Below are positions 1-49,884 of a stretch of DNA of 49,884 bases, one piece after another; the first letter of the stretch is position 1; every line of letters begins with the position of its first letter. The DNA comes from a virus, in the IMG/VR virus record IMGVR_UViG_3300022690_001394, positions 1-49,884 of that record; one strand, given 5' to 3'. Both the position numbers and the translations under genes were made by a program. Under the pieces are notes generated by a model. The model did not search any database. It was not told the DNA's origin and saw only the letters and a list, made by a program, of their open reading frames with translations.

Positions 1-78
1 GGTTAAACAATATGTTCCCAAAACCGGGCCCTCTATTCAGGCTTCCCCTATAGTAGAGGGCCCATTATTATCCCCCTG
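1..78. repeat. Left arm of 78-bp inverted repeat
   Basis: This arm is the reverse complement of 514-591, with 77 of 78 bases matching (one mismatch at base 71, after which 7 more bases match). It contains a shorter inverted repeat of its own, GGGCCCTCTA at 26-35 against TAGAGGGCCC at 54-63, so each arm could fold alone. The window begins exactly at the outer end of the arm, so no target duplication can be looked for on that side. Confidence 0.9.
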
Positions 79-226
79 GTTTATTTATCTAAGACTTTAT
101 ATAGACTTATATGTGTTCTAATGGCCATAGATCGATGCCAATGGCGCTTATATATCACCAATAGCAGCATACCACAACACAGTGATTACTAACGCTGCTA
201 TGCCTATCAATAGATATGAGAATACA

Positions 227-484
227 TCAGCTGGTCTTAACATGTATTAATTCTGCACTGGGTAATGCTTCTAGTATATCAGTCATAGCACCAATGAGTG
301 CATCCTCTAGATTAGGTGCATTGTATGTGAATATGAATGATGTTTCTAAATCACTAGCTAATACATCGATGCGTTCCTTATAGCCTATTGCATTGTGTAT
401 GTAGTCTCTTTGGTATGTGTGTGTGTCATAGCCTAACGTGAATTTATATTCATTCATATTAGTGTGTTGTTGGTGTGGGTTCAT
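227..484 (-). CDS. Hypothetical 85-aa protein inside the inverted-repeat segment
   Basis: I do not recognise this protein. It has no signal peptide or membrane segment; the C-terminal half (NLEDALIGAMTDILEALPSA) looks like an amphipathic helix. It is the only plausible gene in the 451 bases between the two arms, and the rest of that stretch (79-226) shows no gene. There is no strong Shine-Dalgarno sequence before the start, and the bases look less AT-rich than the genes to the right, so the segment may be of separate origin. It does not resemble a transposase. Confidence 0.4.
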   Translation of the reverse strand: MNPHQQHTNMNEYKFTLGYDTHTYQRDYIHNAIGYKERIDVLASDLETSFIFTYNAPNLEDALIGAMTDILEALPSAELIHVKTS

Positions 485-513
485 ATAGAGGGGCCTTATA
501 TAGGGGGTTAATA

Positions 514-591
514 CAGGGGGTTAATAATGGGCCCTCTACTATAGGGGAAGCCTGAATAGAGGGCCCGGTTTTGGGAACATATTGTTTAACC
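514..591. repeat. Right arm of 78-bp inverted repeat
   Basis: Partner of the repeat at the left edge. Its outer end runs 6 bases into the neighbouring 56-aa gene and supplies that gene's stop codon, so the boundary is tight against coding DNA. Just inside the arm are two direct copies of AGGGGGTTAAT. A mobile element without a transposase, an invertible segment or an assembly fold-back are all possible. The single mismatch followed by renewed identity favours a real, slightly diverged repeat. Confidence 0.9.
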
Positions 592-756
592 GAATGCACC
601 TTTAGGTCGTTGTTCAATTTCTTTTTTTATCATAGCAAAATTATTATCAATATGTTGGAATTTATTCTTGAGAATTTTAACGGCTTCAAGACCTAAACTT
701 TCATTCAAAATTCGTGTTTCTGGACCATTTAACATAATTAAGTGCAATCTTCGCAT
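586..756 (-). CDS. Small hypothetical protein, 56 aa
   Basis: The start ATG is preceded by AAGGA at a good distance, and only 4 bases separate it from the upstream Fis-type HTH gene, so it is probably the last gene of the operon that begins with the abortive-infection-like gene. The product is basic and helical, with no recognised domain. Its stop codon lies inside the inverted repeat at 514-591, so the original C-terminus may have been changed when that segment arrived. Confidence 0.5.
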   Translation of the reverse strand: MRRLHLIMLNGPETRILNESLGLEAVKILKNKFQHIDNNFAMIKKEIEQRPKGAFG

Positions 757-760
757 TGTA

Positions 761-1015
761 TTATTCCTTTGTTTTATTAGATGTTCGTTTTGAAAGACTT
801 TTTAAATATTCTTCACGTTGTATAGATATTTCTGTTGTTTTATAATAAAGTTTCAAATAACCTCTCATATCCCACCTAATAAGCTTATTTCGTAAACATT
901 TTATAGAAATTCCTAATGATTCAACTGTTTTGCCCCGGTGGCCATCATGATGTTCAAGACACCTTAAAATTGTTTCTTTTTCTATATCTCTTAAATTGAA
1001 ATTCGGCTTATACAT
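761..1015 (-). CDS. Fis-type helix-turn-helix protein, 84 aa
   Basis: Residues about 10-48 (RDIEKETILRCLEHHDGHRG, then LGISIKCLRNKLIRW) fit the Fis/NtrC C-terminal HTH_8 pattern: a helix beginning with an acidic E-x-E-x-I, a G-x-R turn, then the L-G-I-S recognition helix. Here the domain stands alone, with no AAA+ or receiver module, and is followed by a basic tail. It directly abuts the DUF3892-like gene upstream. It is probably a DNA-binding regulator of this accessory operon. The family call is inferred from the motif only. Confidence 0.6.
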   Translation of the reverse strand: MYKPNFNLRDIEKETILRCLEHHDGHRGKTVESLGISIKCLRNKLIRWDMRGYLKLYYKTTEISIQREEYLKSLSKRTSNKTKE

Positions 1016-1288
1016 TTATATTCTAGGTAGATCTAATAGGTTGTCAACAGGTATACCATTCATCGTTGATCTTATTGTATTTTCCTGGAAAACATCGATG
1101 GTTGCAAAACACGCTATACCAGCTTCATCAATATTAAGTGTTATTAGATTTCCTTTCATATTTAGGTATTTAATAGCCCTTTCTACTGACCATAATTCAG
1201 ATTGAGAAAATTCACCATTTGTAAGCGAAGTAGATATTACATGCGTAATTTTTCCATCATCTGTTTTTATACCAGTTACAAATCGCAT
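1016..1288 (-). CDS. DUF3892-like protein, 90 aa
   Basis: The pattern of an N-terminal V-T-G-I-K-x-D-D-G-K-I-T-H-V strand, a central region with an S-V-E-x-A-I-K-Y-L helix, and a C-terminal D-N-L-L-D-L-P matches what I know of DUF3892, a small family often found in mobile DNA and defence contexts. The start has a good site (AAAGGAAAATATA then ATG). The function is unknown. It lies between the 22-aa gene and the Fis-type gene in what looks like one operon. Confidence 0.5.
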   Translation of the reverse strand: MRFVTGIKTDDGKITHVISTSLTNGEFSQSELWSVERAIKYLNMKGNLITLNIDEAGIACFATIDVFQENTIRSTMNGIPVDNLLDLPRI

Positions 1289-1299
1289 TATATTTTCCT

Positions 1300-1368
1300 T
1301 TAATTCTTTAATTGGATATTGCTAGAGGCTCTATAACAACCATATGATGTTCTATATTCTTTATTCAT
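1300..1368 (-). CDS. Possible 22-aa peptide coupled to the abortive-infection-like gene
   Basis: The ATG overlaps the upstream stop as ATGA, a common sign of translational coupling. The reading frame runs 22 codons and ends 11 bases before the next gene's start. No domain can be assigned to so short a peptide. It may be no more than a spacer that keeps ribosomes moving through the gap. Confidence 0.3.
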   Translation of the reverse strand: MNKEYRTSYGCYRASSNIQLKN

Positions 1369-2249
1369 AAATCACCAAATTCAGAAAATAAATTGCGATG
1401 ATCGGGATTAACCGCATTAACCAAATCCAATTTCGATTTCATTAAAAACATGGCTTTTTTATTTTCTTTAGTATAAATAAAATAAATTAATCCTATTAAT
1501 ACCCAACGATTCAAAGGATCTAGTAATAATTTAACAAAACTGTGTTTATCTTTTATTGACATTTCAGATTCATCTATAAAATTTAATAAAGTAATTATTT
1601 TATTAAAAAAATTATCATAATTTTGGACTTTCTTTTCCGCATTAACAAAAATTTGTATGATTTTGTAATTAAATTGATTATTTATTATTATATCAGTTAT
1701 TTTTTCATGTATAGGATCTCTACCTGTTGATAATATTCTTTGTGGATCAGAAAATATCTCTTTCATAGAAGTATTTAAATGCGGTTCACCTGATTTACTA
1801 CTATTATGATGACTTATTTCTTCTTTTGATAAATCAACCAGTTCCATGTACCGCATTATAATATCTTGAATACGCTTTAATTTCGAGTTATCATTATTGA
1901 CATTATTAATAATATTTGAAGCGGCTTGAATGTATAAAGATTTATCTTCTAATTCATTTTGTATTTCTATCAATTTATTTGATTGTTCTGCTGCATTAGC
2001 TGAACGGGTCATTGCTTTTCTTGATAATTCTAATTCCAAAATTTGAATACGAATTGACCAGATGAGAAAAATAAATGCTAAAAATGAAAAAAACGGATTT
2101 AATAATCCACCAACATAATCGCCAAAAGCTCCCCAATCAGAATTATTATCACTTAGCCCATCATGAAAATGTAAAAAATAATTTATAATCGTCCCTATTG
2201 AAATCAAAACTACGAAGAATATCAGCCTATTGGTTTGTTTTTTATCCAT
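1365..2249 (-). CDS. Putative phage abortive infection (pAbi-family) membrane protein
   Basis: The protein has 294 aa from the chosen ATG. Two hydrophobic segments lie near the N-terminus: residues about 8-28, and a second around the motif WGAFGDYVGGLLNPFFSFLA. That second motif, followed by an amphipathic stretch rich in E, L and K, is the hallmark of the pAbi family (putative phage abortive infection protein). The rest is a helical cytoplasmic domain. An upstream TTG at 2300 is possible in frame, but it falls at the predicted transcription start. The ATG at 2249 has AGGGA eight bases ahead. Family members are thought to sit in the inner membrane and block infection; the mechanism here is unknown. 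It is probably a superinfection-exclusion or host-defence gene carried by the element. Confidence 0.65.
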   Translation of the reverse strand: MDKKQTNRLIFFVVLISIGTIINYFLHFHDGLSDNNSDWGAFGDYVGGLLNPFFSFLAFIFLIWSIRIQILELELSRKAMTRSANAAEQSNKLIEIQNELEDKSLYIQAASNIINNVNNDNSKLKRIQDIIMRYMELVDLSKEEISHHNSSKSGEPHLNTSMKEIFSDPQRILSTGRDPIHEKITDIIINNQFNYKIIQIFVNAEKKVQNYDNFFNKIITLLNFIDESEMSIKDKHSFVKLLLDPLNRWVLIGLIYFIYTKENKKAMFLMKSKLDLVNAVNPDHRNLFSEFGDL

Positions 2250-2308
2250 TTGACAATCCCTATTTAGAATAACCCTAAAATCATTGTTTCTGATTTTCAA
2301 GTATCCAT

Positions 2309-2336
2309 ATTATAACTTTTTAAACTTAATTGTCAA
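2309..2336 (-). promoter_or_regulatory. Consensus sigma-70 promoter of the abortive-infection-like operon
   Basis: On the minus strand TTGACA (2336-2331) and TATAAT (2314-2309) are separated by 16 bases; both hexamers are perfect matches to consensus. Transcription would begin near 2302, just ahead of the gene at 1365-2249. It is quite unlike the shared promoter of the moron-type genes, which suggests constitutive expression by the host polymerase. Confidence 0.75.
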
Positions 2337-2351
2337 ATAATCATAAATCTA

Positions 2352-2969
2352 TTATTTTTTAATAAATACTAGAAAATAGGCGTGGTATTTGCGCGCGTGT
2401 TGTTGGTTTGCGTGATTGTGACCAATTATTCTATTTTTGGCCAATAAAACAAACATATCTTTTGTATAAAATCCTAAGGATTCAGCCTTATTTATTATAT
2501 GTACATGACTAAGCCATTGCTTACCACTACTTACAGTATCTTGACATTTAAATGCTAAAACACCATTTGGTTTTAATATCTTATAAAATTCTGTCAAACA
2601 TTCATCATACCATTTCCACAAATCTTTGATGTACGGAAATCCATGAAAACGTTCACCTATAATGCCTGTTGGTTTTTTCTTTGTGTGACCAACTATAAAT
2701 GGCGGATCGAACATTATTGAATTTAGCGAATTAAGCTCAAATGGAAGATTATTAGCATTAGCTTTAATTACACTTTTTGATTTTGGGTATAAATCGGTTT
2801 TGTGTAGAGGTTGTGGAACGCGTCCATTTTTATAAAAATTACCTTTAGAATAAGTTGGATCTAAACAAAATTGATTATTATTGATGTACAGATTCATAAT
2901 ATTTTCGATGATTTCGACTTGATCATAAGATATGGTACTAATCGGTTTCGGTTTTTTTATCATGTTCAT
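2352..2969 (-). CDS. DNA methyltransferase (N6-adenine or N4-cytosine type)
   Basis: The protein has 205 aa. The catalytic motif DPPF is at residues 88-91, and a motif I-like stretch for AdoMet binding (LDPTYSKGNFY) is at about 36-46. LKPNGVLAFKCQD at about 130-142 fits the strand after the catalytic motif in amino-methyltransferases. It is short, with no obvious separate target-recognition domain. The start overlaps the end of the upstream nuclease gene by 4 bases, so the two are translated together. The probable job is to protect the element's own DNA from that nuclease. The specificity cannot be read from the sequence. Confidence 0.8.
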   Translation of the reverse strand: MNMIKKPKPISTISYDQVEIIENIMNLYINNNQFCLDPTYSKGNFYKNGRVPQPLHKTDLYPKSKSVIKANANNLPFELNSLNSIMFDPPFIVGHTKKKPTGIIGERFHGFPYIKDLWKWYDECLTEFYKILKPNGVLAFKCQDTVSSGKQWLSHVHIINKAESLGFYTKDMFVLLAKNRIIGHNHANQQHARKYHAYFLVFIKK

Positions 2970-3565
2970 TTTACATATCCTTTACTTGTTATTGTTTCAA
3001 TTTTTTCTGGAACGTAAAGTTCCAATGTTTTTAAATAGTTAATCAAATTATCAAATTCTTTTGAAGAACAAATTATTGCTTCATTTATTCCCAGGATAGT
3101 ACGTTCTCCAATTTTTCTGTTAATATTATTTGCTTCATCAGAAAGCGTTAAAAGATAAGTTTTTGAATTACGGTGAACATACTTTAACATTAATCCTTCT
3201 AGATCTGCTTGTTTCCATCTCTCTCTTAAAGTCGTTTTGAGAGACAAAACTATTGGTCCATATTCTTTGCTGTAGATAACAAAATCAAAATTAATATTTG
3301 GGACAAATGCCAAACTGGCTTGAGTATAAAATGGTAAAACATTTGATCTATACAAAATTATAGCTGTGAGCACTTCAAAAACAGCGCCGTTTAAGCTTGG
3401 ATTTCCTGTATAATTTAATTTATACTTTTTCCATAATTCATTTAACAATTTTGATTCCGAATGATACTCAATTGTTAAAATATCTTGATACAGATCATCA
3501 AAAACTTTACTTATTCCATTACCGGATATTAAATTTAATTCTCTTAATTTTTCGCTGATATTCAT
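2966..3565 (-). CDS. Probable type II restriction endonuclease (PD-(D/E)XK-like)
   Basis: The protein has 199 aa. It contains what looks like a PD-(D/E)XK nuclease core: E64 in a helix (GAVFEVL), D94 in a strand (NFDFVIY), then VLSLKTTLRERWKQADLEG with K110. The usual acidic residue before the lysine is replaced by serine, as in some restriction enzymes. It overlaps the methyltransferase gene by 4 bases, the usual arrangement of a restriction-modification pair. The frame is open back to 3673, but that ATG has no ribosome-binding site, whereas the ATG at 3565 has AAGGGA and a promoter just upstream. The function is inferred from the motif plus the neighbour. Confidence 0.65.
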   Translation of the reverse strand: MNISEKLRELNLISGNGISKVFDDLYQDILTIEYHSESKLLNELWKKYKLNYTGNPSLNGAVFEVLTAIILYRSNVLPFYTQASLAFVPNINFDFVIYSKEYGPIVLSLKTTLRERWKQADLEGLMLKYVHRNSKTYLLTLSDEANNINRKIGERTILGINEAIICSSKEFDNLINYLKTLELYVPEKIETITSKGYVK

Positions 3566-3573
3566 GCAATAAT

Positions 3574-3631
3574 CCCTTATAATTGTTTTTTGATAATAGT
3601 TTATTATAAGGGAAATCGTTAAAAGATTCAA
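3574..3631 (-). promoter_or_regulatory. Promoter of the restriction-modification pair with overlapping inverted repeat
   Basis: TTGAAT (3631-3626) and TATAAT (3608-3603) are 17 bases apart on the minus strand. A 10-base inverted repeat, CCCTTATAAT (3574-3583) against ATTATAAGGG (3603-3612), has one arm on the -10 box and the other just before the start codon, where it includes the ribosome-binding AAGGG. The arms could be an operator for autoregulation. Only one arm would be in the mRNA, so an RNA hairpin is unlikely. Confidence 0.55.
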
Positions 3632-3669
3632 CTTTTCATAAGTTTTTTTATTTTTTAGCGGCATTACTT

Positions 3670-4353
3670 TCATTTGTTTAATATATATTCTTCGACTGTT
3701 TTTGTACCAAATGTAGTTGAATAACGATACAATCCTTTCCTGGTAAGAGTGAATTTATTTTTAATTGAAAAAGTTAGAGATCCTACGACTATTTCACCAT
3801 CTGCAACATCATATGATTCGTTAATATAAATTAATTTTTTCTTACCGGTTCTGTAATCGTAAACACGGACAAGACAACCTTCATCTAATAAATTTTGTTG
3901 CATAATTATAGCCCGTACAGTTATTTGTGTTGATGAAGGTTTATTTTGTGCTTCATCAATCAAATGTTTTGTATATGTATCTAATGCATCCAGAGCCTTT
4001 TGTTTTGAACTTTTGCCAACTTGGACTAGAATTTTAGTATTTTGATCAGTTAAAATTAAAAAATAATTTTTTGCGAAGTCACGAATTTGTAAAACTTTGC
4101 ACTGATAATTTTTATATACTACACCCTTATATTTGATATTTAAAATAACGTATGGTCTTAATTTATTTTGTGCTGCTTGTTCAGATCTACGTTTTGCTTC
4201 ATTTTGCGCTTTTTGTCGCGCTATATTTCGTGCTTCATTCCGTGCTTGAATTTCGAATCTTGCGGCTTCCTGAGATCCTTTTATCGCTAATGATGGATTT
4301 TGTGCATTTAGGCTGAAGGTGATGATCATTAAGATTATTACTAATTTTTTCAT
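3670..4353 (-). CDS. Secreted or periplasmic protein of unknown function, 227 aa
   Basis: A clear signal peptide (MKKLVIILMIITFSLNAQ) is followed by a highly charged helical stretch rich in A, R, N, E and Q (residues about 28-66), then a mixed alpha/beta region with no family I recognise. Cleavage is expected after the LNA at about residue 17. The gene has the shared promoter (4392-4419) and a variant of the shared leader (AAGGAATCAAGACA before ATG), so it belongs to the same regulatory group as the autotransporters and pseudopilins. It may coat or modify the cell envelope. Confidence 0.7.
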   Translation of the reverse strand: MKKLVIILMIITFSLNAQNPSLAIKGSQEAARFEIQARNEARNIARQKAQNEAKRRSEQAAQNKLRPYVILNIKYKGVVYKNYQCKVLQIRDFAKNYFLILTDQNTKILVQVGKSSKQKALDALDTYTKHLIDEAQNKPSSTQITVRAIIMQQNLLDEGCLVRVYDYRTGKKKLIYINESYDVADGEIVVGSLTFSIKNKFTLTRKGLYRYSTTFGTKTVEEYILNK

Positions 4354-4391
4354 TGTCTTGATTCCTTTAATTACGTTCTTGTTATATAATT

Positions 4392-4419
4392 AAAGTACAC
4401 CCTAATTCACTAATTGCAA
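4392..4419 (-). promoter_or_regulatory. Shared-type promoter, copy A
   Basis: TTGCAA (4419-4414), 16 bases, TACTTT (4397-4392) on the minus strand, in the conserved context GGGTGTACTTTAATTATAT. One of seven sites with identical spacing. It drives the secreted-protein gene at 3670-4353. Confidence 0.65.
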
Positions 4420-4421
4420 AT

Positions 4422-4652
4422 CTATTTTGATTTATTATCCCATTTATTAATCAATTTTTTAATAGTATCATTATCACCATATCTAAATTCATTCCATTCT
4501 TTATCGCTTATATTTATATCAAGTCTTTGTTCCATTCGATTTCGATAGTTTTTATCAAGTTCATATTCTATTAATTTTCCATTTATATGAATGATTGTGA
4601 CTATTATTGTATGGACTATAAAAACACAAAGAACTACTATTGCATATTTCAA
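4422..4652 (-). CDS. Small membrane protein, 76 aa
   Basis: One strong membrane segment (KYAIVVLCVFIVHTIIVTII) is followed by a charged tail of about 50 residues. The frame is open to an ATG at 4715, but that codon lies inside the terminator of the upstream autotransporter gene. The TTG at 4652 has AGGGG eight bases ahead and places the membrane segment at the very N-terminus, so it was preferred. It sits between a terminator and copy A of the shared promoter and has no evident promoter of its own. The function is unknown. Confidence 0.4.
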   Translation of the reverse strand: MKYAIVVLCVFIVHTIIVTIIHINGKLIEYELDKNYRNRMEQRLDINISDKEWNEFRYGDNDTIKKLINKWDNKSK

Positions 4653-4695
4653 TATAAAAACCCCTAAATTTTGATTGTGAAGATATAGTATGTGC

Positions 4696-4735
4696 AAAAA
4701 AAGCGCCCAATCCAAGCATTGCTTAAACTGGGCGC
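4696..4735 (-). terminator. Rho-independent terminator after the first autotransporter gene
   Basis: On the minus strand the arms TGGGCGC and GCGCCCA (4729-4735 and 4703-4709) enclose an inner short repeat and are followed by a run of seven T (A at 4696-4702). Confidence 0.8.
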
Positions 4736-4757
4736 CCGTGGCGTGTAGGACACTAGT

Positions 4758-7484
4758 TTAGAATCTAAATGTAATCTTACCGTTTACACTGTCTGATTCG
4801 GAATTATCACTCAGTTCTTTGGCATAGTCAAAGTCCAGGGTAACTTTATCAGTTAGTTGGTATTCAAAACCAATTGTGGCTCTGAAGCTATCAGCATCAC
4901 GGGCAATACCATCTTGTGAGAAATTACCGAATGAAGTAAAGGCTTCGGCGGTGGTCTGTGAATCAAGGAATTCATGCATCCAAGCACCTGAAACACTAAC
5001 ACCCAGGCGTTTGAATTGTTTAACGAGTTTTACACCAAGTTCTGATTCTAGACTGTCCTGGTCAAATGATTTCAAACCGTTTTCGGCATCTTCACGGATT
5101 TCATCAAATTGAACCATTGAGTAGCGCAAACCAGCAAATGGTTTGATTTCCAGGCTATCAGTTTTGATTGTCAATTCAGTCCGATATGATGCGAACATTT
5201 CACTTGAATCAAAATCCTGGACATCATCACCAGTATTATTATAACTGGTGTATCCTAGCATAGCTTTATGTCTAAGATTGCCCTGGTCCATCATCATATA
5301 CAGATTTAGACCTAGACCTTCAGACTTAATATCTGTGTGAACACCATCATCATTAACTGTTGATGTATAATCAGTATATGTTGCGCTTAGACCAAATGTT
5401 GTATCATTGAACATTTTATCCAAACCAGCAGCAAATTCTGTTCCGTGGCCATCGATGCCATGATTGCCGGTTCCATCTAATGAATCATCACTGAAGTATA
5501 GATCAGCCCAGATATTCAAACCATTATTATCGCGCATATGTCCAGCACTCAAACGATCAAACATTTGATTAACCCGGTTGCTAATTAGATTCAGGTTGCT
5601 TGTAGCTAATGATGCATATTCAACTTTATTGATCGAATCCATGAATGCATCAAGATCATCCCAGCTTTGAAAGCCATAGATAGTCTGTTGTAATGCTTCA
5701 GTTCTATTCAACTCAGTTATATTAGCGCTATAGGCTCTTGATACCTGATACGGTTCAAGTGTTTCTGTTGTTGTCACCATTGACATTGTTGACATTGTAG
5801 CATCATCGTATTCAGATGATAATGGTGGGATATCTTGGAATCCTAATGATGTTTCTTTTAACCACCAAGCAATTACCCCAGGTTGATCATCAATATATGC
5901 AGCTATGCTTAAATGAGCTACACCGGTTTCATTGTCTAAACTTTCTATACCATAGATATCAGAATAAAATTTAATGTCTGTGAAATCATCGAATCTAATA
6001 TTACCATCAAAGACATCAATAAACATTTGTGTAAAGGTTGCAAAGAATGATTCATTATCATATGATTCTAAGGTATGATCAACTAAATATAATGTTGCTT
6101 CTGGGGCAATATGTGATGTACCCTTAACATCAACACTATCATGATTTATGCGATGATATACTGGAATTGGTTTACCTTTGAATGCTGCGTGGCCCCAGCC
6201 AGCATATTTTCCATCTGGGTGTGTATGTTTATCATGATAAAAATCATCATCTATATAAACATAATCATTAGGATAAAGAGGTTTAGCATCTTTAATATCA
6301 ATGACAAGTCCACCATTATTTTCTATAATCAGATCATTTACAGTTAATTTTTCATAATCTCTTACATCATAATACTGACCACCACCTTCGCGTTCTTGTG
6401 CAAAGCGATTCCAGAAATAATTACCATTGGTATCATAATTATTTTCATATGGGTTTACTATGCCATTTGCGATATGTAGATTCATCATACCATTATCACC
6501 ATCACCGGTATGTAAAATTCCGCCACCGGTTAGATAAACATTGCTTCTAGAATTGTTATAATCTTGGAAGTTATGAAACTCAACATTGAAATAATTTTCA
6601 CCACCTATAACAGTAATGCTATGCCAATCTTTTAAGCGGCCATTTTTGAAATCAGTATTTATATTATCAAGTATTAAATAACTCTTTGCCGTTAGACTTT
6701 CATCAGCGTTTCCAACATATGTAATACCACCTTTATATTCACCATCACCTTTAAGTGTTAGAATATTTCTTGACCTAACTGCATCATCATTACCAGCATT
6801 GATAAGACCGTTATTTTCAATAATGCCACCATCTAGTAAGTATAATCCAGATGAATAAAAAGAATTTATTTCACCATCATTTATAATATCAGCTTTACCC
6901 CACATCAAGACACCATAATTAACTGCATCAATGTAGCCAGAATTATATATTGTCAAGTTTTGTTTATTACTTAGCTGATAGATTCCTAATCCAGCACTTT
7001 CAATTTGTCCATAGTTATTAATCTCAAAACCATTATAAATTGAAGTACCGGCTTCTGGATCAATTTGTATACCTATTTGAGCACCGTAAATATGCCCCGT
7101 GGAATAGTTATTTAGTATACCATTAATTCCAACCTGATTAAGTCCAACACCGTGTTCACTGCTGATATCGCCATAATTTTCAATTGACAATAAACTTAAA
7201 ACACCTAAACTATTACTTTCTGTATATAAGCCATATTCATTATCACCCCGAATACTGGATGTTTCACGATGAAAATATCGGCCCATTACATTGTATATTG
7301 CAACAGCTGTTCTATCACCTTCAATAAAACTTTCTACATTACCTTCCTCTATGCTTTCAACATCACTACCGAAAGCCCAGTTGTTAAAATCAAACGTTTC
7401 GGTTACTTTTGATGGTGAAAATGAATCACCAGCATAAACACTTAGTGCTAGTAATCCTATTATTAGTACTATAATTTTTTTCAT
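4758..7484 (-). CDS. Autotransporter (type Va secretion), 908 aa
   Basis: The signal peptide (MKKIIVLIIGLLALSVYAG) is followed by a long passenger full of short N-N-x-G and I-x-N-x-G-x-I repeats typical of a right-handed beta-helix (about residues 60-480). A linker comes next, then a C-terminal beta-barrel of about 280 residues (from LNIWADLYFSDDSLDGTGNH) that ends in F (GKITFRF), as expected for outer-membrane insertion. The barrel is nearly identical to that of the adjacent 1021-aa gene while the passengers differ. The gene has its own shared-type promoter, the AAGGAACCAAGATC leader and a terminator. It probably displays its passenger on the host surface, and could change receptors or adhesion. 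It is not obviously a virion protein. Confidence 0.8.
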   Translation of the reverse strand: MKKIIVLIIGLLALSVYAGDSFSPSKVTETFDFNNWAFGSDVESIEEGNVESFIEGDRTAVAIYNVMGRYFHRETSSIRGDNEYGLYTESNSLGVLSLLSIENYGDISSEHGVGLNQVGINGILNNYSTGHIYGAQIGIQIDPEAGTSIYNGFEINNYGQIESAGLGIYQLSNKQNLTIYNSGYIDAVNYGVLMWGKADIINDGEINSFYSSGLYLLDGGIIENNGLINAGNDDAVRSRNILTLKGDGEYKGGITYVGNADESLTAKSYLILDNINTDFKNGRLKDWHSITVIGGENYFNVEFHNFQDYNNSRSNVYLTGGGILHTGDGDNGMMNLHIANGIVNPYENNYDTNGNYFWNRFAQEREGGGQYYDVRDYEKLTVNDLIIENNGGLVIDIKDAKPLYPNDYVYIDDDFYHDKHTHPDGKYAGWGHAAFKGKPIPVYHRINHDSVDVKGTSHIAPEATLYLVDHTLESYDNESFFATFTQMFIDVFDGNIRFDDFTDIKFYSDIYGIESLDNETGVAHLSIAAYIDDQPGVIAWWLKETSLGFQDIPPLSSEYDDATMSTMSMVTTTETLEPYQVSRAYSANITELNRTEALQQTIYGFQSWDDLDAFMDSINKVEYASLATSNLNLISNRVNQMFDRLSAGHMRDNNGLNIWADLYFSDDSLDGTGNHGIDGHGTEFAAGLDKMFNDTTFGLSATYTDYTSTVNDDGVHTDIKSEGLGLNLYMMMDQGNLRHKAMLGYTSYNNTGDDVQDFDSSEMFASYRTELTIKTDSLEIKPFAGLRYSMVQFDEIREDAENGLKSFDQDSLESELGVKLVKQFKRLGVSVSGAWMHEFLDSQTTAEAFTSFGNFSQDGIARDADSFRATIGFEYQLTDKVTLDFDYAKELSDNSESDSVNGKITFRF

Positions 7485-7524
7485 GATCTTGGTTCCTTTT
7501 TGGGTTTGTTATCGTTACATAATT

Positions 7525-7552
7525 AAAGTACACCCTTTTTAGATCAATGCAA
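7525..7552 (-). promoter_or_regulatory. Shared-type promoter, copy B
   Basis: TTGCAT (7552-7547), 16 bases, TACTTT (7530-7525), with flanking GTGTACTTTAATTATG. It lies between the terminator of the 1021-aa autotransporter and the start of the 908-aa autotransporter, which it should drive. Confidence 0.7.
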
Positions 7553-7565
7553 GTGTATTCCAAAT

Positions 7566-7600
7566 AAAAAAGACGACTAGCTGAAGGAAGCTAGTCGTCT
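7566..7600 (-). terminator. Rho-independent terminator after the second autotransporter gene
   Basis: The perfect 12-base arms AGACGACTAGCT (7571-7582) and AGCTAGTCGTCT (7589-7600) enclose a 6-base loop; on the minus strand the stem is followed by a T-rich tract. It separates the two autotransporter units. Confidence 0.9.
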
Positions 7601-7620
7601 GTTGCTTGGTGCTGGGAAGT

Positions 7621-10600
7621 TTAGAATCTAAATGTAATCTTACCGTTCACACTATCTGATTCAGAATGATGACTTAGTTCTTTGGCATAATCGAAGTCCA
7701 GAGTAACTTTATCTGTTAGTTTGTATTCAATACCAATTGTAGCTCTGAAACTATCAGCATCACGGGCTATACCATCTTGTGAGAAGTTACCGTATTCAGT
7801 AAAGGCTTCACCAGTGGTTTGTGAGTCAAGCAGTTCATGCATCCAGGCACCTGAAACACTAACACCTAGTTTTTGGAATTGCTTAACAAGCTTTACACCA
7901 AGTTCTGTTTCTAGACTATCTTGATCAAAGGCTTTCAGACCGTTTTCTGCATTCTCACGCATTTCATCGAATTGGACAAACGAATAACGAACACCGGCAA
8001 ATGGTTTGATTTCTAGATTATCAGTTTTGATTGTCCATTCAGCCCGGTATGATGCGAACATTTCACTTGAATCAAATGCCTGGACATCATCACCAGTATT
8101 ATGATAACTGGCATATCCTAGCATTGCTTTGTGTCTAAGATTGCCCTGGTCCATCATCATATAGAGATTCAAACCAAAACCGATAGATTCAATATCTGTA
8201 TGAACATCATCATCATTAACCGTTGATGTGTAATCAGTATATGTTGCGCTTAGACCAAATGTTGTATCATTAAACAGTTTATCTACACCAGCAGCAAATT
8301 CTGTTCCGTGGCCATCGATGCCATGATTGCCGTGGCCATCTAGTGAATCATCACTGAAGTAGACATCACCCCAGATATTCAAACCGTTATTATCGCGCAT
8401 ATGCCCAGCACTCAAACGATCAAACATTTGATTAACCCGGTTGCTAATCAGGTTTAGATTGCTTGTTGCAAGTGATGCATACTCTAATTTGTTTAGTGTA
8501 TCCATGAATGCATCAACATCATTCCAACTTTCGAAGCTGTAAATAGCACTTCTTAGATTCAATGATTTATCTAGATCAGTAATTTTTGCACTGTAATTCT
8601 TTGCTACTTGATAAGGTAGCAATTCTGATTTAGGTTTTTCTTCAACTGGATGAATTACGATAGGTGCATCATCATCATCATCATCATTACTTACAATAGG
8701 TGCTCCAGTAGTACCATCATCATTTACTGTATAACCGCGGCTAGCCATAGCATCAGCGTGTAATGCTGTTCCTACATTACCATCATCAGTTACTGTAGTA
8801 GTTGAATTAGCTGCTTGTGCTTGTGCTGCTGCTTGTGTTGCGGCGGCGGCTGCTGTTTCTCGTTCAGCTGATGCTGTTTGTGCTGCTGCTGCTGGATTTG
8901 AAGATGGAAAACCTAATGATGCTTGTGTTAACCACCAATCAATTTGGCCTTTTGTACCAGAAAATACATTGTGATATGCATCCCTGCTTAAATGAATGAT
9001 ACCATTTACTTTATCAACACTTTCAATACCGTAGTAATCAGAGTAATAATCAATATTCCAATCAAATTGATCAAGGCTTATATTGCCATCAAAAAGATTG
9101 ATTTCTAAGTTGGCCAAAGGTTTTTCAACAAATTCTGGTGTATAACCATCATCTTCAATCCATTTTGTTTTCTCAAGTAAATGAAGTTTAGCACCTGTTT
9201 CAATAGTTGCTGTTCCTTTTACGTCGATAGTATCATAACTTACACGTTGGTAAAGAAATAAATCACCGATTTCACCAGATACTTTTTTTAATCTAGTCCT
9301 GTATCCTTGACCGGCATATGAACCATCTGGGTTATATATGCTTTCAACACCTTCATGCATATCATCCCAATAGCCGACGCGATCATCTTCATCATTTATT
9401 GGATTTGATGGTGTATAATTAGGCTCTGAATAGCGTACTTCCATTACAAGACCTGAACCGGCTTCTATGGTTAAGTTGTTCACAGTTAGCTTTTCGAATT
9501 CTTTACGGTCGTATATTACTACAGCTGGATTTGTATCAAGTTTTAATGCTGGTCTATCCCAATAAAAATTAGGTACAGTTCCAGCATCATAATCATTTCT
9601 ATACGGATTTAACAAACTGTTACCAGTAAGAGTAATATTAGCATCACCCCAGCCACCAGCGCCGGTATTGATGTAGGCATTACTATGAGCAACAATTTCA
9701 GTTCGTGGATAGTTCGAATTTTGGGCATCATTTACAACATTAAAATAATGTTTACCGCCATCGACCATAATATAAGACCAATTTGTTAAACGAGAATTTT
9801 TGAATTGAATACCCTCACTTTGAAGTGATAAAATTGAAAGGGCTTGTGAATTACCAGTAAATTCAATATCACCTTGATATGAACCAGTACCTTGAAGTGT
9901 TAAATTACCCTCTGAACGAACTGATCGACCAGCATCTAATGTTGTAGCCAAACTCATTATCATACCGTTATTGTGAATCGTTCCACCTTGCGTTAAATAA
10001 ATAGCTGCTTTATCTTGTGAGAGAATCGTATTTTCATTAGTAATCGTTATTGGATTATTGGCTAAGATTGCATTATTTTTACCACTAATAATACCAGTAT
10101 AATAATTATTAATAGTAACAGCTTGATTAGCATTTGATACATAAACACCTACACCATTACTACTTATATTACCTTCATTATGAATCGTAAAACCATTTAA
10201 TAATAAACTATTACCACTTTCAGTATCAATTTGTACACCAATTGAATTACCAAAAATATAACTATCATACCAATTATTTAATTGGCCATTAATACCAACC
10301 ATTTTAAGCGCGGTAATATAATTATTAGTAATACCACCCCAATTTTCAATCGTTAATAAACTCATATTAGTATTACTTTTTGCGTATAGCCCAAATTCAA
10401 AATTCGCCGAAATTGTATTATCAGGATTATTATAATATTTGCCTAGAACATTCTCTATTTGAACAGCTGTATAATTACCAAATATTGTACTATTATTTTC
10501 AACATTACTTCCTGGTGCCCAATATATTGCTGGGAGAGCACCAATAGCATCATATTTTATGATTGATTGTGTTGGTGGTCCTGAATTACCTCCATATGGT

Positions 10601-10686
10601 ACTGAATCACCTGCATGTGCATTAAATGCTAATACAGCTGCTAGCGTTAGGATTGTTTTTTTAATTGCTTTTGTAAACTTTTTCAT
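7621..10686 (-). CDS. Autotransporter (type Va secretion), 1021 aa
   Basis: Signal peptide (MKKFTKAIKKTILTLAAVLA, cleavage likely after NAHA), beta-helix-type passenger, an Ala/Gln/Thr-rich linker, a run of six Asp encoded by a TCA-type trinucleotide repeat, then a C-terminal barrel almost the same as that of the 908-aa neighbour and also ending in GKITFRF. The two genes are clearly tandem paralogues whose passengers have diverged while the barrel DNA stays similar, which hints at gene conversion or recent duplication with passenger exchange. The gene has its own shared-type promoter, leader and terminator. Outer-membrane display on the host cell is the expected role. Confidence 0.8.
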   Translation of the reverse strand: MKKFTKAIKKTILTLAAVLAFNAHAGDSVPYGGNSGPPTQSIIKYDAIGALPAIYWAPGSNVENNSTIFGNYTAVQIENVLGKYYNNPDNTISANFEFGLYAKSNTNMSLLTIENWGGITNNYITALKMVGINGQLNNWYDSYIFGNSIGVQIDTESGNSLLLNGFTIHNEGNISSNGVGVYVSNANQAVTINNYYTGIISGKNNAILANNPITITNENTILSQDKAAIYLTQGGTIHNNGMIMSLATTLDAGRSVRSEGNLTLQGTGSYQGDIEFTGNSQALSILSLQSEGIQFKNSRLTNWSYIMVDGGKHYFNVVNDAQNSNYPRTEIVAHSNAYINTGAGGWGDANITLTGNSLLNPYRNDYDAGTVPNFYWDRPALKLDTNPAVVIYDRKEFEKLTVNNLTIEAGSGLVMEVRYSEPNYTPSNPINDEDDRVGYWDDMHEGVESIYNPDGSYAGQGYRTRLKKVSGEIGDLFLYQRVSYDTIDVKGTATIETGAKLHLLEKTKWIEDDGYTPEFVEKPLANLEINLFDGNISLDQFDWNIDYYSDYYGIESVDKVNGIIHLSRDAYHNVFSGTKGQIDWWLTQASLGFPSSNPAAAAQTASAERETAAAAATQAAAQAQAANSTTTVTDDGNVGTALHADAMASRGYTVNDDGTTGAPIVSNDDDDDDAPIVIHPVEEKPKSELLPYQVAKNYSAKITDLDKSLNLRSAIYSFESWNDVDAFMDTLNKLEYASLATSNLNLISNRVNQMFDRLSAGHMRDNNGLNIWGDVYFSDDSLDGHGNHGIDGHGTEFAAGVDKLFNDTTFGLSATYTDYTSTVNDDDVHTDIESIGFGLNLYMMMDQGNLRHKAMLGYASYHNTGDDVQAFDSSEMFASYRAEWTIKTDNLEIKPFAGVRYSFVQFDEMRENAENGLKAFDQDSLETELGVKLVKQFQKLGVSVSGAWMHELLDSQTTGEAFTEYGNFSQDGIARDADSFRATIGIEYKLTDKVTLDFDYAKELSHHSESDSVNGKITFRF

Positions 10687-10741
10687 TGTCTTGGTTCCTT
10701 TTTGGGTTTGTTTTTGTGTTAGTGAATCTAACTACATTATT

Positions 10742-10769
10742 AAAGTACACCCTATTTTAATCAATGCAA
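10742..10769 (-). promoter_or_regulatory. Shared-type promoter, copy C
   Basis: TTGCAT (10769-10764), 16 bases, TACTTT (10747-10742). AGTGTACT precedes the -35 box and GTGTACTT overlaps the -10 box 25 bases later, forming a direct repeat. It drives the 1021-aa autotransporter. Confidence 0.7.
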
Positions 10770-10790
10770 GTACACTTAGATAAAAAGATT

Positions 10791-10821
10791 AAAAAAAATA
10801 CCTGGAATGTTTAGTTCCAGG
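10791..10821 (-). terminator. Rho-independent terminator after the zinc-ribbon gene
   Basis: CCTGGAA and TTCCAGG arms enclose a 7-base loop, with eight consecutive A on the plus strand next to it (T run on the minus strand). It ends the transcript of the small gene at 10828-10989 just before promoter copy C. Confidence 0.75.
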
Positions 10822-10827
10822 CATTGA

Positions 10828-10989
10828 TTAAGCGTTTTCTTTAAGCTTATTTTTCATTTCAAAATTCAAACAGGCATTACAAACGACTTCATTTTTCCCA
10901 AACCAATTACGCCCAGGAATATAGTAACAGATCTTATTACAGATTGTACATAATCCTTTCTTTAACTGGCCCTTTTTCCCATTTCCCAT
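10828..10989 (-). CDS. Small zinc-binding protein, 53 aa
   Basis: Two Cys pairs (LCTICNKIC and VVCNACLNF), about 20 residues apart in a basic protein, form a probable zinc ribbon. The ATG is 12 bases after the ParB/Srx-like gene and the reading frame ends directly before a terminator, so it is the last gene of that operon. Possible roles are nucleic-acid binding or regulation; no partner can be named. Confidence 0.6.
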   Translation of the reverse strand: MGNGKKGQLKKGLCTICNKICYYIPGRNWFGKNEVVCNACLNFEMKNKLKENA

Positions 10990-11001
10990 GATTTTTTCCC
11001 T

Positions 11002-12120
11002 TTATTTGTTTATGATATAATTAAGATCTGAAGCCTTAACTTGATCACCAAAAATAGCCCGATCCAGATAAAGATTCGCTGCAAATTTATCAATTTTCTT
11101 ACCGTTTCCCCGGTTTATCATGTTACCTAATCTGGTACTACGTTTCATTATTTGTGTCACTGCGTGATCCACATCTTCTAGTCTATGAATTTTCCGTGTA
11201 GCTGCACAAATTAAATAACCTATTATTGTATCATTATATATTACCACTGGATAAGTATCATTCAACGTTCTTTTACGGGCATGGTGATCTGGTACGTCTT
11301 GTTTTAGATGTGCTTCGAATAATCTTCGGCGTTCGATTAATTCATTCAAGTATTGCAAAACAACACCTATTCCAGGAATCAAATTAGCACATTGATTCAT
11401 TTTCAATTTACTTATTTTAGGAACCGCTAATCTAGTATCTTTTCTGGCCAATCTATTATATTCACCCCAGACATGTTCATAGCTCCAATCCTCCATCCAG
11501 CTATCTATATCATCAACATGCTCAATCAATGAATATAGAACAAATGATAGTACAGCATAATTTTTTCTTGGAAATACGTTCTTTAATCCTGTTTCAATTT
11601 GTGCAGTTTTTACTAATTCTGCAATTAATTTACCATAGGCTAAATCAGTATTTGTTAATGTATTAATTCGTGTGTGTGCAATACCACTATTAATATTTTG
11701 ATATAATGTTAAAAATTCTTTTTCATCCACTATTTTAATAACGACTTCCTTATTCCAATGCCGGTTTAGTTTATCACTAGCCGCTAACTGACATAATGCA
11801 CTTAAACGATGACTACCATCAACTGTCATTAAGCATTTCTTTTTCTTATCATAAATCATTGATAAAATGCCCAAACTATTATAATCAAATTCATTAGCCA
11901 ATCTATCAATATGTGATTGTGTTAAACCTTTTGCGCCGCGATTCTTTTCATAATAACCAATTAGCCCATTATTAACAACACTTAATAGTTCTTTAAGTGT
12001 TATGATATGAAGTCCTATTTTCTTCAATTTTGTAAATGTACTTTTATATGTTGTATAGTCTTTATGATCATCAAGTATACTATTGTAATGATTAAATTCA
12101 GCTATTACCTTTTTTTGCAT
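11002..12120 (-). CDS. ParB/Srx-fold (DGQHR/DUF6551-like) protein, 372 aa
   Basis: The motif VDGSHRLSAL at about residue 118, preceded by GLTQSHIDRLANEFDYNSLG, is the pattern of phage proteins with a ParB/sulfiredoxin-like fold (DGQHR, DUF6551-like), where a conserved D-G-x-H-R lines a nucleotide-binding pocket. The rest is helical, with basic patches near the C-terminus. The start has AAGGGTACAACAA before ATG. In a plasmid-like phage it could help partition or control DNA modification, but there is no ParA-type ATPase next to it and I cannot decide between these. It is longer than a bare ParB N-terminal domain. Confidence 0.55.
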   Translation of the reverse strand: MQKKVIAEFNHYNSILDDHKDYTTYKSTFTKLKKIGLHIITLKELLSVVNNGLIGYYEKNRGAKGLTQSHIDRLANEFDYNSLGILSMIYDKKKKCLMTVDGSHRLSALCQLAASDKLNRHWNKEVVIKIVDEKEFLTLYQNINSGIAHTRINTLTNTDLAYGKLIAELVKTAQIETGLKNVFPRKNYAVLSFVLYSLIEHVDDIDSWMEDWSYEHVWGEYNRLARKDTRLAVPKISKLKMNQCANLIPGIGVVLQYLNELIERRRLFEAHLKQDVPDHHARKRTLNDTYPVVIYNDTIIGYLICAATRKIHRLEDVDHAVTQIMKRSTRLGNMINRGNGKKIDKFAANLYLDRAIFGDQVKASDLNYIINK

Positions 12121-12157
12121 TTGTTGTACCCTTTGTTTTGTTTTTGTATCCCTAATT

Positions 12158-12274
12158 CTAACGATATAGAATTGTAAGAATATGAATTAAAATCCCAGTT
12201 TGTACTATTGTAAGAAGTGTAAGCAATATAAGCCAGATTAAGGTTACATTACTTTTTTGTGGTTCTTGTGTCAT
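12158..12274 (-). CDS. Small single-pass membrane protein, 38 aa
   Basis: A short polar N-terminus is followed by one membrane segment (TLIWLILLTLLTIVQTGILI). The start ATG lies inside the end of the HNH nuclease gene and is preceded by GGGAAAAAGC. It is one of several tiny membrane proteins in the accessory region, and its function is unknown. Confidence 0.5.
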   Translation of the reverse strand: MTQEPQKSNVTLIWLILLTLLTIVQTGILIHILTILYR

Positions 12275-12623
12275 GCTTTTTCCCAGTAGTTCTAAATGCA
12301 TTAATCTTTATTTTCCAGTATTCCGCTAATTCATCATCAAGTATAACTCCCTGGTTATCTGCAAATCGATGATGTGTTTCACATAGTGGAATTAGATTTG
12401 TTTCCAGCCAAAATATTTCAGGATTACTTACTGCATCCCGGATATGGTGAACGCTTGTTGATGGTTGTTCACATGCTTCTGGATTTTGGCAAACTACCCA
12501 GCGGCTACGAATTGTTTTTGATAGTTGTCGCCAGCGCTCAGATTGTCGCATAATAAGCAAACGCTTAGTTTGAGCTATTATAAATTTGCTTCTGGGCCTA
12601 TAGAGTGAATTAAAATTTTTCAT
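12249..12623 (-). CDS. HNH endonuclease, 124 aa
   Basis: CQNPEAC, then SVHHIRDAV, then LIPLCETHHRFAD: a Cys pair, the HH of the catalytic strand and the C-x-x-H-H of the helix, the usual order of the HNH metal-finger nuclease. Phages often place such a nuclease beside the terminase for packaging; here it lies far from it, among accessory genes. The ATG at 12623 overlaps the end of the upstream gene; an in-frame start at 12644 is also possible but falls deeper inside that gene. It could be a packaging cofactor, a homing-type nuclease or a nuclease acting with the ParB/Srx-like gene. Confidence 0.75.
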   Translation of the reverse strand: MKNFNSLYRPRSKFIIAQTKRLLIMRQSERWRQLSKTIRSRWVVCQNPEACEQPSTSVHHIRDAVSNPEIFWLETNLIPLCETHHRFADNQGVILDDELAEYWKIKINAFRTTGKKHDTRTTKK

Positions 12624-12993
12624 TAATAAATTCCATATCTTCATGCATCCATTTCAGGCATTTTTCAATATCAAATCCTTGTTGTCTATATTTCAGGAAT
12701 TGTTTAAAAAGTAGCATATCAAGATCTAATTCATATGAATCAATTTCACCTTCTGGTTCGCTTTCCTGGAATGGTGAATTTCGATGTTCCATAGCATTAC
12801 CATAGATGACATCCAAGATCATACTATCATCGCGTATATCTTTAATTTTACCAGTAAATTCAAATGCCTGATTCTGTTCATCAAAAGCAACAATTGTAAT
12901 TATACTTCCCGACTGCAAATTGACTTCCCTTTCAATTAACTTATCCCTGAAAATTGTTCGGCGGTATGAATCTGAAACTACTTGAGTGCTCAC
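12610..12993 (-). CDS. Hypothetical 127-aa protein with GTG start
   Basis: I do not recognise this protein. The N-terminal half may form a small beta-barrel (SGSIITIVAFDEQNQAFEFT) and the C-terminal half is acidic and helical. The GTG start lies inside a 12-base inverted repeat (12954-13030) that also includes a GGAACC/GGTTCC hairpin, so translation may depend on RNA folding. It overlaps the HNH gene at its 3' end and is probably co-translated with it. Confidence 0.55.
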   Translation of the reverse strand: MSTQVVSDSYRRTIFRDKLIEREVNLQSGSIITIVAFDEQNQAFEFTGKIKDIRDDSMILDVIYGNAMEHRNSPFQESEPEGEIDSYELDLDMLLFKQFLKYRQQGFDIEKCLKWMHEDMEFINEKF

Positions 12994-13030
12994 ATAAGCA
13001 CCGGAACCAAGGTTCCAGACCGCCGAACAA
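12954..13030. repeat. GC-rich 12-bp inverted repeat around a start codon
   Basis: TTGTTCGGCGGT (12954-12965) and ACCGCCGAACAA (13019-13030) are perfect inverted copies, 53 bases apart. Between them lies GGAACC-AA-GGTTCC. No T run follows on either strand, so this is not a terminator. The right position for a translational switch or a protein-binding site ahead of the 127-aa gene. Confidence 0.75.
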
Positions 13031-13073
13031 GAAATACCATATAGCCCAAAAATTAATTATTACAAACGTTTTT

Positions 13074-13253
13074 TTAATTTACTTCAAAAAGTTCATGAAT
13101 CTTAATTTGCTTATTTTGGAGTCGTTTTTTCAACTTATCCAAATTTAATTCTGTTGCTAATGGGCTTAATAATTTAAAACAACTTTGGCACTTACCATGC
13201 TTGGAAAGTGCTAAATTGCATTTACAATAATCTTTATTTTTTAATATATTCAT
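13074..13253 (-). CDS. Small Cys-rich protein, 59 aa
   Basis: The protein reads C-x-C then C-x-x-C (DYCKCNLALSKHGKCQSCF) near the N-terminus, a likely zinc-binding unit, followed by a basic coiled-helix tail. The start overlaps the end of the ribbon-helix-helix-like gene by 20 bases in another frame. The 80 bases after its stop contain no gene. The function is unknown. Confidence 0.5.
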   Translation of the reverse strand: MNILKNKDYCKCNLALSKHGKCQSCFKLLSPLATELNLDKLKKRLQNKQIKIHELFEVN

Positions 13254-13527
13254 CTGAGTTATTTTTTAAGCAATATTCCATCATGCTATTAAGGATCATA
13301 CTTTTTGTTTTTGCTTCATCATCATTTTCTTTTGACAGTTTAACAAGATGTTTTAAAAATATAGTATTGGTTCCTGACAAATAAACCGCTGTTTTATGTT
13401 TTTTTTCTGCAAATGCGGGTGTCTTTGGCCCTGTTCTTACTTGTTTAATTGCTGGTACAAATAGCATTTCGATTAATTCTTTATCAGTTATAACCAATTC
13501 TGCTACGCGTTCCTTATGTGTTTTCAT
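13234..13527 (-). CDS. Possible ribbon-helix-helix regulator, 97 aa
   Basis: The C-terminal half has a short strand (KTAVYLSGTN), a helix (FLKHLVKLSKEN) and a second helix (KTKSMILNSMMEYCLKN), as in CopG/Arc-type DNA-binding dimers; the first 40 residues are an extra helical arm. It is preceded by AAAGGGATTATAAG and lies downstream of promoter copy D, which carries the palindrome AGTATACT next to both promoter boxes. It is therefore a good candidate for the regulator of the shared promoters, but this is inference. Confidence 0.5.
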   Translation of the reverse strand: MKTHKERVAELVITDKELIEMLFVPAIKQVRTGPKTPAFAEKKHKTAVYLSGTNTIFLKHLVKLSKENDDEAKTKSMILNSMMEYCLKNNSDEYIKK

Positions 13528-13547
13528 CTTATAATCCCTTTCTGATC

Positions 13548-13568
13548 TTATGCTTTAATTCCTTTCAT
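13548..13568 (-). CDS. Possible 6-codon leader peptide
   Basis: The shared leader (GGAACTAAGGAA before ATG) is followed by codons for M-K-G-I-K-A and a stop, 21 bases before the ribbon-helix-helix-like gene. It may be the remains of the cassette's original start, or a leader that affects the next gene's translation. Confidence 0.25.
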   Translation of the reverse strand: MKGIKA

Positions 13569-13587
13569 TTCCTTAGTTCCTGAATTT

Positions 13588-13615
13588 ACAGTATACTTTT
13601 ATTTTTTTATTGCAA
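13588..13615 (-). promoter_or_regulatory. Shared-type promoter, copy D
   Basis: TTGCAA (13615-13610), 16 bases, TACTGT (13593-13588). Both boxes are preceded by the perfect palindrome AGTATACT, which makes this copy the most symmetrical of the seven. It drives the ribbon-helix-helix-like gene. Confidence 0.65.
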
Positions 13616-13620
13616 GTATA

Positions 13621-13710
13621 CTATGATATTAAATATATTATATAAGCAACTGCAAATTTTAATCCAAAGGTCAAAATCATAGCTACTATTATTATTAATA
13701 TTGCATCCAT
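13621..13710 (-). CDS. Membrane microprotein, 29 aa
   Basis: The whole protein is one membrane segment (AILIIIVAMILTFGLKFAVA). It starts with the shared leader (AAAGGAACCAGGAAA before ATG), which argues that it is really translated. Its end reaches the palindrome of promoter copy D. The function is unknown. Confidence 0.5.
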   Translation of the reverse strand: MDAILIIIVAMILTFGLKFAVAYIIYLIS

Positions 13711-13734
13711 TTTCCTGGTTCCTTTGGGGTTATC

Positions 13735-13878
13735 CTAGTTATTGCTGTGACATGGAAAATGTCTTAAAGTATTCATCTGGCACAAAAATGTTCTCCTTTC
13801 CAATGTTATGACTGTTGGTGGTGCAACTTTGATAATCAATCGCGGGTGGAATATTGTTAAACGTGGTTCTTTTTTCAT
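13735..13878 (-). CDS. Small basic protein, 47 aa
   Basis: It starts with the shared leader (AAAGGAACCAAGATC before ATG). The product is rich in R, K, H and P with no recognised domain. It belongs to a row of five small genes (13621-14711), each with the same leader, read from promoter copy E. Confidence 0.45.
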   Translation of the reverse strand: MKKEPRLTIFHPRLIIKVAPPTVITLERRTFLCQMNTLRHFPCHSNN

Positions 13879-13904
13879 GATCTTGGTTCCTTTGGGTTAC
13901 TGGG

Positions 13905-14114
13905 TTATTTAATCAGGTTATCAATGATTGGTCCGATATTCACAAAATGACGAAATGTTTTGCACCACACCAGATTAAATTTTTCCATATAACGAATCAT
14001 TTGTTCTTTGGTGGCTAGAGGGAAATCTTTTTGAAATTCTTTAAGTGGGATTTCACTTTCATAAAATTTCAGTATTCCGTGATCGATAATTTCTAATGTA
14101 ACATTAACTTTCAT
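13905..14114 (-). CDS. Hypothetical 69-aa protein
   Basis: Shared leader (AAGGAACCAGGAAA before ATG). The first 20 residues look like a beta-hairpin (KVNVTLEIIDHGILKFYESE), followed by helices. No signal peptide and no known family. It is one of a series of leader-linked small genes. Confidence 0.55.
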   Translation of the reverse strand: MKVNVTLEIIDHGILKFYESEIPLKEFQKDFPLATKEQMIRYMEKFNLVWCKTFRHFVNIGPIIDNLIK

Positions 14115-14140
14115 TTTCCTGGTTCCTTGTGGGTGTATTG

Positions 14141-14410
14141 TTAAGCTGTTTTTACAGCATTGAATTTATAATTGTAATCATCTGCATTGGTGATTGTGTA
14201 CCCTTCCCTGATAAGTTTAGCAATGCGTTTTTTATTGTTAGCGGTTCTATCCATTTTGAAATGGAATTCTGGTAGATCCAGAGCAAAGAATTTTTTGTAA
14301 GTCATTTCTTTACCACAAATGATTTTACCTGCTGCTGAATAAACAAAGATCATTACATCATTTTGGAATGTTACACTGTATGATTTTTTCATTATGACTG
14401 TTTTTTTCAT
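14141..14410 (-). CDS. Hypothetical 89-aa protein
   Basis: Shared leader (AAAGGAACCAGAACA before ATG); a second in-frame ATG lies seven codons on. Mixed strand/helix with a basic C-terminus; no signal peptide, no recognised family. Lies in the promoter copy E unit. Confidence 0.55.
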   Translation of the reverse strand: MKKTVIMKKSYSVTFQNDVMIFVYSAAGKIICGKEMTYKKFFALDLPEFHFKMDRTANNKKRIAKLIREGYTITNADDYNYKFNAVKTA

Positions 14411-14474
14411 TGTTCTGGTTCCTTTGGGTTTGAGGTCAACGGATTTTAAGTCCGTTGTGTCTGCCCCGTTTTTG

Positions 14475-14711
14475 TTAAATAAAAAATTTGCTTGGTGTGT
14501 CCATCAATTCGATTTCTTCAGTTTCCAACCACTGCATAAATTTTTCAGGATTGCGGCGTTCTAGTTCGTCCATTAACCAACAGCGAACAACAGGGACACT
14601 ATCACCATCTATTTTATTGGTTAATTCGAATGATTCACACAGTTTTTTAAGTGACAAATTTTGGATTAATTTGATTGCTGTGTTTTCGAGATTTTTGGCT
14701 TTGCTATTCAT
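14475..14711 (-). CDS. Hypothetical 78-aa protein
   Basis: It is the first gene after promoter copy E, with the shared leader (AAGGAACCAAGAAA before ATG). The product is acidic and helical, with WLMDELERRNPEKFMQWLE near the C-terminus. I do not recognise it. Confidence 0.6.
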   Translation of the reverse strand: MNSKAKNLENTAIKLIQNLSLKKLCESFELTNKIDGDSVPVVRCWLMDELERRNPEKFMQWLETEEIELMDTPSKFFI

Positions 14712-14752
14712 TTTCTTGGTTCCTTGTTTGTTGTTTCATTCTCTACATAATT

Positions 14753-14780
14753 ACAGTACACCCCAATTGGAACATTGCAA
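14753..14780 (-). promoter_or_regulatory. Shared-type promoter, copy E
   Basis: TTGCAA (14780-14775), 16 bases, TACTGT (14758-14753), with the palindrome AAGTGCACTT running into the -35 box. It drives the row of small genes that ends at 13621. Confidence 0.7.
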
Positions 14781-14801
14781 GTGCACTTTTAATAAAACTA
14801 T

Positions 14802-14831
14802 AAAAAAACCCGGTTCAATTAAGAACCGGGT
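14802..14831 (-). terminator. Rho-independent terminator after the pseudopilin unit
   Basis: ACCCGGTTC and GAACCGGGT arms (14808-14816, 14823-14831) are followed on the minus strand by seven T. It ends the transcript from promoter copy F just before promoter copy E begins. Confidence 0.9.
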
Positions 14832-14860
14832 AGCTGTAGCGCAACTATTGTTGGTTAACA

Positions 14861-15238
14861 TTATCCACCTAAATATTGAATATGTTGTTCAATTGCTGAA
14901 ACACTTTTTCGTCTTATATGTTTTTTCTTTGCTCTGTTTTTACGAATTTGTGTTTCTGCCTTTTGAATCATTTCATCTATAACTGTTGGTAAGTCCTTCC
15001 CTTGTGATTTAGCCATGATGTGAACTTTGCGACCTTTAACCACCATTTCGCCGCTGAATGTGCCTTTCTGATGGCGTAAAACGATTCTGGTTGATGTTAG
15101 ATGTGGAAACTCTTGTTCCAGGGTTCGCAGTTGACTGAATGTTTCATTACTTACAGTTTTGTATAAGAAGAAATGTTTTGCTGTGATTATCTTTTTCATT
15201 TTCTTGGTTCCTTGTTTGTTAAAGAATATTTTTTTCAT
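14861..15238 (-). CDS. Hypothetical protein with duplicated start leader, 125 aa
   Basis: The shared leader occurs twice in a row here: once before the ATG at 15238 and again, 39 bases on, before the ATG at 15199. The first 13 residues (MKKIFFNKQGTKK) are therefore a translated leader, and the 112-aa form from 15199 may be the main product. The protein is basic, has a central beta region (TRIVLRHQKGTFSGEMVVKG) and a lysine/arginine-rich helix near the C-terminus, features that might suit a nucleic-acid or envelope binder. Last gene of the pseudopilin unit. Confidence 0.55.
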   Translation of the reverse strand: MKKIFFNKQGTKKMKKIITAKHFFLYKTVSNETFSQLRTLEQEFPHLTSTRIVLRHQKGTFSGEMVVKGRKVHIMAKSQGKDLPTVIDEMIQKAETQIRKNRAKKKHIRRKSVSAIEQHIQYLGG

Positions 15239-15257
15239 TGTCTTGGTTCCTATTTTG

Positions 15258-15386
15258 TTAAAGAATTATTGGTTTGATTATGTGAAACTTTGCTAGTCCT
15301 ACTAGCCCTATTGCGACCCAGAACAGTATTGTTTGACCAATAATTTTAAGTTCTGTAACTTGTTTTTGAGAAAGTTCGAAATACAT
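15258..15386 (-). CDS. Small membrane protein, 42 aa
   Basis: Polar N-terminal helix followed by a single membrane segment (TILFWVAIGLVGLAKF). The start codon overlaps the stop of the pseudopilin gene as TAATG, so it is translationally coupled to it. A partner of the pseudopilins in the inner membrane is possible. Confidence 0.55.
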   Translation of the reverse strand: MYFELSQKQVTELKIIGQTILFWVAIGLVGLAKFHIIKPIIL

Positions 15387-15871
15387 TATTTTTTCCCGCC
15401 TTTTCCAGCTACTGGTTTCCATTCTTTTGGTGCAACATGGCCATCATAATAAAGTATATTTTGATATGGTTGACCTTCTACATGATGATTTTCAGCCCTA
15501 TCTGACATTAATTCAGTTCCGGATGGTTTAGCTATATTCAAGTTCCTGCCAAATCCTCGATAATGGTATTCAAAAAATTGAGGGCCATAACCTGGATCTT
15601 CACCGGTTGGACAATCAATAATATTAGCATCTGCAATATTTAATTTTTCCAACAATTCATCACCAGAATAAGAATTTGGTAAATTGCCTTTATTATCACT
15701 GGCATACATCATTAAACCCATACCTAACTGTTTCAGGTTGTTTGTACAGTTTATGCGTCTTGCTCGTTCTCTGGCTTGTCCTAAGACTGGTAATAGCATT
15801 CCTGCTAAGATGCTGATGATGCCAATTACAACTAGTAATTCTATTAAGGTGAATCTTTTTAACTTTTTCAT
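15386..15871 (-). CDS. Type II secretion-like pseudopilin, 161 aa
   Basis: The N-terminus ([20 protein letters not shown]) is a class III signal: a short basic leader, F, then T-L-I-E-L with the glutamate at +5, and a hydrophobic helix. [20 protein letters not shown] follows, the usual continuation in PVC-group proteins. The C-terminal part ends with ILYYDGHV, close to the H-x-DG motif of those families. It should be cut by the host prepilin peptidase and join a pilus or secretion machine. A second copy lies upstream; both share nearly identical N-terminal DNA. Phage-borne pseudopilins are unusual. Confidence 0.85.
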
Positions 15872-15949
15872 TGTCTTGGTTCCTTTAATGTATTGTTTAT
15901 TTTTTGTTTGTTTTTGCTTAGTTATTCCGGAGGATTTCCATCTACATAA

Positions 15950-16453
15950 TTACTCTATGTTGAAGCTTGGAGTAGGCGGCATTTGTGGTATTACATCTTC
16001 TACCGGTGTTGGTGGTGGTGTTGCTCCAACATGGCCATCCATATACAATGCATTTTGATAATGATCCGTATGATTGTTATAACGATCCTGCATTAACATT
16101 GTGGTTGTAGGTTTACTATCACTGAATTTTTTACCCTTTCCCAGATAAGTATAATTACTAGGACTTTCAGTTGTTGTTGATCTACTGGGGCATCTGAAAG
16201 TATCAGCACTGATATAATTAGGTACAATGTGTTCATCTACAGTTTTAGTCCATGATCCCGGGATTTGCCCTCTATTATCAACTGAATACATCATTAATGC
16301 AGTACCAATTTGTTTTAGGTTATTTGCACAATTTACTTGCCGGGCTTTTTCACGCGCTTTACCTAGAACTGGTAATAGCATTCCTGCTAAGATGCTGATG
16401 ATGCCAATTACAACTAGTAATTCTATTAAGGTGAATCTTTTTTGCTTTTTCAT
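15950..16453 (-). CDS. Type II secretion-like pseudopilin, 167 aa
   Basis: Class III signal ([20 protein letters not shown]), then the same long hydrophobic helix and [20 protein letters not shown], ending in [17 protein letters not shown] and a proline-rich tail. The frame is open to 16519, but the ATG at 16453 carries the shared leader and makes a proper prepilin leader, so it was chosen. First gene after promoter copy F. The last bases of this gene look like a decayed promoter remnant (GTAATTATGTAG), as though the two pseudopilin units arose by duplication of the whole cassette. Confidence 0.85.
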
Positions 16454-16510
16454 TGTCTTGGTTCCTTTAATGTTTTGTTTGTTTTGTTGTTGTTCGCTGT
16501 CTACATATTC

Positions 16511-16538
16511 ACAGTACACCTTGATTTTATTAATGCAA
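16511..16538 (-). promoter_or_regulatory. Shared-type promoter, copy F
   Basis: TTGCAT (16538-16533), 16 bases, TACTGT (16516-16511). Drives the pseudopilin unit, which runs through four genes to the terminator at 14802-14831. Confidence 0.7.
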
Positions 16539-16785
16539 GTCTACTTTGAATAATAATATGAAAATAATTAAAACCGCCCTCCCCTATTGTCTTTTTTAAA
16601 TCGCGGTTTAGTGTTTGATCTGGAAAGTTTGTATAAATGGGAACCCTTATAAGGGGTTATAGGGGTTCTTTTGTTCTTGATCTTATAAATTTAAAATTTA
16701 AAAAAAGCCCGTGTCATCATATTTAAAGTATTTAAAAGTATTTAAGAGTCATAAGTGATTGATAGTCAACAATTTAAAATCCGTA
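16539..16785. other. Non-coding AT-rich region left of the iterons
   Basis: No gene is visible. It holds a 7-base inverted repeat (AAACCGC at 16571, GCGGTTT at 16603), a repeat-rich stretch (CCCTTATAAGGGGTTATAGG near 16645) and an AT-only-like block around 16683-16702. With the adjacent iterons it is probably the DNA-unwinding part of the replication origin. Confidence 0.4.
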
Positions 16786-16928
16786 CTATCACAAAAATGA
16801 GTCGTCCTGTCACAAAAATGAGTCGTCCTATGACATTTTTGGGTCTACGTGTGACATCTTTGAAAAATGTTACATGAAAACTTGTACTATCACAAAAATG
16901 AGTCATACTGTAACATCTTTCAATAAAT
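16786..16928 (+). repeat. Iteron array of the plasmid origin
   Basis: Tandem 21-base repeats start at 16786, 16807, 16828 and 16849, a degraded copy at about 16867, then further copies at 16887 and 16908. The best-conserved unit is CTATCACAAAAATGAGTC; weaker units keep the pattern C-T-R-T-x-A-C-A. A period of 21 (two helical turns) directly before a Rep_3 initiator gene is typical of iteron-controlled theta plasmids: Rep binds the repeats to start replication and to limit copy number. Confidence 0.85.
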
Positions 16929-16941
16929 GGTATAAAGAATT

Positions 16942-18180
16942 ATGAAAAAAATAGCGACAATTCAAAATCATTATCCTATCTTTGCTCGACAAAAAGCATT
17001 GTCCAAACGTGCTGCAATTCTTGAAATATTAATAATATCACAATTAGAACCTTCAGATGATGAATTCTACAGTGTAAAAATCACCAAAGAACAATTATTA
17101 GAATATGGGGTCCTGTCTAATGATAAAAATTATGTGCGTGAATTAAAAGTTTTAGTTGATGAAATACGTAATTACACAATTGAATTACCCACAGATAATG
17201 AAAATCAAACTCACAAGTGGCGTTTCTTGTTAGATGGTTGTGATGTCTATAAAAATTACGATATAGTTATAAAAGTAAATGAAGCTGTAGGGCCCTACTT
17301 ATTAAATCTTAAAGGGAATTTTTATCAAATTGATATTTATTCACTTATTAGATTAAAAGGAAAATATCCAAAAATTCTTTACGGTGTTTTTAAATCCTTT
17401 GAATATCGTGGTAAAGGACATATAACTATTGAAAATTTACGAAATGCATTAGGTCTAAGCGATGATCTTTATAAAAATTTTGCACACTTCAATGATCGGA
17501 TTTTGAAATCTTCAGTAGAAGAAATTAATAAAAATAGTACAATTATAGTTAGTTATGAATCTCATAAAATCATCAATAAAGTTACAGAAATTACATTTAC
17601 AGTTGATGCAAATATTAATAATATTGAATTAAATCCTCAAATTAAAGAAGTAAAAAGAGATTTTTTATCTACCGGTGCTCGCAAAATTCTAGATAATTAT
17701 GGTTGGAATAATGATAAATTCTTATTAAACTTAATACAATCATACGGTAATGAGACATTTGAACAAGCCATATTTCTATTTGACAAACGGTATAAAAATT
17801 ATCAGCCCAGGAATAAAGCTGGGGTTTTTCACAACCGGATTAACTATTATATAAATGAAGTAAGGCGAATAAATGAAACAAAAAAGAAGATTCAAAGCGT
17901 TATTAAGAATGAAAAAATAGCTGATGAAATCTTTCAAAAATCTATCAAGGCAGATGAAGAATTTGGGCAAATATTCCTGGAATATTACTATAAAGAAATC
18001 TATGAAGCCTGCCCTACTTTCTTTAAAACGGTCTATGATTTTGACGATCCCAGCACTATAAATAGCTTACCAATAATCAGCCAAGCAACACAATTTGGTA
18101 TTGAAAAAGGCGATTATGAACGCCGAATACCTATTGAAGAATTAAAAATTGCTAAGTCAAATCTTAGTTATATTGAATAA
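16942..18180 (+). CDS. Rep_3-family replication initiator, 412 aa
   Basis: The N-terminal half has the two winged-helix pattern of plasmid initiators such as RepE and pi. YPKILYGVFKSFEYRGKGHI followed by LRNALGLSDDLYKNFAHFND and then VSYESHKIINKVTEITFTV correspond to the conserved second domain. The C-terminal 170 residues are helical and basic and are not part of the core family. It is the first gene after the iterons and is on the opposite strand from nearly everything else. It should bind the iterons and open the origin. A TATAAA box lies only 6 bases before the start, so the true promoter is unclear. Confidence 0.85.
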   Translation: MKKIATIQNHYPIFARQKALSKRAAILEILIISQLEPSDDEFYSVKITKEQLLEYGVLSNDKNYVRELKVLVDEIRNYTIELPTDNENQTHKWRFLLDGCDVYKNYDIVIKVNEAVGPYLLNLKGNFYQIDIYSLIRLKGKYPKILYGVFKSFEYRGKGHITIENLRNALGLSDDLYKNFAHFNDRILKSSVEEINKNSTIIVSYESHKIINKVTEITFTVDANINNIELNPQIKEVKRDFLSTGARKILDNYGWNNDKFLLNLIQSYGNETFEQAIFLFDKRYKNYQPRNKAGVFHNRINYYINEVRRINETKKKIQSVIKNEKIADEIFQKSIKADEEFGQIFLEYYYKEIYEACPTFFKTVYDFDDPSTINSLPIISQATQFGIEKGDYERRIPIEELKIAKSNLSYIE

Positions 18181-18202
18181 TATTTGGAGTGGGTAGTACA
18201 TG

Positions 18203-18248
18203 CCTAATCAGTCTCTTTCCTTTCTTTCGGAGGCTGATTAGGTTTTTT
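18203..18248 (+). terminator. Rho-independent terminator after the initiator gene
   Basis: CCTAATCAG (18203-18211) and CTGATTAGG (18234-18242) are followed by six T on the plus strand. Confidence 0.85.
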
Positions 18249-18249
18249 A

Positions 18250-18345
18250 TTGTAATTGAATCATTATAATAAAACAATTATAATCTAATTGAATTGTTAT
18301 AATAGTTGTGTTATAATTAAACTATTGTAATAAATCAATTATAAC
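18250..18345 (+). repeat. 14-bp-phased heptamer array (operator or partition site)
   Basis: The heptamer TTATAAT or TTGTAAT (last copy TTATAAC) begins at 18250, 18264, 18278, then 18297, 18311, 18325 and 18339: steps of 14, 14, 19, 14, 14 and 14. It ends 14 bases before the start of a ribbon-helix-helix gene. Such proteins bind short repeated heptamers cooperatively, so the array is probably its own operator, and may double as a centromere. Several copies also resemble -10 boxes, so binding would shut the promoter. Confidence 0.75.
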
Positions 18346-18358
18346 GAAAGGGAATTTT

Positions 18359-18613
18359 ATGTCAGAATTTAAAGATAGAATGAAACAATTAAAAGAAAAT
18401 GAATTTAAACGTTTACCAGGGAAGGGCGATTTAGAACGGCCATTGATGCAATTTAATATGAATGCTAGAAAGGAAATCAAACGCGAACGCCGGGTTACTA
18501 TATTATTAACTGATGATGAATATGAAAAGCTATCAGAACAAGCCGCTGTATTTGTCGTTAATGGTGAAATTGGTACAACATTAAGTGATTTTATTAGACG
18601 TACTTTATTCTAA
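18359..18613 (+). CDS. Ribbon-helix-helix DNA-binding protein, 84 aa
   Basis: A basic N-terminal arm is followed by RRVTILLTDDEYEKLSEQA and TTLSDFIRRTLF: a strand with alternating residues, a first helix and a second helix in the order of CopG/MobC-type dimers. It has AAAGGGAATTTT before ATG. It follows the initiator gene, separated by a terminator and the heptamer array. Candidates: copy-number repressor, autoregulated partition protein, or relaxase accessory; no relaxase or ParA-like gene is present, so the first two are preferred. Confidence 0.7.
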   Translation: MSEFKDRMKQLKENEFKRLPGKGDLERPLMQFNMNARKEIKRERRVTILLTDDEYEKLSEQAAVFVVNGEIGTTLSDFIRRTLF

Positions 18614-18614
18614 T

Positions 18615-18646
18615 AGAAAAGGGGGCGACCGCATGAAGCCGCCCCC
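18615..18646 (-). terminator. Terminator of the recombination operon
   Basis: GGGGGCG (18621-18627) and CGCCCCC (18640-18646) arms; on the minus strand a short T-rich tract follows. It lies between the convergent recombination operon and the ribbon-helix-helix gene and may stop both. Confidence 0.7.
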
Positions 18647-18665
18647 AGGGATTATTCACAGGTAG

Positions 18666-18983
18666 TCAAAGGGGACCTGCAAAAATGACTAAATCAGCGA
18701 TCTTATCACCGATATTTATATTGAATGGTTGATGTGTCCATAAGTTTTCAAGCATCACAGAAATATTATCTGGATCTTCAATAGTTAAAAATCCTGGTGC
18801 AATTCTAAACCGATTAATCATAAAACATTCTACATTATCTTGCTTAAAGCATTTAGTATTTGTTTTAATATCTGCTTTACATGAGATTGTATCCATATAT
18901 TGCAGTTGTAATCTTTCAGTTGCATAAATAGGTATTATCATTAATTCTTTGTTTGTTTTAGGCTTTTTCGTGTTCTTTACCAT
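18666..18983 (-). CDS. dUTPase-like protein, 105 aa
   Basis: The C-terminal half (FRIAPGFLTIEDPDNISVML, then FNINIGDKIADLVIF) follows the strand order and the G-D-K-I-A-x-L-V-I motif of trimeric dUTPases. The N-terminal motif and the usual catalytic G-x-I-D-x-x-Y tract are missing or changed, and the protein is about 40 residues shorter than the family. It has a strong site (AAAGGGAATAAAAC before ATG) inside the end of the RusA gene. It may be an inactive or regulatory member rather than an enzyme. Confidence 0.45.
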   Translation of the reverse strand: MVKNTKKPKTNKELMIIPIYATERLQLQYMDTISCKADIKTNTKCFKQDNVECFMINRFRIAPGFLTIEDPDNISVMLENLWTHQPFNINIGDKIADLVIFAGPL

Positions 18984-19440
18984 GTTTTATTCCCTTTAGT
19001 GCTACAATAGTAATTATTATTCCTTCATCCATATATAAATCTTCCCAATTCTTTTTACTCGATAATTCAACAACAACGCGTTCATCCATAATTAACGCTG
19101 AATCTGTTAATGCTTCTATAACAGCTTTGTTTAGATGTTCCAAACTATAACCATTATTGCAATATCTGGGGGCATCAAACTTTAATTTATCATCAAATTT
19201 TCCATGTCGATAATGGTTCTGTGGCCGTTTAAAATAATAGGATAAATGAACCATCAATGGACCAGTGAATGATTTTTTCCTCCTTAAGTGTTCTGCAAAC
19301 GATGCTGTTTGTACTAATATACGCCATTCTGATTTTGGACTGTAAATCAAACCCCCGTTTAAATATTTTGGCTGTGCTTGTGGTTTTGGCTCTCCATGAA
19401 TTTTAAATGATAAATCAGTTTTAAACATATTTAGTTTCAT
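18958..19440 (-). CDS. rusA: RusA-like Holliday junction resolvase, 160 aa
   Basis: FKIHGEPKPQAQPKYLNGG near the N-terminus, YFKRPQNHYRHG in the middle, and EHLNKAVIEALTDSALIMDE are the landmarks of RusA, which cuts four-way DNA junctions in phage recombination. One of the usual aspartates of the D-x-D-N motif appears as E-H-L-N here, so activity should not be assumed. It overlaps the DUF669-like gene by 20 bases and the dUTPase-like gene by 26. Confidence 0.75.
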   Translation of the reverse strand: MKLNMFKTDLSFKIHGEPKPQAQPKYLNGGLIYSPKSEWRILVQTASFAEHLRRKKSFTGPLMVHLSYYFKRPQNHYRHGKFDDKLKFDAPRYCNNGYSLEHLNKAVIEALTDSALIMDERVVVELSSKKNWEDLYMDEGIIITIVALKGIKHGKEHEKA

Positions 19441-19957
19441 CTATAGGCTGAATTGGTGTAAAAATACGCTGATTAATTTCTTCATTTTTTTCAAATTGTT
19501 GTAGGGTAGGGGTGTTAAACCAATTAATTACATTCCTGACTTCGCCATTGTATTCATCAAAACCAATTTTAGCCCGGCCACGCTTGCCATTAAAACAATC
19601 TGGATCTGTAAACCATAATGGATTAGGTTTTTCCAGGCTTCCGGAGCGTCTTAAACTAACAGCTGAACAAAGATTCAAAAACTTATTTTGAACCCAGGGT
19701 TTATTATTTGAATCAAGTTCATTCCATACTAAACCATCTTTATAAACATCATGAAAGACCATATTTTTAAGCGTTTTGGTTTCACAAATTAATTGTAATG
19801 CCCAAATCCGGACAGATTGACCCCTAAAATTTTTAAATTTTTCTACACAATGATAAACATAAAATGAAACTTCGCTGAATTCAGGAATTACTTTTTGTTC
19901 CTTTTCATCTTCTAATTCTGCGCAATCTTTATTCCAGGCTTCAGGTATCCAGCTCAT
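19421..19957 (-). CDS. DUF669-like recombination-associated protein, 178 aa
   Basis: The C-terminal part (GKRGRAKIGFDEYNGEVRNV) matches the pattern of a small domain common beside phage annealing proteins (DUF669-like), thought to bind single-stranded DNA. N-terminal residues include a probable beta-barrel. Its start overlaps the ERF gene by 4 bases. The role is inferred mainly from position and a short motif. Confidence 0.5.
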   Translation of the reverse strand: MSWIPEAWNKDCAELEDEKEQKVIPEFSEVSFYVYHCVEKFKNFRGQSVRIWALQLICETKTLKNMVFHDVYKDGLVWNELDSNNKPWVQNKFLNLCSAVSLRRSGSLEKPNPLWFTDPDCFNGKRGRAKIGFDEYNGEVRNVINWFNTPTLQQFEKNEEINQRIFTPIQPIDETKYV

Positions 19958-20556
19958 GTTTTAACCTCATTCTTTGAATTTTCTTTGATAGGGGAGGGCG
20001 TTTCTTGAATTAATGCACTTTTTTTCTTTAATAAAGTGATTAAATCTTCTCGGCGTCCATCTGTAATTGCTTTCATATCGTGAGCTTTTTTAACATCTTC
20101 TAGATATATTTTATCAAGTTCAGCTCTCGTTTTGGACCAAGTAATTTTTGCAGCAAGATCATCATAAACAATATTTGAATTATCTTGTGAATCCGCATCA
20201 GCAGTACAATCAATAGCAAAGAGCCCATTAAGGGCATATTTTCTAGCATAACTACTTGTAGCCCCAGTAATTTGTGCTTGATCCATGCCTTTTTTAAACT
20301 CTTGTTCCCGGGCAAATCCACAAACTTGAACGCCTTTATCCTCAGAATTTATTAATCGTGCTGTGGCTTTGACATAAACACGGCCACAAATTTCAACAAC
20401 ATCATCACTTAAAACAAGTAAACAGGACTTGGCTTTTAATAGCGGTTTAACGGCTTCTAAAATATCTTCACAACTGCGATAATTAAAATTAGCAAAGTTA
20501 TTTTTTTGTCCTTTTGGGGCCTTTAATTCCTGTTGTATTTCCATTAATTCTAGCAT
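19954..20556 (-). CDS. erf: ERF-family single-strand annealing protein, 200 aa
   Basis: FNYRSCEDILEAVKPLLKAK followed by GRVYVKATARL, FAREQEFKKGMDQAQITGAT and SSYARKYALNGLFAIDCTAD: these are the conserved blocks of the ERF superfamily, which anneals complementary single strands in phage recombination. The frame is open to a TTG at 20586, but the ATG at 20556 has GGGA ahead. No exonuclease partner was seen. A recombinase of this kind could circularise a linear infecting genome with terminal repeats before plasmid replication begins. Confidence 0.9.
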   Translation of the reverse strand: MLELMEIQQELKAPKGQKNNFANFNYRSCEDILEAVKPLLKAKSCLLVLSDDVVEICGRVYVKATARLINSEDKGVQVCGFAREQEFKKGMDQAQITGATSSYARKYALNGLFAIDCTADADSQDNSNIVYDDLAAKITWSKTRAELDKIYLEDVKKAHDMKAITDGRREDLITLLKKKSALIQETPSPIKENSKNEVKT

Positions 20557-20749
20557 TTTTTTTTCCCAGCAGCTGATTATTTTCAATTTTGGCTATTTGA
20601 TTTTCTAGGGATAGATTAAAATCGCGCATGTATTTCTGATAATTTTTGGAGATTATTAACATTTCGATTAATAATATAATGTCCACATCATCAGTTAGTT
20701 GTATCTGATGCGCTAATTCTTTTATAGTTAATTTATCCCATGCAACCAT
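20498..20749 (-). CDS. Hypothetical 83-aa protein, first gene of the recombination operon
   Basis: The helical N-terminal two thirds (DKLTIKELAHQIQLTDDVDI) are followed by a basic tail. It overlaps the ERF start by 59 bases in another frame. No family recognised; an accessory of recombination or an early regulator is possible. Confidence 0.5.
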   Translation of the reverse strand: MVAWDKLTIKELAHQIQLTDDVDIILLIEMLIISKNYQKYMRDFNLSLENQIAKIENNQLLGKKNARINGNTTGIKGPKRTKK

Positions 20750-20760
20750 AATAGAGCCTT

Positions 20761-20791
20761 AAAAAAATGGCCTCGTCCCTTTAACGTGGCC
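20761..20791 (-). terminator. Terminator at the end of the late operon
   Basis: On the minus strand GGCC-A-CG and CG-A-GGCC form a stem with a single A-A mismatch, followed by seven T (A at 20761-20767). It lies just after the structural genes. Confidence 0.6.
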
Positions 20792-20806
20792 GTGTTCCCA
20801 ATCCCG

Positions 20807-20846
20807 TTATCCAATCAACAACAAATCAAGGGTGTTGATTGGATAA
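20807..20846. promoter_or_regulatory. Perfect 13-bp inverted repeat, probable operator
   Basis: TTATCCAATCAAC (20807-20819) and GTTGATTGGATAA (20834-20846), 14-base centre, no T run on either strand. It sits between the end of the late operon and the start of the recombination operon, the natural place for a repressor site. No clear promoter boxes could be matched. Confidence 0.55.
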
Positions 20847-20916
20847 AATTTAATGTCATCTTCCCAGTGACAATTTTTAAACTAGGCAATTTTTTCCATA
20901 TATCAAATTTAAATTA

Positions 20917-21129
20917 TTATTTTTTTAATGTCTCGCTCAAATTATCTAATGCCCGGGCTAATTTTGCATTTGTTTTTGTGCATTCCTCTTGTTGAATTAA
21001 TAATCGTTCCTGAAATGTGCGATCATTTTCAAGTACTATAACCACAAGGTTATAAGCACCATACAAAACTAATACAGTTATACCGGCAAACCCGGCTTGA
21101 ATAAATTTATTTTTAATTAAATCGGCCAT
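20917..21129 (-). CDS. Small membrane protein, possible holin or spanin-like, 70 aa
   Basis: One membrane segment (AGITVLVLYGAYNLVVIVL) is followed by a charged coiled-coil-like tail with a single Cys. It is the last structural-side gene, where lysis genes often lie. There is no second segment and no lipobox, and no endolysin is next to it, so the lysis role is only a guess. Confidence 0.4.
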   Translation of the reverse strand: MADLIKNKFIQAGFAGITVLVLYGAYNLVVIVLENDRTFQERLLIQQEECTKTNAKLARALDNLSETLKK

Positions 21130-21143
21130 GATCTTATCCTTTT

Positions 21144-21539
21144 CTAGGCAATTATAATGCCTGTTGCATCAGTGATTTCTTGTTTTTTATTGGCAATATC
21201 GATTGCTAATACCTTAATGTATTCTGGTTTTAATAATGCCCTTTCTGGATTTGTAAATGTATTTAGGATTAATTGATCAATTGCACTATCAGGTGATGCA
21301 TTGATTAATATTAATTGTGCATCAAATACAGCTTGTGCACTATCCCGGATGATTGTTTGTATAGTAATTAAATCTGGGGCTGTGGCTAATTTTAATACTT
21401 CATTTTCAACAACTGTTAACAAATTAGGTACTTCCAAAAAGGTTAATACATTTTCCTGGGCTTGTAATGCCGGAAAAAGAACATCTGTAGCATTTCTTAC
21501 TTCTATCACTTTTGCTTGTAAATCATCTATAAGAGCCAT
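21144..21539 (-). CDS. Hypothetical 131-aa protein downstream of the tail-tip fibre
   Basis: Mainly helical and hydrophobic-rich without a clear membrane segment; low in lysine. It starts 12 bases after the large fibre gene and is probably a virion or chaperone protein. No family recognised. Confidence 0.5.
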   Translation of the reverse strand: MALIDDLQAKVIEVRNATDVLFPALQAQENVLTFLEVPNLLTVVENEVLKLATAPDLITIQTIIRDSAQAVFDAQLILINASPDSAIDQLILNTFTNPERALLKPEYIKVLAIDIANKKQEITDATGIIIA

Positions 21540-21550
21540 AATTTTTTCCT

Positions 21551-24500
21551 TTATAAACTTGGATCAAATGTTACTTGTGTTCCGGTAGGTGCTTCTATAA
21601 TGATATCTGTATAGATACAACTAAAGGCTGTTGTCAGGGTTGTAGTGGTTACTATATCAATATTTGTTACTGGGCTATTGCTATCATCAAAGGCAAATTT
21701 AAAGACATCATCATTACTAAATAATACTCTATTTTGTAAAAATTCCGATCCTGAATCATTTAAGACAAAATCAAATAGAGTAGTTGTAAAAGAACCACTA
21801 TCGTTTCCATGTCTGGCTGACAATCTACTAATGGCTGTTAATGTGCCTGTTTGTGTTACAGAACGTTCTACAGAACCGTTTACTTCATAAGTAATTGTAG
21901 AACCTACACGCCTTAAAGCTATTTTAGCAGCTGAATCTGATTGTTCAATACCTGTTTGTGATGCCCCTTGTTGAAACACATATCCATCAACCACAGAAGC
22001 CTCGCCATTTTCTGTTCTTAGTATCTCAATATTCACACCACCAACAGTAATAAAGATATAAGCAGGACGAACCAATGCACCGGGACTACTAGAGGAATAG
22101 TTTTTAAAATTAACAGATACAAAAAAATCACCAGTTATATTTACAGTTTGACTAAATTGATATTCCTGACCACTGGTTGTACCTGAACATATAATTTCAC
22201 TACTGGCGTTAATAGTTGCATTTATAGTATTATTTACAACAGTCCATCGACTAGCAAAATTTCCACCATCTATATCTAAACTTTTTTGGTTATCAAAATC
22301 TACTGATCCACCAAAATCACTTGATGTAAAATCACCGCGTTCTATGGTAGCTGTTGCGGAGCTGGTCACATTTGCTTCAGAGAATTGCTCAACTGAATTA
22401 ATCTCTACAAAAAACTTTTGTCCACCTGTCCCATTGTCGCGCCATCCAATTTGCATTGAATCTATTGCCAGATTTTCAACTTGAAAAAAGGCTTCCTCTG
22501 TACCACTTCCAGCAAATGCTTGTTGAAAATTAAAAGTGGTAGCAACTTTCCAGGTAGCTGATGTAATATTAGGATTAAAGCCACCGGCGAAAAGATTTTC
22601 TAATCTAATTATATCTACACCACTACTGGCTGGTATAATTTGTTCTAGGTTATTAGTAGTTGGATTAACAATTTGATAGGCTACTCCAACTATATTATTA
22701 TCGTTCCATCTATCAAGATTAGGGCTAAAAAAATCTACTAAAGTTCCAATTTGGTCATCTACCTTTACAGTAAAGTCATCTATTATAAAGGTTAAATTAC
22801 CACCAGTCCATCTCGAAGTTCCTAATATATCAACCTGTAAAACATTACTATTGTTTTCAGTTCTTGAACCAGCAACAAAGCCAGCTCCTATATCAAAAAA
22901 TGGCGTAACAGTACCATCTATGCGTTCAATCTTAAACCTCCAATTTAACCCACCAGCAACTAAATCAGTCGTTTCGCCAGATGTATTTTCAGATACCATC
23001 GCAAAATTACCAGCACTTCCTTTATCTCTATTGGCATTTAACTGGCAAACAAATACGCCAGAATCAAAAACGCTTAAATTAAAACTTTGACTTAAACCAT
23101 TTGTATCAGCAAAATTAGTGACATTAGCACTTACAGTAATACTGAAATCACCACCTAATAAGCCACCATTTCTATTGGTTAATACAGATTGAACAGCAGG
23201 CACATCAAGAAAATATTTTAATTGACCACCTGTTATAGAGGCAGTTCCATCTGTATCTATGGTAGTCCAGCGCTTATTCCAATTTGTGTCACCAACGCTT
23301 GAACTATTTTGATCTGTACCATCAAAGTTATCTGGCCAGGGAAAGGGCAAATCTTCTGAATTATCACCAAAAAAATCTGTTGCTAGAAGGGCACTTGCAC
23401 TATTAAAACTAAATTCATCAACCGCAGGGCTATCACTAACGCCATTTGTAAATGCTTTTCCTACATAGCCTTGTCCATCACGAATTAAACTTTCTTCCAT
23501 ATAATTGATGGTAAGTTCAAAGCCATCTGTAGCTTGACCTTCAGTTGGATTCGTTAAAAGAACAGCAGTAAAATCATCTGTAACGCCATCTTGAGATACA
23601 CGCGCTTGTACATCTTGTGATGTAAATACTCCAAAGTTACTTGGTTTACCTGTAAATTCTGTTGTATCACCAGCCTTTTGTATTTTATAGACTACTTTTA
23701 TAGGGTTAATATTTCGTAACTCAAATCCATCAATAAAAACACTTGAACCAATGCTTTCAGGGTTATATGTACTTGAAGCAAAAGCTAAGGTACTTGTAGA
23801 AACGGTTCCTTCGATTGGTTGACAATCTTCATCAAAATCATTTGCATTAGAAATATCACAGAATCCTATTTGATTTGGTAATGGTTGCGGATTTACGAGA
23901 GTCTTAAAGAATTCTAAAAAAGCCCGGGCACATACATCAGAACCACTATCTGTATCATCAAAATTAAAAGTAAAACTAACAGTACCACCACTAAATGTTG
24001 TTTGATTTGCAACTGTGGCAACTTCTTTTAATAAATATGTAGCAGCATCATCCGGATCAAAATTTGCGGCATCAGCCTTTAAGAATAAAAATACAACAAC
24101 TCGATATTCACCATTTGCATTAAAACGGATAAATTCTGTATCTTTTGGCTCTGTACCACCGACACCATGTTGTAATTCAACTTTAACATCAAAACTAGAA
24201 TTATCTGGAACAGGTGTAGTTTCAATTGAAGTTACAAGCTGAACACTTTCTACATCAGTAATTGTTGCTGTACTACTGCGATTCTTTTCTAACAATAAAC
24301 TGGTTAAAGTTACATCACTACCATCAAGATGTTTGCTTAAATCCCAAGATATAGGATCATCATTTCCACCTGTTCCGGCACCATTATATTCTGTTGCAGC
24401 AGCTGCAAGACTAAAACCTGTGGAAACTGTAAACCCAATATTTAATGTTGTTCCATTTGCCCCAATTGCAGTATATGAAAGTGTTCCAACTGGTCCATTA

Positions 24501-25573
24501 AACGCATCAGTATCAACATTATTTTCATCAACTAAATTAGATGTTTGGTCTATTGATGTATCATATAAACTTGAACTAGTTGGATAAGTTCCACTAGTTT
24601 GTTTAATATTTACATCTGTTGGATATTCATCCTCATCACCATATTTATCATCTAGTTTCCTTAAATGGCCTGTTTTGTCATATTCGCATTTAATATTAGT
24701 TACACCACCACTGGTTGCCGATGCCCATACCGTGGCCTGCACACCACCAGCGGGTGTTTCACTAAATCGTCCTGGGAATGGTGGACCTGCCTGATCAAAG
24801 AATGCTTGAGCACATAAGCCATGATGAACTTCATTTACTTGGCCATCAAAACGATGATCCATTCGAATCCACATTTGATTTAGAAATTGCAAACCTACTT
24901 CATCAGATACTGATTGTTTAAATGCGGCTGTTCCAGGCATTAAATAACCTTCAGTCACACTTGGTTTATACCACATCCATTTATAATGTCTCTGGATACC
25001 TGCAAAATTATCTACACCATCTTCATTACCACCATATGCTCTATTACCATCGGTTAAACTTCCAACTTGTTTTGGTGCCTGAAATTCAAAATCAAAAGGT
25101 CCTTGTAGATTAGCATTAAAAGGAATATCATTTCTAAATTGTATTTTTCCTTTAATTGAAGTATTTGATTTATCAGTTGCTGTAGTAGTTCCGCCAGTAT
25201 TACTAGCACTATCAAAGAACCATTGATTAAGTGCAACTTGATCATTTGATTGTCTAAAGATGTAAACAATTAAATCAGTATCTAAATCTGCTGTTCCATT
25301 AATTTCGAAAGCTTGTGGTAATTCATCTTCGGTTCCATCCCATTTTCTGGCCACTGGTTTTTTATCTTCAAAACCATTCCCATCTGCATTAATTTGTTGT
25401 TCTAATAGACTATAAAGTCCAAACTCACCAACTTCTGTAATCTTAGCAGGAATACCGGTTTTAGTCCGAACAGGTCTATTTAACCCAGTTGTGTTTTTTT
25501 GGGTTAATCTTTCAATATCTTGGATACCACGACCAATTCGAAGGGCATCATTTTTATTTACTGTTCCACCCAT
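21551..25573 (-). CDS. Large tail-tip or receptor-binding protein with concanavalin-like domains, 1340 aa
   Basis: After an N-terminal region of about 700 residues rich in T, N and D, two lectin-like jelly-roll stretches can be seen: one at about 740-930 (NKRWTTIDTDGTASITGGQL to TFIIDDFTVK) and another at about 1090-1315 (SRWTVVNNTINA to TTLFDFVLND), with weaker beta repeats between. These features suit a protein that binds sugars on the host surface. It follows the tape measure and a tail-hub-like gene directly (no gap), the usual place for a central fibre. It has no known family as a whole. Confidence 0.65.
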   Translation of the reverse strand: MGGTVNKNDALRIGRGIQDIERLTQKNTTGLNRPVRTKTGIPAKITEVGEFGLYSLLEQQINADGNGFEDKKPVARKWDGTEDELPQAFEINGTADLDTDLIVYIFRQSNDQVALNQWFFDSASNTGGTTTATDKSNTSIKGKIQFRNDIPFNANLQGPFDFEFQAPKQVGSLTDGNRAYGGNEDGVDNFAGIQRHYKWMWYKPSVTEGYLMPGTAAFKQSVSDEVGLQFLNQMWIRMDHRFDGQVNEVHHGLCAQAFFDQAGPPFPGRFSETPAGGVQATVWASATSGGVTNIKCEYDKTGHLRKLDDKYGDEDEYPTDVNIKQTSGTYPTSSSLYDTSIDQTSNLVDENNVDTDAFNGPVGTLSYTAIGANGTTLNIGFTVSTGFSLAAAATEYNGAGTGGNDDPISWDLSKHLDGSDVTLTSLLLEKNRSSTATITDVESVQLVTSIETTPVPDNSSFDVKVELQHGVGGTEPKDTEFIRFNANGEYRVVVFLFLKADAANFDPDDAATYLLKEVATVANQTTFSGGTVSFTFNFDDTDSGSDVCARAFLEFFKTLVNPQPLPNQIGFCDISNANDFDEDCQPIEGTVSTSTLAFASSTYNPESIGSSVFIDGFELRNINPIKVVYKIQKAGDTTEFTGKPSNFGVFTSQDVQARVSQDGVTDDFTAVLLTNPTEGQATDGFELTINYMEESLIRDGQGYVGKAFTNGVSDSPAVDEFSFNSASALLATDFFGDNSEDLPFPWPDNFDGTDQNSSSVGDTNWNKRWTTIDTDGTASITGGQLKYFLDVPAVQSVLTNRNGGLLGGDFSITVSANVTNFADTNGLSQSFNLSVFDSGVFVCQLNANRDKGSAGNFAMVSENTSGETTDLVAGGLNWRFKIERIDGTVTPFFDIGAGFVAGSRTENNSNVLQVDILGTSRWTGGNLTFIIDDFTVKVDDQIGTLVDFFSPNLDRWNDNNIVGVAYQIVNPTTNNLEQIIPASSGVDIIRLENLFAGGFNPNITSATWKVATTFNFQQAFAGSGTEEAFFQVENLAIDSMQIGWRDNGTGGQKFFVEINSVEQFSEANVTSSATATIERGDFTSSDFGGSVDFDNQKSLDIDGGNFASRWTVVNNTINATINASSEIICSGTTSGQEYQFSQTVNITGDFFVSVNFKNYSSSSPGALVRPAYIFITVGGVNIEILRTENGEASVVDGYVFQQGASQTGIEQSDSAAKIALRRVGSTITYEVNGSVERSVTQTGTLTAISRLSARHGNDSGSFTTTLFDFVLNDSGSEFLQNRVLFSNDDVFKFAFDDSNSPVTNIDIVTTTTLTTAFSCIYTDIIIEAPTGTQVTFDPSL

Positions 25574-26620
25574 TTATTGTTTTTCCCGTGGTAATCCTAA
25601 TTGATTAAAATTTGTTTCATTAAAGATTGTGAAATGGAGATAGACAGCTTTATCGCCAAGCGGTAATTTATTACCCTTACCATCTAAAAGAACTTCAACA
25701 GGTGTATCTTCACCATCTGTTTTAGCCACGGTTTGAATGACCATTCCACCACCACCACCATAGACTTCTGAATCTACCGGTGGATCATCAGGATCTGGTG
25801 TTTCTTTAACAACAATTATTTTAAATCCACGATCTTGAACAATTAAATCATGAGTACTTTTAAATAATAGTGATGTGGTTACTTCTCTATATGATAATTT
25901 TCCCTGGTACATTGTCCGGGCTGTTCTATCAAGTAATAAGGCTTGTTTCTTAGGAATATTTACACCATCAACTGAAAATGCAGCACTATTAACTGTTCCT
26001 ATCATTTCTGCATTGGTTGAACTATTCCAAAATCCCCGGGAAACATTTTGCGTAACTGTAACCATAGGGTAGGGGATATCCTTTTCAGGTTGCGGATTGA
26101 ATGGTTCATTCGCACTATTTTTAATACCTAAATTACCCTGATTCACTTCATTAAATATTTTACCTGCTCCCTGACCAATTAATTCATCTATCATTCCATT
26201 ATTTTGAAATATTTCTAAACCATTAGCATTGGTAATGACTTCACGTTCAAATGTAGTAGACCAAGTAATATCAGGGCGCTTTGCTAATGGGTTCATTTCT
26301 TCATCAGCTTTATCAACTGGGATAGTTGAAAATGTACAAGTGACAATTACTTGAGTTGGTATATTATTTTCTTGACCAGATATAACCGTGGCTGATCTTT
26401 TTTCACAAAAGGCATTTAAATTGCCTGCAAACTGATGTCCATATTGTGGCAAGCCTGGAGCATTTAATGCGATTGTTTGGGCCAATGCTCGTTGTTGTGC
26501 ATTGGCTGATGCAAAACCATTTAATGGAACCCGGAAATTCTGAATATAAGTTGTTCCATCCTTTGTTTCAGTTACTGGATTATCAAATGTAGGTATTGCA
26601 TTTCCTGCTGAAATAGTCAT
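25574..26620 (-). CDS. Probable distal tail or baseplate hub protein, 348 aa
   Basis: The gene fits exactly between the tape measure (1-base overlap) and the large fibre (no gap), the place of distal-tail or hub proteins in siphoviruses. The protein is beta-rich, with a Gly run (YGGGGGMVIQ) near the C-terminus. No family motif; the call rests on position. Confidence 0.5.
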   Translation of the reverse strand: MTISAGNAIPTFDNPVTETKDGTTYIQNFRVPLNGFASANAQQRALAQTIALNAPGLPQYGHQFAGNLNAFCEKRSATVISGQENNIPTQVIVTCTFSTIPVDKADEEMNPLAKRPDITWSTTFEREVITNANGLEIFQNNGMIDELIGQGAGKIFNEVNQGNLGIKNSANEPFNPQPEKDIPYPMVTVTQNVSRGFWNSSTNAEMIGTVNSAAFSVDGVNIPKKQALLLDRTARTMYQGKLSYREVTTSLLFKSTHDLIVQDRGFKIIVVKETPDPDDPPVDSEVYGGGGGMVIQTVAKTDGEDTPVEVLLDGKGNKLPLGDKAVYLHFTIFNETNFNQLGLPREKQ

Positions 26621-28401
26621 TAAGCACCCCCGAATCCAAAGTTAGCATCAACAATTCCACCTAATCCGATATTTTTATTGATATCTGTAAGTTGTCTTAA
26701 TTGTTGCTTGGCCAGTTTTATCATTTCTCGACCCTGACCAACCAAACCCAATTCACCCCGGGCAGCTGCTTGTGTTCCCTTTTCAGCTAATGTTGGTTCG
26801 CTGATATCTTTGATAGCTTTTGAAACATCTTCTATACCCTTTTTTTGGCTATCAATTAAGTCATCTGCTAGTTTGCCCTTATCAATTAATGCTTGAATTT
26901 GAGCAAGAAAATTAGCAGCAGCTTGTTCATTACCGGCTATTCGTGCTTTCTGAAACGCGGCCATTTTTTCTTGCAATGCAGCGGAACGTTTAGCCAATTT
27001 CTTAAATTCTTTATCGCCAACACCAAATGCTTCACGAATTGTATTAGAGGTTTTTAGTACTTCACGCTCAAAATCTTCTAAACCAGTTACATCAACAAAA
27101 TTAAACCCGGCTAATAATTGAGCACCCTTTAAATCTTTACGCTTAAGAAGATCTGCAAGCTGTATATCTAATTCTTTTAATTTTCCTTTATCCAGGGTTA
27201 CAGCTCGTTTTAATGCAATTCCAATTTCTTCACCCATTAATTTTGCAGCACTAACAACAAGATTAAAAGCGAACTTAAATATCTCGACAATGTTAATAGT
27301 GATCAATTTAAAAGGGGTTAAAATGATTGCGAATAAATCAGCCATTGTTGCAATCGTATTTAGTTTAATCTTTTCCCACATCACGGCCCAGAATTCAGGA
27401 AAATTCTTTATTGCAAATTCAGTTTGAACTAAAAATACCTGGATTGCATCGAGCATTTTATCTACTGCTAAAGGTCCATCAATAGCAAAGACTTGTGTTA
27501 GAACCTGAAATACAGCAGCACCAACATTACCAATCTGTAGGAAGATAGGAACGAGCTTTGATAAAGCACCCATTAATAAATCTTGCAACGCATCTTTATT
27601 TTTAACAATCCATTGTTGCAAGTTCGTAAAGCGTGTAATTGCTTCTTTTAATAGAACCTTTACAAGTGGTAACAGTAAAGCACCCAGTTCAGCAAAGGCT
27701 ATATTCAAATTATCTTTTACAGTAGAAAATAAACCGGCTGCTGTTTCGCTCAAAATCTTCATAGCGCCTTTGTTTTTCTCTAGTGCTTCTTTAACAATAT
27801 TCCAAACCTTAGCCCCTTTTTCACCCGCCTTTTGTAGATCTTCAATTTTGGTTCTTGCTTCACCTGATAACAATCCAAGCTCTTGAAGCCTGGCTAATGA
27901 TTCACCAACGGCCCGGCCAGTTGTAAGCCCCTGGAAAAGCCTACCAATATGTATTGCTAATAAACTAAATTTCTCATTTGCGATTGCGGCGGCATCACCA
28001 ACAAGTCTTAAACCATCACCAGTAGCAAGTAATCCACCGGTTAAAGATTGTAACACCCTGGATGCTTTGGCTATTTCTTCTACTTGAAAAGGGGTTTCAG
28101 CAGCAAATTTCTTTAGTTCTTGAAAGCGTTTTCTAGCTTCTGTAGCACCACCCAAAAGAGTTATAAATTGTGATTGGAGTGTTTCAAATTTTGAAGCTGT
28201 TTGAATAACTTTTACAGTCAATGCAACCAATGAAGCACTTAATGCAGCGATACCAACAGTGGCCAATTTAATAAGAATCCCGCTTAAACTAGCAAGCATA
28301 GAACCAAATCGACCAACAACAGATGCAGCACCTCTTATTCCTTTAATAAAGGGTGATGTAATTGCTTTAATTACTATTGATATTGAACTGATTGATGGCA
28401 T
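26620..28401 (-). CDS. Tape measure protein, 593 aa
   Basis: It has a hydrophobic segment (ILIKLATVGIAALSASLVAL), then SKFETLQSQFITLLGGATEA and RFQELKKFAAETPFQVEEIA, which match the N-terminal domain of lambda-type tape measures. The remainder is long helix with a second hydrophobic zone around residues 360-400. Tail length scales with this protein; about 600 residues would suit a fairly short siphovirus tail. It is coupled to the chaperone-like gene by a 1-base overlap. Confidence 0.85.
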   Translation of the reverse strand: MPSISSISIVIKAITSPFIKGIRGAASVVGRFGSMLASLSGILIKLATVGIAALSASLVALTVKVIQTASKFETLQSQFITLLGGATEARKRFQELKKFAAETPFQVEEIAKASRVLQSLTGGLLATGDGLRLVGDAAAIANEKFSLLAIHIGRLFQGLTTGRAVGESLARLQELGLLSGEARTKIEDLQKAGEKGAKVWNIVKEALEKNKGAMKILSETAAGLFSTVKDNLNIAFAELGALLLPLVKVLLKEAITRFTNLQQWIVKNKDALQDLLMGALSKLVPIFLQIGNVGAAVFQVLTQVFAIDGPLAVDKMLDAIQVFLVQTEFAIKNFPEFWAVMWEKIKLNTIATMADLFAIILTPFKLITINIVEIFKFAFNLVVSAAKLMGEEIGIALKRAVTLDKGKLKELDIQLADLLKRKDLKGAQLLAGFNFVDVTGLEDFEREVLKTSNTIREAFGVGDKEFKKLAKRSAALQEKMAAFQKARIAGNEQAAANFLAQIQALIDKGKLADDLIDSQKKGIEDVSKAIKDISEPTLAEKGTQAAARGELGLVGQGREMIKLAKQQLRQLTDINKNIGLGGIVDANFGFGGA

Positions 28402-28862
28402 TAATTTTGTCTTTCTTCAGCTTGTCGGGTTCTAATATTTGTCATATAAATGTCTGTTTTATGGATGGCTAATTCTTTTGCTTCATCCTGATCAAATCCT
28501 TTTTGAACAAGAGAATGGTAAACATCTTGGAAATACATTTTTTCAGTTGCATCATTCATTTGTTCTTGAACTGATTTTATTACCTTATAAACAAAATCAT
28601 CGAACCTAATTTTTGACTTGCTAAAGGCATTCGCGGTAACATATGCAATTTGTGCAAGCTGATGATTTTCCATACTGGGCCCGAAAATGCTGCGACGATA
28701 TTTTTGATACCAAAATTGATATTCAAATTCATCTAATGTATCAATCATTTCAGCCACCGATTTATAATTTAATATTGCTGTTAAATCCATTTTAAATTCA
28801 TCTTCAAATGTTGGTTTTTCTGGATCATCCGAATCAAAGATTTTATAAAAAGCGTCACCCAT
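28401..28862 (-). CDS. Tail assembly chaperone-like protein, 153 aa
   Basis: The gene lies between the tube protein and the tape measure, as gpG/gpT-type chaperones do, and overlaps both neighbours by one base (TAATG type). Acidic and helical, no family motif. Its call is positional. Confidence 0.5.
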   Translation of the reverse strand: MGDAFYKIFDSDDPEKPTFEDEFKMDLTAILNYKSVAEMIDTLDEFEYQFWYQKYRRSIFGPSMENHQLAQIAYVTANAFSKSKIRFDDFVYKVIKSVQEQMNDATEKMYFQDVYHSLVQKGFDQDEAKELAIHKTDIYMTNIRTRQAEERQN

Positions 28863-29353
28863 TAGCTAACCTTTTTTGGTCGTCCTCGTTTCGGTTTTGA
28901 TTGTTCCGGTTCATCAATTTTAGATAAATCAAATTGTACTGAATAGATTCCATCTAGAAATTCACAAAAGAATTCAGCCAATGATTTTTCTATTTTGTTT
29001 GATTTGCAAGCTGCTTTAAATAGGGCATTTGCAGCTTCATGATTTACTTCAGAAATACCTTCAATATCTTGATCATCAAAAGCATTTCCTATTAAAGAAC
29101 CATTAGCTAAACAAGAACTAATCAAGATCATCTGGTAAAATGATTTCTCAATTGAAATGATATTCGTTTCAATCAACAAATCTGATTCAGATAATTTGCT
29201 ATACTTATTTAATTGAGCCGCCCAAGCAATCATATAAGATTTTTTAGCAGGCTTTGAATAGATATCATCCGGAAATTCATCATATTTATCAGCCTTAAAA
29301 ACCTTAGTCAGTTTGCTTATTTTCTTTAGTTTTAATTTACTTAAATAACTCAT
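28862..29353 (-). CDS. Tail assembly chaperone-like protein, 163 aa
   Basis: The first of two genes between the major tail protein and the tape measure, the usual place of the gpG-like chaperone. Helical, ending in a basic tail (KPKRGRPKKVS). A canonical A-AAA-AAG slip site lies near its end, but the minus-one frame meets a stop one codon later, so a lambda-like fusion is not made. Confidence 0.5.
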   Translation of the reverse strand: MSYLSKLKLKKISKLTKVFKADKYDEFPDDIYSKPAKKSYMIAWAAQLNKYSKLSESDLLIETNIISIEKSFYQMILISSCLANGSLIGNAFDDQDIEGISEVNHEAANALFKAACKSNKIEKSLAEFFCEFLDGIYSVQFDLSKIDEPEQSKPKRGRPKKVS

Positions 29354-29377
29354 TGTCTCCCTTTACATTATTTGTTT

Positions 29378-29788
29378 TTATGGTGTTAATTCTTCCTGGA
29401 ATGTTACAATTCCAGCAGCTTTAATAACCATTGTTCCGGTGATCAATTCATTGATACCACCAGCTTCTGAATAACTATTGATATAGGCAGGAAAATTCCG
29501 GAAAGCAGCAGTATTGCCACTCACTGAAACTGGGTAGGTTATGGTTGCTACATCAGTAACACCGGTTGCTAGTCGAACATCTGTTACATCTACTTGAATT
29601 TCAAAGGTATATGTTCCACCTTCAATCAAAAATCCGGGTTCATATGTCCTTGTATCTAATGTAGATAAATCTGAATTTTCGACATCATCGGCTGTTTCAC
29701 CATCCATACTATAGGCAGTAATTTTAGCGACAAATGATGATGCAGTTGCAAAGGTTATTGTCATTCCATTAGTTTGTACTTTAGCCAT
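29378..29788 (-). CDS. Major tail tube protein, 136 aa
   Basis: The N-terminal strand (MTITFATASSFVAKITAYSM), a central D-V-E-N-S-D-L-S-T-L-D and the T-R-T-Y-E-P-G-F-L-I-E-G-G-T-Y motif follow the typical order of short siphovirus tube proteins. It lies between the tail-completion genes and the chaperones, as expected. The length is at the short end of the family. Confidence 0.75.
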   Translation of the reverse strand: MAKVQTNGMTITFATASSFVAKITAYSMDGETADDVENSDLSTLDTRTYEPGFLIEGGTYTFEIQVDVTDVRLATGVTDVATITYPVSVSGNTAAFRNFPAYINSYSEAGGINELITGTMVIKAAGIVTFQEELTP

Positions 29789-29809
29789 CTTTATTTCCTC
29801 AATTATTAA

Positions 29810-30241
29810 CTATGGATGTGCTACATTATCGGGTAGGGGATAACTGATATCATAAATGGTTGCTCTAGAAAATATCCATTTGTTATCACCTGTTTCTGGT
29901 GCAGCTGTAAAAGTCCATTCGTTAGTTTTTCTAGTTGAATTTATGTATAATTCACCCATCAATCTCTGTTGATAACCATTTAGATTTAAGCGAATTATTT
30001 CTGCTATTTGATCTGCTTGTTTATAACTCAAGCTGAAGGTTTGAATCTCGATAGTTTCTTTTATAAAATCAGTAGCACCATCAAGTGTTTGATTATCATC
30101 TGTAGTAACAAGCGTGATAATGATATAGGGGTATGTATCAGTTTGATTAATTGCCCCAGGGCGAATTTTTTCATTCACGATTGCAGTTAGATCATCAACA
30201 GTTAATAGATAATCTCTAAGATTTGGCATTAAAGCGGCCAC
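29810..30241 (-). CDS. DUF3168-like tail completion protein, 143 aa
   Basis: LRDYLLTVDDLTAIVNEKIR and YPYIIITLVTTDDNQTLDGA follow the pattern of the DUF3168/gpU-type tail terminator proteins that cap the tube. Two starts compete: TTG at 30265, and GTG at 30241, which overlaps the upstream stop (TAGTG) and has AAAGGA at a good distance; the GTG was chosen. Order of neighbours (HK97 gp10, this gene, tube) is the standard one. Confidence 0.65.
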   Translation of the reverse strand: MAALMPNLRDYLLTVDDLTAIVNEKIRPGAINQTDTYPYIIITLVTTDDNQTLDGATDFIKETIEIQTFSLSYKQADQIAEIIRLNLNGYQQRLMGELYINSTRKTNEWTFTAAPETGDNKWIFSRATIYDISYPLPDNVAHP

Positions 30242-30618
30242 TATTTTATCCTTTGTTTCTTCCAAAAATCATTAATTGCACGAACAAAAATTGTTCGAAC
30301 AGGCTTTGGTTTGGTTGCTTCAAGTTCTCTGAATACCTTGTGTTTAGCTTCAACTTTGGCAGCATATGAAAATGCCGGTGATTGAAAAATCACACCTATC
30401 TTTGCTTCTGCGAACCCTCGTTTTAGTCGCCCTCTTACTTGTCGTCTGATAGATCTTCTGAATTGGCCAGTAACTACTGGTGCTAAATCTTGAGCTTCTT
30501 TTTTTACAAAAACTGAAGATTCGCGCAATCCGGTTTTGATCATTGCGAAATCTTTCTTTTCTATTTTTTTTAAAAGCCGGGCTAATGATGGCCCTTTGAT
30601 TGTAATAAATTTGCTCAT
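30241..30618 (-). CDS. HK97 gp10-like tail-joining protein, 125 aa
   Basis: LARLLKKIEKKDFAMIKTGL and VKKEAQDLAPVVTGQFRRSI are the pattern of the HK97 gp10 family (A-P-V-x-T-G-x-L/F-R-x-S-I). The protein is basic, as usual for the family. It should act at the head-tail interface. Confidence 0.8.
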   Translation of the reverse strand: MSKFITIKGPSLARLLKKIEKKDFAMIKTGLRESSVFVKKEAQDLAPVVTGQFRRSIRRQVRGRLKRGFAEAKIGVIFQSPAFSYAAKVEAKHKVFRELEATKPKPVRTIFVRAINDFWKKQRIK

Positions 30619-30965
30619 ATCGGGTGTTCATCCTGTATGCAAAGTAATTTTATGAATGTGTCTTGAGTATAAAAATCGGTCAGATGTTGAATGATATTAA
30701 AAGTCACATTATTGATTGTATCCAAAAATCTATAAGTCGTTAATGTGCGGTCAGTTATACCAATCATATTTCGCATAATGATCTTATGAGTAATTAAAGC
30801 ATTAACTTGTTGTGCAAGATCATATTCACGACCCTTTAAAGGTTCAACACTAACCCAGACATTGGCCACATCATCCCATTCTTCATTCGGGACATTCTGA
30901 CCGTAATCATCGGTTTGTGGATTCGGTGATTGTAAAATAAAATTGTGTCTCATTCTTCCGATCAT
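30615..30965 (-). CDS. Head-tail joining (adaptor/stopper) protein, 116 aa
   Basis: MRHNFILQSPNPQTDDYGQN, then WDDVANVWVSVEPLKGREYD, and RFLDTINNVTFNI: these are the blocks of the phage head-tail joining family (SPP1 gp16-like). Overlaps its neighbours by 1-4 bases. Confidence 0.85.
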   Translation of the reverse strand: MIGRMRHNFILQSPNPQTDDYGQNVPNEEWDDVANVWVSVEPLKGREYDLAQQVNALITHKIIMRNMIGITDRTLTTYRFLDTINNVTFNIIQHLTDFYTQDTFIKLLCIQDEHPI

Positions 30966-31630
30966 TAAGTCACCACATTAGGTATTGAACCACCTAAGCC
31001 AATAGAATCTGGAGTCCGGACCATATAACCGCGTAACAATTTCATAGCGAATTCATTTTTCATTAATACGCCGGTAATACTTCCTTCCTGCTGATATAAT
31101 CGGTGTTGGTAGATCTCATTAATAAAATATTTAATCGCGGTCTTGAGCGAAACAGGAACACCATTTCGTCCAGGCCATGATTCATAACCAGAAATAAATT
31201 CAACAATGATTCTATCTAATGGGTTTCTACTTAGAATTGGTAAGATAAAATCAATATCGAATTCAATTATTCCACGGGCTTCATTATTGATTTTGACTTG
31301 ATAATTACTTGGATCAATTGTCTGTTCAACATCATCAAAATCAATGAATTTTACACTTGCTACAGACTGAAGGGGTGGCCGCATAAGTGGTATAAATCTG
31401 GTATAATAACCATAGTTATAACCACCGGGCCACCCATCGAAAAACTGGGTACTGGTTGCATCTTGTAATTGATGCTCAGTAATTAGTTCTACTTCCTCAG
31501 TAGCCATTATAATCAAGTCAGTTACAAGTGCATCATCGGGTGTTCCGGAATTCTGCTTTAAGAAAAGTAAAGCTTCCTCAAGCGTCACCGGAAAAGTCGT
31601 CGGGGCAACATTGTAAATCAAACCTGACAT
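30965..31630 (-). CDS. Head-tail connector protein, 221 aa
   Basis: TLEEALLFLKQNSGTPDDAL and ATEEVELITEHQL match the gp6-like head-tail connector family (helical N-terminus that joins the portal ring). The C-terminal half is longer than in HK97 gp6 and may add an accessory domain (WPGGYNYGYYTRFIPLMRPP and beyond). Confidence 0.75.
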   Translation of the reverse strand: MSGLIYNVAPTTFPVTLEEALLFLKQNSGTPDDALVTDLIIMATEEVELITEHQLQDATSTQFFDGWPGGYNYGYYTRFIPLMRPPLQSVASVKFIDFDDVEQTIDPSNYQVKINNEARGIIEFDIDFILPILSRNPLDRIIVEFISGYESWPGRNGVPVSLKTAIKYFINEIYQHRLYQQEGSITGVLMKNEFAMKLLRGYMVRTPDSIGLGGSIPNVVT

Positions 31631-31642
31631 ATTAGCCCTCTA

Positions 31643-32134
31643 TTAAACGATCACTTGACGCGTAGTATTACCAAACGCTTGATCATTAGATTGAGGCCCA
31701 GCACTATCTTCTGTGAATGCGAAAACACCACCAAAGATTTCACCAGATGCAACAGTTGTAGCACCAACAGTAACGATTTGTAAACCAATGAAATTAAATC
31801 CATTAGCTTGATCCAGAACTGTATTAGCTTGTTCCTGTCTTAGCTCTAATTGTGCAACTTCATTACTCGTTGTAATCTGAGTAATTTGTGTGTCAGTTGT
31901 TACAGTTAGTGCTTTTGAACCTGCACCAAGTGTATCAGTTGCTTGCATCCATTGCGCATCAACGCTAGTTCCGACAACGCCGGTATGGATATAAGCATTC
32001 AATTCTAATTGTTCACGAAAATCAACAAAGAAAGTTGCCGCCGCATTGTCAGTACTCAAACGAGTTGAAGCACCGGCAAGTGGAACAATCTTTGCTAACT
32101 GAACAATCCTATTCGAAATTCTATTTAAGGTCAT
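31643..32134 (-). CDS. Hypothetical virion protein, 163 aa
   Basis: Lies between capsid and connector with a good ribosome-binding site (AAAAGGAGCTATAAAA before ATG). Beta-rich C-terminal half rich in G, A, T and V, as in minor capsid or decoration proteins. No family recognised. Confidence 0.5.
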   Translation of the reverse strand: MTLNRISNRIVQLAKIVPLAGASTRLSTDNAAATFFVDFREQLELNAYIHTGVVGTSVDAQWMQATDTLGAGSKALTVTTDTQITQITTSNEVAQLELRQEQANTVLDQANGFNFIGLQIVTVGATTVASGEIFGGVFAFTEDSAGPQSNDQAFGNTTRQVIV

Positions 32135-32148
32135 TTTTATAGCTCCTT

Positions 32149-33507
32149 TTAGTTATTGTTCAGCAGAACGAAATGTGAAAGCGTTTCACCACCTTGACGC
32201 GGTGTATATGCTTTTGTGAAGTAGGGACGCCCTCCATATTGTGTTAGCCATCTTAATGCCATTTTGTCCGTGTCAAAGAAAAAATGCATTGATTCAGCAA
32301 AGCGTATTCCTGATGTATGTTCAGCGAATAAGTACCCTTCCGTATTGACCAAACTTAGATCCCCGATACCACCCAAAGCAGGCATATCTTCACTGACAAT
32401 TAATGGACGACCAAATAAGGTTCCATGAATCATCGGACCAAGTAAACCATCATTTCGACTTGATTTCCAAATCAAGGCACCGGAAGGATCGGTAAGGCTT
32501 AACAGTTGTGAGAGTGTACTTTGATTAGTAAAGTAAACACCATTGTTTCCACCAACACGGAAAAACCGGCGTTCCATATTTGATAGATCATCAAATACAA
32601 TTTCGCTCGTTGTGGTACGGTTCACAAGAACACGCGCTGTATTTCCATCTGTAGTAAAACCAATTGGTTTAGATACACCATCACCACCAACAATATCAGT
32701 AACCTTTTGAATTCCGATAACTTCCGGAGCCCGGCGCATATATCTTGATTCAAGTAATGGTACATTCTGTAAATCTTCCTCAGTAATAGAAGCAAACACA
32801 CCCACTTTAAATAAGCGCATACGCTCTAATTTGTTAGTGAATTTTTGTGGTGTAAGTTGTCCACCTTCATCTACCCGGGCAGTTACCAATCCATCGATAT
32901 TGTATGTATCTTCATTCAGATAAAAATCGATTTCTTTACGGGCGGAACGTTCAGGGCGGAACATATCGAGTATAGGGCGAAATGTACCTGGTCCGAATTC
33001 ACGAATACCTGGTAAAAGCGTTGGAATGATTTCTATTCCATCATCGAGAGTAGAGGCAACACCGGCAGCTTGTTCAATCCTGATTGAATCAGTTGCTTGT
33101 AGATAGCGTTCAAAACGTGCATTTTTATGTTTAGCACCATCACCAAGTGTTGAACCAAATTGAGCAAAAGCAATTGCATCAGCTAGTAATTCACCAGCAC
33201 AAGTAAAGCCAAGTTTATCATCAGTATCTTGTTTAACGCCATATACATGTGTCGTTACATCATCTGGATTAAGTGGATTTTTTACATCCTGATGTTGAGT
33301 ATCAAGCTTAAATGCTTCTGCTGCTTGTTTAGCTTCATCAATTTGTTTTTGTTTTGCTTCCTCAATCTCAGTTTTTAATTGTTCTCTTTGAGTTTCTAAT
33401 TTTCCCCACTGCTCGAAATCAAAATTTTCATCTCCCGCAGTAGCCTTTAGTTTATTCATTTCAGATTCTACCGAAATGAGTTCTTCCCTTTTCTTAGTCA
33501 GTAGCAT
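32149..33507 (-). CDS. HK97-fold major capsid protein, 452 aa
   Basis: The N-terminal 70 residues are a coiled-coil-like, acidic scaffold-like region (LTKKREELISVESEMNKLKA) of the kind removed by the prohead protease. The main domain follows, with TARVDEGGQLTPQKFTNKLE, LLSLTDPSGALIWKSSRNDG and GTLFGRPLIVSEDMPALGGI, which are the familiar strand and loop motifs. A GTG at 33540 opens the frame further, but it lies directly after the terminator T run; the ATG at 33507 has GGGA and is preferred. Directly downstream of the protease gene. Confidence 0.9.
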   Translation of the reverse strand: MLLTKKREELISVESEMNKLKATAGDENFDFEQWGKLETQREQLKTEIEEAKQKQIDEAKQAAEAFKLDTQHQDVKNPLNPDDVTTHVYGVKQDTDDKLGFTCAGELLADAIAFAQFGSTLGDGAKHKNARFERYLQATDSIRIEQAAGVASTLDDGIEIIPTLLPGIREFGPGTFRPILDMFRPERSARKEIDFYLNEDTYNIDGLVTARVDEGGQLTPQKFTNKLERMRLFKVGVFASITEEDLQNVPLLESRYMRRAPEVIGIQKVTDIVGGDGVSKPIGFTTDGNTARVLVNRTTTSEIVFDDLSNMERRFFRVGGNNGVYFTNQSTLSQLLSLTDPSGALIWKSSRNDGLLGPMIHGTLFGRPLIVSEDMPALGGIGDLSLVNTEGYLFAEHTSGIRFAESMHFFFDTDKMALRWLTQYGGRPYFTKAYTPRQGGETLSHFVLLNNN

Positions 33508-33540
33508 AATATGTTCCCATATTGTTAAAAATTTAAACAC

Positions 33541-33579
33541 AAAAAAAGACCGGCAAACTTTGTTCTAAAGTTTGGGTCT
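33541..33579 (-). terminator. Rho-independent terminator between protease and capsid
   Basis: CAAACTTT (33554-33561) and AAAGTTTG (33567-33574) with outer AGAC/GTCT pairs, and seven A on the plus strand next to it. An internal terminator in the late operon, probably to set the ratio of protease to capsid or leaky. The rest of this 190-base gap holds a short open stretch described in the findings. Confidence 0.75.
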
Positions 33580-33699
33580 ATGCCTCACTAAATCTTTTTA
33601 CAGATTAATATTCAATTGTCTTAATTGATGAGTTGTGTATCTTTAACGCTGCTACTCTGGCGCGTGTTTTAATACGATCATCTTACGTTCTATTATAAT

Positions 33700-34500
33700 C
33701 TAAAAAATCATTGCTTCAAGTCTTGCCCTCGTTTTTTCTATTGGTTGAATGCCATCTATCAAATTATTCTTTACTGCATTCTTAGCTAAAAAGATAGAAC
33801 CATCATTGACTTGATTTATATCAATATTGTTTCGTCCACGAACTACAGATTCTTCAAAATAATCATTTAATTCATGTACTATTCCGCTTAGATATTCCTT
33901 ATGTTCATCAGTAATTTTAACCCCAGATTGACCTACAGATTTATTTTTACCGGTATCAATTACGATATTTTTAATACCTGCCTTTTCCATAGCTTCAGAA
34001 TCATCTGCAATCACTAAACGCGTACCAATAGAACCTATTCGATTTGTTCTATTTTCTGCAAAAATCTTATTCGCATTACTTGAAAGATAATATGCAGCAG
34101 ATCCATTTTCACCCATTGTTTGAGCTAGAACAGGTTTGACTTTTGATAGCTCATAAATCAAATTCGCGGTTTCATCGATCATTGCATTATTCCCCCCTGG
34201 AGAATTTACCGGCATTAAGACGCCCTTGATATTACTATTATTCTGAGCTTCCAGGAATGATTTTTTTACTTCATTCGTACTAGTTCCGCCAAACATTTTC
34301 ATTAATGCATGTGGCATTGGTGCAAGTGGTCCATTTAATGGAATCGTTGCAATACCTTTTTTATCAACAGTCATTAGTTTATTAGATTGACCTGGAACAC
34401 TTAACGACATTAATTGTTTTATCTCAGGTGTTAGGCTCAATTTTAAAAAGTTTTCTACCCAATCAATATAATCATGACTGATCATCCAAACATTATTCAT
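33700..34500 (-). CDS. S49-family (SppA-like) prohead protease, 266 aa
   Basis: NSPGG at about 99-103, GENGSAAYYL with the probable nucleophile Ser134, and NRIGSIGTRLV mark the S49 peptidase family used by lambda-type phages (gpC-like) to mature proheads. No scaffold fusion at the C-terminus; the capsid gene seems to carry its own scaffold-like arm. The open frame reaches 34635, but the ATG at 34500 with AAGGA ahead is the only one free of the upstream terminator, so it was chosen. Confidence 0.85.
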   Translation of the reverse strand: MNNVWMISHDYIDWVENFLKLSLTPEIKQLMSLSVPGQSNKLMTVDKKGIATIPLNGPLAPMPHALMKMFGGTSTNEVKKSFLEAQNNSNIKGVLMPVNSPGGNNAMIDETANLIYELSKVKPVLAQTMGENGSAAYYLSSNANKIFAENRTNRIGSIGTRLVIADDSEAMEKAGIKNIVIDTGKNKSVGQSGVKITDEHKEYLSGIVHELNDYFEESVVRGRNNIDINQVNDGSIFLAKNAVKNNLIDGIQPIEKTRARLEAMIF

Positions 34501-34512
34501 AATTTTATTCCT

Positions 34513-34573
34513 TAAAAAACATCGAATCCCAGAGGAGGCCCCAAGATTCGATGCCTTTACATTTCTGTAAAGG
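34513..34573 (-). terminator. Rho-independent terminator upstream of the protease, with second hairpin
   Basis: CATCGAATC (34520-34528) and GATTCGATG (34545-34553), followed on the minus strand by six T. A second stem, CCTTTAC/GTAAAGG (34554-34573), lies beside it. It separates the fibre block from the head genes. Confidence 0.8.
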
Positions 34574-34579
34574 GAGGTT

Positions 34580-35083
34580 TTAAACTGATGTTCCCAATAA
34601 TTCAACTGAAACAGTAGCTGAATTTGAACCATCATTATTAACTAAATCAATAGCATCACCGGTTGTTGCAACTACTGCATAACCTGCACTAGCTTCTGAT
34701 ATATCGAAATATCCCCCCGGTGGATAAACAATTGAAAACGATGCACCAAAGTTAGTGGTCATAAAGTCACCTTGCAAGTTAATACTCGATGCGGCACTAT
34801 CTGATACATGTTGAATTCGTATCGATTTAACATTTGCAAAAGTTAATGCATTTCCGAATAGATCCTCTAATGTACCTGCATCTAAATCTAATGTTGTTGT
34901 TGCAGATGGTGCAATTGTTAATTCAGCTGAATATGCTAAATCAACTTGACCGGCTCCAGTTCCAAGTGAATAGCTTTGATTTACTGGGTTATTAATTACA
35001 ACAGATGGAATATTATAGTTGCTATCAGTAATTTTAATATTCATTTGTGCGGCTACTGAACCGCTTAATCCTGTAAGTGCCAT
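34580..35083 (-). CDS. Virion-associated beta protein, 167 aa
   Basis: Over nearly its whole length it is a close relative of residues 1-168 of the next gene upstream: for example INNPVNQSYSLGTGAGQVDL here against INNPVNQRYAFGTDAGQIDI there. It has no signal peptide. It is probably a stand-alone copy of a virion-attachment or decoration domain. Starts with the leader AAAAGGAGCCCAAAAA before ATG, shared with that paralogue. Confidence 0.55.
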   Translation of the reverse strand: MALTGLSGSVAAQMNIKITDSNYNIPSVVINNPVNQSYSLGTGAGQVDLAYSAELTIAPSATTTLDLDAGTLEDLFGNALTFANVKSIRIQHVSDSAASSINLQGDFMTTNFGASFSIVYPPGGYFDISEASAGYAVVATTGDAIDLVNNDGSNSATVSVELLGTSV

Positions 35084-35138
35084 TTTTTGGGCTCCTTTTA
35101 ATTGATATTTATGTTATTAAGTTTATGTTTTCCTATCA

Positions 35139-36449
35139 TTATGGGGCTTGCCCTCCATCAGTAAAGATCCATCCATCACTTACTAAAACTGCATGAGCAG
35201 CGGCAGCCGCCCCAGCAGAAAATTGAGTAACATTTGCATTGAATGGTACATTGTTAAGATGAGGTTTTGCCGCCCAGGCAATTAATAAAAGATCATAGTT
35301 AGCTTGCGTATAAGTTGTGACTCCAAACAGGCATATTGAGGCAGTTGTGAGATTTGATATTGGCCACGATGATAGATCATTATTAAATATTGTGAATATA
35401 AAAGCACTCGCCATAGTAGTTAATCCGGGCATATTCCAAGTATCTATTCCTATTCCTGTATGAGCTGAACAAAATAAATACATATTTGAAATATCAGTGA
35501 CATTATCCATAGGCCAATTTGTAAAATCACCATTCAATAAAGTGTTCTGGCTAAACGTTAGGCTCATATCAGACGTTTCAATTCTCGGTGTGTCTGTCCA
35601 TGTTGCTATCATATTGGAGCAACCAGAAAAGGTTTGATTCTTAGTGAATATGAATCCACCCCACTGCTTTATTTCAATTATCTTTTTATCATCATCATCA
35701 TCGATAAACTGCCAATCTCTATAATCACTTCCAGAATATTGTATATCATAAGTACCTGCACCACCTAAAAAGGTATAAGTTAAAGAGTGATCGGAATAAT
35801 CAGTGAAAACATCTATTCGTTCACCATTGTTGTAATTAATGGTTAAATCACAAGACCCACTTGTAGGAAAAGGACTGATGAATTGATCATCATTAGAAAA
35901 AGAACCAACATTATCAGTCTTAACCTGTATTATGTAAGGTCCCAAAATTGCTTTAATACCCAATAATTCAACAGAAACTGTTGCTGTATTTGTGGCATCA
36001 TTATTAACTAAATCAATAGTATCACCGGTTGTTTCTACTACTGCAAAACCTGAACTAGACTCTGATATATCAAAATATCCCCCAGGTGGATAAGCAATTG
36101 AAAATGATGTTCCAAAATTAGTAGTCATAAAATCACCTTGTAAATTAATACTTGATGATGAACTATTTGATTTATGTTGAACTCGAATTGACTTTATAGT
36201 TGCAAAATTTAAGGCATTACCAAATAAGTCTTCCAGGGTATCATCATTAAGTATTAAAGATGTGGTGGCAGATGGCGCAATTGTTAATTCGGCTGAATAA
36301 GCAATATCAATTTGGCCAGCATCAGTTCCAAATGCATATCTTTGATTTACTGGATTATTAATTATTATATTTGGAACATTATAATTATTATCAGTAATTC
36401 TAATAAACATTGATGCTACTACAGAACCATCTAATTCTGTAAGTGCCAT
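35139..36449 (-). CDS. Fibre-like protein with BspA-type repeats, 436 aa
   Basis: The N-terminal 168 residues match the 167-aa gene downstream. The C-terminal half contains WPMDNVTDISNMYLFCSAHT, WNMPGLTTMASAF and WPISNLTTASICLF, which resemble BspA/DUF285 leucine-rich-type surface repeats, and a run of five Asp. The arrangement suggests an attachment domain plus an exposed binding domain. One of several fibre-like genes between portal and protease. Confidence 0.55.
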   Translation of the reverse strand: MALTELDGSVVASMFIRITDNNYNVPNIIINNPVNQRYAFGTDAGQIDIAYSAELTIAPSATTSLILNDDTLEDLFGNALNFATIKSIRVQHKSNSSSSSINLQGDFMTTNFGTSFSIAYPPGGYFDISESSSGFAVVETTGDTIDLVNNDATNTATVSVELLGIKAILGPYIIQVKTDNVGSFSNDDQFISPFPTSGSCDLTINYNNGERIDVFTDYSDHSLTYTFLGGAGTYDIQYSGSDYRDWQFIDDDDDKKIIEIKQWGGFIFTKNQTFSGCSNMIATWTDTPRIETSDMSLTFSQNTLLNGDFTNWPMDNVTDISNMYLFCSAHTGIGIDTWNMPGLTTMASAFIFTIFNNDLSSWPISNLTTASICLFGVTTYTQANYDLLLIAWAAKPHLNNVPFNANVTQFSAGAAAAAHAVLVSDGWIFTDGGQAP

Positions 36450-36463
36450 TTTTGGGGCTCCTT

Positions 36464-37321
36464 TTAAGTTATTGAAATTATAAATTCCGCAAAATCGGTA
36501 TTAAAGTTATCATTGGTTACGATCACATTTTCATTTCTGTTAAATGTGAATCCAGGTGATTTTGTAAGAGTTGTAATTACTCTAGCTAAGGCTGAATCAG
36601 TTGTTTCTAATGTGCCACCAATTCCATCATAGCTTGTTACAGTTCCGGTACTATTCCAAATTAATTCACCACCCGTTTGAATAATTGAAGCGATTGCGCC
36701 GGTTCCCTCTAATCGCATTGTTCCAGCAGATACTTTAACGACTCCGGATGTTTCAAAACTGGTACATGTTCCTTCAATCATTGTTAGGCTTGTATAAGTA
36801 GCCCCTGAACCTATTTGAACATCATTACCATTAATAATATCGATATTGCCTAAAGCGCCTGTATCATCTGAATTATCTAAGAATGAAACAGTAGAATTAT
36901 TACCATTTACTTGAATGATATTACTAGAATTATTTGCATTGATTCTTAGGGGTGCTTTAGGAAAATCTGTACCTGTAGAACTAGCATTAATAATATTAAT
37001 CGTTGTAACATCTGTTCCCAATTCTAGATTTAAACGGCTAGAACCATTACCGGTTCCATCGCCAATTGTTACTTTTGTAGCACCAATTTGTAAAAATTCA
37101 TTAGTCGCATCTGGCGCATTACCAATAGTACCTTGAAAGCTATTAGTAATACTTAATGTAGAAAGTAAAACAGCCGATTGATCTAGATTTAAGGTTATAT
37201 CATCAGACGTTCTATCCAGAGTCACATCGTCACCGCTCACTGGCACTACACTAGTAGACCAATTAGCCGAATTCGTCCAATCGCCATCAGCAGCGGTTCC
37301 TGTCCAATATAATATAGCCAT
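36464..37321 (-). CDS. Beta-helix-like virion protein, 285 aa
   Basis: It begins with the typical W-T-G-T-A-x-D-G-D-W-T-N-x-A-N-W-S signature of beta-strand repeat proteins (autotransporter-associated type), followed by regular short strands with N, D and T turns, as in right-handed beta-helices. No secretion signal, which fits a phage fibre rather than a secreted adhesin. Confidence 0.55.
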   Translation of the reverse strand: MAILYWTGTAADGDWTNSANWSTSVVPVSGDDVTLDRTSDDITLNLDQSAVLLSTLSITNSFQGTIGNAPDATNEFLQIGATKVTIGDGTGNGSSRLNLELGTDVTTINIINASSTGTDFPKAPLRINANNSSNIIQVNGNNSTVSFLDNSDDTGALGNIDIINGNDVQIGSGATYTSLTMIEGTCTSFETSGVVKVSAGTMRLEGTGAIASIIQTGGELIWNSTGTVTSYDGIGGTLETTDSALARVITTLTKSPGFTFNRNENVIVTNDNFNTDFAEFIISIT

Positions 37322-37332
37322 TGTTCAATCCT

Positions 37333-37581
37333 TTATTTTTTCTTTTTAACTTTCTTTTTTGGTTTCTGTTCCGGTAAATTTTCGGCTTCATCCTGAGAGG
37401 CTGAATTACTCGTTTGAGGGTCTATTTGCGTAACTGTTTCGGTTACTTTTTCGCCGCGTTTCTTTTTGATTTTTGAAGCCATAACTTTTAAATAAAGTTC
37501 TTCCCGGGTATGTTCACCATCACCAACTATTTTTTGGCCTTTGAACATACATTTATGGCCTCTTGCAAATATGTTAGACAT
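37333..37581 (-). CDS. Small lysine-rich protein, 82 aa
   Basis: Basic N-terminal half with a possible short fold (GHKCMFKGQKIVGDGEHTRE) and a disordered, lysine-rich end (PKKKVKKKK). It may be an assembly factor for the neighbouring fibre. No family recognised. Confidence 0.5.
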   Translation of the reverse strand: MSNIFARGHKCMFKGQKIVGDGEHTREELYLKVMASKIKKKRGEKVTETVTQIDPQTSNSASQDEAENLPEQKPKKKVKKKK

Positions 37582-37596
37582 AATATTTTCCTTTTA

Positions 37597-40500
37597 TTAG
37601 TTAATTGATAATCTGCATGAATAAACTTCAGTTGTTGCAACACCCGTTGTTGTTTGTCTGATTTGTACTTTAATAGGATTTCCATCAACTAAATCGCGTG
37701 TAATCGCTAGTGATGTTAATGTTAAAATTGTTGTTGTTGTAGGCAGAACACCAATTGAAATACTATCTTTTTGAATAGTACCATTTACTTCTACAGAAAT
37801 TTCATAAAATTTATCAGCAGCACCGCCAGAACTACGGGTTATTGTAAATTGTGCTTGTATTATCCGGCCGCGTTCGCGGGCACCTGTCCATTCAATTTCA
37901 CCATTTAGTTCATCAAATAACCGGCATTTTTCCATAGCGCTAAATGATCCATAAAATATATCTGTTGCGGCTACATCCTGCCAAATATTTTGTACAAATG
38001 CAGGTAATGCAAGCGGTGTTGTATCTTCAATAAAAAATTGTGAACCACCGCGATCTGATGATGAAACAATTCCTAATGAATCTTGTATATCCCATGTTGC
38101 TGCTGAATGGTCAAACGTTACAGGATGATCATAAACAAAAATTTTACTAGTCGCCAAATCAGAAGCAACAAAGCCACGGTCTGATGTAGTAATGTCAATA
38201 AAATCACTTGCACCTGTATCTATTGGGAAGCTATATTGATCAGTTCCGGTAATGTCCTTTAATACATGAACATCAACGGTACTATCAGTAACAAGTAAAT
38301 TTACACCATCAAATGCTATACCACTTAACCCCGAACCGGCTGGTGTTGAAAATGAATCAAGTACAGTTGTTGAAAATCCATCGAGCACACGAACTAAAAA
38401 ATCATCGCTATCAGTATGTATTATATTGGTTCCATCAGTGGTTAGCATATTTGCAGCTGTTCCGCCTCCGGCAATACTTGTGACACTTGTTGAAAATCCT
38501 GTATGACGATAAATTAAATTTTGCACATCATCAGTACTATATAAATCGCCTTTAAGCCAAACAACACCAGCAACATTTGAACCCGGTGTAGCAATAGATA
38601 TATCTACAACTGATGTTATTCCAACATATCTAATAATTAGATTTAAAGCAGGATCGGCAATAATTAAATTACCATCACCATCAATAGTAATACCTTTAAG
38701 AGTGGTAGCTGTAGCAGGTGTAAAATTGCTTGATGAAATTGGATTACATCGAAATGGTGTTCCGGGACCGTCAATATTAGTTTTGTCGATAGTACCTAAT
38801 AGTACATCATCAGGGTTTTCTACTTCGATCATTACTGAACTTGCATTAGTAACAGGTAAATTGGCCGAAGTAATCTCGAAATTATTTATTGTTGCATCCT
38901 GATTGATTTTAATACCAACACTTGCATTCGTTAGGATAATACCATTACCGGGATATCTAAAATTTGCTGTTACTGATCCTGATTCAAATTCAATTAATCC
39001 ATCAATAGCACCAGCATTATCTCTAAATGTAAAACCAAAATCAAATATTAAATCATTAACACCACCTGCGGCATCTTGAATAACGCGCGCACCTAATTGA
39101 ACAGTACCACCATTAAAAATTGCTACACCACCACTAACAAGTCTTAAGTCACCACCGAACCATAAAACATTAAAAGCAAATAGTCCCGCAACAGTATTAA
39201 ATACTTCACCTGAACCATTTTGTTGAATTATAATATCCCGAATGTTTGGAAAATTATTTGCTTGGATCAATGGCACCGTTGTAGTCCCTGAAAGGGTGGT
39301 TTGTGAAACATTAAATCCTTGAATGACTGTACCACCATCCACTATTAAAAGCTGATTACTGCCAAGATCTATATCATTCAAAATAAAATAAGTAGTTCCG
39401 CCTGCAAGCGTGATTACACTTGAAACGGGCGTTGGAAAATCTGATAATGCACTGACATATACAACTTCATCAGATGCAGGTGCTAAACCTTTCCAAAGAT
39501 CACCATTATGAAAGTTTAGCAATTCCGATGTTGTATTGAATATTTCCAAGCCTCCAACTGGTGATGGAATATCATCACGTTCTACGGTTGTCATTCGTGG
39601 TGGTAGGAACCCTGAAATAGTAGATTGTAAATCTAATATTGCGGTAGCTGTACCAGTCAAAGCTAAAGTCATTGCTCTATTACTTGCACCACCACCAAAT
39701 GAAACTGCAACAAATTTATCGTCTGCAAAAGTTATCGCATTCCATGGATTATCAACAGGTGTTGTTTCCGTAATCCAAGTAATACCGTCTTTTGACGACA
39801 TTGCTCTAGTGCCAGTTCCACTACTACCAACAGCCATAAATATACCGTTGCCAAAACTAACATCTTGCCAAGTCTCAGCTGTTGCAGCAGTTCTTGGAGT
39901 CCAATTTATACCATCAATAGAGGTATGAACACGATTCGTTCCAGTATCCGACACAACAACATATAAACCATCACCAAAATCAATACTTCTAGCAGTTATA
40001 CTTGGTAAATTTTGTCCAGCACTAGACCAAGTAACACCGTTATCTATTGAGATAGCACTACTATTAGCTCCACCATTATTGGAAACTGCAACAAAAGTAC
40101 CATTACCATCAGTGGCAACATCTCTCCATACTTTATCTGCTGGCATTGTTCTTGCAGTCCAGACAAGCCCATCTGGTGATGTATCACATTCAGCTCCGGT
40201 AACATTAGCAACAGCAACAAACACCCCGTTACCGTGTGTTATACCCGAATAACTTCTGCTTGTGATTGGTGTTGTTACAAAAGTAATACCACCATCTGTT
40301 GATATAGAGGCTCTTGGCGCACCATTAAAAGCAACAGCAACAAATACACCACCACCGAAGGCTATGGATGTCCATGCATTTCCAGGATTTGATCTGCTTG
40401 TCCACGGAGCTTTCCCATCAACAGAGGTCATTATTCCCCCTGTTTGACCACAAGCAACAAATAAACCGCTACCGAAAGTTATTCCATCCCATAATATACT

Positions 40501-43500
40501 TACTGTTGTGACTTGGATATCCCAAGTTCCTATTTGATCTGGATCTTGCTCCACAATTGTTAATTTTGAATTTGGCCCAGTTGTATTAATACCAACATTA
40601 CCACCATCACCTTGTAAAATTACATTACCAATAGCACCTGTACCAAGTGGTGTTCCACCATCAAGTTCAACGGGTCCACCACTACCGGTTCCGGTTCCGT
40701 TACCGCCTGCAATTTCTATTCCTGCCCCGGGTGTATCGGTTTGTGTTGGACCACCGGCAAATAATCCTATAGCACCACCATTAACTAAACCATCACCAGC
40801 AGTAACAGTAAAATCACCACCATTACCAGTTGAACCAGTACCTGTATTAACAGCAAGGCTTACACCAGTTGTACCTGATGGTGTGGTTAAAGGGCCTTTA
40901 CTAATTTGAACTTCGCCATCACCTTTAACACTCAATAATTCAGCATCACTAGAATCATGAACATTAAAAGAAGTTGCATTTGTTAATGTTGCTAATGCTG
41001 CAATAACTTTACCAGTTACAGCATTATTTTGTAAACGTAAATCACCAGCAGCGCTACTATTTAATACTAAAAAAGTATTTGTAAAATTTTCTACTAATGA
41101 ATCAGTACCATTATGGAATATTGCTAAATCAGCTTCAGCCCCAAATTGTGCTCGATTATTATCAGGAAAATTCATATCCAGATTGGCATCAATCGAAACA
41201 GCAAGTAACCCACCACCAGTTCTAAATTCAAAGCCGCTTGGTATTGCGTCAAAAATTATAGAACCATCATTATTATCAGCAAGATCACCAAAAAATATTC
41301 CTTTTTGATTTTCACCTAAAATTGACATCAAGGAATCATCAGAATTGTTTTCAATTGTAAATAGTGTACCAAGTACTGGCGTTATAAGTGTTGGGCCTTC
41401 ATTTAGATGTAATATTGATTTAGGGGTACTTGTTCCTATACCCACTTCTCCAAAATCAGTAACCCGGATGACTTCACCAGTTGCTGAATTTTGTATAACT
41501 AAATTTCCTGATGATGTTGGACCTAATCGCACTACGATATTTTCATTGTCTAATTGTATTACTTGTAATTCACCGGTTGTATTTGTGATTGAAGAATCAG
41601 TACTATGTTGAATTTTTATTTCTTGGTTTGCCCCGACACCAACAACACCATCACCGGCAACAGTAAATAAATCAGTTAATGTTGAATTTTTAACTGCAAA
41701 TTCTGTTGTATTGGTTGTAGAACCCAATTCAAAAATAATAAAATTAGTTGTTCCAGAATTTTGAAAAAACATATCACCAGAAGCACTTTGAATAAAATTA
41801 AAACTACCGGCATTATTTGTAATAAATGTATCGAATCCATCATGTACAATCTGTAAATCATTACTTGTTCCAAAATTTGCTGTAATATTATCCGCAAAAA
41901 ATAAATTTGTTCCATTAGTTGTAACACCTGATATACCACCAAATGCACCACTATTATTAAATTGTAATTGAGTATCAGCACCACCCGGAGCGGTTCCGCC
42001 TGTTGTGATCCAGGCCACACCATCAAAAAATTCAGGTTCATTAGTAGTTATATTATAAATTTCTAATCCGGTTGCGGGTAATGGTATTAAATCACGTTGT
42101 ATTGTTGTCATCACTGGCATTAAAAATCCGGAAGTAGTAGAACCAAGTGTTAATAATGCGCTTGCATCTGGAATAGTTCCCATACCAACTTTACCAGCAC
42201 TATCCACAATCAACAGATCTGTATTGCTGCCGTTTTGTATTCTTACTGCGTGTGAACCATCTATGGTTCCAAGTTGGAATATCTGGTCGGCATTACCGCC
42301 TTGAAGCTTGAAATCATCCCCGCTACTGTTGATAATAATTAGCTTTCCAGTGTTGTTTCTTATTTGAGCCTCTGCGCTAGTATGCTGGATAGTTAGATCA
42401 TTTCCTGCGCCAAATCTTGCCTGAGCGGCATTTACGAAATCCAGATTAAAGCCGTCAGTTGTAATACCTGATATACCACCAAATGCACCAGCATTATTAT
42501 ATTGAATTTGAGTATCAGCACCACCCGGAGCGGTTCCGCCTGTTGTTATCCAGGCTAAACCATCAAAAAATTCAGGTTCATTAGTAGTTAAATTATAAAT
42601 TTCTAACCCGGTTGCGGGGCTTAATATTAAATCGCGTTGTATGGTTGTCATACGCGTCATTAAAAAGCCTGAATTAGTAGAACCAAGTGTTAATAATGCA
42701 CTTGCTTCAGGATTAGCACCCGCAGCAACTTTACCATCTCCACCCACACTAAATTGTTGAACCCCTGAACCATTTTGTACATTAAATGTAGTTGTTCCGG
42801 TATCAGTACCCAAACGAGCAATAACATCTTGACTTGTTGATGAATTCCGCAGAATTAAATCACCAGTATTATTATTATTAAAAATATTAAAATTACCGGT
42901 AAAATTTTCTATCAATGCACTAGATCCACCTGAAACTTGTAAATCATTACCTGTACCAAAATTGATTTTTGTGAAATCTAGTAAAAATAAATCATTTCCA
43001 TCAGTGGTAATTTCTGATATACCAGCAAATGCACCATTATTATTATATTGTAATTGTGTATTAGAACCACCAGCAGCAGTTCCACCAGTATTAAGCCAAA
43101 TAGACCCATTAAAAAATTCGGGTTCAGCTTCAGTTATATTATAGATTTCTAATCCAGTTGCAGGACTTGGTATTAAATCACGTTGTATAGTAGTCATTAC
43201 CGGCATCAAAAAACCGCGTGTGGTAGACGTTAAATCTAGTAATGATGATGTATCTGGTGTAAGCGTACCTATACCAACAGCAGTTCCATCAAATACAAAC
43301 GTATCAGAACCACCCAATGCCCCAAGATTATTAAATTGAATATTGGTATTATTGCCAGCTGGGTTTTCACTGGTTAAATCTTTAATGACACCATTTTCAT
43401 CAATCTGTTGAAATGTATCAGTAATAGTATTCCAAAAAATACGCCCTTTGTTGATATCGGCCACATCTGGGTTTGGTTGACCTAATAATTGAAATGTTCC

Positions 43501-43512
43501 CTCTTTTGGCAT
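37597..43512 (-). CDS. Giant modular fibre protein, 1971 aa
   Basis: Order of parts: residues about 90-650, three long repeats each with G-F-L-M-x-x-M-T-T-I-Q-R-D-L-I and T-G-L-E-I-Y-N motifs (a fourth, shorter copy is near residue 1330); about 950-1060, Gly-rich; about 1080-1310, six or so repeats of the type F-G-x-G-x-F-V-A-V and S-x-D-G-x-x-W, typical of a beta-propeller with Asp-box-like turns; about 1380-1570, a beta-helix-like part; about 1620-1800, a second propeller-like part (GITIDGDGNLIIADPALNLI); then a C-terminal domain. No signal peptide. Translation starts one base into the stop region of the collagen-like gene. Probably a long virion fibre that binds the host. Confidence 0.7.
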   Translation of the reverse strand: MPKEGTFQLLGQPNPDVADINKGRIFWNTITDTFQQIDENGVIKDLTSENPAGNNTNIQFNNLGALGGSDTFVFDGTAVGIGTLTPDTSSLLDLTSTTRGFLMPVMTTIQRDLIPSPATGLEIYNITEAEPEFFNGSIWLNTGGTAAGGSNTQLQYNNNGAFAGISEITTDGNDLFLLDFTKINFGTGNDLQVSGGSSALIENFTGNFNIFNNNNTGDLILRNSSTSQDVIARLGTDTGTTTFNVQNGSGVQQFSVGGDGKVAAGANPEASALLTLGSTNSGFLMTRMTTIQRDLILSPATGLEIYNLTTNEPEFFDGLAWITTGGTAPGGADTQIQYNNAGAFGGISGITTDGFNLDFVNAAQARFGAGNDLTIQHTSAEAQIRNNTGKLIIINSSGDDFKLQGGNADQIFQLGTIDGSHAVRIQNGSNTDLLIVDSAGKVGMGTIPDASALLTLGSTTSGFLMPVMTTIQRDLIPLPATGLEIYNITTNEPEFFDGVAWITTGGTAPGGADTQLQFNNSGAFGGISGVTTNGTNLFFADNITANFGTSNDLQIVHDGFDTFITNNAGSFNFIQSASGDMFFQNSGTTNFIIFELGSTTNTTEFAVKNSTLTDLFTVAGDGVVGVGANQEIKIQHSTDSSITNTTGELQVIQLDNENIVVRLGPTSSGNLVIQNSATGEVIRVTDFGEVGIGTSTPKSILHLNEGPTLITPVLGTLFTIENNSDDSLMSILGENQKGIFFGDLADNNDGSIIFDAIPSGFEFRTGGGLLAVSIDANLDMNFPDNNRAQFGAEADLAIFHNGTDSLVENFTNTFLVLNSSAAGDLRLQNNAVTGKVIAALATLTNATSFNVHDSSDAELLSVKGDGEVQISKGPLTTPSGTTGVSLAVNTGTGSTGNGGDFTVTAGDGLVNGGAIGLFAGGPTQTDTPGAGIEIAGGNGTGTGSGGPVELDGGTPLGTGAIGNVILQGDGGNVGINTTGPNSKLTIVEQDPDQIGTWDIQVTTVSILWDGITFGSGLFVACGQTGGIMTSVDGKAPWTSRSNPGNAWTSIAFGGGVFVAVAFNGAPRASISTDGGITFVTTPITSRSYSGITHGNGVFVAVANVTGAECDTSPDGLVWTARTMPADKVWRDVATDGNGTFVAVSNNGGANSSAISIDNGVTWSSAGQNLPSITARSIDFGDGLYVVVSDTGTNRVHTSIDGINWTPRTAATAETWQDVSFGNGIFMAVGSSGTGTRAMSSKDGITWITETTPVDNPWNAITFADDKFVAVSFGGGASNRAMTLALTGTATAILDLQSTISGFLPPRMTTVERDDIPSPVGGLEIFNTTSELLNFHNGDLWKGLAPASDEVVYVSALSDFPTPVSSVITLAGGTTYFILNDIDLGSNQLLIVDGGTVIQGFNVSQTTLSGTTTVPLIQANNFPNIRDIIIQQNGSGEVFNTVAGLFAFNVLWFGGDLRLVSGGVAIFNGGTVQLGARVIQDAAGGVNDLIFDFGFTFRDNAGAIDGLIEFESGSVTANFRYPGNGIILTNASVGIKINQDATINNFEITSANLPVTNASSVMIEVENPDDVLLGTIDKTNIDGPGTPFRCNPISSSNFTPATATTLKGITIDGDGNLIIADPALNLIIRYVGITSVVDISIATPGSNVAGVVWLKGDLYSTDDVQNLIYRHTGFSTSVTSIAGGGTAANMLTTDGTNIIHTDSDDFLVRVLDGFSTTVLDSFSTPAGSGLSGIAFDGVNLLVTDSTVDVHVLKDITGTDQYSFPIDTGASDFIDITTSDRGFVASDLATSKIFVYDHPVTFDHSAATWDIQDSLGIVSSSDRGGSQFFIEDTTPLALPAFVQNIWQDVAATDIFYGSFSAMEKCRLFDELNGEIEWTGARERGRIIQAQFTITRSSGGAADKFYEISVEVNGTIQKDSISIGVLPTTTTILTLTSLAITRDLVDGNPIKVQIRQTTTGVATTEVYSCRLSIN
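41930..43260. repeat. Coding tandem repeat of about 540 bp in the fibre gene
   Basis: Three related blocks begin near 41930, 42465 and 43005. The first two are very alike in DNA (for example both contain GGAGCGGTTCCGCCTGTTGT), the third is more diverged, and a remnant lies near 39540. They encode the repeated fibre module and are likely spots for recombination that changes fibre length. Confidence 0.75.
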
Positions 43513-44180
43513 TAGATTACCTGCAATTCCCCTTCAACAATCATTTCACCTTCAATTGTTAAATCACCAACTGTTAAATGCTGGCGAAATTTTGGAATAG
43601 TAACAGTTAGATCTGATTTAACAAAATAATATGGTAGTCCAATTGTATCATCATTTTCTACACTGATAAAAAATATACCGTGTCGATCTTCAACTGAAAT
43701 TGCACCAACACCTATAATATCACGAACTGTTGGTTCACTTCCGCCAAATCCTAATGCAGGATTGTTAGCATCACCGGCTGGAAATCGTAATGGAACGGCT
43801 ATTTCACTACCATCTGAAAACTTAAAAATAACCCGCCTTGAAAATGCTTGAATATCTACAATTGTTGGTGCATGGGTCCCTGGTTTGCCCGGGTTTCCTG
43901 GTTTACCATTATCACCATCTTTTCCATTAACACCAGGGCGTGATTCAGGTACTGGCAAATCGAGTTTTTGAGAAAATTGGCCGTTACTAAATTTTAGCTT
44001 GAATGATTTATCATCAACTTGAAATGCATCAATAACAGAAAGTCCGGGCGCCCCTACTTCACCCGGTTTTCCCTCAATTCCTGGTTTACCATCAATGCCA
44101 TCTTTCGGTTTAGGTGGCAATTGATATACAGAAAAGCGATTATATTTTGGTTTAATTTTTCGGCGTTTGATTAATTGCAT
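43512..44180 (-). CDS. Collagen-like fibre protein, 222 aa
   Basis: Two stretches of G-x-y triplets (DGIDGKPGIEGKPGEVGAPG and GVNGKDGDNGKPGNPGKPGT) form short collagen-like rods separated by small beta domains. The C-terminal part is a beta-rich head. It overlaps the portal gene by 10 bases at its start and the giant fibre by 1 base at its end. It may form a rod that connects the giant fibre to the virion. Confidence 0.7.
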   Translation of the reverse strand: MQLIKRRKIKPKYNRFSVYQLPPKPKDGIDGKPGIEGKPGEVGAPGLSVIDAFQVDDKSFKLKFSNGQFSQKLDLPVPESRPGVNGKDGDNGKPGNPGKPGTHAPTIVDIQAFSRRVIFKFSDGSEIAVPLRFPAGDANNPALGFGGSEPTVRDIIGVGAISVEDRHGIFFISVENDDTIGLPYYFVKSDLTVTIPKFRQHLTVGDLTIEGEMIVEGELQVI

Positions 44181-46093
44181 TTCAAAATCCCATTCTCTAA
44201 AAGTAAGATTCTGCTTTCTTTGGCTTCCGGATCATCATATTCATATTCACCATCTGGCCAATCTTCTACACCGCAATAATACTTGATCATATCATTGGCT
44301 ATTAGGAATGCTTTTTGTTCTGGCCAGTTTTCGATTTCTTGCCAGTTAGTCCATTTATTTATAAAACCTTGTGGTTCTGGCATATTAAGAACTTCAAAAT
44401 ATGTAACTAAACAATCGCGTAAATAGGATTTTTGTTCAGTATAGAAGCGAGTAATCTTTTCATCATCCATCGAGCTATCATAATCATCACCAAGTTTAGC
44501 TTTGTTCTTTGCCCGGCGTTCATGGAATGCTTTTTCTTTATTAATGCACTGTTTTAATTGTGCTTCGATTAATGAACGATATGTAAAAATGCTGATCATG
44601 GCCGCTTGATTGAATTCTAGAGTTTTAGATTCATTTTGTGGCTTATCTTTTGGTTTTTCTTCCTTTGAACCATGATCTGAACCATGATCTGTATTATTTT
44701 CATTGGCCATATTTTTATTAGCTTGTTCTTGGCCATCTAATCCAAGTTCCATTGCTTGCATTGCTAATTCAGCTTTTTCAACACTCATATTAGCAACTTT
44801 AACCGGCTGAAGATTATTCGATGGTATATAATGTTCATTACCATCTGGATATGTAGGCAAATCAAAATCTTGTGCTGCTTGATTTGGTGTAGCCATTCCT
44901 GAAGCAATACCACTAACCCAAAAGTTCATTCGTGTATTCGAATCTGCAAGCGTTAACTGTTTAGTATCGAATTCAGCAAAGAATCTAGAACCAGGGGCAA
45001 ATAAACGAAAACTAATAAGCTTTTGAATCCGGATAATCCAAGGACTAAGTGTTTCAGTCACATATTTAATATTTTCTTGCTCAATATTGTTTAATGTAGC
45101 TGCATCTGTAATACCTAGTTTGTGTGGTGGTACTCTAAAGAAACGGGCCACTTCTAAAAGCTGAAATTTACGTGATTCTAAAACTTCTGCATCAACAGCT
45201 TTATCATTGAACTGTTGATATTCAATAGACTTATCCAACACTGCAACTTTGTTACGATTTGCTGCACCACCATGTGTTTGAGTCCATTCTTTGGCCATAT
45301 TTTTCCGGTGAATTGGATCTAATTCTTCTTTAGTGGTTAACGTTCCACCAAGTGACATTCCATTACTAAATAATGATGCTTGAAGTTCCTGGAGTGAAAG
45401 CGTTATTCCTAATGCTTCTTTTGCAAAGTTAGCTATTGGCCATCCACTAAATCCATCACCTGGACCATGTAGATGTAGCATTTGTTCTTGTGAAACATCG
45501 CGGATTTTGTTTCTTTGGGCTTTAAGATCATCAACTGAAGGAAATATTTCATAAAATCTTATTCCCTTTACTTTCCGTATGTTAACCAGATTTGGATGTA
45601 TTAATTCCATTTGATTAATCTGGCCATTGCTTGGATCACGCGGCCCTATTAAGGCTTCACCATTACCCCAAACTAAAGTATGAAGTATAAATGCTTCCCA
45701 GAATTCCTGGCTTGTCATTTGTCCATCTGGAGATAAAGAAATCACTTTCCATAGTGGATGGTTGTTTCGTTTTACTCTATTATCCCGGGAATCAAGTTCA
45801 TAAATATTTAATGGTAGTTTAGCAATATCTGAACTGATCATATGAGTACAAGCCCAAAATGCCGATAATGTACTAGCTATCTTACCATTAATTGATGTTC
45901 CGGATTGGGCTAATTGTCTTGTATGATTATAATTGAGTTGTTGGAAGCTGGAACCACTACCTTCATTCCAACCAACGTTGGATAACCAGGTAACAGGCCC
46001 ATGTAGGGATTGTTCGAATTTAATTGTGTCTGAGTTTATTCGTTCATTGATTGAACTAAATAAGCCGCTAAAGGTATCAATAAAGGGCAGCAT
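44171..46093 (-). CDS. HK97-type portal protein, 640 aa
   Basis: Characteristic blocks: STLSAFWACTHMISSDIAKL, LWKVISLSPDGQMTSQEFWE, WGNGEALIGPRDPSNGQ, LHLHGPGDGFSGWPIANFAK and RFFRVPPHKLGITDAATLNN. It is longer than HK97 portal (about 420 residues): after residue 430 there is an acidic, Gln/Lys/Asn-rich linker and a helical domain of about 160 residues. That extra domain may dock the fibre proteins encoded next. Follows the large terminase after a 180-base gap. Confidence 0.9.
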   Translation of the reverse strand: MLPFIDTFSGLFSSINERINSDTIKFEQSLHGPVTWLSNVGWNEGSGSSFQQLNYNHTRQLAQSGTSINGKIASTLSAFWACTHMISSDIAKLPLNIYELDSRDNRVKRNNHPLWKVISLSPDGQMTSQEFWEAFILHTLVWGNGEALIGPRDPSNGQINQMELIHPNLVNIRKVKGIRFYEIFPSVDDLKAQRNKIRDVSQEQMLHLHGPGDGFSGWPIANFAKEALGITLSLQELQASLFSNGMSLGGTLTTKEELDPIHRKNMAKEWTQTHGGAANRNKVAVLDKSIEYQQFNDKAVDAEVLESRKFQLLEVARFFRVPPHKLGITDAATLNNIEQENIKYVTETLSPWIIRIQKLISFRLFAPGSRFFAEFDTKQLTLADSNTRMNFWVSGIASGMATPNQAAQDFDLPTYPDGNEHYIPSNNLQPVKVANMSVEKAELAMQAMELGLDGQEQANKNMANENNTDHGSDHGSKEEKPKDKPQNESKTLEFNQAAMISIFTYRSLIEAQLKQCINKEKAFHERRAKNKAKLGDDYDSSMDDEKITRFYTEQKSYLRDCLVTYFEVLNMPEPQGFINKWTNWQEIENWPEQKAFLIANDMIKYYCGVEDWPDGEYEYDDPEAKESRILLLENGILKCN

Positions 46094-46151
46094 TATCTTC
46101 TCTTATTAAATTGTCTACTGAGTGAAAATCCTATCGTAAATTCAAAGTTAT

Positions 46152-46275
46152 TATAATATAGAACATTAGTTAATATATACAAACTTCCTTGATTTTAGAT
46201 CTAATAACCATTAATATAGGGTCTTACTATGTGCATAGTACCTTCTGCCCGGTCCCCTAGCCGGGCTTTTTTTTT
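46152..46275 (+). ncRNA. Candidate plus-strand small RNA ending in a strong terminator
   Basis: A TATAAT box (46152-46157) is followed by a palindromic hairpin (TACTATG 46225-46231, CATAGTA 46234-46240) and then GCCCGG/CCGGGC (46247-46252, 46261-46266) with nine T. The terminator works only on the plus strand, where no gene is read; all neighbours are on the minus strand. A small RNA of about 110 bases is the simplest reading. The -35 box is weak, so this is tentative. Confidence 0.4.
46232..46275 (+). terminator. Plus-strand terminator between terminase and portal
   Basis: Stem GCCCGG/CCGGGC with an 8-base loop, followed by nine T at 46267-46275. It would also stop any plus-strand transcript entering from the portal side, and the terminase stop codon lies in its T run. 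Confidence 0.8.
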
Positions 46276-48187
46276 AGAAATAGCTTCCGGTTTCTTCATA
46301 ACGTTTAATTAATTGATCATCATCAGCATTTGCCAATTTTAAGGCTCTTGCATTCATCCAGGCAGCAGCAGCATCAATTTTACAAGGGCTATTGCTCCCG
46401 GGTTTCTGTATTATAAAACATTCGTGTGCATCTTCTTTTAGTTGACAGTTGCTAATTTGCCAAGCAAAGAGTATACAACCATTATGCATTATGCTTTCAT
46501 CCTGAATATCATCGATGGCTATGCGAATTGGTTCATTCATGTATTTGGATGATTGGGGTACTTCACAAACGCTAATTTTGGTTTCTTCCTCAATACGTTG
46601 TATAAGTTCGGTTGCAAAGCGAATATCGAATCCAAGTTCAATTACATCAAAATATTTCATGATTTTTAATAGTTGTTCCCGTAGATCTCTAAAATCGATT
46701 ATTTCTTCACCACAAAAATTAAGCCTATGAACAAAGCGTTCTTTATCTTTAATCTTTTTGTTCTGGCGTGGCGTAAATGACCAAGATAAAACATATTTTG
46801 ATTCTGGAAAATCCAGTGTAAGGGCGCATAAGTCATTTTTACCGGCAAGATCCAATCCAGCATAGCATTTCTTACCTAATAGAAAGTTTGGTACTTCCTG
46901 TGTGAGTATCATTTTGTATTCAGTTGCTTTTAGTTTCTTAATACAATTGTTGAATGCAACAGAATTAAATGCAGATATCAGACTTGCAGTAATCCAATTC
47001 AAATCGAGCCGTTTAAAGGTGTTTTCGAAATGTGGATCATTTTTAGCATTGGTCCACATCTTTTTCATATAGCGTTCAGTCTTGGCCAATCCATACATTG
47101 GGTTCACGCGCTTGTGTACATTTTCATCATGCCAATCATCCTCAAACTCAACCGGATTTGCATAATAAAGAATTGGTAAAAATTCGTCATCGAGTTGTTT
47201 TAGTCTACAAACTTTCTTTGCTTGTGATAGTTTGCGATTACAAAAATTTTCTTCAGAAGTTGCGGCTGTTGTGATCATAACGATTAATGGTTGTAACCGG
47301 GCACCCTGGCTAGTTACACAAACATTATACATAGTATCATCTACCATTTCATGAACTTCATCTAATATCGATACATGAAAATTACCACCGTGTGCTGAAC
47401 TATCTGCAAAGGCTAATGGTTTAAATACATCATTATCATTATTAGCTGTAATAGATGCTTTATAGACTTTGAAATTATTGGCCAGCATTCCACCACAAAT
47501 TTTAAGTTCTCTATCTTTGATAAGGATCTGGCGCGCTGGTTCAAAAGCATATTTAGCCTGATCTAGGCAAGTGGCCACTGAAACAATCTTACATCCACCT
47601 TCACCATCTAAAATCAATATCCCTATAGCTAAAGCAGCTAAATCAAAGGTTTTAGAGTTCTTACGCGGAATATATTTAAACACTTCTGAATAGCGCCTGT
47701 AGCTATTACGTTTATTTTTCCAACCAAATAGATTTCGATAGAATGCCCTTTGTTCAATTGTTAAGAGTACCAGTTCATTTGATAAATTACCCTCAACATG
47801 CATTATAAAATTTTCTATCCAAAAACACCAATCATCAGCAACTTCATGATCAAAATAGAAATCATCGATATTATCAGTATCCAGGGGCGAATACATATAT
47901 TTGCATTCTGGGCGACCTAATATAGAAAATGCAGTATCTTGTGCTTCATTCCAGGGAATGGGCGAATACCCCGGATTATATTTATGAATTCCGTTTCGTG
48001 CATCATAGTACTTGTTATTTTGTGCATCATCACGACGAATTTTATAAATAAGGTCTTTTACTTCGCGCTCATGCGTGAGCGCTTCAATCCAATCATTTTT
48101 GCTTTTATACTTAGCTGGATCTACCATTCCCAGGGCAAACCATTCGTTTTCGATGATTGAATTATAATCATCTTGTTCCCAGATCAT
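46274..48187 (-). CDS. terL: Terminase large subunit, 637 aa
   Basis: The ATPase domain has a Walker A variant in YIPRKNSKTFDLAAL (about 172-186) and a Walker B with ILDEVHE (about 274-280). The nuclease domain begins at about 440 with KCYAGLDLAGKNDLCALTLD. This is the Terminase_1/HK97 type that cuts and packages DNA into proheads. The first 144 bases of its gene, including the ribosome-binding region, occur again in inverted form at the right edge of the window. Confidence 0.9.
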   Translation of the reverse strand: MIWEQDDYNSIIENEWFALGMVDPAKYKSKNDWIEALTHEREVKDLIYKIRRDDAQNNKYYDARNGIHKYNPGYSPIPWNEAQDTAFSILGRPECKYMYSPLDTDNIDDFYFDHEVADDWCFWIENFIMHVEGNLSNELVLLTIEQRAFYRNLFGWKNKRNSYRRYSEVFKYIPRKNSKTFDLAALAIGILILDGEGGCKIVSVATCLDQAKYAFEPARQILIKDRELKICGGMLANNFKVYKASITANNDNDVFKPLAFADSSAHGGNFHVSILDEVHEMVDDTMYNVCVTSQGARLQPLIVMITTAATSEENFCNRKLSQAKKVCRLKQLDDEFLPILYYANPVEFEDDWHDENVHKRVNPMYGLAKTERYMKKMWTNAKNDPHFENTFKRLDLNWITASLISAFNSVAFNNCIKKLKATEYKMILTQEVPNFLLGKKCYAGLDLAGKNDLCALTLDFPESKYVLSWSFTPRQNKKIKDKERFVHRLNFCGEEIIDFRDLREQLLKIMKYFDVIELGFDIRFATELIQRIEEETKISVCEVPQSSKYMNEPIRIAIDDIQDESIMHNGCILFAWQISNCQLKEDAHECFIIQKPGSNSPCKIDAAAAWMNARALKLANADDDQLIKRYEETGSYF

Positions 48188-48225
48188 TTCCTATTCCCAA
48201 AGGCTATTTTTAATCAGTATTTAAT
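48082..48225. repeat. Inverted repeat arm inside and before the large terminase gene
   Basis: Perfectly complementary to 49741-49884 over 144 bases. It covers codons 1-35 of the terminase and the 38 bases before it. The match ends at 48225 on the upstream side; the other end is set by the window edge. Confidence 0.95.
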
Positions 48226-48436
48226 AATCATTCCCGGCATCTTGAACTAATTTTGTTGCGGCTTCAATTTCTTCATCTGTGATTTCTTCACCATTCTTTA
48301 CACGTTGCGCTAATACTTTAGCTATTTGTATAATATGAAATGCTTCACGGGCAACCGGGACACCGACTTGTATTAAACCAAGTGCATCACTAACGATTCC
48401 CATTAAATCAGTTAATTGTTCTTTTGAATTACTCAT
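48221..48436 (-). CDS. Hypothetical 71-aa protein
   Basis: Helical and acidic; LIQVGVPVAREAFHIIQIAK could form a mildly hydrophobic helix. Lies between lipoprotein and large terminase, overlapping the former by 8 bases. No family recognised. Confidence 0.5.
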   Translation of the reverse strand: MSNSKEQLTDLMGIVSDALGLIQVGVPVAREAFHIIQIAKVLAQRVKNGEEITDEEIEAATKLVQDAGNDY

Positions 48437-48758
48437 ATGTTAATTTTATCTCCTGAAGTGCTTTTAATCCATCCATCGCTAGTTTCTCGATATCCGGAAC
48501 CTTTTTATTTATCTTCACTGCATCCCCCCAATCTTTGAATGCATCCATTGTTGATTTGGTAACGATTTTAATTCTTTTCCAATTATTATCATTTTTAATA
48601 ACTTTAGTTTCTCTAAGATGTTTTAGTGTTCGCATTACACTTGCCACTGTTTCAGCTGCTAAATTATATCTAGCCTTTGGATCTGTATTTACTGTTTTCA
48701 CTGAATTACAGGCATTAAGCATAAAAGCGCATGTAAAGAGTAATAATAGTTTTTTCAT
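48429..48758 (-). CDS. Lipoprotein, 109 aa
   Basis: MKKLLLLFTCAFMLNACNSV is a lipoprotein signal with the lipobox LNAC (cysteine 17). The mature part is about 93 residues, basic and helical. It overlaps the small terminase and the 71-aa gene, so it is made with the packaging proteins. Phage lipoproteins elsewhere block superinfection by binding receptors or injection proteins, and some act in lysis as outer spanins; either may apply here. Confidence 0.7.
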   Translation of the reverse strand: MKKLLLLFTCAFMLNACNSVKTVNTDPKARYNLAAETVASVMRTLKHLRETKVIKNDNNWKRIKIVTKSTMDAFKDWGDAVKINKKVPDIEKLAMDGLKALQEIKLTYE

Positions 48759-49318
48759 GATTTCGCCTTAACTTTATGTTTACCTATAAATGACTCAAGT
48801 TTTGGTCCCTGGTCATTTGATTGTGCTGTTTTATTATCAATGACATCATCAGATAATAGAGTACTTACTTTTTGTAATATATCGGCTCTGATTTGTGGTG
48901 TGAGTCCTAAATCTTTTAATTTAGAATCGATTCGTTTATCTAATTGAATATATATAATAAGTCTAGGATTGATTTTTTCATTTATTTGTAATGTATTACC
49001 ATTTTGTTCTTTAATAATCCAAATATCATCAGTATCATTTAATAGATCGTCACAAATTGACATTAACCGGGCAACAGTGGCCACACGAAATTTATCTGAG
49101 TTATGAAATAGAATTGACATACTTTGACAACTTTCCAATAATACATCATAATACAATTTTTGGGCTTCTGTTTTTAAAACATGTGGATATTCACCATTAA
49201 CTAAAGATGTTTCATTTTCAATTAATAGTAATTCTTTAGCTAGGGTTTTCTGTTTATTTTGAGCTTTGCCCCGTTTACCATTCGCATTGGTCTTTTGTGT
49301 TGCAGTTTTCTTTTTCAT
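48755..49318 (-). CDS. terS: P27-like terminase small subunit, 187 aa
   Basis: The basic N-terminal 30 residues are followed by a helical domain with VLKTEAQKLYYDVLLESC, KFRVATVARLMSICDDLLND, and KINPRLIIYIQLDKRIDSKL with LGLTPQIRADI. The N-P-x-L followed by a helix and L-G-L-T-P-x-x-R is the mark of the P27 small-terminase family. It should recognise the packaging site, which in such phages commonly lies in or near this gene. Confidence 0.75.
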   Translation of the reverse strand: MKKKTATQKTNANGKRGKAQNKQKTLAKELLLIENETSLVNGEYPHVLKTEAQKLYYDVLLESCQSMSILFHNSDKFRVATVARLMSICDDLLNDTDDIWIIKEQNGNTLQINEKINPRLIIYIQLDKRIDSKLKDLGLTPQIRADILQKVSTLLSDDVIDNKTAQSNDQGPKLESFIGKHKVKAKS

Positions 49319-49446
49319 TTCTTATGGTCCGTGTTCGCATGTTTTTTAGCAAGGATTGCGCGCCCGGCTGCATCGGCTTTTGCTTTGGTATCGAAGGGAC
49401 CAACTGATCCCCAGAAATATTTCCCATTTCTTTTTACTGTAGGCAT
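49315..49446 (-). CDS. Small phage protein, 43 aa
   Basis: MPTVKRNGKYFWGSVGPFDT followed by KAKADAAGRAILAKKH: a two-strand and helix unit seen in many phages as a small protein of unknown role. Strong ribosome-binding site (AAGGGGAAG). Its stop overlaps the small terminase start (ATGA). Confidence 0.6.
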   Translation of the reverse strand: MPTVKRNGKYFWGSVGPFDTKAKADAAGRAILAKKHANTDHKK

Positions 49447-49458
49447 TATAACTTCCCC

Positions 49459-49542
49459 TTATGACTTATCGATATATAAAACATAGATAATTATAAGAAT
49501 TATAACTATTATAATAAAAGCAAAAATTTGATCTATTTGCAT
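49459..49542 (-). CDS. Membrane microprotein, 27 aa
   Basis: One membrane segment (IFAFIIIVIILIIIYVLYI) with short ends. First gene after promoter copy G, with GGAAC ahead of ATG. Too short for family assignment; possibly a holin-like or regulatory peptide. Confidence 0.45.
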   Translation of the reverse strand: MQIDQIFAFIIIVIILIIIYVLYIDKS

Positions 49543-49664
49543 TTATTACTGTTCCGGTATTAAAATTATTTTTCAGTTCAAGTATTAATATTTATTTGTA
49601 ATATCCAAATCTTTTTGTTACTTTGGATGGCGGCGGGTCTCAAATAACCCGGGCACTAATAATA

Positions 49665-49692
49665 AAAGTACCCAAGTTTAAAAATTCTGCAA
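49665..49692 (-). promoter_or_regulatory. Shared-type promoter, copy G (packaging operon)
   Basis: TTGCAG (49692-49687), 16 bases, TACTTT (49670-49665), with TTGGGTACTTTTATTATT context. It is the most upstream promoter of the late region and leaves a leader of about 115 bases before the 27-aa gene. The stretch from 49543 to 49740 holds no other gene. Confidence 0.6.
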
Positions 49693-49740
49693 GTTAATTA
49701 AATGTCTTTTTTAAACGTACCCCCTTGATACTTATGTTTC

Positions 49741-49884
49741 ATTAAATACTGATTAAAAATAGCCTTTGGGAATAGGAAATGATCTGGGAACAAGATGATT
49801 ATAATTCAATCATCGAAAACGAATGGTTTGCCCTGGGAATGGTAGATCCAGCTAAGTATAAAAGCAAAAATGATTGGATTGAAG
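49741..49884. repeat. Inverted copy of the terminase gene start at the window edge
   Basis: Perfect inverted repeat of 48082-48225, cut by the end of the window. Only 1515 bases separate the two arms. Confidence 0.95.
49779..49884 (+). CDS. Partial second copy of the large terminase N-terminus
   Basis: Codons 1-35 of the terminase are repeated exactly on the plus strand, with the ribosome-binding region, and run off the window. Whether the reading frame continues cannot be seen. An assembly or amplification artefact is as likely as a real divergent duplicate. Confidence 0.4.
   Translation, partial: MIWEQDDYNSIIENEWFALGMVDPAKYKSKNDWIE

Follow-up and report, generated by a model that had tools for sequence, protein, structure and literature searches.

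The window analysed here is an entire linear IMG/VR record (a single metagenomic record of 49,884 nt), and two intact autotransporter open reading frames, A and B, lie in tandem at 4758-7484 and 7621-10686, as an earlier sequence-only reading of this DNA had reported. In each frame a passenger is followed by a barrel within the same polypeptide. The features on which the argument draws are the following.

4758..7484, minus strand: autotransporter A, intact open reading frame, 908 aa (PF03797, E 1.8e-31)
5664..7484, minus strand: signal-like N-terminus and passenger of A (aa 1-607), a beta-helix in the structural model
4758..5663, minus strand: barrel and lumen-helix region of A (aa 608-908), delimited by 88% identity to the B barrel and the change point at A608
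5136..5585, minus strand: barrel tract of A (aa 634-783), probably homogenised at silent sites
7621..10686, minus strand: autotransporter B, intact open reading frame, 1021 aa (PF03797, E 1.4e-29)
8527..10686, minus strand: signal-like N-terminus, passenger and linker of B, aligned to passenger A along its length
7621..8526, minus strand: barrel region of B (aa 721-1021), delimited by alignment to A and the change point
7524..7552, minus strand: promoter-like block of A, TTGCAT-N17-ACTTTA, recognised by its repetition in the window
10741..10769, minus strand: promoter-like block of B with the same motif (flank alignment score 43 vs at most 15.5 for shuffled sequence)
7480..7498, minus strand: shared ribosome-binding leader of A, AAGGAACCAAGA-N2-ATG
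10682..10700, minus strand: shared ribosome-binding leader of B
4701..4737, minus strand: intrinsic-terminator-like hairpin after A, 17 pairs
7571..7600, minus strand: intrinsic-terminator-like hairpin after B, 12 pairs
3670..4353, minus strand: 227-aa protein with a signal-like N-terminus, a promoter-like block of the same family (4391-4419) and the leader (4349-4367)
15386..16519, minus strand: twin DUF1559-type pseudopilins (PF07596, PF07963) with the leader found at the autotransporters
16776-16915: direct repeats (D16) upstream of the Rep3 initiator
16942..18180, plus strand: Rep3 plasmid replication initiator (PF01051 and PF21205)

Both PF03797 matches exceed the curated cut-off, the TIGR01414 profile is likewise above its cut-off for A and B, and the barrel of each protein is C-terminal and of the monomeric kind. 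On these profile matches both genes are classed as intact autotransporters of type Va; the barrel assignment relies on the profiles because a whole-protein AlphaFold model, with two sequences in the alignment, left the barrel unfolded (pLDDT below 50). The start of the N-terminus, read directly from the sequence, is MKK-hydrophobic-A(H/V)A-like, and the A/B alignment places an Ala/Asp-rich linker insert specific to B at about aa 590-690, ahead of the barrel. Assignment to the serine-protease autotransporters (SPATE) was rejected, as A has no GDSG-type catalytic serine motif and the sole SPATE-like motif of B is a GNSG in the N-terminal stretch. A role in the virion was considered unlikely in view of the signal-like N-terminus and the outer-membrane barrel.

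The passenger of A, modelled with both passengers in the alignment, is predicted to be a beta-helix closest to pertactin, with strand triplets every ~20 residues and a pLDDT of 80-92 over much of residues 60-250. Pertactin was the best PDB match to this model (prob 1.00, E 2.4e-3), and the next structural matches included Ag43, EspP and UpaB; every E-value of these fold matches lies above 0.001. Matches in the viral structure library were to beta-helices of a general kind, glycosidases and tailspikes among them, and a PDB sequence search with the autotransporter pair gave no match. That passenger B adopts the same fold would follow only from its 42% identity to passenger A. The surface display proposed earlier is supported by the signal-like N-terminus, the modelled beta-helix of A and the type Va barrel; no exchange of passengers could be demonstrated.

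With a promoter-like block and a terminator-like hairpin found for each gene, the earlier claim that each has its own promoter and terminator was borne out. The promoter-like block was recognised because it recurs, and the identity of its -10 element is uncertain; the pattern TTGCAW-N17-ACTKTA occurs in five exact copies in the window compared with 0.05 expected, and a scan of IMG/VR for the exact pattern found nothing. The leader AAGGAACCAAGA is present in 12 copies (0.03 expected), all within 4.3-16.5 kb. Copies of the promoter-like block and of the leader precede both autotransporters, the 227-aa protein, the twin pseudopilins and small open reading frames, and no virion genes; upstream of the second pseudopilin the block is promoter-like, with ACTGTG replacing ACTKTA. 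We read this shared set as a putative cargo regulon that may be active in lysogens, the link of the autotransporters to lysogeny being drawn from their position outside the virion genes alone. At both ends of several promoter-like blocks (4349-16467) lie overlapping GTRTAC-like boxes, which could be an operator. One such block also precedes a 97-aa open reading frame (13234-13527) whose product has no Pfam match but, by eye, resembles a ribbon-helix-helix protein.

The element encodes terminase, portal, capsid and protease genes, and thus combines phage structural and packaging functions with the Rep3 plasmid replication initiator in one record, which makes the earlier label of phage-plasmid reasonable. 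An Erf-like annealing protein and a RusA-like resolvase are also encoded in the window. At 2352-3673, a DNA methyltransferase adjoins a protein with a weak, below-cut-off match to a BsaWI-type endonuclease, possibly a restriction-modification pair.

The barrels of A and B are 88% identical in protein and ~88% identical in DNA, which confirms the description of them as near-identical in protein and similar in DNA. The passengers, which had been said to share only their style, proved to be colinear and to align from end to end with 42% identity over their whole length; since their synonymous divergence also falls just short of saturation, they are true homologues. A base-by-base alignment, proposed earlier as a search for identity steps, revealed a sharp one at A aa 608 / B aa 721, where nucleotide mismatch falls from 43% to 12.5% (log-likelihood ratio 139 vs at most 8.9 in 200 shuffles). 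At the protein level this step is largely a matter of constraint, with a dN/dS of 0.45 (0.34-0.58) for the passenger and of 0.13 (0.09-0.20) for the barrel. The G+C content is 39% in the barrel and 33-34% in the passengers. Close identity of the flanks ends at the stop codon, and the 5' flanks retain promoter and leader.

Silent sites give a finer picture. Passenger pS is 0.60 (0.54-0.65), rising to 0.88 in A 561-607, where silent sites are saturated just before the step; it is 0.24 (0.15-0.34) in the proximal barrel (A634-783) and 0.45 in the distal barrel (A784-908). At identical residues the same codon is used in 58%, 88% and 70% of cases in passenger, proximal barrel and distal barrel, respectively, compared with a saturated expectation of 49-53%. 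The change point at silent codons lies beyond all 500 shuffles, and a break in silent-site divergence within the barrel is supported at p ~0.006. The confidence intervals of pS for the two barrel parts just touch, and the longest identical run in the barrel, 46 nt, is unexceptional (p 0.31). These silent-site and codon differences, together with the internal break, make a homogenised barrel tract likely, consistent with gene conversion, a reading based on two sequences, their silent-site rates and one internal change point. Divergence is therefore patchy at silent sites; uniform divergence along both genes, which would have spoken against any exchange, was not seen, and this patchiness fits conversion of the barrel at least as well as replacement of the passenger.

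Searches for the same barrel joined to another passenger, as the sequence-only reading had suggested, found none in IMG/VR, PLSDB, INPHARED or GTDB. Scans of IMG/VR proteins, GTDB contigs, INPHARED, PLSDB and the Verrucomicrobiota/Lentisphaeria genomes yielded distant barrels only and zero passengers, and neither barrel had a match among the PHROGs families. When the barrel was compared by tblastn with 50,697 phage records (E up to 10), three records matched. Two of them were inspected (L046 and L047; the third, H26, had E 0.5), and neither of these two was a clear phage type Va autotransporter. In L046, which is probably host contamination, the barrel lies among chromosomal-looking genes (by eye, frames resembling ornithine carbamoyltransferase, an ABC transporter and UDP-glucose dehydrogenase); in L047 it lies beside resolvase-like genes, with no virion gene recognisable by eye. 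The relatives of the terminase and capsid, contigs L003 and L039, do not extend to the autotransporter region. With no PHROGs match and no clear case in the two inspected records, type Va autotransporters seem near-absent from phages.

Taken together, the data are best explained if a single type Va autotransporter gene was duplicated in tandem and the copies then underwent unequal constraint and partial conversion; the pair would be cargo for lysogeny on a Rep3 phage-plasmid. We assign this reading a probability of about 0.6. Each protein would be exported by Sec, its C-terminal barrel would insert in the outer membrane, and its pertactin-like beta-helix passenger would be displayed on the surface of the lysogen. 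Weaker constraint would have let the passengers diverge after duplication. Purifying selection would meanwhile have preserved the barrel, and gene conversion between the adjacent genes would have made part of it uniform again, perhaps with the help of the phage's Erf-like annealing protein. The autotransporters would belong to a small set with one promoter and leader type. Since this set includes the twin pseudopilins and the 227-aa protein, a remodelling of the host surface by the element is probable, and could serve adhesion, aggregation or receptor masking. A lysogenic change of the host surface is the likely role of the autotransporters; the exclusion of other phages or a better attachment, suggested earlier, would be putative effects of such a change.

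The exchange of passengers on a fixed barrel, proposed earlier, is possible and yet unsupported as stated, since the passengers are colinear homologues and the contrast with the barrel is mostly one of constraint; as no relatives were found, the absence of other combinations elsewhere is weak evidence. In this account, a diverged homologous passenger would have recombined onto a recently duplicated barrel, with a crossover in the linker at about A aa 608-634. We consider this rather unlikely, even though it would account for the sharp step at the linker, the saturated silent sites just before it and the difference in G+C content, and has precedents in Ag43 domain shuffling (PMC10058404) and in the suggestion made for Neisseria AutA/AutB (PMC5118866). 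It would need two crossovers because the 5' flanks are conserved too, the distal barrel is likewise considerably diverged at silent sites, and neither a donor nor an alternative passenger turned up in the collections searched. Another account is plain duplication with differences in constraint only and no recombination, the silent differences being noise or codon constraint: dN/dS by itself accounts for most of the protein-level contrast, and the touching confidence intervals and the unexceptional identical run agree with it. Nevertheless, silent divergence clearly differs between passenger and proximal barrel, and the silent-codon change point exceeded every shuffle, so that we regard this account as improbable. 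Finally, the autotransporters may be host-derived cargo without a phage role, acquired with the plasmid block and kept for the benefit of the host. Host-type proteins do lie beside the plasmid initiator, and autotransporter barrels also occur in Lentisphaeria genomes; the nearest of these, however, is a distant relative (E 6e-18), no relative of the passenger was found there, and the expression signals that recur throughout the block point to a long stay on the element, which makes this origin very improbable.

Bacteria are well known to carry type Va autotransporters, and a conserved anchor joined to a diverged exposed part is a familiar pattern among them; the searches above did not reveal it in another phage. 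The pair resembles classical members such as pertactin, Ag43 and UpaB in its signal-like N-terminus, its predicted beta-helix passenger (modelled for A), its helix and C-terminal PF03797 barrel ending in an aromatic F, and in the combination of a conserved translocator with a variable passenger. It differs from them in that the passenger has no detectable sequence relative and the genes stand in tandem on a phage genome with a probable PVC host. For Ag43 it is accepted that domains are shuffled against a conserved translocator (PMC10058404), and for Neisseria AutA/AutB exchange of the passenger-coding region has been suggested, with a G+C contrast between translocator and passenger reported for AutB (PMC5118866). 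Our pair shares a conserved translocator and divergent passenger with Neisseria/Haemophilus AutB and E. coli Ag43, and the G+C contrast with AutB only; shuffling cannot be demonstrated here because the passengers are full-length homologues and two copies only are known. YadA-type trimeric autotransporter anchors have been reported in N4-like phages (PMC10654107). They too represent a type V surface-anchor gene on a phage genome, but they are trimeric, of type Vc (PF03895), and occur in another phage group, whereas the present proteins are of the monomeric type Va.

The host probably belongs to the PVC group, judging from relatives of the pseudopilins and prophage-like loci in Lentisphaeria genomes. 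Most relatives of the DUF1559-type pseudopilins come from Lentisphaerae, Verrucomicrobia and Planctomycetes, and the best individual match lies in Omnitrophota. Terminase relatives were found in four Lentisphaeria genomes, and one contig of such a genome carries several virion genes that match at 23-38%; many other phages, too, have terminases of this kind, at ~27%. The Lentisphaeria barrel match was dropped as host evidence, as Pseudomonas plasmid barrels score about equally. A phage-plasmid with its own outer-membrane display proteins and co-signalled pseudopilins would represent a clear case of lysogenic surface conversion, and one that concerns PVC bacteria, a group about whose phages little is known. 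The twin copies would also show, in compact form, how constraint and gene conversion can act on different modules of a single protein.

Two further tandem pairs are present in the window. The pseudopilins (15386-15871 and 15950-16519) have a near-constant N-terminus (pS 0.25 over aa 1-35, then 0.72) and divergent C-termini. In the virion region, tandem paralogues at 34580-35083 and 35139-36449 share 76% identity over 164 aa, and the product of the latter is extended at its C-terminus by a part that matches DUF285; both match one single place in the related contig L039. The autotransporter and pseudopilin pairs have one promoter and leader type. A common duplicate-and-diversify scheme for displayed proteins, in which each of the three pairs would combine a near-constant anchoring module, homogenised by recombination, with another part that is diversified or extended, is an improbable reading; if true, it would amount to a phage-encoded surface-variation programme for the host.

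Inverted repeats at both contig ends (1-591 and 48082-49884; 83 nt at 96% and 144 nt at 100%) are possibly assembly fold-backs or an invertible segment. A repetitive protein of 1971 aa, encoded at 37597-43512, contains three 300-nt direct repeats; its longest matches to the relative L003 show 60-72% identity, compared with 94% for the terminase.
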